54,697 nucleotides of DNA, taken from positions 1 through 54,697 of the forward strand of contig JAOARY010000074.1 of assembly GCA_025210335.1 (NCBI GenBank), given 5' to 3'. This DNA is from Peptostreptococcaceae bacterium. Lineage in GTDB: Bacteria; Bacillota; Clostridia; Peptostreptococcales; Peptostreptococcaceae. A program made the translations under genes and the position numbers. The notes below the pieces were generated by a model. That model made no database searches. It was not told the origin of the DNA and saw only the letters and a program-made list of their open reading frames with translations. The stretch's first letter is position 1; every line of letters starts with the position of its first letter. This document shows, in pieces, positions 1 through 54,697 of this stretch.

Positions 1-1
1 A

Positions 2-127
2 GGAATCAATAATAAAATAAAAGTAATAAAAAGAGTATCTTTTGGTTACAGATCATTTATAAATTTTAGAAATAGAATTTTTATAAATATGGATATTTCA
101 TCTATTAACAAAATAAAGGTAGCATAA
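2..127 (+). CDS. ISL3-family transposase, C-terminal end (partial)
   Basis: Open frame entering from the left edge and ending at TAA 125-127. The 41 visible residues contain NNKIKVIKRVSFGYR and FRNRI, the pattern seen at the C terminus of ISL3 (IS204/IS1001/IS1165) DDE transposases, just after the catalytic core. An ISL3-type terminal inverted repeat lies 60 bp downstream, which supports the call. Most of the gene is outside the window, so intactness cannot be judged. Confidence 0.75.
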   Translation, partial: GINNKIKVIKRVSFGYRSFINFRNRIFINMDISSINKIKVA

Positions 128-188
128 AAATGAGTTTTTTCTTTTTCATACTACCTTAAAAGATTACATTATTTTCTGGCTAATATTC

Positions 189-215
189 TTCCCCAACACC
201 ATTTGACAAAGAACC
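189..215 (-). repeat. ISL3 terminal inverted repeat (right)
   Basis: 27 bases resembling the ISL3 family end (GGxTCTTTGTCAA core read inward from 215). The left partner is not in the window. Confidence 0.65.
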
Positions 216-266
216 AAATATTATTAATGAGATTTTTTATTGTTTAAATTATCATAATATATTTTA

Positions 267-295
267 TTGACATATACCCAAAAAAGATTTATTAT
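267..295 (+). promoter_or_regulatory. Sigma-A type promoter of the DUF5320-DUF134 operon
   Basis: TTGACA (267-272), a 17-bp spacer, then TATTAT (290-295). It sits about 45 bp before the DUF5320 start, outside the insertion sequence. Confidence 0.65.
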
Positions 296-343
296 AAAAG
301 TGTAAAGAGCATATGTTCAAAATAAAAAAAAGGAGGAAGTATT

Positions 344-541
344 ATGCAAGGTTTAGGAAGATGTAGAGGAAGAGCTTATAAATGTGGTACAATGTCTATG
401 AGAAGAAAAAATGGTAATTGTATGGGATTTGGACAAAAAATAAATGTAGGTTTTAGTGATGATAAAGAGATATTAGAAGCTAAAAAAGCCATATTAGAAA
501 AAGAGTTAAGGGACATAGACATGCAATTACATGATAAATAA
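344..541 (+). CDS. DUF5320 family small protein
   Basis: Small 65-residue protein with the Gly/Arg/Met-rich N terminus typical of DUF5320 (MQGLGRCRGRAYKCGTM, three scattered Cys in the first 27 residues) and a C-terminal helix (residues 40-63) with coiled-coil character. AGGAGG precedes the ATG. It is 11 bp upstream of the DUF134 gene and almost certainly co-transcribed with it. In other anaerobes these two families often sit near NifB/NifX-like (dinitrogenase cofactor) and Mrp-type ATPase genes, but none is visible here. Biochemical function is unknown; Cys and Met content could suit metal binding. Confidence 0.75.
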   Translation: MQGLGRCRGRAYKCGTMSMRRKNGNCMGFGQKINVGFSDDKEILEAKKAILEKELRDIDMQLHDK

Positions 542-552
542 AGGGGTGTGCT

Positions 553-954
553 ATGCCAAGGCCAAGAAAATTTAGACGAATATGCCAAAAGCCAACAATA
601 GAAGCATTTGGACCAGTAGTAGCTTATGATGATAATATAGATGAATATGATTATATAATAATGTCTTTTGAAGAATATGAGACTATAAGACTTATGGATT
701 ATGAAGGTTTGACTCAAGAAGAATGTGGAGTGAGCATGAATATAGGAAGGTCTAGTGTTCAAAGAATTTATATTGATGCGAGAAGAAAAATTGCAAAGGG
801 TATGGTTGAAGGAAAGCCTATAAGGATTGAAGGTGGAGACTATAAGCTTTGCGAAGATGAAGAATTAGAACAAAGATGTCCAAATTGCAAAAGACTTAAA
901 AAAGAAAGTAATTGTAAAGGCAATCAAAAAGGTCGTGGAAGAAGAAGATTTTGA
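553..954 (+). CDS. DUF134 (UPF0251) predicted DNA-binding protein
   Basis: 133 residues beginning MPRPRKFRRI, the hallmark start of DUF134 proteins. Residues 40-80 (EEYETIRLMDYEGLTQEECG through SSVQRIYIDARRKIA) form the sigma-70 region 4-like helix-turn-helix of the family. The tail carries a CPNCKR motif and a basic GRGRRRF end. Probably a transcription regulator for its own operon or for metal/redox genes, but the target is unknown. The ATG has GGGGTG five bases upstream. The stop codon lies inside a 16-bp perfect hairpin shared with the convergent zinc-ribbon gene. Confidence 0.85.
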   Translation: MPRPRKFRRICQKPTIEAFGPVVAYDDNIDEYDYIIMSFEEYETIRLMDYEGLTQEECGVSMNIGRSSVQRIYIDARRKIAKGMVEGKPIRIEGGDYKLCEDEELEQRCPNCKRLKKESNCKGNQKGRGRRRF

Positions 955-977
955 TATTTTAATCAAAATCTTCTTCT
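940..977. terminator. Bidirectional terminator shared by DUF134 and zinc-ribbon genes
   Basis: Perfect 16-bp inverted repeat (940-955 and 962-977) with a 6-base loop. Both convergent stop codons lie in or beside the loop, so the arms encode the last residues of each protein. T-rich tracts flank both sides. Confidence 0.7.
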
Positions 978-1660
978 AATTTTGTCCCACAATTAAAACA
1001 GAAATTTGAGTTTGAATCATTTAATTTGGAACAAGCAATACATGTAACCTTATTTGAATCTTTATTATCTATATTACTTAAATCTAAAATATTTTCGTCT
1101 GAATCATTTTCATTTGTTTCATCTAAGTTATTATCTATAGAATCTTTTTTTAATATATTATTTTCATCTGAGCTATTATCAGTTGTTTTGATACTATCTA
1201 AATTATCGAAGTCATCTTCTTTAGAAATAATATCTTTATTGATATCATCAATATTTAAATCTTCTTTTTGTATATTATTCTCATCTTTTAATTCTTGATT
1301 ATTTTTATTTTCATTATTCAATTCATTAAAAAATTCTTGTGGTTTTTTATTATAACTATTTAGAATTTCTTGTTCTTCTAATTTGATAAGTCTTAGTTTT
1401 TCGAATTGTAAGTCTATTTTTCTATCAAATTCCTTTATAAAATCACAGTTTTCCTTTATAGTTTCAAGATCTAATTCATTTTTCTTGCTTAGTTGATATA
1501 TTTTTTTACCAAGTTCACAAACTAAAACATCTCTTTGTTCTTCCAAATTAGATATATACCCTTTTATTTTACTAGCCTCGATTGCTGTATAAGATTTTGT
1601 ACTCACATTTGCTACTTTTTTATGAATATTTTTTTTGATTGATTTAAAAAATTTACTCAT
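959..1660 (-). CDS. Zinc-ribbon protein with coiled coil and acidic linker
   Basis: 233 residues. The N-terminal half (to about residue 110) is helical and basic, with coiled-coil character (KGYISNLEEQRDVLVCELG). It is followed by a very acidic, Asn/Asp/Ser-rich low-complexity linker (115-200) and a C-terminal zinc ribbon with two CxxC knuckles (CIAC and CFNC). This is the architecture of clostridial zinc-ribbon proteins of unknown role. No signal peptide or membrane segment is evident, so probably cytosolic. The start has AGAGGTG upstream. The specific function is not recognisable. Confidence 0.7.
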   Translation of the reverse strand: MSKFFKSIKKNIHKKVANVSTKSYTAIEASKIKGYISNLEEQRDVLVCELGKKIYQLSKKNELDLETIKENCDFIKEFDRKIDLQFEKLRLIKLEEQEILNSYNKKPQEFFNELNNENKNNQELKDENNIQKEDLNIDDINKDIISKEDDFDNLDSIKTTDNSSDENNILKKDSIDNNLDETNENDSDENILDLSNIDNKDSNKVTCIACSKLNDSNSNFCFNCGTKLEEDFD

Positions 1661-2222
1661 TTTACACCTCTATCTATATAAATATATTTTATTATCTAAG
1701 TCCATATTAAAAGATTATATAAATGTATATAATTTTAATAAGTTTGATTTACTTAGATTATAGCATCTATTTAAAATTAATTTTACACAAATTATTTACA
1801 AATAGATTATAAATGTTAAGTTTAAGAATATTGTTTTTAAACTTTGTAAAAAATAAATAGAAAAATTGATAAATTTTTAATTTTTGAATACATATTATCA
1901 ATAAATTAAAGCCAACTAATAGTAATAATTACAAATGTTTTATAAAACTATTTTACTAACAAGGAATAGTTTTAAAGGCTTATTTGAAAAGGTATTTAAT
2001 ACTATTTAAAAATAAAATGAAAAAATATAAACTTAATATAATATGTAAATAATTATACAAAAAAATAAATAAATAATTCAAATTAAATAAAAGACTGGGG
2101 AATTCATAGATATATTTAAAAAATTTTAATACATCTATGAAATTTTGCCATGCTTTTTTTATATTGTAATTCTTGTATCGCAATTATATACAAGTAAAAT
2201 ATCTATTTTAGGAGGGGTCTAT
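1661..2222. other. AT-rich intergenic region with two imperfect hairpins
   Basis: About 560 bases between divergently transcribed genes; no convincing gene. Two potential stem-loops lie upstream of the chemoreceptor: AAAACTATT/AATAGTTTT (about 1946-1974) and an arm pair around TTCATAGAT/ATCTATGAA (about 2101-2138), the latter followed by a T-rich tract. They could attenuate the chemoreceptor transcript. I looked for the conserved c-di-GMP riboswitch blocks here and did not see them. Confidence 0.4.
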
Positions 2223-4211
2223 TTGAATTTTAAACTAGGAATAAAGAGTATCAGAGTTAAGCTTATGATTGTAATGGCAATTGTTATTATAATACCGATG
2301 CTTATTTTAGGAGGAAGGTCATATCAAAAAGCAAAAACTACTATTGAAAGTCAATTAAAAGATAGTATGACTTCAAAAACGCAAACGAGTTACTATATTG
2401 TTAACTCTTATTTTGATAATACTACAAAATTGATAAAAACAAGTTCATCAAGTGACAATTATGAAGTGGGTGTATCAACAGGAAATGATTATAAAATAAT
2501 AAAAGCGCTTAAAGAAGTAAAGGAAAATTGCACTTATTTTGAAAATGTATTTTTTGGAACCCAAGATGGAAAGATGTATATGTATCCAAATGATAAATTA
2601 AAAGCAGATTATGATCCAAGACAAAGAACTTGGTATAAGGATGCATTAAAGAGTAACGCAGTTGTATGGACAAAACCATATCAAAATGCAGTTAGGGATG
2701 ATCTTATTATTTCTCCATCTATAAAAATAAAGGATGAAAGTGGAAATATAATTGGAGTGTTAAGTGGTAGTATTAATCTACATAATTTATCAGATGAGAT
2801 TTCAGAAATTGTTGGTAAGGAAGATATTAATTTAGGAATAATATCAGAGGATAATAAATATATTATTGCAAGTGATAGAACTCTTATAAATAAAAACCTA
2901 CAAAAATTTGATTTGAAAAAGATAAAATCGATGGTAAAAGAAAATGAAATAGTTAATCTAAAGAAATTAAATATGATGGTAGGTTATAAAGAAATAAAAC
3001 AGTTAAACTGGACAATATTCATGACATTAAATAAAGATGTTGTATATGAAGATATTAGAAATATTATGGTAAGTACAATTAATATAACTATATTAGGGAT
3101 AATTATATCTTTAATATCGGCATTTATATATTCTACAAAAATAACAAAGCCAATTGAAGAACTTGTACAAGCTATGAATCAAATTAAAAATGGTAATTTA
3201 ACAGTAGAGATAAATGTAAAAACTCAAGATGAAATAGGTGTATTATCTAATGCCTTTAATACTATGGTAAATAATATAAAGGGACTTATAGGTAATACTA
3301 ATGAAGTCAATTTACAATTAAATGAATCTGCTAATAATTTATATAATATATCGAAGGCTAGTAGCGATAATTTGGATATTATCTCAAAAACTATTGATGA
3401 TATTGCACATGGTACTATAGAACAAGCTAAAGATTGTGAAGATGCGGTACTTAAAAGCGAAAATTTATCAAAACATTTTGAGGATTTAATAGATGCTAGT
3501 AGAATGATGTTTTTAAAAGCGAATAATGTTAAAGAAAAAAATTCAAAAGGTGTTAATATAGTTAGTGATTTGCAAGAGAAAAATATTCAAACAAATGATT
3601 CGAATAAAAGAATCAATAAGGCTGTATTAAATTTAAATTCAAAAACATTAGAGATTGAATCTATATTGAAAACAATAAAGAATATAGCAGAACAAACTAA
3701 TTTATTAGCATTAAATGCATCAATAGAAGCAGCAAGAGCTGGTGAAGCGGGAAGAGGTTTTGCTGTTGTTGCAGGTGAAATAAGAAAATTAGCGGAAAAT
3801 ACTTCAAATTCAACTGTTAATATAAAAGATATTATAGATGAAATAAGAGAAGAAAGTCAAAATACTGTAAAAATAATGAGTGAAGTTGAAGGAATTATGA
3901 CTGATCAAAATATTTCTGTTGAAGAAGCTACTTTGGTTTTTGATGAGATTCAAGATTCGGTAATGAGTATGAATGAAGAGATAAATCAAATGAATCAGAT
4001 AATATTAAATGTAAAAGATTATAAGGATGATATAGTATCAGCAATAGAAAATATATCTTGTGTATCAGAAGAAAGTGCAGCTAGTGTTGAACAAACAACT
4101 TCTACAATTTCAGAACAATTAGAGTCTGCAAGGGTTGTATATGAAAGTGCAGGAGATTTAAAAAATATATCAGATGAACTTGATAAAGAAATAAATAAAT
4201 TTATATACTAA
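2223..4211 (+). CDS. Methyl-accepting chemotaxis protein (dCache sensor)
   Basis: Transmembrane chemoreceptor that signals to CheA/CheW. I chose TTG 2223 (662 residues) because GGAGGGG lies just upstream; the frame stays open further upstream without a good ribosome site. Order: membrane segment (residues 15-35), extracellular dCache-type sensor with the conserved [12 protein letters not shown] motif near residue 130, second membrane segment (about 280-302), HAMP domain (305-355), and a long cytoplasmic coiled coil whose hairpin tip near 490-515 reads [20 protein letters not shown], the CheA/CheW contact site. dCache domains of this kind often bind amino acids; the ligand is unknown. Single-gene unit with its own terminator. 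Confidence 0.95.
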
Positions 4212-4231
4212 ATTTGAGTTTAGAATATATT

Positions 4232-4268
4232 TAATAAAAAAGGGACTAAAAAAGTCCCTTTTTTATTA
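4232..4268. terminator. Intrinsic terminator after the chemoreceptor (bidirectional)
   Basis: Perfect 16-bp arms (4232-4247 and 4253-4268, core GGGACT/AGTCCC) with a 5-base loop, followed by a T run on each strand. Also suited to end transcription from the minus-strand peptidase side. Confidence 0.9.
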
Positions 4269-4361
4269 AAAAAAATGAATTAAAATATCAATCAAAAAAT
4301 CAATAGCTGTAAAAGTTAAATCAATTTGTGCTTCTTCTTTAGATAGGTAATGTATATACAA
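4266..4361 (-). CDS. Candidate 31-residue hydrophobic small protein
   Basis: Short frame starting at TTG (complement of 4359-4361) and ending at TAA (complement of 4266-4268), with AAAAGGAGTG seven bases upstream of the start. The peptide begins MYIHYLSKEEAQIDLTF and ends in a strongly hydrophobic Ile/Leu/Phe stretch, so it could be a small membrane-associated protein. It lies about 40 bp downstream of the S41 peptidase gene on the same strand and could be co-transcribed. The stop overlaps the terminator. The good ribosome site and amphipathic composition favour a real gene, but there is no homology support. Confidence 0.4.
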   Translation of the reverse strand: MYIHYLSKEEAQIDLTFTAIDFLIDILIHFF

Positions 4362-4401
4362 TAATAAACACTCCTTTTAGATTTAATATTTTGATTATAG
4401 A

Positions 4402-5916
4402 TTATTTTATCATATTTAATATATAGTTAAGTTGAGTATCTTTGTAATTCATATAATCACTATAGTTTAAGTTGATTTTATAATCAGCTATAACAGCAGA
4501 ATTTCTATCCACACCATCAATAAGTTCATCTTCCATAACTATTTGTGCAAGTGGTATATTGATTAATGTTTTTGTATTAGGAAGTTCAAAATTAAGCATG
4601 AATCCAGCTGTTGTTTCATAAAAATTACCACCAGTTTTAGTTCCTACAACAAATCCATTATCTAGTTTTTGAACTCTTTGAGGGAATATTGATCCACAAG
4701 AGAAACTAGCAGGATCTACAAGTACATAGTTTTGACCTGTAAACACATTATATTCACTAGGTTCAATTGCATTTTGAATAAGCATTATAGAATTATCATC
4801 TAATAGTTTTGCTTCTTCAGTACTTTCTTCATCATCCATCTCACCATTTGCAGTTGCCGTAAATTCTTGAGCTAAAGCTTTATATTGTTCTAAACTATCT
4901 GAAGTTAATAAATCTGTTCTATAAAGAGAAAGATTTTTTACATGTATATATTCACTACTTTTAAACTCTTCTTCATGTAAATAAGATAATACATGGTTAA
5001 CAAGTGATAAATCTCCACCTAAATTTCCTCTAATATCATAAATAACATTTGTGATACCTTCATATGCAACTTTTTCAAAGAATTTATCTATAAAAGTCAT
5101 AAATTGTTCAGAATCTTCTGGTGCAAATGTTGATATTTTTAATATTGCTACATTTTTTTCTGGCATAAAAGTAGCCTCTAGTGGAGCTGTAGAATTTATA
5201 AAAGTATTTTTTAAATAATTTGAATGTGGATAAGCATTAAGTGTTTTTATATAAATATCTTCATTATTTATAGTAACTATTTCTTTTTCATTTGTATCTG
5301 GATTTATAAATTCAATTTCATGAGTAGTTCTTTCTTGAATGTAAATAGGATATAAATTAGATAATCCCATTTCAATCATTTTATGTGAAAATGCATTTAC
5401 ATCTTCTATTTCAGAACCAACACTATATTTTAATTTTTCAACTACAGAATTCATATCCATATTATTAATAGCAGTAATTTTTGCTCCAATAGGGATATAG
5501 TCATAAAGACCATCATTATACCAACTGTCTCCAATTTTTATTACTTTTAGAGGTAAAAACGTCATATTTTCTTCAATCATCATGGATAAATAAGATGAAT
5601 TTGTAAGATACGTATGACCATCTCCAACCTTTGAGACGATTTTTGCTACCATAAAATTAAAATCGGTTGCAGTAGTATCAGAATCTATTTTTTCAAAACT
5701 TCTTTTGAATAAATTATCTAAATCTTCTTTTTTTACATTTTCGTATAAATTAGCATGGTTTTTTTCTAATAATTCTTTTAATACTTCTAAATCAGCTTTG
5801 AATTGAGTTTGAGAGTATTTTATTTCTTTTGGAAAATATTCAACCTCTGCAAAACTTGTGAAGCTCATTGTAAAAATCATTAAAATTCCTAATATAAAGC
5901 TTAATTTCTTTTTCAT
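4402..5916 (-). CDS. Secreted S41 family peptidase, copy 1
   Basis: 504 residues with a type I signal peptide (MKKKLSFILG start, cleavage likely after SFA near residue 23). Residues 30-200 form an N-terminal helical/PDZ-like part. The C-terminal half resembles the S41 (tail-specific/IRBP-like) protease fold: YDIRGNLGGD near 290, the putative nucleophile Ser406 in FSCGS, and VVGTKTGGNFYET. S41 enzymes usually have SxxE at the nucleophile; here the Glu position is Ser, so activity needs proof. It is closely similar over its full length to the neighbouring 508-residue copy, a local duplication. Likely acts outside the membrane on peptides or protein C termini; substrate unknown. AAAGGATG lies upstream of the ATG. 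Confidence 0.85.
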   Translation of the reverse strand: MKKKLSFILGILMIFTMSFTSFAEVEYFPKEIKYSQTQFKADLEVLKELLEKNHANLYENVKKEDLDNLFKRSFEKIDSDTTATDFNFMVAKIVSKVGDGHTYLTNSSYLSMMIEENMTFLPLKVIKIGDSWYNDGLYDYIPIGAKITAINNMDMNSVVEKLKYSVGSEIEDVNAFSHKMIEMGLSNLYPIYIQERTTHEIEFINPDTNEKEIVTINNEDIYIKTLNAYPHSNYLKNTFINSTAPLEATFMPEKNVAILKISTFAPEDSEQFMTFIDKFFEKVAYEGITNVIYDIRGNLGGDLSLVNHVLSYLHEEEFKSSEYIHVKNLSLYRTDLLTSDSLEQYKALAQEFTATANGEMDDEESTEEAKLLDDNSIMLIQNAIEPSEYNVFTGQNYVLVDPASFSCGSIFPQRVQKLDNGFVVGTKTGGNFYETTAGFMLNFELPNTKTLINIPLAQIVMEDELIDGVDRNSAVIADYKINLNYSDYMNYKDTQLNYILNMIK

Positions 5917-6249
5917 TTTTTATAAAACATCCTTTCTCATTTTGTATTTTTTAGTGCATAGCAATTATAGCAAAAGATTTACTTGATTTTAATTAATCAG
6001 CAATTAGAAAAAAATTAAAAAAATTCTTATAAAATTAATTTATTTTTAATATAACGAATATATAATTCATTTAAAAATAGTAGAATAATTAATTTTGTAA
6101 GAATTTTTTTTATAAAAATAGAGTATAAAAACCAATATTGTTTTTATACCCTATTTTTTTTAACTAATTATTTTTTTATAATAATTAATTTATTTATATT
6201 AAAGATACTAATAAATTTTTGATAAAATATATTTATTTTTAATGATATA
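5917..6249. other. Intergenic region between the two S41 peptidase genes
   Basis: About 330 bases, extremely AT-rich. It holds the terminator of the upstream copy and presumably the promoter of copy 1. No gene seen. Confidence 0.5.
6115..6160. terminator. Intrinsic terminator after S41 copy 2
   Basis: Arms GTATAAAAAC (6123-6132) and GTTTTTATAC (6140-6149), extended by AAAATAG/CTATTTT across one mismatch, with A/T tracts on both sides so it can work in either direction. Confidence 0.8.
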
Positions 6250-7776
6250 TTATTTAATCATATTTAGTAAATAGTTAATTTGAGTATCTTTAGAATTGAT
6301 ATAATCATTATAATCAAGTTCTATTTTGTAATCAGCTACTACTGGAGCTTGTCTTTCTACACCGTCAATAAGTTTATCTTCCATAACAATTTGAGCTAAT
6401 GGAATATTAACTAAAGTTTTAGTATTTGGAAGTTCGAATTTAAGCATATAACCAGCAGTTGTTTCGTAGAAATTACCACTTGTTTTAGTTCCAACAACAA
6501 AACCATTATCAAGTTTTTGAACTCTTTGTGGGAATATTGAACCACAAGAGAAACTAGCTTCATCAACAAGTACATAATTGTTACCTTTAAATACATGTTT
6601 TTCACTTGGATCAGTAAATTTTTGAGTGAACATAATTGAATTGTCATTCATCAATTCTACTGTTTGATTTTCCTCTTCTTCTAAAATCTTTAATTCTTCT
6701 TCATCATTTAAAGCCGCAGAAATATCATCCATAAGAGAGTTATATTGTTCCATACTACTTTCAGTTAATAAATCAGCTCTATAAAGTGATAAATCTCTCA
6801 TATGCATATATTCCATAGTTTTAAATTGATCATCATGAATATAAGATAAAAGATGATCAACTAAAGAGAAGTATCCACCTAAGTTTCCTCTGATATCGTA
6901 TATTACATTTTCAACACCATCATATTCAACTTTTTCATAAAATTTATCTATAAATGTTTTAAAATCTTCTAAATCATCTGGTGAAAATGTTGATACTTTA
7001 AGTATTGCTGTTTTCTTTTCTGGTACAAATCTAGCTGTTAATGGTGTTTTATTATTATAAAAACAATTTTTTAAATAATTAGAATGTCCATATTTGTTAA
7101 GTGCTTTTATATCTACATCTTCATTATTTATAGTTACTGTTTTCTTTTCATTTGTTATTGGATCTATAAATCCTATTTCATGAGTAGTTTGTTCTTTAAT
7201 ATAAACAGGGTACAAACTAGATAAATGGAATTCAATCATCTTATAAGACATATCGTTAACATCATTTGTTTCAGAACCTGAATTACATTTTAATTTATCT
7301 ATTACAGAGTTCATATCCATATTGTTTATAGTAGTAATTTGTGCACCTACTGGTATATATTCATAAAGTCCATCATTATACCAATTATCACCTATATGTA
7401 TTACGTTCAAAGGTAGAAATGTCATATTTTCTTCAATCATAGAAGATAAATAAGATGGATCGCTAAGATAAGTATGACCGTCTCCAACTTTTGCTACTAA
7501 TTTTGCAACTATAACTGCAAAATCTTTTGCGTCTGTATTAGAATCTATTTCATTAAAACTTTTTTTGAATAAATCATCTAACTCCTCTTTTTTTACATTT
7601 TCATATAAATTAGCATGATTTTTTTCTAATAATTCTTTTAATACTTCTAAATCTGCTTTGAATTGTGTTTGGCTGTAAGTTACTTCTTTTGGAGCATATT
7701 CAATTTCTGCAAAACTTGTAAAACTCATTGTAAAAATCATCAATAACCCTAAGATAAAGCTAATATTTTTTTTCAT
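6250..7776 (-). CDS. Secreted S41 family peptidase, copy 2
   Basis: 508 residues, paralogous to the 504-residue protein downstream: same signal peptide style (start MKKNISFILGLLMIF, SFA cleavage site), same YDIRGNLGG block, same FSCGSIFPQ putative nucleophile block near residue 410, and VVGTKTSGNF. The main divergence is the acidic insertion around residues 355-375 and scattered substitutions. Separate terminators and upstream regions suggest the two copies are independently transcribed. Predicted extracytoplasmic protease or peptide-processing enzyme; substrate unknown. Confidence 0.85.
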   Translation of the reverse strand: MKKNISFILGLLMIFTMSFTSFAEIEYAPKEVTYSQTQFKADLEVLKELLEKNHANLYENVKKEELDDLFKKSFNEIDSNTDAKDFAVIVAKLVAKVGDGHTYLSDPSYLSSMIEENMTFLPLNVIHIGDNWYNDGLYEYIPVGAQITTINNMDMNSVIDKLKCNSGSETNDVNDMSYKMIEFHLSSLYPVYIKEQTTHEIGFIDPITNEKKTVTINNEDVDIKALNKYGHSNYLKNCFYNNKTPLTARFVPEKKTAILKVSTFSPDDLEDFKTFIDKFYEKVEYDGVENVIYDIRGNLGGYFSLVDHLLSYIHDDQFKTMEYMHMRDLSLYRADLLTESSMEQYNSLMDDISAALNDEEELKILEEEENQTVELMNDNSIMFTQKFTDPSEKHVFKGNNYVLVDEASFSCGSIFPQRVQKLDNGFVVGTKTSGNFYETTAGYMLKFELPNTKTLVNIPLAQIVMEDKLIDGVERQAPVVADYKIELDYNDYINSKDTQINYLLNMIK

Positions 7777-8097
7777 CTAAAACATCCCTTCTTTGTATAT
7801 ATTTTTTTCTTACATAGTCATTATAGCAAATTATTTCCTAAAATTTAATTAATTTATAATTTAAAGAAGATTATAAATTAATTTATAAAAAAAGTAATAT
7901 ATTTTCCTAAATTTTAGAATCAAAAATCACAAAATAAAATATTTTATAAAATAAAATATTAATTTTAATTATTATTCAAGAATTTTATACAATAATTTTT
8001 CGAATAAATAAAAACTATTAGAAATAAATTTGTTTTTTTTGTATTATAAACATGATTAAATTTTTATTAGAGAGTGTGTAAATAAGGAGGAAGTAAT
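7777..8097. other. Divergent intergenic region (S41 copy 2 / sugar ABC operon)
   Basis: About 320 bases of A/T-rich DNA between divergent genes; must carry both promoters. A partly self-complementary stretch (AAAATATTTTATAAAATAAA, near 7935-7965) is present, but its base composition makes it weak evidence. No gene seen. Confidence 0.4.
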
Positions 8098-9375
8098 TTG
8101 AAGAAATTTAGTGCAATAATATTATCATTTATTTTAATTATTACTGCTTTGGCTGGATGTAATAGTTCGAATGAAAATACTAAAGCAGAGAATGTTAAAG
8201 AAAAAATAGTTGTTTGGTTACCACCAATTGGTGATGATGATGCACCTGTGTGGGAAAAGATATTTAAAGATTTTGAAGATGAGAACAATGTTGATATAGA
8301 ATTAGAAATAATTCCTTGGGATAATTATCCGGAAAAATATGCTTCTGCAATAGCTGCGGGACAATCTCCTGATGTTGGTTATATGTATGCAGAGATGTTT
8401 CCAAAGTTTATAAAAATGGGAGCTGTTGAGGATTTAAGTTCATATTTAACAAAAGAAGATTTTGATAATTATATCTACATAGAAGATGCTAATATGCTTG
8501 GTGGATATTATGGACTTCCAATAGAAGCAGCAAATCCTGCTGTGCTTTATTATAACAAAGATATTTTAGCATCTATAAATGAGGAGCCACCAAAGACTTG
8601 GGAAGATTTTAGAAGAATAGCTAAAAAAGCAACAAAGGATTTAGATGGAGATGGAAAAATAGATCAATATGGTTTTGCTCAAGGTTGGGGTCGAAAAATG
8701 TTTGGAGATCTTAATTGGAATTTCTATGGATTTTTATGGCAAGCAGGTGGAGAACTTTATAATGAAGATTTAAAATCAGTAAGATTTAATGATGAAGCAG
8801 GACTTAAGGTTGCCAATTTCTTATATGATTTAAAGTTTAGGGATAAAGTCTTACCAGAGGATACAATGTCTAAAACTAATAAAGAAATGCTTCAAACTAC
8901 TTTTGGAACTGGTAAGAGTGCATTTTGTATATGGCTTTCATCAGCAGCATCTGAAATATTAGATAAATCATTTGAGGATTTAAATTATGGAATGATTTTA
9001 TCTTTAGAAGATGAAGCTATGGGAACTTTTGCATCAGTAGATCAACTTACATTGATGTCTAGTGCAAAGGATAAAGAATTATCATTTAAATTAATGGAAC
9101 ATATGGTTAGTGCAAAATCTATGAATATATTCCACAAATATCATCCAAGAGCTCCAATAACTAAGGATGAAGAGTATCAAGGTGATGAGAGAATAAAAGA
9201 AATGATACAAACAAAAAATGGAGTATATAGACCTTTAGTTGTTGCACCACATGGTGTTGAAGTTTATGATTACTTATGGAAGCAATTACAAAGTATGATG
9301 GCTGGAGAAGTTACTCCAAAAGAAGCTATGGATGAAGCTGCAAGATTTTCAAATGAGCTTTTAAAAGAGGACTAA
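8098..9375 (+). CDS. Sugar ABC transporter substrate-binding lipoprotein
   Basis: 425 residues, starting at TTG with AAGGAGGAAG six bases upstream. The N terminus is a lipoprotein signal with lipobox ALAGC (Cys21), so it is anchored to the outer face of the membrane. The rest matches family 1 extracellular solute-binding proteins (MalE/UgpB type): IVVWLPP at the first strand, the PDVGYMYAEMF motif, PPKTWEDFRRIAKK, and aromatic residues lining a carbohydrate site. First gene of an operon with two permeases (2 and 11 bp gaps). Substrate is probably an oligosaccharide, given the DUF4091 protein encoded downstream. Confidence 0.93.
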   Translation: MKKFSAIILSFILIITALAGCNSSNENTKAENVKEKIVVWLPPIGDDDAPVWEKIFKDFEDENNVDIELEIIPWDNYPEKYASAIAAGQSPDVGYMYAEMFPKFIKMGAVEDLSSYLTKEDFDNYIYIEDANMLGGYYGLPIEAANPAVLYYNKDILASINEEPPKTWEDFRRIAKKATKDLDGDGKIDQYGFAQGWGRKMFGDLNWNFYGFLWQAGGELYNEDLKSVRFNDEAGLKVANFLYDLKFRDKVLPEDTMSKTNKEMLQTTFGTGKSAFCIWLSSAASEILDKSFEDLNYGMILSLEDEAMGTFASVDQLTLMSSAKDKELSFKLMEHMVSAKSMNIFHKYHPRAPITKDEEYQGDERIKEMIQTKNGVYRPLVVAPHGVEVYDYLWKQLQSMMAGEVTPKEAMDEAARFSNELLKED

Positions 9376-9377
9376 TA

Positions 9378-10259
9378 ATGAATTTGACTAATAAATATAA
9401 AGATAAGGCTAAGCCTTATCTTTATATATTGCCATTATTTATATTATTAACGATGTTTTATGTGCTTCCAATTATAATATCTTTAATACTAAGTTTTACT
9501 AAATTTAATATAATAAATACACCAAAATTCATAGGTCTAAAAAATTATATTAAATTATTTAGTGATAAAACTTTTATTGCTTCTTTAAAAAATACCTTTT
9601 TATTTACTTTAATAACAGTACCAACACAAAGTATATTAGCTTTATTATTAGCTAATTTTTTAGTAAGAAGAAAAAAATCTAAAATAAACGAAATAGCAAA
9701 ATGTATTATATTCATACCTGTTATATGTTCGATGGTTTTGATGGCTATAATATTTAGAATTATATTAAATGGAGATACATCTCCTCTTAATTTGATTTTT
9801 GAATTTTTTAATATAAATCATCCTAATTGGCTTGGAAATCCCAAGCTTGTATTATATACACTTTCATTTATAACCGTATATAAAAATATAGGATATTTTA
9901 TGGTCATATATATTTCGGGGCTTATGGATATACCAGAGTCTTATTATGAAGCTTGTAAGATTGATGGATGTAATAAATTTAAAGAATTCATACATATTAC
10001 AGTTCCTATGCTTAATCATATTAATATATTAGTTTTATTTTTGGGTCTTATATGGTCATTTCAAACATTTGATCTTATATATAATTTAACTGGTGGAGGC
10101 CCTGGTAATGCAAGTGTAACTATGGTTGTGAATATATATAATGTAGCATTTAAACAATTTAGAGCGGGTTATGCTATGGCTATTGGAAATGTATTATTTT
10201 TAATAATTGCATTTTTTTCAATTCTTCAAAAACGTTTATTAAAAAAAGACGAGTATTAG
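9378..10259 (+). CDS. Sugar ABC transporter permease (MalF/UgpA type)
   Basis: 293 residues, six predicted membrane segments beginning near residue 17. The EAA loop that docks the ATPase is visible as YYEACKIDGCNKFKEF with following VPML (about residues 190-212). The ATG sits 2 bp after the stop of the binding-protein gene, indicating coupled translation. Forms the membrane channel with the next permease. Family: binding-protein-dependent transport inner membrane component, CUT1 group. Confidence 0.94.
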   Translation: MNLTNKYKDKAKPYLYILPLFILLTMFYVLPIIISLILSFTKFNIINTPKFIGLKNYIKLFSDKTFIASLKNTFLFTLITVPTQSILALLLANFLVRRKKSKINEIAKCIIFIPVICSMVLMAIIFRIILNGDTSPLNLIFEFFNINHPNWLGNPKLVLYTLSFITVYKNIGYFMVIYISGLMDIPESYYEACKIDGCNKFKEFIHITVPMLNHINILVLFLGLIWSFQTFDLIYNLTGGGPGNASVTMVVNIYNVAFKQFRAGYAMAIGNVLFLIIAFFSILQKRLLKKDEY

Positions 10260-10270
10260 GATGTGTTTTT

Positions 10271-11077
10271 ATGAATCTAAAAAAGATTATAGGGGATTTA
10301 TTTTTGCTATTTATAATTTGCATAATGATAATCCCTTTTTTATATATGGTAATCACTTCGCTAAAAGTAACTTATACAGCGTATGATTTTTCAATTGGAT
10401 TTGATGATTTGACTTTAAAAAATTATATTCAGATTTTAAGAAATGATGATTTTTTTAATTTTTTTAAAAACTCTATAATAATAACTTTTTGTGGAGTGAT
10501 TTTGACTTTGACATTTAGTAGTTTGGCGGCGTATTCATTTGCTAAATTAAAATTCAAAGGAAGTTTTAATTTATTTTTTTATATGCTGATGACTCTTATA
10601 ATACCATCTCAAGTAACTATGATACCACTTTTTATAATAATGAAGCATTTGGGATTTATAAATACTTATTATGGTCTTATACTACCAATACCAACTGCTT
10701 TTGGTGTTTTTTTATTAAGACAAGCTATAATTAATATTCCAAACGATCTTATTGATAGTGCTAAGATAGATGGTTGTTCAGATTTTATGATTTTTATAAA
10801 AATAATACTGCCACTTATAAAGCCAAGTCTTATTGCTCTTAGTATATTTACATTTAGTGCAGCGTGGAATGAATTCTTATGGCCACTTATAATGACTACT
10901 AATAATGATGTTAGAACATTAACTGTAGGTCTTTCCATACTAAAGACACAATATACAGTTAACTATGGGCTTGTTATGGCTGGAGCTACAATAACTTTTA
11001 TGCCTTCATTTTTAGTTTATATAATATTGCAAAGTAAGTTTGTAAAAGGAATAACTTTAACAGGTGTAAAGGGGTAA
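10271..11077 (+). CDS. Sugar ABC transporter permease (MalG/UgpE type)
   Basis: 268 residues, six membrane segments. EAA loop LIDSAKIDGCSDFMIF followed by LPLIKPSL (about 160-185). Partner of the upstream permease. No ATPase gene follows; in Firmicutes CUT1 importers the nucleotide-binding subunit (MsmK/MsiK type) is often encoded elsewhere and shared, so that is the likely arrangement. RBS TAGGATG. Confidence 0.94.
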   Translation: MNLKKIIGDLFLLFIICIMIIPFLYMVITSLKVTYTAYDFSIGFDDLTLKNYIQILRNDDFFNFFKNSIIITFCGVILTLTFSSLAAYSFAKLKFKGSFNLFFYMLMTLIIPSQVTMIPLFIIMKHLGFINTYYGLILPIPTAFGVFLLRQAIINIPNDLIDSAKIDGCSDFMIFIKIILPLIKPSLIALSIFTFSAAWNEFLWPLIMTTNNDVRTLTVGLSILKTQYTVNYGLVMAGATITFMPSFLVYIILQSKFVKGITLTGVKG

Positions 11078-11110
11078 TTATATAAAAAAAGATAAAAAGG
11101 TGGGGTTTAA

Positions 11111-12244
11111 ATGAATATAAGAAATTTAAAATCTTGTGAACTTAAGGAAGCTTCAAATCTTATCAATGAAGTATTTAGATTCGATAGAAATGAAAAGCCA
11201 ACGATGACTCAAGAGTTTCCACTTTTATTGAATGAAAATAATATAAAAAGAAGTGTGGGGCTATTTGTAGATTCTAAATTGGTATCAATAGCAAATAATG
11301 TTGTATTAGATATTCATTTACCTAATACTTTATTAAAAGGAGCTTTTGTAGGTGCTGTATGTACTCATAAAGATTATGAATCTAATGGATATTCCTCTAA
11401 GGTACTTGATGTAGTAGAGAGTAATTTAAAAAAAGAAAAGATTGATTTTGTTTCGATATCTGGAACAAGAACGTTATATACAAGAAGGAAGTTAATCAAA
11501 GCAAATTCTTTTTATGAATATAAACTTGTAGATAAAAAGAAATATTTTGATTTACCTAATCATAAATTAATAGATTTTGATGATGAATATCTTGAAGAAA
11601 TATTAGCTAGCTATAATCAAAATTCGACTAGATTTAAAAGAACAAAAAAAGAATTAGAGATATTACTTGATTCGGCAACAACGCCTTTAAGAAATTATAG
11701 TTATAAAAAATTTATAATAGTTGATAAAAATAATATGTACAAAGGATATATAATCATAAGACTTATAAATGATAATGGAAAAACACATGCAAAGGTGATA
11801 GAAAGTTGTGGAGTGAATTTACTTATAAATTTATTTTTGTATCAGATATTAGTTAAATATGATTTAGAGTATATAAATTATTTTGCACACTCTAAGGATT
11901 ATAATAATTTATTAAGTTCATATGAAGAAAAAAAAATTACTAACATAGGTGGAACTATTAAAATTGTAGATTATATATCTTTGATGAATAAATTAAGAAA
12001 TTATTTTGGATCTTTATTTGATTTTAGCGATGAATTAGAATTTGATTTTAAAGAAGAGAATTATTATATAAGATGTTTTGGTGAAGAAATAAAAATAAAT
12101 GGAATAGATAATATAACTAGATTGGTATTTGAAGGGGCTAATGATGATTTGATAAATAATATAAAAAATAAAAAATTAAAAAGATTTATAGAGAAATCTT
12201 TCCCAATACCATTTGTATCAACAGAAGGACTTAATTATCAATAA
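11111..12244 (+). CDS. GNAT family N-acetyltransferase, two-part
   Basis: 377 residues. The N-terminal 150 residues carry a GNAT fold: the acetyl-CoA loop region reads AVCTHKDYESNGYSSKVL (about residues 77-95) and is preceded by a long beta strand. The C-terminal half looks like a degenerate second GNAT/sterol-carrier-like part, as in Eis-type proteins. Located in the sugar importer operon, so it may acetylate an imported amino sugar or a cognate metabolite; the acceptor is not known. Its 3' end lies just before the RBS of the DUF4091 gene. Confidence 0.75.
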   Translation: MNIRNLKSCELKEASNLINEVFRFDRNEKPTMTQEFPLLLNENNIKRSVGLFVDSKLVSIANNVVLDIHLPNTLLKGAFVGAVCTHKDYESNGYSSKVLDVVESNLKKEKIDFVSISGTRTLYTRRKLIKANSFYEYKLVDKKKYFDLPNHKLIDFDDEYLEEILASYNQNSTRFKRTKKELEILLDSATTPLRNYSYKKFIIVDKNNMYKGYIIIRLINDNGKTHAKVIESCGVNLLINLFLYQILVKYDLEYINYFAHSKDYNNLLSSYEEKKITNIGGTIKIVDYISLMNKLRNYFGSLFDFSDELEFDFKEENYYIRCFGEEIKINGIDNITRLVFEGANDDLINNIKNKKLKRFIEKSFPIPFVSTEGLNYQ

Positions 12245-12272
12245 TAGAATTAGGTCAATCAAGGAGGCTTTT

Positions 12273-13988
12273 ATGGAATTTAAATCAGGAATTATAGATA
12301 GCTCATTTAGACATAAAAAATATTCAATATTAGAAGATAAATATTTTGAAAAAGATTATTTTAGGCTTAAGCTTTGTAAAAATTCTAAAGCAGGATTTCA
12401 AATAATAAACCAGTCTAATGAAGAGTTTTTATTATTAGTAGATAGATTTAATGAGATAAGCTATAAAGGGCTTATAAATAGAGTTAGAATAGATGTCAAA
12501 TCGGATATAGGAAGTATTAAACCAAATGTTAGATTATTAGGTTATACAAAAACTGATTCAAATGAAATCGTAGCAGATCCAATAATAAATGATTTGTCTG
12601 TAATAGTAAAAAAAGATATCGCTCAAATGGTTTATGTTGATTTTGAAATACCAAAAGATATTTCAGAAGAAAAACTAAGACTAAAAATTGATTTTTATCA
12701 TACAAAGGGATATGAAGATGAAGAAATTATAAAATCAATGGATGTAATAGTGGATATAAAAGATTATGTACTAGAGGATTTAAATAAATCAGATTTTTTC
12801 CTAGATCTTTGGCAACATCCTACTTCATGGGCTAGAATGTACAATGTAAGATTATTTAGTGATGATCATTTTACAATTATAGATAACTATCTAAAGGAAT
12901 TAGCTTCATTGGGTCAGAAGGTAGTGACTATAATTGCTTCAGATTATTCATGGGCTGGACAAGACTGTTATAATGTATCAGATAATGCATCTAATTTATT
13001 TGAATTAAATATGATAAAAGTATATAAGGATGAAAATAATAAATTAATATGTGATTTTAGCAATATTGATAGGTATATAAAAATAGCTTTCAAATATGGA
13101 ATTGATAAAGAAATAGATTTGTTTGGCATTCTTTGTAATTGGGATAGAAGAGGTTTTAAGACTCCAATAAAAGATTATGAAGATCCAATTAGAATAAATT
13201 ATTATGATAAAAACGATGATAAATTTAAATATATAGATAGTAAAGAGTTGTTAAAAGAATATATAGAGCAGGTTTTAAAATATTTTAAAGATAATAATTA
13301 TCAGGATAAATTAAGAATAATGACAGATGAACCAAATGATATTTTGCAATTTAAAAAATGGAGTGAATTTTTAGATTCTCTATGTGATTATAAATTAAGA
13401 TACAAATCAGCTATACATGATCAAGATTTTATGGATAATTTGGATGATAAAATAACAGATATATCTTTTAATGCATGTCTTAGTGTTAAAGCTAATTCTA
13501 AGATTGAAGAATATAAAAATCTTATAAATAAAAAAAATGGGATATTAACTTGGTTTGTATGTTGTTTTCCAAAGAGACCAAATAACTTCATATCTTCTCC
13601 TCCATTAGAATCAAGACTTATTGGATGGTTTTCTTATTATTTTGGTTTTGATGGTTTTTTAAGGTGGGATTATGCAATATGGCCAACAAATCCATTTGAA
13701 AATCCTTCTTATAAATTCCCAAGATGGAAGGCTGGAGATATGTTCTTTGTTTATCCTGGTAAGAATTTAAAGCCTGTTAGTTCGTTAAGACTTGAGAATT
13801 TAAGATATGGAATTCAAGATTATTTGATATTAAAGAAATTACAAGATGATATTGGAAAAGAAAATCTATATCAAAAATTAGAAGAATTATTATCAAAAAA
13901 GCAGTCTATGACTTATGATATGAAAAATTCTGATGTAAATATAGATTATAGTTTGGATTATGATGAATATATGGATATAATAAGCTAG
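12273..13988 (+). CDS. DUF4091 domain protein, putative glycoside hydrolase
   Basis: I chose ATG 12273 (571 residues), which follows AAGGAGG; an earlier in-frame ATG at 12213 overlaps the upstream gene and lacks a good site. Residues 130-500 look like a TIM-barrel glycosidase (DLWQHPTSWAR, MTDEPND with acidic residues suitable for catalysis, RLIGWFSYYFGFDGFLRWDY). The last 100 residues match DUF4091: PGKNLKPVSSLRLENLRYGI then DYLILKKL. No signal peptide, so it probably acts on imported oligosaccharide in the cytoplasm. Last gene of the importer operon. Exact linkage specificity unknown. Confidence 0.85.
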   Translation: MEFKSGIIDSSFRHKKYSILEDKYFEKDYFRLKLCKNSKAGFQIINQSNEEFLLLVDRFNEISYKGLINRVRIDVKSDIGSIKPNVRLLGYTKTDSNEIVADPIINDLSVIVKKDIAQMVYVDFEIPKDISEEKLRLKIDFYHTKGYEDEEIIKSMDVIVDIKDYVLEDLNKSDFFLDLWQHPTSWARMYNVRLFSDDHFTIIDNYLKELASLGQKVVTIIASDYSWAGQDCYNVSDNASNLFELNMIKVYKDENNKLICDFSNIDRYIKIAFKYGIDKEIDLFGILCNWDRRGFKTPIKDYEDPIRINYYDKNDDKFKYIDSKELLKEYIEQVLKYFKDNNYQDKLRIMTDEPNDILQFKKWSEFLDSLCDYKLRYKSAIHDQDFMDNLDDKITDISFNACLSVKANSKIEEYKNLINKKNGILTWFVCCFPKRPNNFISSPPLESRLIGWFSYYFGFDGFLRWDYAIWPTNPFENPSYKFPRWKAGDMFFVYPGKNLKPVSSLRLENLRYGIQDYLILKKLQDDIGKENLYQKLEELLSKKQSMTYDMKNSDVNIDYSLDYDEYMDIIS

Positions 13989-14020
13989 TAAAAAAATTGA
14001 TTTATTTTACAATGATGTGC

Positions 14021-14058
14021 GAAAAAGCCTATCGTCTTTAGGTGTAGAAGTATTAGTA
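14021..14058 (+). other. Possible degenerate IS200/IS605-type end
   Basis: The stretch contains AAGCCTATCGTCTTTAGG, with a CCTA/TAGG mini-hairpin, followed by tgtagaagtatta. This resembles the subterminal hairpin found after tnpB in clostridial IS200/IS605 elements. No tnpA/tnpB remnant is beside it. Similarity is from memory and short, so tentative. Confidence 0.25.
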
Positions 14059-14078
14059 ATTTTAAGATAAGAAAAATT

Positions 14079-14185
14079 AAGAGGATACCATTTTAAGAAA
14101 AACTTTAAAAACTGCATTTGCTTTAAATATATAACACAGAATGTAGTTCAATTTCTTAATAGGAGATCCTCTTTTGTTTTTGTTT
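14079..14185. terminator. Long interrupted hairpin/terminator between convergent genes
   Basis: Three nested helices: AAGAGGAT (14079-14086) with ATCCTCTT (14166-14173), TTAAGAAA (14093-14100) with TTTCTTAA (14152-14159), and ACTGCATT (14111-14118) with AATGTAGT (14140-14147, one G-T pair). A T-rich tract follows. It lies between the convergent DUF4091 and symporter genes and can terminate either. Confidence 0.6.
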
Positions 14186-14271
14186 TATTTTTAATTTTTT
14201 TTATTAATAAAATTTTTTTAAGAAAATAGTAATCAACTCGCAATTAGTAATTAACTCAAAAAATTTAAGAA

Positions 14272-15453
14272 TTAAGCGATTTGATTGTCTGGCTTATCTT
14301 CAACATCCTTATAAAATAATCCTCTTAGGATTAAAGCTAGTGCTCCATCGCCAGTTACATTACAAGCAGTTCCAAAAGAATCTTGAATTGCAAAAATTGC
14401 TATTAGTAGTCCTACTCCATCACCATCAAATCCTAATATACTTGTTACAATTGCTAAGGATGCCATTACAGTACCTCCAGGTACTCCAGGTGCACCTACT
14501 GCAAAGATTCCAAATAATAAAGAGAATAATAATATTGTACCAAATGATGGCATTTGTCCATAAAGCATTTGAGCTATGGTCATACAAAAGAATGTTTCTG
14601 TAAGTACTGATCCTGAAAGATGTGTTGTTGCACCTAGTGGAATTGCAAAGTTTACAACTTCATCTGGTAATACTTTTGATTTTTTAGCTTGTGTAAGTGC
14701 TACTGGTAGAGCCGCGGCACTTGACATTGTTCCCATTGCAGTTAAATATACTGGTGGATAATGCTTAATAACTTCAAATGGATTTTTCTTAGATATTAAT
14801 GCAGCTATTGTATATAAAAGTGTTAACCAAATAAAATGACCAATAATAACTAAAATAATCATCTTGAAAAATATTGGTAATTGTTTTGTTAAGAGACCTT
14901 CATATGCAAGACCAGAAAATGTAGTTAAGATATATATAGGTAGTATTGGAATAATAATTTTATTTACAATACTAAGTATCATATTTTGAAATTCCCCAAA
15001 TAAGGCATCTACTTTTTCTGATTTTGTCCAAATAATTGATACCCCTAGCATGATAGCAAGAACTAGAGCAGACATAACGGGCATAATTGGATCAATAGTA
15101 AGCTTAAATCCTAGCTTTGGAATCTCTTTTAATGTTTCTGCCTTTGAAGAAATATTAAGCATAGGCACTATAATATATGCTGCTGCTGCTGAAAATAATG
15201 AGGCTCCAACTGCCGAACTATAAGAAATTCCAAGATATGTACCTAACATTTGACTTGCATTTTTTCTTAAACCTGAAATAGCAGGTGTAACAAATCCGAT
15301 AATAACCATTGGAATTGTAAAGAAAATAATAGAACCAAGTACGTTTTTAACTGTTTGTAATACAGAGATTACAGTTTCACTGGCATTAAGACCAATTAAA
15401 ATACCTAATATGATTCCAATAAGTAATTTTGGAATCAAACCAATTTTTTTCAT
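14272..15453 (-). CDS. Dicarboxylate/amino acid:cation symporter (DAACS family)
   Basis: 393 residues with eight or more membrane segments. Family features include a serine/alanine-rich hairpin (MGTMSSAAALPVALTQ, near residues 237-252), GATTHLSGSVLTETF (about 275-289), and the tip motif ending NVTGDGALALIL. The region usually reading NMDGT in glutamate transporters is HLSGS here, so it belongs to a divergent subgroup whose substrate I cannot state. GGAGG precedes the ATG. It is transcribed toward the sugar operon and lies between the DUF4091 3' end and a decayed copy of that 3' end, which suggests rearrangement around it. Confidence 0.88.
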   Translation of the reverse strand: MKKIGLIPKLLIGIILGILIGLNASETVISVLQTVKNVLGSIIFFTIPMVIIGFVTPAISGLRKNASQMLGTYLGISYSSAVGASLFSAAAAYIIVPMLNISSKAETLKEIPKLGFKLTIDPIMPVMSALVLAIMLGVSIIWTKSEKVDALFGEFQNMILSIVNKIIIPILPIYILTTFSGLAYEGLLTKQLPIFFKMIILVIIGHFIWLTLLYTIAALISKKNPFEVIKHYPPVYLTAMGTMSSAAALPVALTQAKKSKVLPDEVVNFAIPLGATTHLSGSVLTETFFCMTIAQMLYGQMPSFGTILLFSLLFGIFAVGAPGVPGGTVMASLAIVTSILGFDGDGVGLLIAIFAIQDSFGTACNVTGDGALALILRGLFYKDVEDKPDNQIA

Positions 15454-15584
15454 TTTTTTTCCTCCAAAATATTAAAATTTTTTAGTTGTTCATTCAAAAA
15501 AATGAACAGGATATGTAATAAATTAAAAATTTAGTGATTTGGTACGAGATAAGCATAGAATAAAACTATTTTTTTGTCAACATA

Positions 15585-15763
15585 CATTAAATTATTTTAT
15601 ATTAAAGCGATAAAAAGATGATATTGATAAGAAAAATCTATGCGAAAAATGAGAGTTATTATTGTATAAAAACTAGTCTATAGCTTATACTATTAAAAAT
15701 TTTTATGTAAATATAAATTATGGCTTGAACTATGATGAATATATGAGTATAATAAGCTAGTCA
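15585..15763 (+). pseudogene. Decayed copy of the DUF4091 gene 3' end
   Basis: Nucleotides here align with the 3' end of the DUF4091 gene (about 13820-13988). Shared runs include tatattaaag, agatgatattg, agtctat, tatgtaaatata, tatgatgaatatatg and ataataagctagt. The reading frame is destroyed by substitutions and stops. It lies upstream of the symporter on the opposite side from the intact copy, so the symporter gene is bracketed by two direct copies of this end. Confidence 0.75.
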
Positions 15764-15782
15764 AAAAAAATTATTTATATTT

Positions 15783-15789
15783 TGTCGAA
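15783..15789 (+). promoter_or_regulatory. Candidate Spo0A box
   Basis: TTTTGTCGAAAAA around these bases contains the TGTCGAA core of the 0A box. It is about 185 bp upstream of the small membrane-protein gene. A single 7-bp match is weak. Confidence 0.3.
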
Positions 15790-15974
15790 AAATAATATTA
15801 TTTTTTATTGTTATAAAAGTATAAATATAATAAAAATTTATTTAGTTTTATATTTTTTATAATGATTTTTATGTTTAATTTAAATGAAAAATATTTATAT
15901 TTAAATATTTAGGGGGGTCATTTTGTTAACAAGTTTTTTTAATATTAATTTTAATGAAGAAGGAAGGAATAAAA

Positions 15975-16385
15975 GTGTTTAGCAAAAAGAATTTTTTAGT
16001 GATTAATTTAGTGGTTGTTTTTGTGTATTTCTTATTTAACTTTGTTTTTAATTTTAAAGAGGATTTAGTAGTAGATATATCCCCACAAAAAGATAATATG
16101 ATAAAGATAAGTCAAGTTAAGAATTATGATAATGAAAGTATTAGATTAGATATTGAATATGGTAATAAGAATTTGTTTGAGATGAATAAAAGAAAATTTG
16201 ATGTGATTCTTAAAAATAATGAATTATTTACCAAAAACAACGAGGATTTATCTGTAAAATGGGTAAATAATAGTAATATAGATATAAATATTAAAGATAA
16301 ATATAAAGATGAATTTGTAAATGTAAATATTGATATGGAGAATCTAAAAATTCAAAAAAATATAGTGAAAAAAGACAATATATAA
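15975..16385 (+). CDS. Hypothetical single-span membrane protein
   Basis: 136 residues from GTG 15975, chosen because GAAGGAAGG lies ten bases upstream; an ATG at 15954 in frame has no ribosome site. One N-terminal hydrophobic segment (about residues 8-28, NLVVVFVYFLFNFVF), then a charged, Asn/Asp/Lys-rich, probably beta-rich extracytoplasmic domain. Upstream, AGGGGGG (15911-15917) precedes a 19-codon frame from TTG 15923 to TAG 15982 that overlaps this start by a few bases and might couple translation. No family recognised. Confidence 0.6.
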   Translation: MFSKKNFLVINLVVVFVYFLFNFVFNFKEDLVVDISPQKDNMIKISQVKNYDNESIRLDIEYGNKNLFEMNKRKFDVILKNNELFTKNNEDLSVKWVNNSNIDINIKDKYKDEFVNVNIDMENLKIQKNIVKKDNI

Positions 16386-16445
16386 GTCGATATATATAAA
16401 ATAAAATGTTTTTTTAAATTCAATCTAAAATAGTAATTTAAAGCC

Positions 16446-16474
16446 TTGTGTATGTAGTTAAAAAATGGTATAAT
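16446..16474 (+). promoter_or_regulatory. Promoter of the Fic toxin-antitoxin operon
   Basis: TTGTGT (16446-16451), 17-bp spacer, TATAAT (16469-16474), about 50 bp upstream of the antitoxin start. Confidence 0.6.
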
Positions 16475-16522
16475 ATAATTAGGAAAGGTTGCGGTTTTTT
16501 AAATTTTAAGGAGATGATTTTG

Positions 16523-16708
16523 ATGAAAAAATATAGTTATAACTCTTTAAAACATACAAAAAGTACGATGGCTTTTGAAAATTTTAAAATAGACTCTAAT
16601 GTGGTTGATATCTTTAAAGATTATCTTGATGGAAATAATGATCCAGACGAGATGATGAATAAGATATCACTTATAACTCAAAAGATGATAAATAATAAAA
16701 TACCTTAA
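16523..16708 (+). CDS. VbhA-like antitoxin of a Fic toxin
   Basis: 61 residues from ATG 16523, which follows AAGGAGATG; a longer frame upstream lacks a site and runs into the promoter. The N-terminal helix carries TMAFEN, matching the (S/T)xxxE(G/N) inhibitory motif by which class I antitoxins such as VbhA push a Glu into the Fic active site to block ATP positioning. The rest is a small helical domain. Immediately upstream of the Fic gene, as in VbhA/VbhT and FicA/FicT pairs. Residues 15-20 carry the motif. Confidence 0.75.
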   Translation: MKKYSYNSLKHTKSTMAFENFKIDSNVVDIFKDYLDGNNDPDEMMNKISLITQKMINNKIP

Positions 16709-16740
16709 AATAATTATTAAAATTATTTTAGGGTATTTTT
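16697..16740 (+). terminator. Hairpin between antitoxin and toxin genes
   Basis: Arms 16697-16713 and 16721-16737 pair over 17 bp with one G-T wobble (outer AAATACC/GGTATTT), loop of 7, then a T run. The antitoxin stop lies in the left arm. Probably an attenuator that lets only part of the transcripts reach the toxin gene. Confidence 0.7.
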
Positions 16741-16770
16741 ATATTTAAAAAAGTCTTTGTAGGTGATAGT

Positions 16771-17358
16771 ATGCATGAAAAGAAGGATAATATATATTGT
16801 TATGATTCAGAAGTTTTGATAAATAAATTTGAAGAAGAAGATTTTGATAGATTTAAAATAATTGAGACTAATTTTACTGCTGCTAGAATATTATTATTTC
16901 AAAAAGAAAAACCTCCAGAAATTTTTAATTTAGATTATCTTAGATATATACATAAATATATATTTCAAGATATATATAATTGGGCTGGACGAATTAGAAA
17001 TGTAGAGATATCAAAAGGACAAATTTGGTTTGCTAGATGTGAATTTATAGAGAATGAAGCTTATAAATTATTTAAAAAATTAAAAGAAGAAAAGAATTTG
17101 AGCGATTATGATACAGATGAGTTTTGTAAAAGAATAGCGTATTATAAAACGGAAATAAATATGATTCATCCTTTTAGAGAAGGTAATGGTAGAGCTATTC
17201 GTGAATTTATAATAAAATTAGGTATGTACAATGGTTATAGTATAAGATTTAATGAAGTCTCAAAAGAAGATTATTTACAAGCGATGTATAGTTCTCCTTA
17301 TGATGATACTAAGCTTTATAATATAATAAAAAAAATCACCAAAAAAGTTAAAGCTTAG
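16771..17358 (+). CDS. Fic family AMP-transferase toxin
   Basis: 195 residues. The Fic core is HPFREGNGRAIREF starting at His133, matching HxFx(D/E)GNGRxxR with the catalytic His and the anion-binding and Arg residues all present. Family role: transfers AMP from ATP to a hydroxyl on a target protein; bacterial class I Fic toxins with VbhA-type antitoxins modify DNA gyrase and topoisomerase IV. The missing inhibitory helix is supplied by the upstream antitoxin. RBS TAGGTGATAG. The target in this organism is not known. Confidence 0.9.
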   Translation: MHEKKDNIYCYDSEVLINKFEEEDFDRFKIIETNFTAARILLFQKEKPPEIFNLDYLRYIHKYIFQDIYNWAGRIRNVEISKGQIWFARCEFIENEAYKLFKKLKEEKNLSDYDTDEFCKRIAYYKTEINMIHPFREGNGRAIREFIIKLGMYNGYSIRFNEVSKEDYLQAMYSSPYDDTKLYNIIKKITKKVKA

Positions 17359-17409
17359 CACAAAATGTAAATATTAAATAAAGTTTACTACTAATTTTTT
17401 TTGTGCTAA
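17355..17409. terminator. Inverted repeat between fic and yebC
   Basis: TTAGCACAAAA (17355-17365) pairs with TTTTGTGCTAA (about 17399-17409). No clean T run follows, so termination efficiency is uncertain; it may instead sit in the yebC leader. Confidence 0.4.
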
Positions 17410-17452
17410 AATTTTAAGGTAAAGTATATGATAAGAGTAATAGGAGGAACGT

Positions 17453-18163
17453 ATGGGACGTATAGGAAACATTATCAATAAAAAAGGTAAACAAGATGCA
17501 AAGAGAGCAAAGATATTTACTAAGTATGGTAGACTTATTGCAGTTGCTGCAAGAGAAGGTGGAGGAAATCCAGAGTACAATGCTGCACTTAAAACTGCAA
17601 TAGATAAAGCTAAGGGTATGAATATGCCTAATGATAATATTGATAGAGCCATCAAAAAAGGTACTGGTGAAGGTGGTTCAGATAATTATGAGAATGTTGT
17701 TTATGAAGGTTATGGACCAGGTGGAGTTGCTGTAATAGTTGAAGCTCTTACTGATAACAAAAATAGAACAGCTGGTAATATAAGATATTATTTCGATAAA
17801 AATGGTGGAAACCTAGGAACTTCTGGTTGTGTAGGTTTTATGTTTGATAGAAAAGGGCAAATATTTGTATCAAATGAAGCTAATGAAGAAGAATTAATGG
17901 ACGCTGCTTTAGAAGCTGGAGCTGAAGATTTTGTATCTGATGAGGAAGGTTTTGAAATAATAACAACACCAGAAGATTTTATGACTGTTAAGGAAGCCTT
18001 AGCATCTAAGGGATATGAATTTATTGCTGCTGATATAAAGATGATTCCTCAAACTACTACAAAATTAGAGGGTGAAGAATTATTAAAGCAAATGAATAAA
18101 ATGATAGATGCTATGGAAGATGATGATGATGTACAAGAAATCTATCATAATTGGGAAGAATAA
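17453..18163 (+). CDS. yebC: YebC/TACO1 family protein
   Basis: 236 residues, the usual length. Begins [20 protein letters not shown], a variant of the MAGHSKWxNIKHRK start typical of the YebC_II subgroup (PmpR/TACO1). Contains [20 protein letters not shown] and [16 protein letters not shown] (residues 38-73). The family has been described as DNA-binding regulators and, more recently, as ribosome-associated factors that ease translation through proline stretches. Cytoplasmic. Monocistronic, with AGGAGG upstream and a terminator downstream. Confidence 0.95.
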
Positions 18164-18190
18164 GCATAATTTAATCTAATTTAAATTAAT

Positions 18191-18249
18191 AAATCACTTT
18201 TTTAAATAATTATATGTATATATAAATATTTGGAAAGGTGATTTTTTTA
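18191..18249 (+). terminator. Terminator after yebC
   Basis: AAATCAC-TTT (18191-18200) pairs with AAAGGTGATTT (18234-18244) with one bulge, followed by a seven-T run. Confidence 0.65.
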
Positions 18250-18292
18250 TTTGTTTATTTAAGAAAGATTAAATTAAGAAGATAGTATATAA

Positions 18293-18352
18293 AAAAGAAT
18301 ATCTCAAAAGTATAAGTACAAATACAAATGAGATATTCTTTTATTAAAATAA
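18293..18352. terminator. Terminator of the DUF554 gene
   Basis: Perfect 14-bp arms AAAAGAATATCTCA (18293-18306) and TGAGATATTCTTTT (18339-18352) with a 32-base loop; overlaps the last codons of the minus-strand DUF554 gene. Confidence 0.65.
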
Positions 18353-19030
18353 ATTGATTATAAAACCATAATAAATAACTGGTATTAATATAGCTGGTAG
18401 CAAATCACCTATTTTTATTTTAGTTATACCTAAAACATTAAATGAAATTCCCATTATAAGAACACTGCCGACATTGCTAATTGAATGAATAACATCAAAA
18501 GTTAAAAAATCTTTTATAAATACAGCAAATATTGTTATAAGTCCTTGATAAATAAGAACTGGAAAAGCTGAAAGTAATACACCTACACCCATAGTTGAAG
18601 CAAATGCTATTGCAGAAACACCATCAAGAATTGATTTAGCAAATAATTTTTGATGATCTCCACTTATACCAATATCTAAAGCACCAAGTATACCCATTGC
18701 ACCAACACAGTATATTAAAGTTGCAGTTACAAATCCTTTAGAAACCTTAGAACCCTTAAAATTAAGTTTTCTATCCAAAAACGAACCAAAATCATTAAGT
18801 TTTTCATCTATACCAATGATTCCTCCAAGAAGTCCACCTATTGCGATAGACATAATCATAAGAAGTACATTAGGTTCATCAATAGCACCTTGTATACCTA
18901 AAACCATAACACAAAGAGCCATTCCTTTGATTATTGTGTCATTGTATTTTTCCATATTAAAATTCTTTAAAAATAGTCCAATTGCACTTCCTATTATGAT
19001 TGCGAAAAAGTTTGCAAAATTACCTGCCAT
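18344..19030 (-). CDS. DUF554 family membrane protein
   Basis: 228 residues with about seven membrane segments, the size and layout of DUF554 (YqgA/YdfK type) proteins. Recognisable family stretches are NFFAIIIGSAIGLFL at the N terminus, GIDEKLNDFGSFLDRKLN, and GALDIGISGDHQKLFAKSIL with DGVSAIAFASTMGVGVLLSA. Integral to the cytoplasmic membrane. Transport function is presumed for the family but not established. GGAGG precedes the ATG. Confidence 0.88.
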   Translation of the reverse strand: MAGNFANFFAIIIGSAIGLFLKNFNMEKYNDTIIKGMALCVMVLGIQGAIDEPNVLLMIMSIAIGGLLGGIIGIDEKLNDFGSFLDRKLNFKGSKVSKGFVTATLIYCVGAMGILGALDIGISGDHQKLFAKSILDGVSAIAFASTMGVGVLLSAFPVLIYQGLITIFAVFIKDFLTFDVIHSISNVGSVLIMGISFNVLGITKIKIGDLLPAILIPVIYYGFIINLF

Positions 19031-19169
19031 AAAATTCCTCCTATTAACTAATTATAAAAAAATAAAAATTAAATAAAATCAATTATTTGATTTTTATATT
19101 AATTTAAATATTCTAACACAGTATGTTTAAAAAGAGAATAAAAATTTTTGTAAATAGCAGATAATAAAA

Positions 19170-19255
19170 TAAAGAGGCTGTTACATTAGGAAATTTAGCT
19201 ACAATATACTGTATAAATTTTCCTTAGTGCGACAGCCTCTTTATATTTTTATTTA
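19170..19255. terminator. Long hairpin terminator after the flotillin gene
   Basis: TAAAGAGGCTGT (19170-19181) pairs with ACAGCCTCTTTA (19232-19243). An inner helix pairs CATTAGGAAA with the TTTTCC/TTAGTG side near 19218-19229. T-rich on both flanks, so it can serve the minus-strand flotillin operon. The CATTAGG plus AAAGAGGCTGT form is one I associate with recurrent clostridial terminators. Confidence 0.65.
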
Positions 19256-19271
19256 TTTTATATAATTGAAT

Positions 19272-20852
19272 TTATTTAGTTTCAACTTCATTTACTTCAA
19301 TATCTTCAACATCTTTAATATCATCACTCATATTTTGATTCATAAATTGATTTACAAGGTTTGGATCAAGATTATTAAGGTCAATATTGTTTAAATCAAC
19401 ATTAGTTTCTTTATTTTTTCCAGAAAGTAAATCCATAACATTAAGACCAGTTAGTGCTTCAACAGTTTCAGGTAATTGAGCCATCATATCTGTAACATAG
19501 CCAGTAACTTTAGATGCTCCTTTTGAACTACCATCTTTGGATGAACCATTATCAACAATAACTATTTTTTCTGTTTTAGCAAGTGGTTGTGCGATTTCTC
19601 TTGCGATTTCAGGTAATTTTTCTATAATCATTTGAGTAACGGCTGCATCATTATATTGTTTGTAAGCCTCAGCTTTTTTAAGCATTGCTTCAGCCTCTGC
19701 TTTACCTTTTGCTTCAATAATATCAACCTCAGCCATACCTTCAACTCTTTTTGCTTTTGCTTTGGCTTCCCCTTCAAGTCTTATAGCTTCAGCTCTAGCT
19801 TGAGCATCTTGAACTTCTTGATAGTTTCTTGCTTCTGCTTCTTTTGCTTTTTTGTATTTTTCTGCATCGGCAATTTTTTCAACACTTGCTTTAAGTTCTT
19901 CAGCCTTACGAATTGCCTCTGATCTTGCAAGGTCGATTTCTCTTTCCTTTTTAGTTATCTCAACTTGCATTTCTTTTTCAGTAAGTTCTTTTTGTCGTTC
20001 TTGTCTTACAAGCTCAACTTGCATTTCATTTTCTACAACTTTTTTCTTAACACTATTAGCTTCTATTTCATAAGCTAAATCGGCTTTGGCTTTTTTGATT
20101 TCTTGTTCTTCTCTATATTCTTGAACCTTTAATTCCTTTTCCTTAGAAGCTCTAGCTATTTCTGTTTCCGCTAATATTTTAGCTTCTTCTCCTTTTTGGA
20201 AAGCTATAGATGTTTTTATCTTAGTTTCTTTTTTAGCTTCAGCTTCAGCTATTTCAGCATCTCTTTTAACATCTGCAATTTTAGATGCTCCTAGAGCTTT
20301 AAGATATTCATTTGGATCATCAATATCTTTTATTGTAAATGTAATTATTTCAAGTCCCATTTGTGCTAAATCTTTATCAGCTACATCTTGAACCTTAGAT
20401 ACAAATTTTTCTCTATCTTTATATATGTCTTCAACTGATAATGTTGATACTATCTCACGAAGTTTACCATCTAAGACATTTGAACACATGTCTTTTATAA
20501 CTTCGATAGTTTTTAGTTCATTTCCTGTGTTGAATTGTTCTACAGCTGATAATATAGAACTCATATCAGATTTTACTTTTACTATTGCAACAGCATCAGC
20601 AATTATTGGAACACCTTGTTCTGTTAATGCGCCATCAGTAGTTACTTCTATTTTCATATTTTCTAAAGAAATTTTATCGAATCTTTCTAATAGTGGGATT
20701 ATAAGTCCCCCACCACCTGTTATTACTCTTCTTTTAAGACCTGTTACAACTAATGCTTTGTCTTGTGGTACCTTTTTCCACATACTTACGATTGCTATTA
20801 CTAGAAGTACAATAACTCCTACAATCGTAGTTGGCAAATAATACGCTCCCAT
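19272..20852 (-). CDS. floT: Flotillin family protein (SPFH/band 7)
   Basis: 526 residues, close to Bacillus FloT/YuaG in length. An N-terminal membrane hairpin (about residues 5-22) is followed by an SPFH domain (25-190, VPQDKALVVTGLKRRVITGG, and SVEDIYKDREKF), then a long Ala/Glu/Lys-rich coiled coil with repeated EAEAKA-type blocks (190-410) and a variable acidic Asn-rich tail. Scaffolds membrane microdomains on the cytoplasmic face. Its start overlaps the 3' end of the NfeD-like gene by 34 bp, as expected for a yuaF-floT type operon. RBS GGAGAG. Confidence 0.92.
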   Translation of the reverse strand: MGAYYLPTTIVGVIVLLVIAIVSMWKKVPQDKALVVTGLKRRVITGGGGLIIPLLERFDKISLENMKIEVTTDGALTEQGVPIIADAVAIVKVKSDMSSILSAVEQFNTGNELKTIEVIKDMCSNVLDGKLREIVSTLSVEDIYKDREKFVSKVQDVADKDLAQMGLEIITFTIKDIDDPNEYLKALGASKIADVKRDAEIAEAEAKKETKIKTSIAFQKGEEAKILAETEIARASKEKELKVQEYREEQEIKKAKADLAYEIEANSVKKKVVENEMQVELVRQERQKELTEKEMQVEITKKEREIDLARSEAIRKAEELKASVEKIADAEKYKKAKEAEARNYQEVQDAQARAEAIRLEGEAKAKAKRVEGMAEVDIIEAKGKAEAEAMLKKAEAYKQYNDAAVTQMIIEKLPEIAREIAQPLAKTEKIVIVDNGSSKDGSSKGASKVTGYVTDMMAQLPETVEALTGLNVMDLLSGKNKETNVDLNNIDLNNLDPNLVNQFMNQNMSDDIKDVEDIEVNEVETK

Positions 20853-21409
20853 AAAGATCTCTCCTTTTCCCTTTGAATGAATAGATTTTCTTCTACATAA
20901 AAGACATGATCTTTTATATCCACAATAACAACTGTTTTATTTTGATCTATTCTTTTGCCATCTTTTGTTTTTGCAGAACCAGTGAACTTATTGCCCTTTG
21001 CTATGTAAGAAATTTTACCAAAACCATTTTCTAAAATAGCATTCATTACAACAGCTTCCTTACCAATTAAAGAATCTTTTGTAACAGCTAAACTTCTATC
21101 TTGGGCATTGTAAAGAGGTACAACTACAAAGAAATACAAAATAGATGAAATAATTAAAGAGGTAAATAAAGCAATTAAAAAAGTTTTAATAGATGAATAA
21201 TTTAAATGATAACCAAACATACCCATACCACCAAAAGTTGTTAAGAATGAAACTATGATGATTGGTTTTAATGGAGATACATTAAATATTCCAAAATCCA
21301 TATCAATATCTAAGTCTATATCAATGGAACTTAAAAAATTTCCAAGTAAGAAAGTCGTTAATGTATATATTACTCCAACTAAGAACATTACTTGATAGAT
21401 TCTATACAC
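20819..21409 (-). CDS. NfeD/YuaF-like membrane protein, flotillin partner
   Basis: 196 residues: three to four membrane segments (about 5-25, 48-68, 75-98) followed by a soluble domain (105-175) whose strand pattern (SLIGKEAVVMNAILENGFGKI, VVIVDIKDHVFYV split by charged turns) suits the OB-fold of NfeD/YuaF proteins. YuaF-type proteins are encoded with flotillins and help control membrane fluidity and flotillin assembly. First gene of the two-gene minus-strand operon. Its RBS lies in the GGGGGAAATT upstream of ATG 21409. Confidence 0.8.
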   Translation of the reverse strand: MYRIYQVMFLVGVIYTLTTFLLGNFLSSIDIDLDIDMDFGIFNVSPLKPIIIVSFLTTFGGMGMFGYHLNYSSIKTFLIALFTSLIISSILYFFVVVPLYNAQDRSLAVTKDSLIGKEAVVMNAILENGFGKISYIAKGNKFTGSAKTKDGKRIDQNKTVVIVDIKDHVFYVEENLFIQREKERSLWERIICQLRL

Positions 21410-21691
21410 TTAAATTTCCCCCTTTTTTACTTAAATTGTTATTATGATTATAAATAGTATAGCATAATTTTTAGATTTTGATTAAATTGTTTCTATTTTG
21501 TAAATTGATTGCAATAAAAATTTAAGGTTGCTTTAAATGATAATAATTTTTATTTAAAAATATTTTACTAAATTAAACAAAATATGATGAATTTATTTCA
21601 AAAAAGGGAATAGTAATAAGGGATGTATTCTATTTTATAAAATGTAAAAACTATACTGTATAATGATGAATTTTTTTGGGGGGCGAGTTGT

Positions 21692-22630
21692 TTGTCAAAT
21701 GAGATTAAGTATTTTGATATTGCATATAATTCTATTTATGATGGGCAAGGCATTCGTGTTGTTGTATATTTCCAAGGTTGTAATGCAGATTGTATATGGT
21801 GTCATTCTCCACATTCAAGACTTAAGATATCACCAATATTATTTAATGAAGAAAAATGTATTCATTGTGGTCTTTGTGAACAGGTTTGTGAGAATAATGT
21901 TCATACGGTTACAAAAGACAAACATATATTAAATAGAAAGAATTGTAATTATTGCGGAAAATGTATTTTGGCTTGTCCTATGACTTACGATTTTTTGGAT
22001 ATTGGGGTTCTTTCTTTGCCAACAAAAACAAATACAGTAAAAGAATTATTTGATAAACTTAGCCCACATTTGAAATTAGTAAAAAAAACAGGTGGAATAA
22101 CTTTAGGAGGAGGAGAGGCATTACTTCAATCTAAAGCATGTAAGGAACTATTAATGCTTTCAAAATCATTTGGAATAAATACAACTGTTGAAACATCAGG
22201 TCTTTTAGAAGATGAATATTATAAAGGGTTAGACGGACTAGTGGATACTTTTTTATTTGGTATGAGATTTACAACAAATTATAAGGAAAATGACTATACA
22301 GACAGAGTTTATAGATCCTATGACTTACTTAGTAAATACAATAGTGAAATCATTCCAAGAATACCGATTATAAGAGGTCATACAGATACCAATTGGTATT
22401 TAAAAAAATCATTAGAATTTTTGCAAAAGCACAATATAAAAAAAATATATCTAAATCCTTTTAATGAAAATATCAAACATTATTACAATCTCTCTGGAAT
22501 AGAATTTAAATTTGAAAATGATAAAATGTCAGCAGTTGCAAGAGGAAAGATGATAAATTTCTTTAAAAATAATGGTCTTGAAATAGTTAATAAAAAAGAA
22601 TTTATGAGTGAAAAAAAATTTAGTAGATAA
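21692..22630 (+). CDS. Glycyl-radical enzyme activating enzyme (radical SAM)
   Basis: 312 residues from TTG 21692, behind TGGGGGGCGAG. The radical SAM cluster is Cys30-x3-Cys34-x2-Cys37 in GCNADCIWC. An inserted ferredoxin-like domain carries two 4Fe-4S sets: Cys56/59/62/66 and Cys85/88/91/95. GGGEALLQ (near 140) is the SAM-binding GGE motif. Family role: uses S-adenosylmethionine to abstract hydrogen from the glycine of the partner enzyme, which is encoded 18 bp downstream. The double-ferredoxin form is typical of activases of non-PFL glycyl radical enzymes. Oxygen-sensitive, cytoplasmic. Confidence 0.95.
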   Translation: MSNEIKYFDIAYNSIYDGQGIRVVVYFQGCNADCIWCHSPHSRLKISPILFNEEKCIHCGLCEQVCENNVHTVTKDKHILNRKNCNYCGKCILACPMTYDFLDIGVLSLPTKTNTVKELFDKLSPHLKLVKKTGGITLGGGEALLQSKACKELLMLSKSFGINTTVETSGLLEDEYYKGLDGLVDTFLFGMRFTTNYKENDYTDRVYRSYDLLSKYNSEIIPRIPIIRGHTDTNWYLKKSLEFLQKHNIKKIYLNPFNENIKHYYNLSGIEFKFENDKMSAVARGKMINFFKNNGLEIVNKKEFMSEKKFSR

Positions 22631-22648
22631 TAAAGGGAGGCAATTTGT

Positions 22649-25282
22649 TTGGAAAAGTTAAAGTTAAAGCTTGAGGATAAGATGAGTTATGGAAATCAAA
22701 TTTTGTATGATGAATTAATAGACAGAAGTTTGTCAGATAGATCTAAAGAGTGGTTTGTACAAGAAAAATTACCTGATATAGCAAAAAAATATCCTAATGA
22801 ATCTGTACTTATAAGAAGAGCAAAGGCAATAGAAGCAATGCTTAATTGTATGAGTGATGAAAGTATTTCAAAAGATAGTTTGACAGCACAGATTTTTGAT
22901 AATGAACTTCTTCTTGGTAGAATGCCGATGGGTTCGAATGGACTTGGTAAAGTATTTCCAAATTATCTAACTGAAGATGAAAAAAGAGCAGGTTCTATTA
23001 CTAATAGAGGTTCTATGTCTTTGCTGGGACATAATAGTATAAATTATGAGGACTTAGTAAATAAGGGCTTACAAACAATAATTGATGAATGTGATATTAA
23101 AATTTCAAGATGTAATTCAAATGATTCAAATGACGATATATTTAAGAATTTGGGATTGGATTCTATATTATCAAGTGAAAAAATGATAAAAAATCAACAG
23201 GATTTTTATCAGGCTGTAAGGATTGCTTGTCAGGCTGTTATAGATTTTGCAAATAAGATGGGAGATTTGGCTCTTAAAAAAGCAGAAAAAACAACAGATA
23301 AAAAAAGAAGAGAAGAACTTATTAATATGGCTAATATAGCATATAAAGTTCCAAAAGAAAAAGCAGAAAATTTTAATGAAGCATTACAAAGTATTTATTT
23401 TTATCATGTAGCACTTCATTCTAGTATGAATTTAGTTTCACTTGGTAGATTAGATCAAGTATTAAATCCATTTTTACAAAAAGAAAAAGATTATAACAAA
23501 GCATTAGAACTTTTTGAAAATTTTATAATTAAATGTGCATGGAGATTAAATCTTAATTTGAATCCTTTAAATATAGTAAAACAAGATCATGTGGATAATA
23601 ATACAGTACTTGGAGTAAATCCATATTTGATAGACCAAAAAGCTGGAGTTAATAATTTCTTACAAAATATAATAATTGGTGGTCGTACTAAAGATGGTAA
23701 GGATGCCACTAATGATTGTACGTATCTTATATTAAGAGCATTTTCAAATGCTAATCTTTCTACACCTGGAATTTATGTGAGGATAGGAAAAGAAACCCCA
23801 CAAAAATTATTAAGAGAAATAGCTAAAACGTGGAAAAAAACAGGTAATAATCCATCGATTATAAATGATGAAGTTATGGTTAGTGCTATGGAAAAGGCTC
23901 TTTCATTTGATATATTTAATGGGAATATAAAAGATGATAGAGATTTAAATGAATTAAAAGCAGAGATAAAAAGACAAGCTAATGATTTTTGTGTTGATGG
24001 TTGTTGGGAACCTATATTAAATGGTCAAAGTGATTGGACTTTTGGTATGCCAAATGCATTAACTGCATTAGAATGTGCATTAAATCAAGGTGCATTACTA
24101 AGTGGAGATGTAGAGTTATTAAGAGGTGCAAAAAAAGCTCCAAGAACTAAAAAACCAACTGATTTTGATGAACTTATGGATATCTTTGATCAGCAATTAG
24201 GATTCTTTGTAGACCAAACAGTAATCTCGTTATTCTTATATTATATGATAGATGAATATGCTTGTCCGTCCCCTTTATTATCAGCTTTCTTGGGTGGTTG
24301 TATGCAAAAAGGAAGAGATAAATCTTGGGGTGGTACAAATTATAATTTAGGAGGAGTTATATTAACAGGTGTGCCTAATGTTATAAATACTTTAGCAGCT
24401 ATTAAAAAATATGTATTTAATGAAAATCCTAAATATACACTAGATGAAGTTTGTTATGCTTTTGCAAATAATTATGAGTGCCAAGATCCTAATAATGTAG
24501 GAATGCAAAGAAAATTAAATGAAATGAGAGTAGATTTTTCTACTAATACACCTACATTTGGAAATAATGATGATGAAATATTTGATATAAGCAGAAAAGT
24601 ATTAGATATTTTTTATAATAATGTTATGGATTCAGCTAGTTTTGCTAAGAAAGTATATGAACAAAAACCATCAGAAGAAAATAAAGATAAAATAATAGCA
24701 CTTAGAAGTATTTCTGGTTATTATGGACTTTCTTTGGAAGAAAAATTTAATAATTTTGATATGAAAGTAACTTGTGGACTTGGTACTTTTGAGCAATATA
24801 ATTGGATGGGTATAGGTAATTCAGCTTCAGCAGATAGATTAAAAGGACAACCTCTTGCACCGAATTTCTCACCTGTATCAGGAACATTAAGACAAAACTT
24901 TGGAGATTTATTTAATTCTTTATATAGACTTGGACTAGATAGATTTGCAGGTGGAGTTATAACAGATACTTGCTTGGAATCTGATAATGCAGATGAAGAA
25001 AATTTATATAGTATAGTCAGTAATTTTATAGAATATGAAGGTGCTATGATGACTATGGCTATAGGTAATAAGAAATTATATGAACAAATATATGATGAAG
25101 TTATGGATGCAGAGAATTTAAATGATATGGATAGAGTTAAGGAAATATTAAAGAAATATGCTCATGTAAATGTAAGAATTGGTGGATGGCAAACTCCTTT
25201 TGTGACATTGCCAAAATCACATATGCTTAATTATATAGATAGACCAATGGACACAGGTAAGTTTAATGGAATGGAGATATAG
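22649..25282 (+). CDS. Glycyl radical enzyme of unassigned substrate
   Basis: 877 residues from TTG 22649 behind AAAGGGAGG. The PFL/glycerol-dehydratase-like barrel carries the thiyl-radical Cys452 in VDGCWEP, with the Glu two residues later that marks eliminases and decarboxylases rather than PFL. The radical loop reads RIGGWQTPF, with the predicted radical at Gly846, where most families have RVxGY. The tail after it, TLPKSHMLNYIDRP, is also unusual. Substrate cannot be assigned: the motifs do not match my memory of choline lyase, glycerol or hydroxyproline dehydratase, or isethionate lyase. No microcompartment or obvious substrate genes flank it. Confidence 0.9.
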   Translation: MEKLKLKLEDKMSYGNQILYDELIDRSLSDRSKEWFVQEKLPDIAKKYPNESVLIRRAKAIEAMLNCMSDESISKDSLTAQIFDNELLLGRMPMGSNGLGKVFPNYLTEDEKRAGSITNRGSMSLLGHNSINYEDLVNKGLQTIIDECDIKISRCNSNDSNDDIFKNLGLDSILSSEKMIKNQQDFYQAVRIACQAVIDFANKMGDLALKKAEKTTDKKRREELINMANIAYKVPKEKAENFNEALQSIYFYHVALHSSMNLVSLGRLDQVLNPFLQKEKDYNKALELFENFIIKCAWRLNLNLNPLNIVKQDHVDNNTVLGVNPYLIDQKAGVNNFLQNIIIGGRTKDGKDATNDCTYLILRAFSNANLSTPGIYVRIGKETPQKLLREIAKTWKKTGNNPSIINDEVMVSAMEKALSFDIFNGNIKDDRDLNELKAEIKRQANDFCVDGCWEPILNGQSDWTFGMPNALTALECALNQGALLSGDVELLRGAKKAPRTKKPTDFDELMDIFDQQLGFFVDQTVISLFLYYMIDEYACPSPLLSAFLGGCMQKGRDKSWGGTNYNLGGVILTGVPNVINTLAAIKKYVFNENPKYTLDEVCYAFANNYECQDPNNVGMQRKLNEMRVDFSTNTPTFGNNDDEIFDISRKVLDIFYNNVMDSASFAKKVYEQKPSEENKDKIIALRSISGYYGLSLEEKFNNFDMKVTCGLGTFEQYNWMGIGNSASADRLKGQPLAPNFSPVSGTLRQNFGDLFNSLYRLGLDRFAGGVITDTCLESDNADEENLYSIVSNFIEYEGAMMTMAIGNKKLYEQIYDEVMDAENLNDMDRVKEILKKYAHVNVRIGGWQTPFVTLPKSHMLNYIDRPMDTGKFNGMEI

Positions 25283-25377
25283 AATCTTAAATAATTGTTA
25301 CTATTAAAGGAAAATATTATATGATAAAATTCATCTTGGGAAAATAAAAAAGTATTTATAGTTCAAGGGGTGATTTT

Positions 25378-25572
25378 ATGGATTTTACTTTTGCATTTCA
25401 AATATTAAATACAGTTATTTTAATTGCAATACCGATAATTTTGATTAAGTATATATCAAAATCTTTAAAAGAAAGAAAAATGCAAATTCAACAATTAGAT
25501 AAGGTTGCAAATGATGTTTCAAGAATGACATTGGAATTACAAAAATTAAACAATAAAATAAAATCAGAATAA
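25378..25572 (+). CDS. Small membrane protein with coiled coil
   Basis: 64 residues: one N-terminal membrane segment (about 8-26, ILNTVILIAIPIILI), a basic SKSLKERK stretch, then a coiled-coil-like helix to the end. Preceded by AAGGGGTG. Alone behind the glycyl radical operon and followed by a terminator. No family recognised; the layout is that of small clostridial membrane proteins of unknown function. Confidence 0.55.
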   Translation: MDFTFAFQILNTVILIAIPIILIKYISKSLKERKMQIQQLDKVANDVSRMTLELQKLNNKIKSE

Positions 25573-25575
25573 ATA

Positions 25576-25627
25576 AAAACATCTTGGTAGATTTTGATAT
25601 AATAAAATTTACTAAGATGTTTTTTAG
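25576..25627 (+). terminator. Terminator after the small membrane protein gene
   Basis: AAAACATCTTGGTA (25576-25589) pairs with TACTAAGATGTTTT (25610-25623) with one mismatch; T-run follows. Confidence 0.8.
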
Positions 25628-25707
25628 TTTTTGATATGGCAAATCAATATAGAAAATTAAAGATATAATCGGTTTTATTTTGTACAAAAATGAAAAAGGG
25701 GATTTTG

Positions 25708-26331
25708 ATGAAGATAATAATATCTAAGACTAAGGATTTTGTAAAAGAAAGATTGATGAATGAAAAATCAGGACATGACTATTGGCATACTATGAGGGTT
25801 TATAATAATGCTATTGATATTGCTAAAGAGGAACAAAAGGAAAATAAATTAGATATGATGGCTGTTGAACTTGGAAGTTTGCTTCATGATATTGCTGACC
25901 ATAAGTTTGGTTATGATGATGAAGATAGAAAAGAAATAATAGGAAAGTTCTTGATTAAATTAGATGTAGATAGTCAGACTATAGATAATGTAATACATAT
26001 AGCAAATAATATATCTTTTAAGAATAAGGATAAGAAAAACACAATAAATACTTTGGAAGGAAAGATTGTTCAAGATGCAGATAGACTTGATGCAATTGGG
26101 GCAATAGGTATTGCAAGAACATTTACTTTTGGAGGGTTTTATAAAAGAGATATGTATAATCCTATTGATGAGGATAATAATGAACATACAATAGCACATT
26201 TTTATGAGAAATTACTTTTATTAAAGGATAGAATGAATACCAAAACAGGTAAACAAAAGGCTCTTAAAAGACATGAATATATGAAGGAATTTTTAGATCA
26301 GTTTTATGATGAATGGGAAGGAAAGAGATAA
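25708..26331 (+). CDS. HD domain phosphohydrolase (YedJ-like)
   Basis: 207 residues from ATG 25708, which follows AAAGGGG; an ATG at 25690 is in frame but lacks a site. Metal-binding HD motifs: His in GHDYWHTMRV (about residue 21-30), HD in GSLLHDIADHKFG (about 60-72), and Asp in QDADRLDAIGAIGIART. Close in pattern to YedJ/YpgQ-type predicted metal-dependent phosphohydrolases, which act on nucleotides or other phosphoesters. Cytoplasmic. It ends 230 bp before the defence operon, with a terminator between, so probably not part of it. Confidence 0.88.
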   Translation: MKIIISKTKDFVKERLMNEKSGHDYWHTMRVYNNAIDIAKEEQKENKLDMMAVELGSLLHDIADHKFGYDDEDRKEIIGKFLIKLDVDSQTIDNVIHIANNISFKNKDKKNTINTLEGKIVQDADRLDAIGAIGIARTFTFGGFYKRDMYNPIDEDNNEHTIAHFYEKLLLLKDRMNTKTGKQKALKRHEYMKEFLDQFYDEWEGKR

Positions 26332-26377
26332 ATTATTAGAAGAATAAAATTAAATAGATTTGTAAATAAAAAAGATT

Positions 26378-26445
26378 ATAAAACTGTTTGGATAAATCAT
26401 TTATTAATATTATGAATGATAAAATCTAAATAGTTTTATTTTTTT
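26378..26445 (+). terminator. Terminator between HD gene and defence operon
   Basis: Arms around AAAACT-TTT-GAT (about 26378-26392) and ATC-AAA-AGTTTT (about 26424-26437) pair with small mismatches, with a T7 tract after. It insulates the defence operon from upstream transcription. Confidence 0.55.
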
Positions 26446-26473
26446 GCATTATTATTCGTTAAAGTGTTATAAA
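26444..26473 (+). promoter_or_regulatory. Candidate promoter of the HAM1-SIR2/rdrA/rdrB operon
   Basis: TTGCAT (26444-26449), 18-bp spacer, TATAAA (26468-26473), 90 bp upstream of the first gene. Other AT-rich choices exist nearby. Confidence 0.4.
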
Positions 26474-26497
26474 ATTACGAAAAAACATGTATTTTAA

Positions 26498-26511
26498 ATC
26501 AAAGTTTTGAT
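26498..26511 (+). promoter_or_regulatory. Palindrome in the defence operon leader (possible operator)
   Basis: ATCAAA-gt-TTTGAT, a 6-2-6 inverted repeat between the candidate promoter and the first start codon. It could be a repressor site; short and A/T-rich, so chance is possible. Confidence 0.3.
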
Positions 26512-26562
26512 ACAATTGAAATTAAAGTAATAAAAATACATATAAAGAAAAGGTGAAAATTA

Positions 26563-28272
26563 ATGTTAAAGGGATGTAATAATAAAAAGGAAATAGTAAT
26601 AACACTATATACAACAAGTAAATATAAAGAAAATGAATTTAATGAAATGGCTAAAGGGATGGTATATAAATTTAAAGCACTTAAAAATAAGAAAGATATA
26701 AATGAACCACAGAAGATGACAGATATTAAATCATTTATGAAGCAAAAGACTTTAGAAGCATATAAAAAATATAAAAGACCTATAATTGTTGAACATACAA
26801 TGCTTTCGATAACTCATTTTAATGGATTACCTAATCATATAACAGGTGAATTTTGTGATAAGATGAGTAATTATGAAATATGCAAACAAATGGAAGGAAT
26901 TAAATTAAGAGATGCGACAGCTAGAAGTGTAATAGGGTTTTGTGATGGAAAGAATATAAAAATATTTGAAGGTTTTGTAGAAGGATATATAGCTAATTCA
27001 CCAATTGGAGATAATGGCTTTGGTTGGGATAATATATTTATACCAATGGGAGAAATTGTTACATATGCACAGATGAGTCCAAAAGAAAAAAATAAAAAAT
27101 CAATGAGAAGAAAAGCTTTACAAGAATTAATAGATTATTTAAAGGATCATACCGTAGACTTTTTTGATGAGTCAGATAGTAATTTAGAAGACTTAAAAAA
27201 GGATTTAGTAGGATTAGAAAAACATAAAGATAAAGTAAAAGAAGGATTAATCGAATTTAATGAAGATAAAAATTTGATATTATTTGTTGGTGCAGGTGTT
27301 CCAAGAAATTTGAACTTACCATCTTGGTATGAACTTATGGAGGAAATAGGAGAAGATTTAGGTTTTGATAAGGATGTATTTATGGCTTCTGATAAAGATT
27401 TCTTATCTTTAGCAGAATATGCTAGTATAGTTGATTTAGAAAAATTCAAAAATAAATGTGTGGATAAGTTTAATTTAGATAAATTGGATAAAGATGAGTT
27501 GGATATAAATTATGAAATTGATAGATCTAATATATATAGGTATATAGTAAAATTAGAGCCTAAAAAAATATATACAACTAATTATGAAGACACAATAGAA
27601 AAGGCTTTTAGAATACATGGAAATCCTAATATAAAAATAGAAACTATAAAATTATCTAATGAAGAAAATGAACAAAAGGATAAATCTGGGAATGTGTTGG
27701 AAATAGTGAAATTACATGGAGATATAAACGATTTAGTGGGAAAAAAGGTGGATAATTTAAATGATTTAAATAAAAATATGGTGTTAACTGAATCGGGTTA
27801 TTTTAACGCTATTGATTGTATAGATAAGACAAATATAGATAAAGAAAATAATGAGAAAATTAATGAAGAAGATACACATACGCAAGGTGAAAATGAAAAG
27901 AATTGTAAATCGGAAGTATATAGGTATTTAGCGAAAGATTTAGGACAGAATAAGGGAAATGTAATTATTTTCTTAGGATATAGTTTGAGTGATTTTAATA
28001 TAAGATATTTCTTAGAAAAATGTAGAGAAAAGGCAAAGAAAGAAGAAAATAAAGGAGATAACGATAAAAATAAATTCTATATGTTTACAACAACGCCAAA
28101 TCCAATACAAGAAAAAATATTAAACCATAGAGATATAAAAATAATTTACGGAAAAGATCCAGAACCAAAGCAAGCTTTAAAAAAATTCTTATATGATATT
28201 GTGGAAGCGAAAAAGTATGAGAAAAAGAAAGATAAGGGAAATTCAAAAGAAGAAAATACGGAGGGACAGTAG
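26563..28272 (+). CDS. HAM1 (ITPase-like)-SIR2 fusion, predicted defence NADase
   Basis: 569 residues; first gene of the defence operon. Residues 10-195 are a HAM1/RdgB/ITPA-like inosine-nucleotide pyrophosphatase fold: TTSKYKENEF, VEHTMLSI then FNGLP (76-90), PIGDNGFGWDNIF (147-159), MSPKEKN and SMRRKAL (171-186). The ITPA signature VEDT is VEHT here and SHR is SMR, so catalysis is probably lost while nucleotide binding may remain. Residues 235-545 are a SIR2 domain: GAGVP (243-247), TTNYED with Asn340, KLHGD with His385, TESGYF, and GYSLSDFN (472-479), keeping the Asn and His needed for NAD+ cleavage. Inferred role: senses inosine nucleotides and depletes NAD+ during phage infection. RBS AAAAGGTG. 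Confidence 0.85.
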   Translation: MLKGCNNKKEIVITLYTTSKYKENEFNEMAKGMVYKFKALKNKKDINEPQKMTDIKSFMKQKTLEAYKKYKRPIIVEHTMLSITHFNGLPNHITGEFCDKMSNYEICKQMEGIKLRDATARSVIGFCDGKNIKIFEGFVEGYIANSPIGDNGFGWDNIFIPMGEIVTYAQMSPKEKNKKSMRRKALQELIDYLKDHTVDFFDESDSNLEDLKKDLVGLEKHKDKVKEGLIEFNEDKNLILFVGAGVPRNLNLPSWYELMEEIGEDLGFDKDVFMASDKDFLSLAEYASIVDLEKFKNKCVDKFNLDKLDKDELDINYEIDRSNIYRYIVKLEPKKIYTTNYEDTIEKAFRIHGNPNIKIETIKLSNEENEQKDKSGNVLEIVKLHGDINDLVGKKVDNLNDLNKNMVLTESGYFNAIDCIDKTNIDKENNEKINEEDTHTQGENEKNCKSEVYRYLAKDLGQNKGNVIIFLGYSLSDFNIRYFLEKCREKAKKEENKGDNDKNKFYMFTTTPNPIQEKILNHRDIKIIYGKDPEPKQALKKFLYDIVEAKKYEKKKDKGNSKEENTEGQ

Positions 28273-28366
28273 AGCAAATAAATTATATGAAAATATCAAT
28301 GCTGATATGTTTATTACTAAGCTTGATAATTATGGTAGTGAAATTACACTAAAGGGAGATTGTAAT

Positions 28367-31300
28367 ATGGCAGATAATAATATGAAAATAGGTTCAAGAA
28401 GACTTACTGTTAAAGAGTTAGAAGTTCTTTTAAAGGATTATAAAAATATATATGAACAGATAGGTTCTATTAGAGATAATGCATGGGAATTAAAAAATAA
28501 AATAGAAAATGATGAGAATTATAGAAAAATAATAAAAGAAGAACCAGAATTTATTAAGCATCATAATAATGTATTTTCGATACTTGGAACTAGAGGAAGT
28601 GGAAAATCATCTATATTAATTAGTATAAAATATACTATAATGAATCAAATTATAGAAAGAAAAAAGGGTACAAAGAATACTTTGGAGCATGACTCGAAAA
28701 GTCAAAAAAAACCATATAATATAGAATCATATGATACGGTACTTCCTATAATTGCACCTCAAGATATGGATGAAGATAGTGAATCACTTGGATGGATAAT
28801 TGGTTTTTTTGAAGATGAAGTAGATGAAAGTGAAAGATTATTTATTGAAGATAGAAGAATATTTGATTATCAAAATGAGAATTGTAATTTATGTTCTAAT
28901 AAAAGAATTAATACAAATCCGCTTAAAGAATCTTATAATGTGGTAAAGGAAGCATATTTTAAGAGAAAAAAAGATTATAAAAATAGACTTATGGATGTAA
29001 ATTCGGATTCAGATTATATTGATCTTAAAGGAGAAACTTTGTGTCAAGATGTTAGTTTGGCTAAAAAATTTAAGATATTTATAGATGAATTTGTGAAGTA
29101 TAAAAGGGCAGTAGCAGGAAGATATAAAGGATTTATTAAAGAACCCTTATTATTTGTATTCTTTGATGATGTAGATATAAGCACAAGAAAATGTATAGAT
29201 GTTTTAGAAACTATAATAAGATATCTAGCACATTCTAATATAATTACTTTTGTATCTGGAAATTATAAGACGTTTGAGGAAACAATAACCTTAAGATACT
29301 TGGAGCAAGATGGACTTTTGGATAAAGAACTTCAAGAGATTAATTTTACAAATTCAACAAATGACTCAAAGAATAATGCAATGAGAATAAGAAAAAAATT
29401 AACTTATGATTACCTAAAAAAAGTGCTTTCACCTGCACTTAGATATCATCTTACTAAAATTAAGGATGAAGATAAATACAATTTTGCTTATAGGATTGTT
29501 GAAGATGAAAATGAAGAAAAAACATCAGAAAAAGATGATGGTGTGCAATTGTATAAATTGATAGAAAATGCATTTGGTTTGGATGATGATAATTTTATGA
29601 AATATGAATTGGTATATCCAACTGATGATAAGAAATATGAAGTGATGAATAAGTTCTTTATGCCATTTGATAATAAACCTAGGGGACTTATAAATATTTA
29701 TTACTATCTAAATTCTATGTCGGATAAAGTAAATCTTGAGTTCGAAAAACAAAGAAAAGATAAAAAGAAAAAGATATTAAAAGATATATGGACTGAATCA
29801 GAATTAAATAAATTCCTTACCATAATAATAACATCTAATTCAAGATTAGATATATATAGAAAAACGATAAAGGATGTAATAAAGATAAAGAAAAATTATG
29901 ATGGAGAAATAGATGTTGATGTTGATTATTTTCAAATATGTGAAGGTGAAAAATTTAAAAATACAATAGTCGATGAAAACACAAAATTGCAAGTATTGAT
30001 TTTAGGTTTATTCTTTGATGGTTTGATATCAAATTTAAATAATAAAAAGAGCGATATTTTTATAGAAAGATATGATTATGATGAATATAAGGTTGTTTGT
30101 GATTATTTAGAAAGTGCTTTATCAAAAGGTGATGACATTCTTTTTAGACTAATCTATAAAACAAATAGAGTTTTTGAAATATTATATTTTTATGATAATG
30201 CTTTGAATTATTCATATAATAATAATTATATGGATATTAATAACAGAAATTTTGTAGAATATATAAAAAATATAGAAAAGAAAGTTAAAGAGAATGATAA
30301 ATATATTAAGCTTGATGAAAAACAATTGATAGGTTTGATTAATAAGAAAATTGTGATTGAGGAATTAGAGAGTTTTTCAAATAGTTTAAAAAAAATAGAT
30401 ACTAATAGTTTTGAGTATATAAAAAATTATTTGACTAAAAATATTATGAAATATAAAAATATATATCAATTTAATGATGAAATTATTAGTAATGATATAT
30501 ATTGGGGTTCAACTGCTGCACTCAAATTTGTACTAACAGCGGTAAAAAGTCTTGAGTATGATGATATTTTAGATTCTAAAATAGAGACTGAGAGATTAAA
30601 TTATTATAAAGAGTTTAAATCTGCAATTAAAAGAATTGAAGGAAATAAAGAGTCTAAGAATTTATATGAATACATCAAAATGGATAAAAATGAAAAAAAA
30701 ATAAATGCTTTATTTAATTTGGAGAATTTTAAAAAGCAAATTTTTATGTATGAAGGTAAAGATTTATTAAATGAAATGAAAACTTTGAAAAATTATTATG
30801 TAGAAATTTTTAATTCAGAAGATATAGATATTAAGTCGTATATAGACGAAAGTGTAAAAAAATTATTGGATGAAAAAATTAAAAATAAAACTTTATTTGA
30901 TGAAAGAACAGAATATAAGCCTATAAGTTTTGATAGTGTGGTTGAATATTATATAAATGAGAGCGATGAAGAAGTATTATGTGAGTTTAATCTTAGAGAT
31001 TATAAACATCATTTAGATAAGCTTTCCATAGAAATTCCTGATTATAATTTAATTTCTGATTTTCAAGTAAATAAAATAGCACCATATATTATGTATTATA
31101 TTATGGATAGTACATATGAATATTTATTAAATGAGAAAGAGGATATTAAAAAATTATATACATTTGATACTTTTTTTGAAGATTTGGACTTAGATGTTAA
31201 TGTAAATAAAGAAGAAAATAAGAAGAAAATAAAAGAATGCTACAATAGAGATTTGAATGTATACATATATTATAAGATTAGTGGTATTATTGCTCACGAA

Positions 31301-32221
31301 AATCCAAATGATATAATTGGAGATATTATTAAAGAATTGATAAAGAGAATATCTTTAAACAAGGAAATTTGCGAGCAAACTAAAAATATATCAGATTTTA
31401 GTTTAATATCTACAGTTTCAAGTGTTATGAAAAATTTAAATTATTTGGAAACTTTGTTTGGAATTAAAGATGTATTTGGATATGGTAATTATGAACATTT
31501 GGATATTTGGATGAATAAAGATAAAAATATAGAGATGAAATATATGATAGGATTATTTGAATTTAGTATTTTTGTTAAATCAAAAGGTAAGCTAAAATCT
31601 AAATATGTAATAACTGAGCAAGAATTTGACAAATTAACTGAAAAGATGGAGAAAAAAGTAGAAGAAAAATATAATGAGATATATGTGGGTACAGATGATG
31701 TTTTTAAGAAAATGTATAAATGCTATGAAAATATAATTCAAAGTCGAAAAAATTATAAAAATGCGATTAAAGAGAATTTCGATATTGATGAATTTAAATT
31801 TGATAATTTATCTAATTTAGAAAAGATAATAATTGAAAAAGATAGTATCTTAATTGATTTTTCTAAAGAATTAAAGATAGATTACTTTGTAAGAGGAGAA
31901 TATATAAGTGAAAAAGCAAATATAATTTGTTTGCTATATGAACTAATAGACAAAAATAGAGATAAAATATCATTAGATAATTTGAAATTTCAATTGAGCA
32001 AATTTGATAGAGAATTACATTCAGAATTTGAAAAAGATAAAAATAAGAAATTATCGAATGATGAACTTATGAAAATATTTGTTTATATGTGTTTCTTTGT
32101 AATCGTATACAAAGAAGAAAATAAAAAATCTAAAGCCAAAGAGTATGAAATATTTGCAAAAAAACTAAGAGAATTATTAGGCAATGAATATAACGAGCAG
32201 TTTATGGAACTATTAGACTAA
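28367..32221 (+). CDS. rdrA: RdrA-like P-loop ATPase (RADAR)
   Basis: 1284 residues from ATG 28367, chosen because AAAGGGAG lies just upstream; the open frame extends 58 codons further but overlaps the preceding gene. Walker A GTRGSGKS at 74-81. Walker B LLFVFFDDVD near 260-270, followed by a sensor-like strand IITFVSGNYKTF. The rest is a large, charged, helix-rich region without recognised domains. Order and partner fit RdrA, the ATPase that in RADAR assembles with the deaminase RdrB. It seems larger than characterised RdrA proteins (about 900 residues as I recall). A CNLC motif occurs near residue 180. The stop is 14 bp before rdrB. Confidence 0.82.
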   Translation: MADNNMKIGSRRLTVKELEVLLKDYKNIYEQIGSIRDNAWELKNKIENDENYRKIIKEEPEFIKHHNNVFSILGTRGSGKSSILISIKYTIMNQIIERKKGTKNTLEHDSKSQKKPYNIESYDTVLPIIAPQDMDEDSESLGWIIGFFEDEVDESERLFIEDRRIFDYQNENCNLCSNKRINTNPLKESYNVVKEAYFKRKKDYKNRLMDVNSDSDYIDLKGETLCQDVSLAKKFKIFIDEFVKYKRAVAGRYKGFIKEPLLFVFFDDVDISTRKCIDVLETIIRYLAHSNIITFVSGNYKTFEETITLRYLEQDGLLDKELQEINFTNSTNDSKNNAMRIRKKLTYDYLKKVLSPALRYHLTKIKDEDKYNFAYRIVEDENEEKTSEKDDGVQLYKLIENAFGLDDDNFMKYELVYPTDDKKYEVMNKFFMPFDNKPRGLINIYYYLNSMSDKVNLEFEKQRKDKKKKILKDIWTESELNKFLTIIITSNSRLDIYRKTIKDVIKIKKNYDGEIDVDVDYFQICEGEKFKNTIVDENTKLQVLILGLFFDGLISNLNNKKSDIFIERYDYDEYKVVCDYLESALSKGDDILFRLIYKTNRVFEILYFYDNALNYSYNNNYMDINNRNFVEYIKNIEKKVKENDKYIKLDEKQLIGLINKKIVIEELESFSNSLKKIDTNSFEYIKNYLTKNIMKYKNIYQFNDEIISNDIYWGSTAALKFVLTAVKSLEYDDILDSKIETERLNYYKEFKSAIKRIEGNKESKNLYEYIKMDKNEKKINALFNLENFKKQIFMYEGKDLLNEMKTLKNYYVEIFNSEDIDIKSYIDESVKKLLDEKIKNKTLFDERTEYKPISFDSVVEYYINESDEEVLCEFNLRDYKHHLDKLSIEIPDYNLISDFQVNKIAPYIMYYIMDSTYEYLLNEKEDIKKLYTFDTFFEDLDLDVNVNKEENKKKIKECYNRDLNVYIYYKISGIIAHENPNDIIGDIIKELIKRISLNKEICEQTKNISDFSLISTVSSVMKNLNYLETLFGIKDVFGYGNYEHLDIWMNKDKNIEMKYMIGLFEFSIFVKSKGKLKSKYVITEQEFDKLTEKMEKKVEEKYNEIYVGTDDVFKKMYKCYENIIQSRKNYKNAIKENFDIDEFKFDNLSNLEKIIIEKDSILIDFSKELKIDYFVRGEYISEKANIICLLYELIDKNRDKISLDNLKFQLSKFDRELHSEFEKDKNKKLSNDELMKIFVYMCFFVIVYKEENKKSKAKEYEIFAKKLRELLGNEYNEQFMELLD

Positions 32222-32235
32222 AAGGATGTGTTGAT

Positions 32236-35200
32236 ATGAAAAATTCTAAGAGTATGAGAACCATTGATCTTATGATTAAGACATCCTTACTTCCTATAAC
32301 TCAGGTGGAATACTTTGGTGTAGATATATTAGGTCTAAATGAGTCAGATAGAAAAGACTATATATACAAAAGTCTTAATAACCATATGAATATAGATAAT
32401 CTTGATGAAATCAATTTATTTTGGGATTTATTTTATAACAAGAGAAAGCTAAGTAAGATAAAGAAATTAGAATATGAAAATTTAATATACGAAAATAATA
32501 TAAAATATCAGCACAACAATTATATTATAGATTTGCTTACTCAATTTAGTGAGACATTCATATCTCAAAGAGACTCTAGGTTAGTATTCAAATACTGGGA
32601 AACAGAAAAAAACAAATATTTTAAGACATACAAAGGAATCAATAAGGTACTTGTATGGAACAGTTTAAACAGATATCTTGCTACAGATATACTAGGAGTA
32701 TTGTATTTGATTAACAATGATGTTAAGAATGAAGAATACCTACAAGACTATTATTCAAATATTGCATTAGAAGATATGCAATTAGAAAAAGTATTAAAAA
32801 AAGGGCTTGCAGAAACACATCTGCATGCCTCTGCTTCTAGGGATTTTTATTCTACATGGCAAAACTTAATGTCACCATACAATCAAAATGCAAAAATAGG
32901 GTTATTGGATAAGGTTCAAGTCATATCTAATAAGAATAAAAGTTTAAAGAAGCTTGTAAGAATAGCAAGTATATATAGAATGCTTATGGCTTATTATATA
33001 AAAAACAAAAATAAAATGCCGAACAACTTATGCTTTGGATGCTTTATAGAAAATATTTATTATAAAAATTTTGAAAAGCCATGTTCTAAATATGAAAGTA
33101 ATCCTAATAAAGATAGTTTCAAAGAAATTAATAATAAAAATGTATGTGATTATGAGGATGCAGATTATATGGTAAATGTTTATTACAAAAAGCCTAAATT
33201 AAGAATGTTTTTAGAAGGGTTATCTAAGATTGATTATTCTAATATAGAGAAATTTTCATTAGATGAATTAGATGGTTTTTATAAGATTATATTTGAGGAT
33301 ATTTTGGGATTAAGAAAGAAGAGGATTGATAATAAAAAAAGTGAAAGTTCAAAGGATATAATTGATTTTATTTTATTTGAACAAGATGATGATTATAATT
33401 CAAATATTAAGACTTATAGTGAAAATATATTTTTATTTAGATTAATAAATTTTTTAAAAAAGATTCAAAAGAAAAACTTATGTGAGGATTGGCAGTTTTT
33501 AAAGGAAAGTAGTTTAGCTAAAAGTGAAATATGTAATTTGGTACATGGCGATTATTTGCTTAGTGAGTTTTTTGTAAATTATTTAAAAATAAAAAATGAA
33601 GTATTTACTTTATTGGTTCAAGGAAATCAAATAAAAGGTCTTCTTAATTTTCAAAATTATTTTAAAAGGTCTACAAAAATCAGTAGGTTAGAAGACGAAC
33701 TTGATATGTGGGAATATAGATTCAGATATTTATTAAAAGACGAGAATCTTAGAAAATTAGAAATAAGAATAGCACCACCACCTGCCAAAGATAATAAGAA
33801 TAGATTAAGAAATCAATCGAATATAAAAGATGATATGAAAAAAGAACTTAAAAAAATTTTTGAATCATATTTAAAGGCAATTGCTCATTATATGGATTTT
33901 GATTATGAAAAAGTAAAAAATTTAGTCGAGGAGAAAGATAAGTACCCAAATTCTAATTATGATAGTTATACCAATGATGATATAAGATTTTTAAGAACCA
34001 AGATAAGAAGAAATATCCCAAAGCTATCTATCATATATCATTTTATAAAGAGTGATGATTCTAAGGTTGATAAAAAATGCTATATAGATTATAAAAAAGA
34101 TTATCAAAGAGAGAATTTATATTTTGAAGAACATAGAACTATTTATGATATGCAAGCAAAAGCAATATTGGAATTAAGAAGAGATATAAGTAATTTATCT
34201 TACTATATAGTTGGATTCGATGCAGCTAGTATTGAAGATTATACAGATCCTTGGGTTTTTGCACCTATATATGAAGAGGTAAGAGATAGCAAACATTTTA
34301 TGTTTGATAACAATCACAAAAAAATGCAATCTCTTAATTTTACTTTCCATGCTGGTGAAGATTTTAGGCATATATTAACGGGACTTAGAAGAATTGATGA
34401 ATCAATAAAATTCTATAAATATCATGCAGGAGATAGAATTGGGCATGCAATTGCACTTGGTCTTAATTTGGATTATTGGCAGAAGAAACATCCTATTGTT
34501 ATAATGCCTAAGATTGAGTATCTTGAGAATTTGGTCTGGCTTTGGGGACTATGTAAATACAAAGATACAATAATTGATTTAGGATATTTGGAAAGAAAGA
34601 TAATGGATATATGTAAAGATATATATATGAATACAGAGGGGATTACAATATATCTTTTGTGGGAAGTGTATGAAGCTAAGTTTCAAACAACTGATGATTT
34701 TATAAAGAATATAAAATATAAAGAAGACTGCATTTTAAATGGATTGATAGAGAAGAATAAGGATGAAGATGAGGTAGTAGATGATATGGACTTTGATATT
34801 TGGGATGAAAATTGTAAGTCAAGATGCTTTCAAGAACATAGCTCAAATGATTCTAAGAATATGAAAAGACCTTGTTTTAGATGGAATAAAGAAAAGCTAA
34901 AGATGGCTTATCATTGTAAAGTTATATTAAATAGAATGAGAGAGCCTATGAATGTTGAAGTTCCAAGAGATAAAATAGATATATTAAAAGAAATCCAAGA
35001 AATAATAAGAAATAAGGTAAGTAATAGTGGAATTATTGTAGAGACTAATCCTAGTTCTAATACTGCCCTTGGAGAGATTGAGAGTATATTTAATCACTAT
35101 ATAACTTCTCTTAATAAGATAGATACTATAAAGAATCATGATTCTTTGATGATTAGTATAAATACCGATGATCCATCTGTTTTTAATACCAATTTGAGTA

Positions 35201-35385
35201 ACGAGTTTGCATATATATTTTATTCTTTGGTTGAAAAGGGGTATTCAAAGGAAAAGGTATTAAAGTGGATTGATAAAATTAGACAACATGGTATGGATTC
35301 TAGTTTTATAAAGGATGATAGTGATATTGATGAGAATTATATTATAGAGATTATTAGAATCATAAATGATTTAAATGAGTATTGA
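32236..35385 (+). CDS. rdrB: RdrB-like adenosine deaminase (RADAR)
   Basis: 1049 residues, RBS AAAGGATGTG. All adenosine deaminase-superfamily active-site motifs are present in order: metal ligands His195 and His197 in AETHLHASAS; HAGED with His705 and the proton-transfer Glu708; RIGH with His737; and NTDDPSVF with metal/catalytic Asp978-979. The family converts adenine nucleotides to inosine nucleotides. RADAR RdrB was first reported as an RNA adenosine deaminase and later structural work implicated free ATP/dATP. The 500-residue insertion between the first His pair and HAGED is large. Cys clusters (CFGC near 265, CKSRC near 860, RPCFRW) may bind zinc. Longer than known RdrB (about 800-900 residues as I recall). 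Confidence 0.86.
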   Translation: MKNSKSMRTIDLMIKTSLLPITQVEYFGVDILGLNESDRKDYIYKSLNNHMNIDNLDEINLFWDLFYNKRKLSKIKKLEYENLIYENNIKYQHNNYIIDLLTQFSETFISQRDSRLVFKYWETEKNKYFKTYKGINKVLVWNSLNRYLATDILGVLYLINNDVKNEEYLQDYYSNIALEDMQLEKVLKKGLAETHLHASASRDFYSTWQNLMSPYNQNAKIGLLDKVQVISNKNKSLKKLVRIASIYRMLMAYYIKNKNKMPNNLCFGCFIENIYYKNFEKPCSKYESNPNKDSFKEINNKNVCDYEDADYMVNVYYKKPKLRMFLEGLSKIDYSNIEKFSLDELDGFYKIIFEDILGLRKKRIDNKKSESSKDIIDFILFEQDDDYNSNIKTYSENIFLFRLINFLKKIQKKNLCEDWQFLKESSLAKSEICNLVHGDYLLSEFFVNYLKIKNEVFTLLVQGNQIKGLLNFQNYFKRSTKISRLEDELDMWEYRFRYLLKDENLRKLEIRIAPPPAKDNKNRLRNQSNIKDDMKKELKKIFESYLKAIAHYMDFDYEKVKNLVEEKDKYPNSNYDSYTNDDIRFLRTKIRRNIPKLSIIYHFIKSDDSKVDKKCYIDYKKDYQRENLYFEEHRTIYDMQAKAILELRRDISNLSYYIVGFDAASIEDYTDPWVFAPIYEEVRDSKHFMFDNNHKKMQSLNFTFHAGEDFRHILTGLRRIDESIKFYKYHAGDRIGHAIALGLNLDYWQKKHPIVIMPKIEYLENLVWLWGLCKYKDTIIDLGYLERKIMDICKDIYMNTEGITIYLLWEVYEAKFQTTDDFIKNIKYKEDCILNGLIEKNKDEDEVVDDMDFDIWDENCKSRCFQEHSSNDSKNMKRPCFRWNKEKLKMAYHCKVILNRMREPMNVEVPRDKIDILKEIQEIIRNKVSNSGIIVETNPSSNTALGEIESIFNHYITSLNKIDTIKNHDSLMISINTDDPSVFNTNLSNEFAYIFYSLVEKGYSKEKVLKWIDKIRQHGMDSSFIKDDSDIDENYIIEIIRIINDLNEY

Positions 35386-35386
35386 T

Positions 35387-35420
35387 AAAGGTGTGTAGAT
35401 TATATCTACCGCCTTTTTTT
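35387..35420 (+). terminator. Terminator of the defence operon
   Basis: AAAGG-TG/GTAGA (35387-35399) pairs with TCTAC/CG-CCTTT (35405-35416) around a 5-base loop with one bulge, followed by T7. Separates the RADAR-like operon from the DUF262 gene. Confidence 0.85.
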
Positions 35421-35615
35421 ATTTATCAAATTTATTAAAATTTTTATATTTGTAGAAAAAATTACTTTTAGCTTTAATATGGAAGCTGTTCTTTTTATTT
35501 ATAACATCCTATACATTTAAAAAAATAATAGAATATGTTATTATTAAGCAGTGAAAAGCTTATAAATAGTGAGATTTATCGAATATATAGATATAAGATA
35601 AAGGATGGATAAAAT

Positions 35616-37643
35616 ATGAAGGCAGACAATATAAATTTATTAGAATTTTTGGGTTCAAGTAAGAGAACCTTTAATATACCGGTATATCAACGAAACTATG
35701 ATTGGAAGAGAGAAAACTGCAAGAGATTATTTGATGATCTTATAAAGATTATTAAATTAAACAAAGAAGGGCATTTTTTAGGAACTATTGTATATGTAGA
35801 TGGTGACAAGAGTGCTAATTTTAGAGAGTTTGTAGTTATTGATGGACAACAAAGATTAACATCGACTATGCTATTATTAAAAGTATTATATGAATGTATA
35901 GAGGATGAATATATAAGACAAGATATATTAGAAGATTATCTTATAAATAAAAGAGCTCCAGAAAGATTAAGACTGAAGTTAAAACCCATAAAATCAGATT
36001 TTGATATATATAATAAGATAATAAATGATGAGGACTTGGAAGAAGAACACAGCAATCTATATAATAATTATAAATATTTTCATGAATTAATAGAATTATG
36101 TGAAATAAGTCCAAAGGAAATATTTTTAGCGGTACAAAAGCTTGAAATAGTATATATTCAATTAGATAGTGAAAAGGAAAATCCACAGCTTATATTTGAA
36201 AGTTTAAATTCAACAGGTTTGGATTTATCTCAAGCTGATTTGATAAGGAATTTTTTACTTATGGGTGAACCGTATGAAAGACAGGATTATTTATACAAAC
36301 AATATTGGATCAAAATAGAAATGTTGCTTCCTAGTACTATAATTTCTGATTTTATAAGAAGTTATATAACTTTAAAAAATCAATATATACCAAATAAAGA
36401 TAAGGTATATGAAGAGTTTAAATTATATGTTGAAACTCTAGGTGTGTATGATGTAAAAGATATATTAATAGAATTACTTTCATTTGCAAAGTATTATAGT
36501 TATTTTGTTTATTGTAATTGTAAAAATAATAAGATAAATAATAGGTTAGAACAGTTACAAAGGTTGAAATCTACAACTGCATATCCTTTTATACTTAGTA
36601 TATTTGAGGAATGTTATTCGAAGTTTAATATAGATGAAGATGAAGTTGTAAAATGTTTAGATGTTATAATTTCATATGTTTTTAGAAGAATAATTTGTGA
36701 TATACCTAAAAATGCATTAAACAAGATATTTGCATCCCTTCACAAAGATGTATTAAAGATTGAAGAACAGTTGTCATTACATGAAAAGGTATTTGTAGCT
36801 CTTTTAAATAAGAAGGGGAAAGGAATATTTCCAAGAGATGAGAATTTTAAAGAAAAATTTGTTACCAAAGATGTTTATAATTTTAAACAAAATAAATATT
36901 TGCTTGAAAAATTAGAATGTAAAAATAGCAAGGAAAGAATTGATTTTAATGATGTAACAATAGAACATATAATGCCACAAGCATTAACTCCAAAGTGGCA
37001 GGTTGATTTAGGTAAGAAATATAGAGATATTCATACAAAATATCTTCATAGAGTGGGAAATTTAACGCTAAGTGGTTATAATGGTGAGCTTTCAAACAAA
37101 AGCTATAGAGAAAAGAAGATAATACTAGAAGAATCGAATATCTATCTTAATAGAGAACTTACAAAGTATGAGTATTGGAATGAAGATACGATAAATAAAA
37201 GAGGTCATGAGTTATTTAAAAAAGCTAAGGTAATATGGCCTTTATTAGATGTAAAGATTAATAGTATAAATGATAATGATATAAGAAATGAATTTGAGCT
37301 TATGGAAGATAATAATGTTACTGGAAGAGAGCCATATGAAATAAATATAGTAGGAGAAAGAATAATAATTTCTTCATGGAGAGAATTTTTTAGAATGGTT
37401 TGTTCGAAGATGTATGAATATGATGGTGAGTTATTTGATAGTTTACTTAAGCATAAGGATTTTGAAGGAAGAAGAAAAACTATAATTGCAAATGAAGAAG
37501 AAAAATTAAAAAATCCATTTAAGATTAGTGATAGTGTATATATAGAACAGAATTTGTCGGCAAATGATGCACTTAATTATTCAAAATTGATAGTTGAAAA
37601 ATTTGAAGGAATGGAAGATGAAATAAAATATAAGATTAGATAG
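35616..37643 (+). CDS. DUF262/DUF1524 nuclease (GmrSD-like restriction)
   Basis: 675 residues. N-terminal DUF262 (ParB-like NTPase/DNA-sensing) domain: IPVYQRNYDW (21-30), HFLGTIV (53-59) and IDGQQRLTS (75-83). DUF1524 HNH-type nuclease domain: IEHIMPQAL with His451 and HRVGNLTLSGYNGELSN (about 476-493). A further 110-residue C-terminal part (about 560-675) resembles nothing I know. The two domains in one chain match single-chain GmrSD-type type IV enzymes that cut modified phage DNA; DUF262/DUF1524 proteins also act with phosphorothioate systems. Its own leader and terminator suggest a separate unit in the same defence island. Confidence 0.9.
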   Translation: MKADNINLLEFLGSSKRTFNIPVYQRNYDWKRENCKRLFDDLIKIIKLNKEGHFLGTIVYVDGDKSANFREFVVIDGQQRLTSTMLLLKVLYECIEDEYIRQDILEDYLINKRAPERLRLKLKPIKSDFDIYNKIINDEDLEEEHSNLYNNYKYFHELIELCEISPKEIFLAVQKLEIVYIQLDSEKENPQLIFESLNSTGLDLSQADLIRNFLLMGEPYERQDYLYKQYWIKIEMLLPSTIISDFIRSYITLKNQYIPNKDKVYEEFKLYVETLGVYDVKDILIELLSFAKYYSYFVYCNCKNNKINNRLEQLQRLKSTTAYPFILSIFEECYSKFNIDEDEVVKCLDVIISYVFRRIICDIPKNALNKIFASLHKDVLKIEEQLSLHEKVFVALLNKKGKGIFPRDENFKEKFVTKDVYNFKQNKYLLEKLECKNSKERIDFNDVTIEHIMPQALTPKWQVDLGKKYRDIHTKYLHRVGNLTLSGYNGELSNKSYREKKIILEESNIYLNRELTKYEYWNEDTINKRGHELFKKAKVIWPLLDVKINSINDNDIRNEFELMEDNNVTGREPYEINIVGERIIISSWREFFRMVCSKMYEYDGELFDSLLKHKDFEGRRKTIIANEEEKLKNPFKISDSVYIEQNLSANDALNYSKLIVEKFEGMEDEIKYKIR

Positions 37644-37644
37644 T

Positions 37645-37691
37645 TTAAATAACCTATGAATGATGAAAATTGTCGTTTGTAGGTTTTTTTA
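37645..37691 (+). terminator. Terminator after the DUF262 gene
   Basis: AACCTA (about 37650-37655) and inner bases pair with TAGGTT (about 37680-37685), T7 follows. Confidence 0.7.
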
Positions 37692-37753
37692 TTTAAAATA
37701 TGAAAAAATTAAATTAAAAAATAAAAATAATTATTTTTTGAATCTGATAAGTA

Positions 37754-37804
37754 ATTTAATATAAAATAAAAAACTAAACTAATGTTTAGTGTTTTATATT
37801 AAAT
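37754..37804. repeat. Interrupted inverted repeat, 51 bp
   Basis: Outer arms ATTTAATATAAAA (37754-37766) and TTTTATATTAAAT (37792-37804); inner arms ACTAAAC (37773-37779) and GTTTAGT (37784-37790) around TAAT. Long perfect arms make it stand out from the A/T background. Confidence 0.6.
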
Positions 37805-37843
37805 TTAGCCAATATTTTATGATTTGTTGTAAAAAATATAAAA

Positions 37844-37853
37844 TTTCGACAAA
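37844..37853 (-). promoter_or_regulatory. Candidate Spo0A box
   Basis: Reverse complement TTTGTCGAAA, a close match to the 0A box (TGTCGAA core). Confidence 0.35.
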
Positions 37854-38143
37854 TTAATTTGACAGCTTAAGTTTAAAAATAATACATTATAAAACAAAAA
37901 ACACGAACTTTAAATATTATAATGTAAGTATGAAAAAATAATAGGTTATTTTCAAAAAAATAAAAAAAATAAATATAGGGAATTATAAGGGTTTTAATCG
38001 AAAAAAAAATTTATTTATAAATATAAATTTAACAATATAAATTATTCAAAATATATAGTTTTTGATATGAGGATTAGGTAATAAAACTCATTTAAAATAA
38101 TAGTTCTTTGTAATCATAAATAATAAAAAAATAATAAAAAAAA

Positions 38144-38150
38144 TGTCGAA
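38144..38150 (+). promoter_or_regulatory. Candidate Spo0A box
   Basis: TGTCGAA core within aaATGTCGAAAAagg, 530 bp upstream of the next gene. Confidence 0.3.
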
Positions 38151-38678
38151 AAAGGCTTAAGTAAACACAAAAATAAAACGAAATTATAAAATGTTTTTGA
38201 AAAAAATAAAATTAGGTCTTTTTAACTAGGGAATAAGTCTAAGCTTTAATTTACTACCAGAGCATTATATTATATAATAATTATTAATAGGTAGTTATAG
38301 ATTTTGATTCTCAAATATAAAAAGAGATATAGTTGAGAATTAATTGATAATAAAAATTTATTATATTAAATTGGAAATATATAAAATATATTTTAAGTAA
38401 TTTCAATTTTTTCGAATTACTAATGTGAATTTTAAGTCAAATTTATTTAAATATAGTTAGAAAGTATAAACTTTAGTTGCATTTTATCCGAAATATATTA
38501 AGATAAAAATTTTATCTTTATTAAAATTTGGGAATTGTATATAACTGTATTTTAAATAAAACTTAAGTTTTTTAAAATGTGGATATAGATATAATTATAA
38601 AAGAATCAAGGGGACAAAATTAAATTATGGTAGACTGAGTTTAAAAGAAGTTTTTAATAGCTAAAAGAAGGTGAATGT

Positions 38679-39158
38679 ATGAGAATTTCTGTAGAATATC
38701 AATCCGTATTTTCAAGAAAGAGCACGAATTTTTTAAAACATTTTCTAAAGAACGGAGAAAATTTTTTGAAGAATAGTGAAACCGATTCCTTTTTAAGAAA
38801 GTCAAAAAAAATAGAAAAGGAACATGATGAAATATTGGAAAAGCAAACAATAAAAAATGTATGGCTAGAATTAAAGAAAAAATATAATATAAAATCTATG
38901 AGTAGAAAAGAATTACATGAACTTAACTTAAAGATGTTATTAAAGGGTGTAATTGATGTTGAAGAATCGTTTAAGATAAGTTTAGCAGATGTTAACATTA
39001 AAGAATGTGAAGAAGGCTATGAGGTTAAAGAGGTACAAGAAGCAAATTGGATCGAAAGAATTAAATTAAGAGGTACAAAGGAATTAGAAATAGGAAACAA
39101 AAAAGAATATGAGCTTTATTTGAATTTGGCAGAAAAATTAGAACAGTATTTAACTTAA
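38679..39158 (+). CDS. Hypothetical protein, MRIS start (1)
   Basis: 159 residues, basic and helical in the first 95 (MRISVEYQSVFSRKSTNFLK start), with a more acidic C-terminal part ending in a helix (YELYLNLAEKLEQYL). AAGAAGGTG lies eight bases upstream. No membrane segment, signal peptide or known motif. It shares the MRIS start with the next hypothetical gene 360 bp downstream, and the two are the only genes between the defence island and sbcD. Function unknown. Confidence 0.55.
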   Translation: MRISVEYQSVFSRKSTNFLKHFLKNGENFLKNSETDSFLRKSKKIEKEHDEILEKQTIKNVWLELKKKYNIKSMSRKELHELNLKMLLKGVIDVEESFKISLADVNIKECEEGYEVKEVQEANWIERIKLRGTKELEIGNKKEYELYLNLAEKLEQYLT

Positions 39159-39522
39159 AAAATTAAAGTACATAGGAATCTTATTTGGGGAGCAACAAAA
39201 ACATAAAGAATATTTTATAGGACTTATATAATACATTATCAATGTAAAAAGACTTTTATTTAATAAGGTAAACTCTAAAAAGTTTAAATTATTAAATAGG
39301 GGTTTTTTTTATACATCATATTATTTGGATTTAACGTAAATAATCAGAAAATTCGAAGAAATAAAAGAAAAAGAGGGAGAAATGTCTTTTGTAGGAAAAA
39401 GATAGAATAATATTCGAATAATAAATTATTTACTTAAATAAAACTTAAAAATATATTCAATTGAATAAGTTTAAAGCTTAGTCGATATATAATTCGAAAT
39501 AAATTTGAGGAGGTAATATTTT
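39159..39522. other. Intergenic region between the two MRIS-start genes
   Basis: Carries a terminator (about 39247-39312) and then the leader of the second gene. No convincing gene; a 7-codon frame behind GAGGGAG (about 39373-39404) is too short to call. Confidence 0.4.
39247..39312 (+). terminator. Terminator after hypothetical MRIS gene 1
   Basis: ACTTTTATTTAATAA pairs with TTATTAAATAGGGGT through several G-T pairs, with an inner AAACT/AGTTT stem; T8 follows. Confidence 0.6.
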
Positions 39523-39903
39523 ATGAGAATAAGTAGTTCTATGCAATCAGCAAGACTTAGAGATCTTTACAATAGTGAATATTTCAAGAAGATGACAAAA
39601 AGTGTAAAAGAAGAAGAGAAGACTAAAGAAAGCCAAAATGCATCAAATGGAAATAAAGAAGTTGTAAAGGTAGAAACAAAAGAAACTGGTGAAAAAAAGA
39701 TTGAAACTAGTAAAGATGAAAATAAAAAGAAAGTTCAACCTACTAAAGAGGACGAACAAAAGAAAGTATTTAAAGAATTTATGAAATATCATAACAATCA
39801 AGGTTTCAATAAAGATGTAGATGTATCTGATATAAGATTACAAAATATGAAGAGTATGATGTTAAGAGCAAATATGGCTTCTAGCTTATTAAATTATATG
39901 TAG
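39523..39903 (+). CDS. Hypothetical protein, MRIS start (2), charged
   Basis: 126 residues starting MRISSSMQSARLRDLYNS, followed by a very Lys/Glu-rich, probably disordered centre (residues 28-85) and a hydrophobic/Met-rich C-terminal helix (MKSMMLRANMASSLLNYM). GAGGAGG lies nine bases upstream, an unusually strong site, suggesting high expression. No signal peptide or known domain. The conserved-looking ends around a variable linker resemble a scaffold or adaptor. Function unknown. Confidence 0.6.
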   Translation: MRISSSMQSARLRDLYNSEYFKKMTKSVKEEEKTKESQNASNGNKEVVKVETKETGEKKIETSKDENKKKVQPTKEDEQKKVFKEFMKYHNNQGFNKDVDVSDIRLQNMKSMMLRANMASSLLNYM

Positions 39904-39962
39904 TATTAGGATCAAATGCATAAATAAAAATTGGATTTTTGTAGCTTTTCGATGTAAATAAA

Positions 39963-40017
39963 AGGACTATTTAGAACAATAAGTAATGAAATCATGTTCT
40001 AAATAGTTCTTTTTTTA
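39963..40017 (+). terminator. Terminator before sbcD
   Basis: AGGACTATTTAGAACA (39963-39978) pairs with TGTTCTAAATAGTTCT (39995-40010), one G-T pair, T7 follows. Confidence 0.9.
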
Positions 40018-40161
40018 TAGTAATATTAACATTTCTTGAATTTATTATTGAAGATATAAAATTTTATAAAGAAGTTTGGGTCATAAGAAAAATAAATATA
40101 TTGTATGATATAATCAGCTTAATGAATATATTAAAAATACTTATTCAAAGAGGTGAGATGT

Positions 40162-41328
40162 TTGAAGTTTTTTCATACTGGAGATTGGCATTTGGGGAAA
40201 TTAGTTCATGGAATACATATGGATGAAGAACAAAAATATGTTTTGGATAAATTAATAGATAAGATAAAAATATATGATCCACAGCTTATTATAATAGCTG
40301 GGGATATTTATGATAGATCAATTCCGCCTGTAAGTTCGGTGGAATTACTAAATGAATTTTTAAATACTGTTGTTTTAAAAATGAAGAAAAAAATAATAAT
40401 GATATCAGGAAATCATGATAGTTCAAATAGACTTTCTTTTGGTAATAAACTTCTTGAAGACCAAGGGCTTTATATTGTTGGAGAGATTGATAAAGATATC
40501 AAAAAAATTGTTTTGGAAGATGAATATGGAAAGTTAAATATCTATCCAATTCCTTATATGGATGTTTCTATGGGCAGATTTATTTATGAAGATGATGAAA
40601 TAAAGACACATGATGATTTGCTTAAAAAAATTACAGATAATATAAAGTCTAATATGAATAAAGATGAAAGAAATATAGTCATATACCATGGATTTGTGAT
40701 TAATTTGAATAAGAAAGAAGATGTAGAAATTTCAGATTCTGAAAGACCTTTGAGTATTGGTGGTTCTGATTATATAGATGTGAATTATTTTACTGATTTT
40801 GATTATAGTGCATTGGGACATCTTCATAAGCCTCAAAAGGTATTAAATGAAAATATAAGATATAGTGGATCGCTTATGAAATATTCTTTTTCAGAGCATA
40901 ATCAAAGAAAGGCAATTACTTTAGTTGATTTAAAAGCTAAGGGAGATTTGTCTTATGAATTATTAGATTTAGTTTCAAGAAGGGATTTAAGAGTTATAAA
41001 GGGTAATCTAAATGATTTGATAGATGAAAAAATATATAAAAATACTAATGTGGATGATTATATAATGGCTATACTTACAGATGAGGGTGAAATATATGAT
41101 GCACCATCTAAATTAAAGGCAGTATATCCCAATTTATTAAAGATTGAATTAAAAAGAAATATTTCTGATAAAAAAATAGATATAGATAATGAAGATTTTG
41201 AGAAAAAAGATATATTAGAATTGTTTAAGGATTTTTATGAAGAAAATACAAATATAGAATTTGATGAAAATAAAAAAAATATATTAAGAGATTTTGCAAA
41301 AGAAATAAAGCTTTGGGGGGAAAAATAA
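40162..41328 (+). CDS. sbcD: Exonuclease SbcD (Mre11-like)
   Basis: 388 residues from TTG 40162, chosen because AAAGAGGTG is correctly spaced and the protein then begins MKFFHTGDWHLGK, the standard SbcD start. Metallophosphoesterase motifs: GDWHLGK (7-13), GDIYDRS (about 50), GNHDSSNR (about 86-93), YHGF (about 175) and ALGHLHKPQ (about 216). With SbcC forms the ATP-dependent nuclease that cuts hairpins and blocked DNA ends. The stop overlaps the sbcC start in TAATG, so the two are translationally coupled. Confidence 0.96.
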   Translation: MKFFHTGDWHLGKLVHGIHMDEEQKYVLDKLIDKIKIYDPQLIIIAGDIYDRSIPPVSSVELLNEFLNTVVLKMKKKIIMISGNHDSSNRLSFGNKLLEDQGLYIVGEIDKDIKKIVLEDEYGKLNIYPIPYMDVSMGRFIYEDDEIKTHDDLLKKITDNIKSNMNKDERNIVIYHGFVINLNKKEDVEISDSERPLSIGGSDYIDVNYFTDFDYSALGHLHKPQKVLNENIRYSGSLMKYSFSEHNQRKAITLVDLKAKGDLSYELLDLVSRRDLRVIKGNLNDLIDEKIYKNTNVDDYIMAILTDEGEIYDAPSKLKAVYPNLLKIELKRNISDKKIDIDNEDFEKKDILELFKDFYEENTNIEFDENKKNILRDFAKEIKLWGEK

Positions 41329-44300
41329 TGAAGCCTATAAAACTTACATTATCTGCATTTGGACCTTATAAAGATGAACAAATAATAGATTTTAATAAGC
41401 TAGAACAAAATAGTTTATTTTTGATAACAGGTGAAACTGGCTCAGGAAAAACGACAATATTTGATGCAATTTCTTACGCTCTTTATGCAAATGTTAGTGG
41501 TAGTACAAGGGATAATAAATATTTGAGAAGTCAATTTGCAGATATTAAAGATTTTACTTATGTTGAACTTGAATTTGAAGTTAGAAATAAAATATATAAA
41601 ATAAAAAGAATTCCTGAACAAGAAGTTCCTAAAAAAAGAGGAGAAGGGATGACAACCCAAAAGTCTGCGGTTGAATTACATTATTTAAATGATGATAAAA
41701 AGCCTCTTACAAGACAAAAGGATGTAGAAGTGCAAATTCAAAAAATCATAGGCTTAGATCATAATCAATTTAAACAAATAATGATGATACCTCAAGGTGA
41801 ATTCAAAAAACTACTGACTTGTTCTGTTGATGAAAGAGAAGGTATATTAAAGAAACTATTTGATACATCAATGTATGAGCTTTTGCAAAATAAATTAAAA
41901 GAAAAATCAAAAGAAATATATATAAAGATAAAAGATGAAAGAAATTTAAGAGATGACTCTATAAATAAAATAGATTTGGATTTTTCAAATGATTTATTAG
42001 AAAATGAAATTATAAAACAAGATGAAAATAAAGAAATAAATGAAGAAAATTTTATAAATCTATTAGAAAATTTGAAGGTATTAAAAGATAGTGAAAATAA
42101 GAATGTGGATTTGATACTTAAGTCATTGAACTCATTCATAGAAAAAAATAATGATATTTGTTTGATTTTAGATGAGAATCAAAAAAAATTAGAATTAGAA
42201 AAAGAAGATTTTATAAAATTAATAGAAAAGAAAAAATCTGATAATGAATTATTAAAGGAAAAAGAAAATATAGCTAATAAATTAGTATCTTTATTTGAAA
42301 ATAAAGAAACAAATAATTTAAAGAAATTAAAAATAGATAAAGCAAGTAAGGCTAAGGCGATAAATATAATAGATAAACAATATAATGAATTATTAAATGA
42401 TAAGAAAATTAATGATGAAAAATTGATATTATTAGAAAAAAATTTAATAGATTTAAAAGAAGAGCGTCAAAAAGCAAAAGCTAGTAAGGATAAAGAAGAA
42501 AGTGAAGAACAAAAAAAGCTAAGAGATAATATAAAATTACAAATAGACAAGTTAAAAGAAAAGAAAAAGATATTTAAGACTTTAGATGATTTGAATGAGG
42601 AATTAGAAAAGTATAAGAAAAATATAATAAAAGAAGAGAAAATATTATTACAAAAGGAAGAAGAAGAAAAGTTATTAAATGAAGATATAAAAAAAATACA
42701 GTTAAAAGAGGAAGAATTATTAAAAGAGGATAAAAAACTAAGTACAACAAATGAAATTGAATTAGAAATTGAAAATTTATCAAAAAATATAGAGAGTATA
42801 ATTTCTTATAAAGATAATCATATAGATATAAAAAAATCACAATTAAATGATGTAAGAATTATGTTTAAAAGATATGATGCTAAGAAGAAAGAAGAAGAAA
42901 CGAATTTAGATAAATTGAAATTAAGCCATAAAAAATTAAAAGAAAATATGCTTTTATTAAATAACAAGATTGAAAAAGCGAAGGAAGATTTGAAAAAAGA
43001 AAAAATTAATTTAAATGATATGGAAGCCAAGTTTATAAAAAATCAAGCGTATTTCTTGGCAACTAAATTAGAAGACAATGAGCCGTGCCCTGTATGTGGC
43101 TCTTTAGAACATGACAAAAATCATATTAAATCATTTGATAATTTAATAGAAATTAGTAAAGAAGATTATGAGAAGAAAAAAAATATATACAATAATAAGG
43201 AAGACGAAATAGAAAAATTAGAAAAACAAGCTAAAAAAGAAGATGAAAAATTAAGAGAAGAAGAAAATCAAATAACAAAATTAGAATATGAAGTCAAAGA
43301 AATAGATACTAAACTGAAAGATCAAAAAGATACAGGTATTCAAAAAAGAGCAGAGCTATACAAGGATTTTGATTATATAAAAAAACATTATATAAATATT
43401 CTTAAATTAAAAGAAGATGATAAATATTTAAAGGATGAAAAAATATTATTTTATATAGATGAATTTATAACAAAAGAAAAAGAAAATTTAAGGAAAAAGA
43501 AAGAAAATTTAAAGGAATTACAAAAGTTAATCAAAGATTTGGAGTTAAAAAAATCAGAATTAAAGCTTAAAAAAGAAAATAAAAGTAAACATATTGAAAA
43601 TTTAAGATTGGAAATAAAAAGTATAATAAATAAATTAAATAATATAAAAGAAGAATATAATAAAAAATTAGGTAGCTTGGAAGAAAAGAAAAAAACATTA
43701 GAAATAGATACTAATATAGATGAGCTCAATGATTTAATAAATAAAAAGCAAGAAGAATATATTTCTTTAGAAGAAATTTATAAAATGGCAGTAGATAAAT
43801 TTAATAAAATAACAAATGAATTAATAAAAATAGAGACTTCTAAGAGGTTATTAATAGAAACTAAAGAAAAGTTAGATGAAAAGATAAAACAAAAAAGAAA
43901 TGAATTAGAGGATGAAATAATTAAAAATGAATTTTTGGATTATGATGATTATAAAAAATCATATATACAAGAAGAAAAATTAAAGCTATTAAAAGATGAA
44001 TATGACGAATTTAATAAGATATTAAATGAATTAGAAAATAAATTAAAAGATTTGAAATTAAAAACAAAAGATATACAAAAAACAAATATAGATGATTTAA
44101 ATATACAGTTGGAAGAATTTAAATTAACTATAGCAAAAAATAATGATAGATTTAATTTTATAAAAAATAAAAATGAATATAATAAAAAGGCACTAGAAGA
44201 TATAATAAAGAAACATGAAAAAATAAAGAATTATGAAGAAGAAAATAAGGTGATTGATAATCTATCAAAAGTTGCAAATGCTGAGCGTGGTAGTGATAAT

Positions 44301-44798
44301 ATAAATAATATAAGTTTTGAAAGATATGTACTAGCAAAGTTTTTAGAGGATATATTAAGAGCATCGAATCAAAGGTTACTGAAAATGACTTCATCAAGAT
44401 ATGAATTAAAGATTCAATATGAAGTTCAAAACAAATCAAAAAAAGGTGGCTTAGACCTTGATGTATTTGATCATTTTACTGGTCAAAAAAGAAGTGTAAA
44501 AACGCTATCTGGTGGTGAAAGCTTTAAGGCATCTTTGGCTATGGCACTTGGACTTAGTGATATTATAAAATCATATGCTGGTGGAGTTAGTTTGGATACT
44601 ATATTTATAGATGAAGGTTTTGGAACATTAGATCCTGAATCTTTAGATAGTGCTATAAGCACATTGATAGAATTAAAGGAATATGGTAGACTAGTAGGTA
44701 TAATATCACATGTTCCAGAACTAAAAGAAAGAATTCCTACAAGGCTTGAAATCAAAACTTCAAAATTTGGTAGCAATATAGATGAATTCATATTATAA
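41328..44798 (+). CDS. sbcC: Exonuclease SbcC (Rad50-like ATPase)
   Basis: 1156 residues from ATG 41328, inside TAATG with GGGGGG upstream. Walker A GETGSGKTT near residue 35; long antiparallel coiled coils (about 180-560 and 620-960); zinc hook CPVC (about 588-591) at the apex; then signature LSGGESFKASLAMALG and Walker B TIFIDEGFGTLD near the end. An SMC-like DNA tether and ATP switch for SbcD. The coiled coil is extremely Lys/Glu/Asn-rich, reflecting the A-rich base composition. Confidence 0.96.
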   Translation: MKPIKLTLSAFGPYKDEQIIDFNKLEQNSLFLITGETGSGKTTIFDAISYALYANVSGSTRDNKYLRSQFADIKDFTYVELEFEVRNKIYKIKRIPEQEVPKKRGEGMTTQKSAVELHYLNDDKKPLTRQKDVEVQIQKIIGLDHNQFKQIMMIPQGEFKKLLTCSVDEREGILKKLFDTSMYELLQNKLKEKSKEIYIKIKDERNLRDDSINKIDLDFSNDLLENEIIKQDENKEINEENFINLLENLKVLKDSENKNVDLILKSLNSFIEKNNDICLILDENQKKLELEKEDFIKLIEKKKSDNELLKEKENIANKLVSLFENKETNNLKKLKIDKASKAKAINIIDKQYNELLNDKKINDEKLILLEKNLIDLKEERQKAKASKDKEESEEQKKLRDNIKLQIDKLKEKKKIFKTLDDLNEELEKYKKNIIKEEKILLQKEEEEKLLNEDIKKIQLKEEELLKEDKKLSTTNEIELEIENLSKNIESIISYKDNHIDIKKSQLNDVRIMFKRYDAKKKEEETNLDKLKLSHKKLKENMLLLNNKIEKAKEDLKKEKINLNDMEAKFIKNQAYFLATKLEDNEPCPVCGSLEHDKNHIKSFDNLIEISKEDYEKKKNIYNNKEDEIEKLEKQAKKEDEKLREEENQITKLEYEVKEIDTKLKDQKDTGIQKRAELYKDFDYIKKHYINILKLKEDDKYLKDEKILFYIDEFITKEKENLRKKKENLKELQKLIKDLELKKSELKLKKENKSKHIENLRLEIKSIINKLNNIKEEYNKKLGSLEEKKKTLEIDTNIDELNDLINKKQEEYISLEEIYKMAVDKFNKITNELIKIETSKRLLIETKEKLDEKIKQKRNELEDEIIKNEFLDYDDYKKSYIQEEKLKLLKDEYDEFNKILNELENKLKDLKLKTKDIQKTNIDDLNIQLEEFKLTIAKNNDRFNFIKNKNEYNKKALEDIIKKHEKIKNYEEENKVIDNLSKVANAERGSDNINNISFERYVLAKFLEDILRASNQRLLKMTSSRYELKIQYEVQNKSKKGGLDLDVFDHFTGQKRSVKTLSGGESFKASLAMALGLSDIIKSYAGGVSLDTIFIDEGFGTLDPESLDSAISTLIELKEYGRLVGIISHVPELKERIPTRLEIKTSKFGSNIDEFIL

Positions 44799-45120
44799 AG
44801 TTTTTTTAAAAAATATATTTGGGTCTAATTGACTGTTTACAAAGCTTTTGTAATATAAAGTATTATTATTTTGAAATATATCTTTAAATTTTATTGCTTT
44901 TTGTTTTTTGTGGTGTTATAATAAGTTGAGATATTGAATTAGAGTACTACCCTTAATAATTAAGGTTTTGATTTTCTATTAAATGATAAGAATCACTTTC
45001 AGTTTGAGAGATAAAGATTTACAAACTATAACAAGTTAGCTTCATTTTAGATATTCTTCAAAATTAGCATTATTGTAGGTTGGTATAGATTCGATAAATA
45101 AGAATTATGGAGGTATCTAC
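44799..45120. other. Cold-shock gene promoter and long leader
   Basis: Promoter at 44894-44922 followed by about 190 bases of untranslated leader that includes the palindrome CCTTAATAATTAAGG (about 44951-44965). Long leaders of this kind in csp genes act as temperature-responsive RNA structures. No gene seen. Confidence 0.5.
44894..44922 (+). promoter_or_regulatory. Promoter of the cold-shock gene
   Basis: TTGCTT (44894-44899), 17-bp spacer, TATAAT (44917-44922); transcription should start near 44930, leaving a leader of about 190 nt. Confidence 0.65.
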
Positions 45121-45318
45121 ATGAAAGGTACAGTTAAATGGTTTAACGCAGAAAAAGGATTTGGATTTATAACAGGTGAAGACGGAAACGATGTATTCGT
45201 ACATTTCTCTCAAATAAACAAAGACGGATTCAAAACTTTAGAAGAAAATGAAGAAGTATCATTCGAAATAGTTGAAGGACAAAAAGGTCCTCAAGCTTCA
45301 AACGTAACTTCTTTATAA
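45121..45318 (+). CDS. Cold-shock domain protein (CspA family)
   Basis: 65 residues, a single cold-shock domain. RNP1-like KGFGFI and RNP2-like VFVHFS are present, with the standard start [17 protein letters not shown]. Single-stranded nucleic acid chaperone. GGAGG lies eight bases upstream. Codon use (AAC, TTC, CTT endings) is richer in C than the neighbours, as expected for a highly expressed gene. Confidence 0.97.
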
Positions 45319-45340
45319 TATATAAAGTTTACAATTGATA

Positions 45341-45376
45341 TCAAAAGACAAACTTTTTAGTTTGTCTTTTTTTATT
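45341..45376 (+). terminator. Terminator after the cold-shock gene
   Basis: AAAAGACAAACT pairs with AGTTTGTCTTTT around a TTTT loop; T run follows. Confidence 0.9.
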
Positions 45377-45419
45377 GCAAAAATATGCTAAAATATAGCT
45401 AGAGAAAGGAGAATTTATT

Positions 45420-47597
45420 TTGAATGCAAATAATATATTAAAAAAATATTTTGGTTATGATAGTTTTAGAAAAGGACAAGAAGAGATAATAACTAAAATA
45501 GTAGAAAAAAACGACACTTTAGCTATAATGCCAACTGGTGGAGGAAAATCTATTTGTTATCAAATTTCATCACTTATGTTAGATGGAATAACGATTGTAA
45601 TATCTCCGCTTATATCACTTATGAAAGATCAAGTAGATTCCATAAATGAAAATGGAATAAAAGCTTATTATATAAATAGTTCATTAGATAATTTTGAAAT
45701 ACAAGATATATTAAATGAAGCAAATATGGGGAATGTAAAGATTCTTTATATAGCACCAGAAAGACTTAAATCAAATGAATTTATATCTCAGATAAAGAAT
45801 TTAAATATATCCCAAATTGCAATAGATGAGGCACATTGTGTATCTCAGTGGGGACATGATTTTAGACCGAGTTATACTGATATAAGAAATTTTATTGATA
45901 TTATAAATTCAAATCCTGTTGTAAGTGCATTTACTGCAACAGCTACAAAGGAAGTAAAGGAAGATATAGTAAAGATACTTAAATTAAAAAATCCAAAAGT
46001 ATATAGTTTTGGATTTGATAGAGAGAATTTGAGTATAGAGGTGTTAAAAGGAATCAATAAAAAGAATTATATTTTGGATTATGTAAAGAATAATAAGGAT
46101 AAGTCAGGAATAATTTATTGTGCGACTAGAAAAGAAGTTGAAAGTATTAGTGAAATTCTAAATTCAAATCATTATGATGTTACAAAATATCATGGTGGGC
46201 TTAATAATTTAGAAAGACAAACAAATCAAGAGGATTTTGTTTATGATAGAAAATCAATTATGGTAGCAACTAATGCATTTGGTATGGGTATTGATAAACC
46301 TGATATTAGATATATTATCCACAATAATTTACCTTCAAATATAGAAGCTTACTATCAAGAAATAGGAAGGGCTGGAAGAGATAATTTAGATAGTGAATGT
46401 ATACTCTTATACGATTCTAAAGATATTGTATTACAAAAATACTTAATAGAATCAAGTATATCTAATCCACTAAGACAAGAAGATCAGTTTAAAAAATTAA
46501 AATTTATGAATGAATTTGTTCATAGCGTAGATTGTTATAAGAAATATATATTAGATTATTTTGGTCAAGATGATTTTACTAAATGCAATAATTGTAGTAA
46601 TTGTAATGAAGATTATGAAGTTATAGATAGAACAATGGATGCAAAGAAGGTTTTATCTTGTATATATAGAATGAAAAAACCTTATGGAGTTAATATGATC
46701 ATAGATGTATTAAGAGGATCTAAAAATAAAAAGGTATTTGATTTTAATTTAGAAAAACTTAGTACTTACAATATAATGAATGATTATTCCAAGGAAGATT
46801 TAAAAGAATTTATCAATATACTTCTATCTTTAAAATATTTAGAACAAACTAATTCTAAGTTTCCAACAGTGTTTTTGAACCAAATATCAATAGATATATT
46901 AAAAGGAAATATGGAAGTTTTGATAAAGCAAAAGCTTAAAAAAGAAATTGTTCTTGAAGAAAATAATTCATTACTGGATATATTAAAAGGAATTAGAATG
47001 GAAGTAGCAAGGGAGAATAAAGTACCGCCATATATGATTTTTTCAGATATATCTTTAAAGGATATGTCCATAAAATTACCTGTTGATGAAGCAGAATTTT
47101 TGGAGATTAATGGTGTTGGAGAACAAAAGCTACAAAAATATAAAGATAAATTCTTACCAGTTATAAATAAATATATAGAAGATAATGAAATAGATTGTAG
47201 CTTCAAAGATGAAATGAAGATAAAAAATATAAAAACAACTAATCCTAAAAAAGAAAAAAAGAGTGATGGGAAGAAACAAAAGGCTTTTGAATTTTATTTA
47301 AATGAGTTAAAAACAAAAGATTTTTATTCGGTAATAGAGGAGTATCAAATACAAGAAAGAACTTTATTTAATCATATATTCACTTATTTTAAAGAATATG
47401 GTGAGATTGATTTTGATATAGATTTTAAAGATTTGTATACAGATGAAGAACAAAGCTTGATTCTTGATGTTATTGATAAGATTGGGTTTGAAAAATTAAG
47501 ACCTATAAAGGAAGAACTTGAGAAATTAAATTATGATATAGAATATCCAAAAATCCAAGCTGTAATAGCAAAGGAATTTTATATAAAAAAGAAGTAA
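45420..47597 (+). CDS. recQ: ATP-dependent DNA helicase RecQ
   Basis: 725 residues from TTG 45420 behind AAAGGAG. Motif I TGGGKSICYQ (about 38-47), DEAH box IDEAHCVSQWGHDFRPSY (about 138-155), motif VI QEIGRAGRD (about 316-324), zinc-binding Cys set CNNCSNC (about 390-396), an HRDC-like region near 515-585, and a C-terminal helix-turn-helix tail (about 625-725). Unwinds 3'-5' in recombination and repair. Its position just after sbcDC and the cold-shock gene suggests a repair cluster, though it is transcribed separately. Confidence 0.95.
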   Translation: MNANNILKKYFGYDSFRKGQEEIITKIVEKNDTLAIMPTGGGKSICYQISSLMLDGITIVISPLISLMKDQVDSINENGIKAYYINSSLDNFEIQDILNEANMGNVKILYIAPERLKSNEFISQIKNLNISQIAIDEAHCVSQWGHDFRPSYTDIRNFIDIINSNPVVSAFTATATKEVKEDIVKILKLKNPKVYSFGFDRENLSIEVLKGINKKNYILDYVKNNKDKSGIIYCATRKEVESISEILNSNHYDVTKYHGGLNNLERQTNQEDFVYDRKSIMVATNAFGMGIDKPDIRYIIHNNLPSNIEAYYQEIGRAGRDNLDSECILLYDSKDIVLQKYLIESSISNPLRQEDQFKKLKFMNEFVHSVDCYKKYILDYFGQDDFTKCNNCSNCNEDYEVIDRTMDAKKVLSCIYRMKKPYGVNMIIDVLRGSKNKKVFDFNLEKLSTYNIMNDYSKEDLKEFINILLSLKYLEQTNSKFPTVFLNQISIDILKGNMEVLIKQKLKKEIVLEENNSLLDILKGIRMEVARENKVPPYMIFSDISLKDMSIKLPVDEAEFLEINGVGEQKLQKYKDKFLPVINKYIEDNEIDCSFKDEMKIKNIKTTNPKKEKKSDGKKQKAFEFYLNELKTKDFYSVIEEYQIQERTLFNHIFTYFKEYGEIDFDIDFKDLYTDEEQSLILDVIDKIGFEKLRPIKEELEKLNYDIEYPKIQAVIAKEFYIKKK

Positions 47598-47606
47598 GAT
47601 ATTATT

Positions 47607-47640
47607 AGTTCAATGATTATTAAATCATTGAACTTTATTT
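47607..47640 (+). terminator. Terminator after recQ
   Basis: AGTTCAATGATT (47607-47618) pairs perfectly with AATCATTGAACT (47623-47634), 4-base loop, T-rich tail. Confidence 0.85.
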
Positions 47641-47709
47641 TATATTTTATTAAAAAATAGCTAATAAATTTATTTATAAGCTTAAGAAAAATATTTTAGG
47701 GGTGGGATT

Positions 47710-48327
47710 TTGTTTCTTTATAAGCTTAAAAAAGAAGAGTTTGAATATAGCGTAGAAGAATTTTCAAAAGGCTTTTATGATGATTTACTTTATAAAATAA
47801 TAGAAGAAGATGATGATAAAAGAGCTAAAGCTATAAGATATTTTTTTAAGATTTATATCAAATTATTTTGGAAATATCATGGCGTATATGCAGATTCTAA
47901 TAACAAAAAAGCAGTTGTTTTGATATGCAAAAGAACAAGTAAAAAAGAAGATTTTAAATTATTTTTTAAAACAAAAATAGCATTGTTTAAATCTCTAAGA
48001 TTAATAAGTATCATGGGGTTAAAAAAATATATAAGAGCTAGAAAAATTTTAGATAGTATGGATTCTTCTTGGATAGATGAATTTGTGCATAAGGATTTTA
48101 TTCATATTGATCTAATTGTGGTAAAGAAGGAATATCAAAAACAAGGGATAGGAAGTTTTGTAATCAAAAATATATTAGATTATGCAAAGCAAAATAATTT
48201 AGTAGTAACTTTAGAGACCCAAAGTCCATATAATAAATCATTGTATGAAAAATTAGGATTTAGATGTGTAGGACACCATAGTGAATATAATCTTACAAAT
48301 TATTTTATGGTTAGTGAAATTGATTGA
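47710..48327 (+). CDS. GNAT family N-acetyltransferase
   Basis: 205 residues from TTG 47710 behind AGGGGTGGG. The acetyl-CoA-binding core is at the C-terminal half: HIDLIVVKKEYQKQGIGSFV (about 135-154), which holds the QxxGxG/A loop, followed by LETQSPYNKSLYEKLGF. The N-terminal half is a longer, basic helical region. Acceptor substrate unknown. It is convergent with the exporter operon and shares a bidirectional terminator with it. Confidence 0.88.
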   Translation: MFLYKLKKEEFEYSVEEFSKGFYDDLLYKIIEEDDDKRAKAIRYFFKIYIKLFWKYHGVYADSNNKKAVVLICKRTSKKEDFKLFFKTKIALFKSLRLISIMGLKKYIRARKILDSMDSSWIDEFVHKDFIHIDLIVVKKEYQKQGIGSFVIKNILDYAKQNNLVVTLETQSPYNKSLYEKLGFRCVGHHSEYNLTNYFMVSEID

Positions 48328-48335
48328 TAATAAAA

Positions 48336-48376
48336 ACAAAAAACACTTAGCAAAAATTTTAGCTAAGTGTTTTTTT
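48336..48376. terminator. Bidirectional terminator (GNAT / ABC exporter)
   Basis: AAACACTTAGC (48341-48351) and GCTAAGTGTTT (48362-48372), 10-base loop, A/T runs on both sides. The exporter permease stop codon lies in the loop. Confidence 0.9.
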
Positions 48377-49480
48377 GAATTTAATAGATGCTAAAAATAA
48401 AAGTACAAATGTTATTATACTAAGATTTAATATATCGAATCTCAAATTAATAAGTGTAGAATTTTTTAGAATTATGCCTCTTAAAATATTAAGAAAATAA
48501 GTAAGCGGAATTACATTTCCAAGCATCTTAATAGGAGCAATCATTTCTTCTCTTGGAAAAACAAATCCTGAAAGCAACACACTTGGTAAAATTATTATTA
48601 TAGACATTTGCATAGCTTGTCCTTGTGTTTTTGCAACAGTTGATATTAACATACCTATTGATAAAGAACAGATTACAAATAATAAACCAAGACCTAAAAG
48701 TAAAAATAAATTACCTCTTATAGGAACATCAAACCAAAATGTACCAAAACTTAGAGCTATAAGAAAATCTATACTTCCAATCAATATATAAGGAACCATT
48801 TTTCCTAAAATTAATTCTAATGATTTAATAGGTGTTACAATAAGTAATTCCATTGTTCCATTTTCCTTTTCTCGAACCAAAGAAAATGCTGTAAGCATAA
48901 CGGTTATATTTTGCATTATAAGTCCAATGAGTCCTGGTATTGTAAAATTGGAGCTCTTTAGATTAGGGTTATAATACACCTTTGGTCTTATATCTATTTG
49001 ATTAATGTTTGATAGTAGCTTTTTATTTTTAGTAACTATTTTAAAATTATAATCTTGAATTATCAAAAGACCACTTTGTAAAGCAGTTTTTGCAGTTGTA
49101 GGATCAACCCCATCTATTATAAACTGAATACTTTTATTTAGATTTTTTTTATAAAAGCCTTTTGGAATTATAAGCCCTGCTTTTATTTTATTTTCCTTTA
49201 TCATAATTTCTAAATCATCTATATTTTTTAGATAATTATCCACAATAAAATAATTTGAAGTCTTAAACTTATCAACAAGCTCTTTACTATTTGAGGTCTT
49301 GTCCATATCCAAAATAGCGATTTTTATATTGGATAAATCACTGTTTACCGCGTAACCAAATAACAATATGAACATCAAAGGCATCATTATTGCGATGATA
49401 AGACTGGGTTTATCTCTTTTTATGTGGATAAATTCTTTTTTTACTATTGCAAAAAATCTAGTAAAATTCATTTTATTCAC
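48359..49480 (-). CDS. ABC-2 type exporter permease
   Basis: 373 residues: one N-terminal membrane segment (about 25-45), a large extracytoplasmic domain (50-185), then five C-terminal segments (from about 190), the layout of YhhJ/YbhR-type ABC-2 permeases. Contains the family stretch FTIPGLIGLIMQNITVMLTA and VREKENGTMELLIVTPI. Exports drugs or an unknown compound. Its start overlaps the ATPase gene by 8 bp, so it is coupled to it. Confidence 0.92.
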   Translation of the reverse strand: MNKMNFTRFFAIVKKEFIHIKRDKPSLIIAIMMPLMFILLFGYAVNSDLSNIKIAILDMDKTSNSKELVDKFKTSNYFIVDNYLKNIDDLEIMIKENKIKAGLIIPKGFYKKNLNKSIQFIIDGVDPTTAKTALQSGLLIIQDYNFKIVTKNKKLLSNINQIDIRPKVYYNPNLKSSNFTIPGLIGLIMQNITVMLTAFSLVREKENGTMELLIVTPIKSLELILGKMVPYILIGSIDFLIALSFGTFWFDVPIRGNLFLLLGLGLLFVICSLSIGMLISTVAKTQGQAMQMSIIIILPSVLLSGFVFPREEMIAPIKMLGNVIPLTYFLNILRGIILKNSTLINLRFDILNLSIITFVLLFLASIKFKKTLS

Positions 49481-50258
49481 CTTCTTTAAAAAATTTTAAA
49501 TCAGTAAATGAACTATTTACAGATATATCTGAGTGTTGTTTTGAGTACTTTATAAATAAATCTTCTAAATTAGATACATTATGTTCTTTGATAAGTTCAG
49601 TGGGATTACCTTGACCAATTATTTGACCTTTAAATAAAAAGACTACTTCATCACAAGTTAAAGCCTCATCCATATAGTGAGTTGTTACAAGTATTGTTAT
49701 ACCTTCTTTAGATAAATCATATATTATACTCCAAAACAATCTTCTTGATACAGGGTCAACTGCGGATGTCGGTTCATCTAAAATCAAAATTTTTGGTTTA
49801 TGAATAATTGAACATCCAAGAGCTAATCGTTGTTTTAGCCCTCCTGAAAGATTTTTGGCTAATGTATTTTTTTTATCTTCTAAAGATGATAGCTTTAGAA
49901 TTTTTTCTATTCTATCTTTCTTTATTGATTTATCTATTTTATATATTTCACTATAAAATCTTAGATTTTCTAATACGGTCAAATCATTATAAAGACTAAA
50001 TTTTTGAGACATATAACCTATATTTTCTTTTATTTTTTCACTATCTTTTACAACATCCATATCCATAACAAATGCATTTCCAAAGCTTGGCTCTAATATT
50101 GCACAGATGATTCTAATTAAAGTGGACTTACCAGCACCATTGGGGCCTAAGATTCCAAAGATTTGTCCTTCTTCAATATTTAAATTAATACCTTTAAGAG
50201 CGTAAAAATCATCAAAATTCTTTTTTATATTATTTATTGTTATTATATAATTAGACAT
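49473..50258 (-). CDS. ABC exporter ATPase subunit
   Basis: 261 residues. Walker A GPNGAGKST (about 37-45), signature LSGGLKQRLALG (about 138-149), Walker B ILILDEPTSAVD (about 157-168) and the switch His in VTTHYMDEA. Drives the ABC-2 permease. The start directly abuts the stop of the membrane-fusion gene (spacing zero), so the three genes are one operon. Confidence 0.95.
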   Translation of the reverse strand: MSNYIITINNIKKNFDDFYALKGINLNIEEGQIFGILGPNGAGKSTLIRIICAILEPSFGNAFVMDMDVVKDSEKIKENIGYMSQKFSLYNDLTVLENLRFYSEIYKIDKSIKKDRIEKILKLSSLEDKKNTLAKNLSGGLKQRLALGCSIIHKPKILILDEPTSAVDPVSRRLFWSIIYDLSKEGITILVTTHYMDEALTCDEVVFLFKGQIIGQGNPTELIKEHNVSNLEDLFIKYSKQHSDISVNSSFTDLKFFKEGE

Positions 50259-51263
50259 TTATTTATTCCTTTCAAGTTGCAAATCAATTAATTGACCAGA
50301 TTTTAAATCTTCATTTATTTTAACTTTTATTTTAAAGACCACTTCTTGTTTGTTTTCTTTTGATTCTATATTTTTTGGAGTGAATTCACCATAAGAAGAT
50401 ATATAAATAACTTCGCCTTCTAAATCTTTGTCTTTATAATCCAATTTAAGCTTTAATTTATCACCCAAATTTATTTTTGAAAGATTTTTTTCTTCTATAT
50501 AAAAATAAGTATATAAAGAAGATAAATCATTTATTGTGGCGAAATGAGAATAAGCAGTTATATATTCTCCTTCATCAAAATTAAGACTTTCAATTATGCC
50601 ATCTTTGGTTGCTATTATATTTTCTTTAGACAAATCAAAATTAAGACTTTCAAGTTCATAATAAGCTTTTTCATATCTAGCTTGTGAGATATTTACTTCT
50701 TCTTTAGTTGAACCAAGAATCAATAAATTAAGATCATGATTTAGATATTTTAAATTTTCCTTTGCTTGTTTTAGATTATAATAATCATTATCTTTTTTAA
50801 GACTAGTATTATCGTATACATCTTTTGATATGCTACCATTTTCAAAAAGTATTTTATTTTGTTCATATAAATTAAGCGAGTAATCGTAATTTTTTTGTAA
50901 TTGTTCTATAATGGTATTTTGTTGTTCAATTTTTGTTCTTATTTTTCTTATTTCATCTTTTTTAATAGGATTTTTCGTTTTTTCTAAGGCATTTGAGGCT
51001 TCTTTTAAATTAGCTTCTAATTTGTTCTTTTGTATTTTTAATTTGGTTGTATCTATTATTGCAAGTATTTGACCTTTTTTTACTTTATCTCCTTCTTGTA
51101 CGTAGACTTTATTTAGCATTCCACCTAATTCACTACTGATATCAATTTTATTTGAATCAATTATCCCCGTATAAATATTATCATTTTGAGTAGAACAGGA
51201 GCTCAATAAGATTATTATCATAAAGCTTAATAAGATTATTTTTGATTTTTGCACAATAATCAC
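50259..51263 (-). CDS. HlyD-type membrane fusion lipoprotein of the exporter
   Basis: 334 residues from GTG 51263; an in-frame GTG at 51254 is an alternative and has the better spaced purine tract. Lipoprotein signal with LLSSC. Lipoyl-like part with VQEGDKVKKGQILAIID (about 55-71), a long coiled-coil hairpin (75-185), and a beta-barrel end. In Gram-positives such adaptors form the outer part of YbhG/YbhFSR-like exporters without an outer-membrane channel. First gene of the operon. Confidence 0.88.
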   Translation of the reverse strand: MIIVQKSKIILLSFMIIILLSSCSTQNDNIYTGIIDSNKIDISSELGGMLNKVYVQEGDKVKKGQILAIIDTTKLKIQKNKLEANLKEASNALEKTKNPIKKDEIRKIRTKIEQQNTIIEQLQKNYDYSLNLYEQNKILFENGSISKDVYDNTSLKKDNDYYNLKQAKENLKYLNHDLNLLILGSTKEEVNISQARYEKAYYELESLNFDLSKENIIATKDGIIESLNFDEGEYITAYSHFATINDLSSLYTYFYIEEKNLSKINLGDKLKLKLDYKDKDLEGEVIYISSYGEFTPKNIESKENKQEVVFKIKVKINEDLKSGQLIDLQLERNK

Positions 51264-51567
51264 TTCTTTCTTTAGTTTATTTAATATAGTTATTATATCC
51301 TTTTTCTATATGTTTTAAAATTTATTAAAAATGTAAAAAATACTACTTGATTGGTTTAAATGGATTAATTAAAATAATATTATTATTGAGCTTTTAATAT
51401 ATTTATATAACTGAGTATTTTAAGTATTTAATTAAATTTGATTTATTAATTTTGAAAATAATTTATAAATTATTCTTATGAAAAAGTAAATTATAAGATA
51501 TAATATAAAAGAGGGAAATAGATAATGAAAATCATTATTTTCTATAGACATAAATGGAGGTGTTATT
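51264..51567. other. Divergent intergenic region (exporter / PAQR gene)
   Basis: About 300 A/T-rich bases between divergent genes; must carry both promoters. No gene or clear operator recognised. Confidence 0.4.
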
Positions 51568-52230
51568 TTGACTAAGAATCAAGAACTTTTATCAAAGAGA
51601 TATTCTATTGGCGAAGAAATTGCAAATAGTATAACTCATGGGCTAGGTGTTGTCTTTAGTATAGTTGCACTTACTATACTTTTAGTATATTCAATTTGGA
51701 AAAAGAATGTATCAGCCATTGTTGGATTTAGTATATATGGAGTTTCATCAATATGTTTATATACTTTTTCTACCTTATATCATAGTTTTAGAAAAGAAAA
51801 ACTAAAAAAGATTTTTAGAATATTTGACCATTCTTCTATATTTTTATACATAGCAGGATGCTATACTCCAATAGCACTTTTGGTTATGGATGGAGCTTGG
51901 AGAATTGGAATACTTGTTTCAGTATGGGCGATTGCTATATTTGGAATAGTATTTAAAGCAATAAATCATAATAAATTTGATAAATATAAAGCTTTTTCAA
52001 CATCTTTATATGTACTTATGGGATGGATTGTGGTTATAGCGATAAAACCTATGATGGCAAATGCACCAAAAGGATTTTTATTATGGTTATTAGCTGGTGG
52101 AATTGTATATACTTTAGGGACTATTTTTTATTCATTTAAAAAAATTCCATATAATCATGCTATATGGCATGGATTTGTACTTGCGGGAAGTGTATTACAA
52201 TTTTGTGGTATATTAATATATTTAGCTTAA
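51568..52230 (+). CDS. Hemolysin III / PAQR family membrane protein
   Basis: 220 residues from TTG 51568 behind GGAGGTG. Seven membrane segments. Metal-site motifs of the bacterial YqfA/HlyIII group: EEIANSITHGLG (11-22), STLYHSF (about 66-72) and DHSSIFLYIAGCYTP (about 86-100), plus PYNHAIWHGFVLAGS near the end with the two His. Role in bacteria is unclear; linked to membrane lipid homeostasis, and often labelled a hemolysin. Confidence 0.95.
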   Translation: MTKNQELLSKRYSIGEEIANSITHGLGVVFSIVALTILLVYSIWKKNVSAIVGFSIYGVSSICLYTFSTLYHSFRKEKLKKIFRIFDHSSIFLYIAGCYTPIALLVMDGAWRIGILVSVWAIAIFGIVFKAINHNKFDKYKAFSTSLYVLMGWIVVIAIKPMMANAPKGFLLWLLAGGIVYTLGTIFYSFKKIPYNHAIWHGFVLAGSVLQFCGILIYLA

Positions 52231-52233
52231 GCT

Positions 52234-52292
52234 TTTAAAAGAGTTTAAAAATAAATATAAAACTTAACATAATCTTTAAAAAACCTCTTTTA
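52234..52292 (+). terminator. Terminator after the PAQR gene
   Basis: AAAAGAG-TTT (about 52236-52246) pairs with AAA-CTCTTTT (about 52280-52291) across a long loop, T-rich tail. Confidence 0.55.
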
Positions 52293-52352
52293 TTTTAATA
52301 TATAATCTATTTAGAAATAGGTCTATAATATTATTTTAAAAGAGGTGTTTTT

Positions 52353-54329
52353 GTGCTGAAAAATCTTAAAATATCAAGGATATTAACTATTGGTATAGTT
52401 ATTATAACTTTATTGATTTCATTTTTGACTTATAATTTTTATATTAATATGAAATATTTAGTGAATATTCAAATCCAAAATATAAAGACTTTGGATAATT
52501 TAAATATTTCAATATTAAATATGAGTAAAAATGATAAGGAGTTTTTGGTAAATGAATCAAATAATATAGTTTTTTATGATACTAAAAGAAGTTTTTATAT
52601 TGATTATTTCAAAATGAATTATAATAAAGCAAAGAAAGAACTTGATTATATAAAAAAATTTAGTGATCAAGAAGCATTTGAGCAATTAAATAAGGATTTA
52701 AATGATTATAATCAAAATTTTTTAAGATTAGTAAATTTGAAATTAAAAAGAGGTTTTAAGGATTTTGGATACATAGGAGAATTAAGAAAGTCAGTACATA
52801 ATATAGAGGATTATTTGAATAATATAAATAACAAGGATTTAAAAATAATAATGTTACAGCTTAGAAGAAATGAAAAAGATTATTTACTAAGAAGAGATTT
52901 TTATTATAAAGAAAAACTTATAAATAATTCTAATTTATTTTTAAATATAATCAATTCATCTGATATAAATATATTAAAACAAAATGAATTGAAAGAGCTT
53001 TTAAAAAATTATAAAAATTCATTTTTGAAGGTTGTAGAAATTGATAAAGAAATTGGATTTAGTCAAAATGAAGGAATAAAAGGAGAATATAAAAAATCAT
53101 TAAAAGATGCAATAGTTAGTATTGAGACTTTGAATAAAAAACTTTCAAAAGAAATAAACGAAGAGATAGATAAACATTTATTTTTGACTATATTGTTATC
53201 ATTTTTTATAATTTTATCTATAATATTTATATTTTTGAATATTAAAATAAGAGTACTAAAACCAATTAAACATGCTAATTTACTTTTAAAAGATTTAAGT
53301 TCAAAAGATGGAGATTTAAATACTAAGATTTATTTTGAAGAAAAAAATGAAATGGGACAATTGAGAAAATCTATCCAAATATTTATAGATAAAATAAGAA
53401 TTATAGTTAAGAATGTTATTGAAAATACTATATACATACATGATTCTTCAAATAATTTAAGAAAAGCTTTGGAAAATGCAAATCAAAATATAGAAATAAT
53501 TGCAGATGAATCAAATCAAATATCTTGTGAGCTTGAAAATATAAAAGAAGAGATAAATAATACATCTATAAAAATAAAAGATTTATCAAATAGTGCAATT
53601 ACTATTTTTGATAAATCAGCAATAATGCAAGATGATTCAAAAAATATAATAAATCATGTGGATATAGGAGATCAAAAACTATCTATGGTTATTGATTATA
53701 TATTGGAAATAAAAAACAATTCAAATGTAGTTGTAAAGTCGATATCAGAGTTAAAAGAAAAATCAGTTGATATAAAAGAAATTGTACAGATAATTAAAGC
53801 GATAACTAAAAAGACAAATTTGCTAGCACTTAATGCTTCTATAGAAGCAGCAAGAGCTGGTGATGCTGGTAGAGGATTTTCAGTTGTAGCTAATGAGATA
53901 AGAGATCTTGCAAATCAAAGTGATTTGTTTGCTCAAAACATAAATGATATTGTAGAAGACATAAATTTAAATATAAATAATACTAATAATGAGATAATAA
54001 ATGAAGCAAGGTTAGTTGATAAAACTGTTAGTATTTCGAATGAGGCAAAATTAGAATTTGAAAATATAAAAAAGGATATAAATAATATTGCAAGAGAAAT
54101 AAAAATTATAAAGAATTTATCTGATTTGCAAGCAAAAACTAATTTAGAAATATCAAATGCATTTAAAGATATAGAAAACTCCGTTGAGAATAATACTAAT
54201 AACTCAATTGAAATATCATCTAATATTACAGATCAAGTATCTATATTTGAAGAAATTGAAGCTAGCTTGATAGAGTTAAATAAAATTGCAGATAGGTTGA
54301 AATTACAAACAAATAAGTTTATAGTCTAA
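52353..54329 (+). CDS. Methyl-accepting chemotaxis protein (helical sensor)
   Basis: 658 residues from GTG 52353 behind AGAGGTG. Membrane segments at about 10-30 and 275-297. The extracytoplasmic part between them is wholly helical, with two related halves (Ile/Asn/Lys-rich, e.g. [20 protein letters not shown]), as in helical-bundle or HBM sensors rather than the dCache sensor of the other receptor. Then HAMP (about 300-355), coiled coil and tip [20 protein letters not shown] near 490-510. Ligand unknown. Single gene with its own strong terminator. Confidence 0.93.
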
Positions 54330-54352
54330 GCTATAAACTTATTTGTTTTTTT
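54307..54352 (+). terminator. Terminator after the second chemoreceptor
   Basis: Perfect 18-bp arms (54307-54324 and 54331-54348) with a 6-base loop that contains the stop codon; T7 follows. The left arm encodes the last residues of the receptor. Confidence 0.92.
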
Positions 54353-54500
54353 ATATTTTTCAAAAATTCAATCAATTCATATGTATTTATATAAATAATA
54401 GAATTACATATGAAATTAATAAATAATTAACATCAAAAGAAAATGGTTTCCTGTGACTAGATACCCATAAAAATGCAAGAAATTATTTTGTTAAAAACTT

Positions 54501-54522
54501 TTTTGCAAGTATACTTGCAAAA
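54501..54522 (+). promoter_or_regulatory. Perfect 22-bp palindrome, probable operator
   Basis: Core GCAAGTATACTTGC flanked by TTTT and AAAA. Its right half forms the -35 element of the promoter below, so a dimeric repressor binding here would block it. Confidence 0.65.
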
Positions 54523-54542
54523 TAAAATATTTTTGGTATACT
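54515..54542 (+). promoter_or_regulatory. Promoter of the YitT-family gene
   Basis: TTGCAA (54515-54520), 16-bp spacer, TATACT (54537-54542), about 60 bp before the start codon. Confidence 0.6.
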
Positions 54543-54600
54543 AAAGGTGAATCAAGAAGATATTAATTTTTTTTATATAAATAAAAAGGTGGTTTATAAG

Positions 54601-54697
54601 TTGAATTTTAAAGCAGAAATAAAAAAATATTTATGGTTAATAATTGCAAGTTATCTTTCTGCCATTGCTATCAATATGTTTTTAGCACCAAATAAGC
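54601..54697 (+). CDS. YitT-family membrane protein (partial, N terminus)
   Basis: Only 32 residues are in the window. TTG 54601 follows AAAGGTGG. The peptide (YLWLIIASYLSAIAINMFLA then PNK) matches the N terminus of YitT/DUF161 membrane proteins, in which a first membrane helix ends in NxFLxPNK. Continues beyond the right edge. Function of the family is not settled. Confidence 0.7.
   Translation, partial: MNFKAEIKKYLWLIIASYLSAIAINMFLAPNK

Follow-up and report, generated by a model that had tools for sequence, protein, structure and literature searches.

A divergent RADAR-like operon headed by a KomB-KomC-like HAM1-SIR2 fusion: a predicted inosine-nucleotide alarm

What is a protein with HAM1 and SIR2 domains doing at the head of an operon whose other two genes resemble those of the RADAR defence system? 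The question is raised by a 54,697-nucleotide stretch of DNA, here called the window (contig JAOARY010000074.1 of assembly GCA_025210335.1), from the 3.28-Mb draft genome of a Peptostreptococcaceae bacterium. With RADAR of E. coli, ITP and dITP accumulate in infected cells, as early as 5 min, and purified RdrB deaminates both ATP and dATP (PMC9994260, in the portion available). That flood of ITP and dITP has so far been interpreted as disturbed nucleotide balance, according to the accessible part of PMC12948488. In Kongming, as the available portions of two papers describe it, a phage kinase is used (PMC12774641) and dITP bound to KomB activates KomC (PMC12948488; PMC12774641); the scheme given in an earlier note on this DNA agrees with both. 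That note proposed a hybrid of RADAR and Kongming, an interpretation supported here: the operon is probably a divergent RADAR pair behind a KomB-KomC-like fusion, working as an inosine-nucleotide alarm.

The genes for the fusion, RdrA and RdrB lie in that order on the + strand (26563-35385) and are followed by an intrinsic terminator (Table 1). That the three form one co-directional operon with HAM1 and SIR2 fused in its first product, as first observed, is confirmed by the list of open reading frames and by the Pfam models Ham1p_like (6e-35, residues 13-191) and SIR2_2 (1.9e-16, residues 335-528). A Shine-Dalgarno-like sequence is visible by eye ahead of each gene. The longest ORF for the ATPase, 28193-32221 (1342 aa), would overlap the fusion gene by 80 bp; a start at 28367, with AGGGAG upstream (again by eye) and 94 bp between the two genes, is likelier. 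RdrB begins 14 bp after the RdrA stop codon. The terminator earlier placed after the deaminase gene is borne out by folding, the 43-nt stretch reaching -13.8 kcal/mol (z -5.84), a stability that none of 200 shuffled sequences attained, though a scan for consensus terminators gave no + strand match either inside the operon or at the deaminase end.

Table 1. Positions in the window of the genes, domains, motifs and terminator of the operon, with the evidence or comparison for each
Feature	Position	Strand	Evidence or comparison
HAM1-SIR2 fusion (KomB-KomC-like), 569 aa	26563..28272	+	Pfam; best PDB sequence matches KomC, KomB
HAM1 domain, residues 13-191, predicted inosine-nucleotide sensor	26599..27135	+	Pfam, alignments
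HAM1 H78	26794-26796	+	own-genome housekeeping enzyme: D
HAM1 M181	27103-27105	+	own-genome housekeeping enzyme: H
SIR2 NADase-like domain, residues 234-547	27262..28203	+	PDB sequence alignments
SIR2 H385	27715-27717	+	aligned with KomC H146
RdrA-like AAA+ ATPase, 1284 aa from likely start	28367..32221	+	predicted fold, N-terminal part vs RdrA
Walker A GTRGSGKS	28586..28609	+	alignment of homologues
Walker B DD	29165..29170	+	alignment of homologues
RdrB-like adenosine deaminase, 1049 aa	32236..35385	+	PADLOC, NCBIfam, PDB sequence matches
HxH motif, residues 195-197	32818..32826	+	alignment
HAGE motif, residues 705-708	34348..34359	+	alignment
GH motif, residues 736-737	34441..34446	+	alignment
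DD motif, residues 978-979	35167..35172	+	alignment
Intrinsic terminator: bulged stem-loop, then T-run	35387..35416	+	folding vs shuffles

The deaminase is matched by the RdrB models of PADLOC (9.5e-36) and NCBIfam (2.4e-54), and its best sequence match in the PDB is RdrB 8fnw (2e-25). A housekeeping identity, which would have undone the earlier proposal, is rejected on a comparison of scores, RdrB being far better in all three collections; in NCBIfam the figures are 185 bits for RdrB vs at most 29 for housekeeping adenosine deaminase (ADA). The HxH, HAGE, GH and DD motifs, reported from the start as intact, hold up in an alignment of 22 RdrB-like rows: H195, H197, H705, G707, E708, G736-H737 and D978-D979 do not vary in any of them. 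Of these rows, P0192 and the L008 protein are apparently one and the same protein.

The ATPase finds no RdrA by sequence in PADLOC, NCBIfam or the PDB, and it is by the predicted fold of its N-terminal part that it is classed as an RdrA-type AAA+ protein. A model of its first 700 residues, built on six sequences, has a mean pLDDT of 52, with 195 of the 700 residues at 70 or above and nearly all of these before residue 364. Its PDB matches with E <= 0.001 number 19, and every one belongs to an RdrA or RdrA-RdrB entry, the best being 8hr8 (E 2.1e-10); the next fold stands at 0.052. The TM-scores of the RdrA matches are low (0.20-0.28) because the C-terminal part of the model is unreliable and the protein exceeds known RdrA chains in length. 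A homologue of the ATPase in locus L105 (phmmer 205 bits) is itself matched by NCBIfam RdrA at 8.1e-16 (57.6 bits; cut-off 600). The P-loop noticed earlier is well conserved, G74, G77, G79 and K80 of Walker A and D267 and D268 of Walker B (numbered from 28367) being identical in all five homologues aligned. Of the RADAR identity first proposed, what stands is the fold of RdrA and the PADLOC and PDB matches of RdrB; what does not is passage of the NCBIfam equivalog cut-offs, RdrB reaching 185.2 bits where 800 is set and RdrA having no match. Because these cut-offs are not passed, the operon is named RADAR-like, or divergent RADAR.

In the mechanism that we favour, infection would set RADAR turning ATP and dATP into ITP and dITP; the HAM1 half of the fusion would bind this product and leave it intact, and NAD+ would then be cleaved by the SIR2 half, the cell being stopped before the phage matures. 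RADAR would stand in for the KomA of Kongming and, RdrB being active on triphosphates, would dispense with the phage kinase of that system. The production of ITP and dITP by the window's RdrB is put forward by analogy with E. coli RADAR; by analogy with Kongming, the fusion would be an NADase that one or other of the two, ITP or dITP, turns on.

Read gene by gene, six loci have HAM1-SIR2 adjoining RdrA-RdrB: the window and five more, so the conservation beside rdrA/rdrB on which the earlier proposal leaned is found, and it reaches distantly related bacteria. The three-gene order of the window recurs in L173, on a 4.59-Mb contig (4589101 bases; putative Crassaminicella profunda), where the longest ORFs give a one-base overlap and then a 15-bp gap and where the fusion (database rows P0004/P0094) is 43% identical to that of the window. 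It recurs also in L008, a Marinisporobacter MAG, with tight spacing and with RdrA as two ORFs of 590 and 525 aa. In two Lachnospiraceae, a Roseburia MAG (L018) and Lachnoclostridium sp. An76 (L020), an extra gene of ~400 aa with weak TPR matches stands between the fusion and RdrA, and the fusion overlaps that next gene or leaves a short gap. The sixth locus, L064 of Enterovibrio sp. ZSDZ35, is on its scores a bona fide RADAR (RdrA 825 bits, cut-off 600; RdrB 995.5, cut-off 800), and has separate HAM1 (KomB) and then SIR2 (KomC) genes after RdrA-RdrB. The HAM1 gene there begins ~300 bp past RdrB and may have its own promoter. In L143, which has the closest RADAR found to this one (RdrB 77% identical), RdrB is followed by RdrD (260.4 bits; cut-off 230); the Enterovibrio KomBC occupies the place of this known accessory, a swap that backs the earlier suggestion of the fusion as a substitute for the usual accessory.

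These arrangements bear on whether HAM1-SIR2 and RADAR might be separate defence systems, each acting alone and merely having an island and a transcript in common. Such independence is in keeping with the GmrSD-type restriction gene that adjoins the window operon, and with the surveys, where HAM1-SIR2 pairs and RADARs mostly occur apart, but it is made unlikely by the identical order and tight spacing in L173 and L008, by the overlap or near abutment of fusion and next gene in L020 and L018, and by the position of the Enterovibrio KomBC where its closest RADAR relative has a known accessory.

Among database sequences, fusion clusters and RdrB were paired by the exact size of the longest contig, with 240 of the 947 RdrB matches listed. 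At least 11 of 66 fusion clusters are on a contig of the same size as that of a listed RdrB, while a length-shift control gives a mean of 0.34 and a maximum of 3. Eight of the 11 cases are on contigs of less than 170 kb; the other three are on megabase contigs, on which co-occurrence is no evidence of adjacency, and one of these three (P0004/P0094) is the contig read as L173, with fusion and RADAR adjacent. RdrBs ~62% identical to that of the Roseburia locus include, among those listed, one named Blautia wexlerae, and three of that kind have a longest contig of the same size as that of a fusion cluster. These database RdrBs make relevance in gut bacteria possible.

A second alternative, that the HAM1 half is a clean-up enzyme which hydrolyses ITP/dITP and protects the cell from RADAR, with the SIR2 half triggered otherwise, turns on the residues of the fusion. 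Its best sequence matches among solved structures are KomB 8zsg for the HAM1 half (2.1e-27) and KomC 8zsf for the SIR2 half (4.4e-31), ThsA also being among the matches of the latter. The HAM1 models that it matches in NCBIfam are (d)ITP/XTP pyrophosphatases, and conserved lysines common to it and the housekeeping copy of its own genome are retained, both of which would suit a hydrolase; against this, the Asp and His of that RdgB-type enzyme and of archaeal HAM1 chains are replaced, as they are in KomB, which the available part of PMC12948488 describes as a dITP-binding activator of KomC. EHT and SMR motifs are common to the HAM1 half and KomB; the corresponding motifs are EDS and SHR in archaeal HAM1 chains and DDS and SHR in the housekeeping copy. 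In an alignment of 115 rows (66 database fusions and 49 loci, rows that are not independent), residue 78 is His in 108 and the housekeeping Asp in none, Met stands in 109 at residue 181, a His in the housekeeping enzyme of the window's genome, and K22, K62, D156 and R182 are each present in at least 113. We take the replaced Asp and His to be catalytic residues in the housekeeping enzyme. Because they are replaced as in KomB, the HAM1 half is read as a putative sensor that binds without hydrolysing, and the clean-up alternative appears very improbable. L020 has Ile at the HAM1 Asp site, perhaps through an alignment slip. In the SIR2 half, N340 and H385, the latter the counterpart of the KomC residue changed in 9xvc (H146N), are present in all 115 rows; because H385 is kept throughout, this half, its active-site motifs intact, is read as a live NADase and the presumptive effector.

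How the module came to sit beside RADAR was followed in a quick tree of 63 HAM1-SIR2 rows, made of 39 of the 49 both-domain loci, the other 10 being dropped as near-duplicates or similar, and 24 of the 66 database fusions. For 11 database rows a RADAR label on the tree means a shared contig, in three cases a megabase one; one of those three, P0009, is nearest to the orphan L016. The Enterovibrio locus groups within a split-KomBC clade to which five of the seven KomA-linked rows belong, on branches of 97-100% SH-aLRT, and apart from the fusions of the window and the Lachnospiraceae. Rows with an assigned context imply at least four changes of RADAR linkage, among which gain is not distinguishable from loss; the deeper branches are poorly supported, and those leading to P0023, L020, P0050 and L008 are long. 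Because the Enterovibrio KomBC nests among KomA-linked relatives, the simplest reading is that RADAR acquired the HAM1-SIR2 module at least twice.

Least probable of all is that the fusion serves as a structural component of RADAR's assembly, its SIR2 half triggered by contact with RdrA and not by a diffusible nucleotide, as accessories in other RADAR operons (RdrD in L143, a gene annotated SLATT but weak in Pfam in L113, a weak SLATT match in L148) might suggest. KomBC works in Kongming with a small deaminase of unrelated length, and in the tree the Enterovibrio copy sits among relatives linked to KomA, so that the swap is more simply accounted for by a free messenger.

A broader and more tentative suggestion is that RADAR may perhaps be at heart a second-messenger generator, with (d)ITP as the alarm and an accessory slot for interchangeable readers; elsewhere the SLATT and RdrD membrane proteins could possibly be those readers. 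Were this true, direct nucleotide poisoning would be only part of RADAR protection.

Likeness to RADAR lies in an RdrA, by fold, adjacent to an RdrB-like deaminase in RdrA-RdrB order; unlike RADAR, the window has divergent proteins and the HAM1-SIR2 fusion in place of a SLATT or RdrD accessory. No accessory of SLATT, RdrD or Csx27 type, the absence of which had been remarked on at the outset, was found in the operon by hydropathy of ORFs of at least 45 aa across 24-41 kb. The only + strand membrane-like ORF in that region (25378-25569, 64 aa) lies outside the operon, and two small downstream ORFs matched no NCBIfam model. An upstream HD-domain gene (25690-26331) was considered as a conserved fourth part and rejected, since none of the 1491 ORFs from the surveyed loci matched it at E <= 1.

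With Kongming the window shares a HAM1 with KomB-type residues and a KomC-type SIR2; unlike Kongming, it has KomB and KomC as one chain and RdrA-RdrB in the place of the 326-aa KomA deaminase. The canonical Kongming order, ADA-HAM1-SIR2, is seen in L114 and in E. coli L159. Because a KomA-type single-domain deaminase was looked for and is absent from the operon, the operon is, on its gene content, not Kongming; it is a divergent RADAR with a Kongming-like reader, which by inference would work like both. At E <= 0.001 a KomA query matched nothing in the L018, L020 and L008 genomes. Its matches in the window's own genome and that of Enterovibrio were limited to ADA homologues, no more than 31% identical and located on other contigs; the one in the window's genome is 29% identical. 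Thoeris ThsA and other SIR2 NADase effectors are alike in tying a SIR2 effector to a nucleotide signal, and differ in having a SLOG or macro domain as sensor, vs HAM1 here, and a TIR as signal maker, vs a deaminase (PMC11204291, available part). CRISPR Cad1, a CARF-adenosine deaminase, likewise converts ATP to ITP in defence, and differs in its CARF domain for cyclic oligoadenylate; the available part of the report mentions no HAM1-SIR2 reader (PMC11645235).

A predicted inosine-nucleotide reader in RADAR operons suggests that RADAR may act as a chemical alarm in addition to being a poison, and makes the idea of ITP/dITP as messenger directly testable; if true, deaminase-made signals and their readers would be exchangeable modules. 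No title or abstract pairing RADAR with HAM1-SIR2 was found, most subscription papers being outside the scope of the search, and novelty is not claimed.

Most surveyed RADARs are without the module, and many HAM1-SIR2 pairs stand alone. Among 391 genomes sampled from the class, seven have RdrB-like genes (E <= 1e-30), at eight loci, and HAM1-SIR2 lies beside one of the eight, that of the window itself; among 329 Vibrionaceae genomes it is beside RADAR in one of 11 that bear RdrB. The survey comprised 88 loci, 87 from genome scans together with L114, with 80 of 351 confirmed genome places read; more pattern matches existed than those read, and some contigs end near the genes. SIR2 is without HAM1 in 39 of the 88 loci and both domains are present in 49. 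In the stretches examined, four of these 49 have RADAR, 10 a co-directional KomA and 35 neither (L022, L027 and L071, among the 35, have a KomA-like gene on the opposite strand), and therefore the module can exist without RADAR or KomA. Fused loci read directly have RADAR nearby in five of eight cases and none nearby in L011, L016 and L174; the genome of L016 has an RdrB on another contig than the fusion. The fusion occurs in one of 71 genomes of the window's family and one of the 391 of the class sample, where a second match, G168, covers only part of SIR2; the counts are one in 397 genomes for the family of L018, three in 206 for that of L016 and two in 16 for that of L008.

The genome from which the window comes carries a second RADAR-like locus, in which a 1263-aa gene lies upstream of the RdrA and RdrB homologues and scores above the cut-off of the NCBIfam type III CRISPR-associated RAMP model TIGR03986 (207.2 bits vs 161.35), and the arrangement is a RAMP-RADAR pairing. 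A repeat search of this locus and of 19-kb flanks on each side of it revealed no CRISPR-like array.

Other genes adjoin RADAR elsewhere (Table). In the two Lachnospiraceae loci with a HAM1-SIR2 fusion and RADAR, from a Roseburia MAG (L018) and Lachnoclostridium sp. An76 (L020), there is an additional gene, and the N-terminus of its product in L018 has the sequence FISYSS which, by eye only, looks TIR-like. The dGTP triphosphohydrolase of L018 exceeds the NCBIfam PRK01096 cut-off (463.3 bits vs 439). Downstream of the operon in the window, the top PADLOC match of the GmrSD-type gene is Orf5.

Genes adjoining or accompanying RADAR, and genes downstream of the operon
Feature	Coordinates	Source	Position or content
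~400-aa gene, weak TPR matches	L018:11317-12552	Roseburia MAG	between HAM1-SIR2 fusion and RdrA
~400-aa gene, weak TPR matches	L020:11412-12605	Lachnoclostridium sp. An76	between HAM1-SIR2 fusion and RdrA
dGTP triphosphohydrolase	L018:17730-19244	Roseburia MAG, fusion-RADAR locus	immediately after RdrB
Second RADAR-like locus	L104:292-11462 = G000:C54:21291-32461	own genome of window	RdrA and RdrB homologues
VanZ family gene	L112:11701-12129	Cetobacterium	adjoins RADAR
Gene annotated SLATT	L113:10718-11422	Aureibacter	adjoins RADAR
Gene with weak SLATT match	L148:4670-5350	Vibrionaceae	adjoins RADAR
GmrSD-type restriction gene	35616-37643	window	immediately downstream of operon
SbcD/SbcC	40153-44798	window	beyond GmrSD-type gene
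RecQ	45420-47597	window	beyond SbcD/SbcC

HAM1 and SIR2 also occur as pairs away from RADAR, and within the surveyed stretch of the Stutzerimonas/Pseudomonas pair loci, e.g. L003-L007, there was no KomA or RdrB match. The neighbors of the pair in L004 include globin and YebC. In L033 the neighbor of a KomB-KomC-like pair is a gene of 1695 aa that matches Eco57I/N6 methylase, and the gene adjoining the corresponding pair in L035 is close to it in size. HAM1 is further found with an IMP dehydrogenase domain in single 750-aa proteins (database clusters P0070 and P0071).
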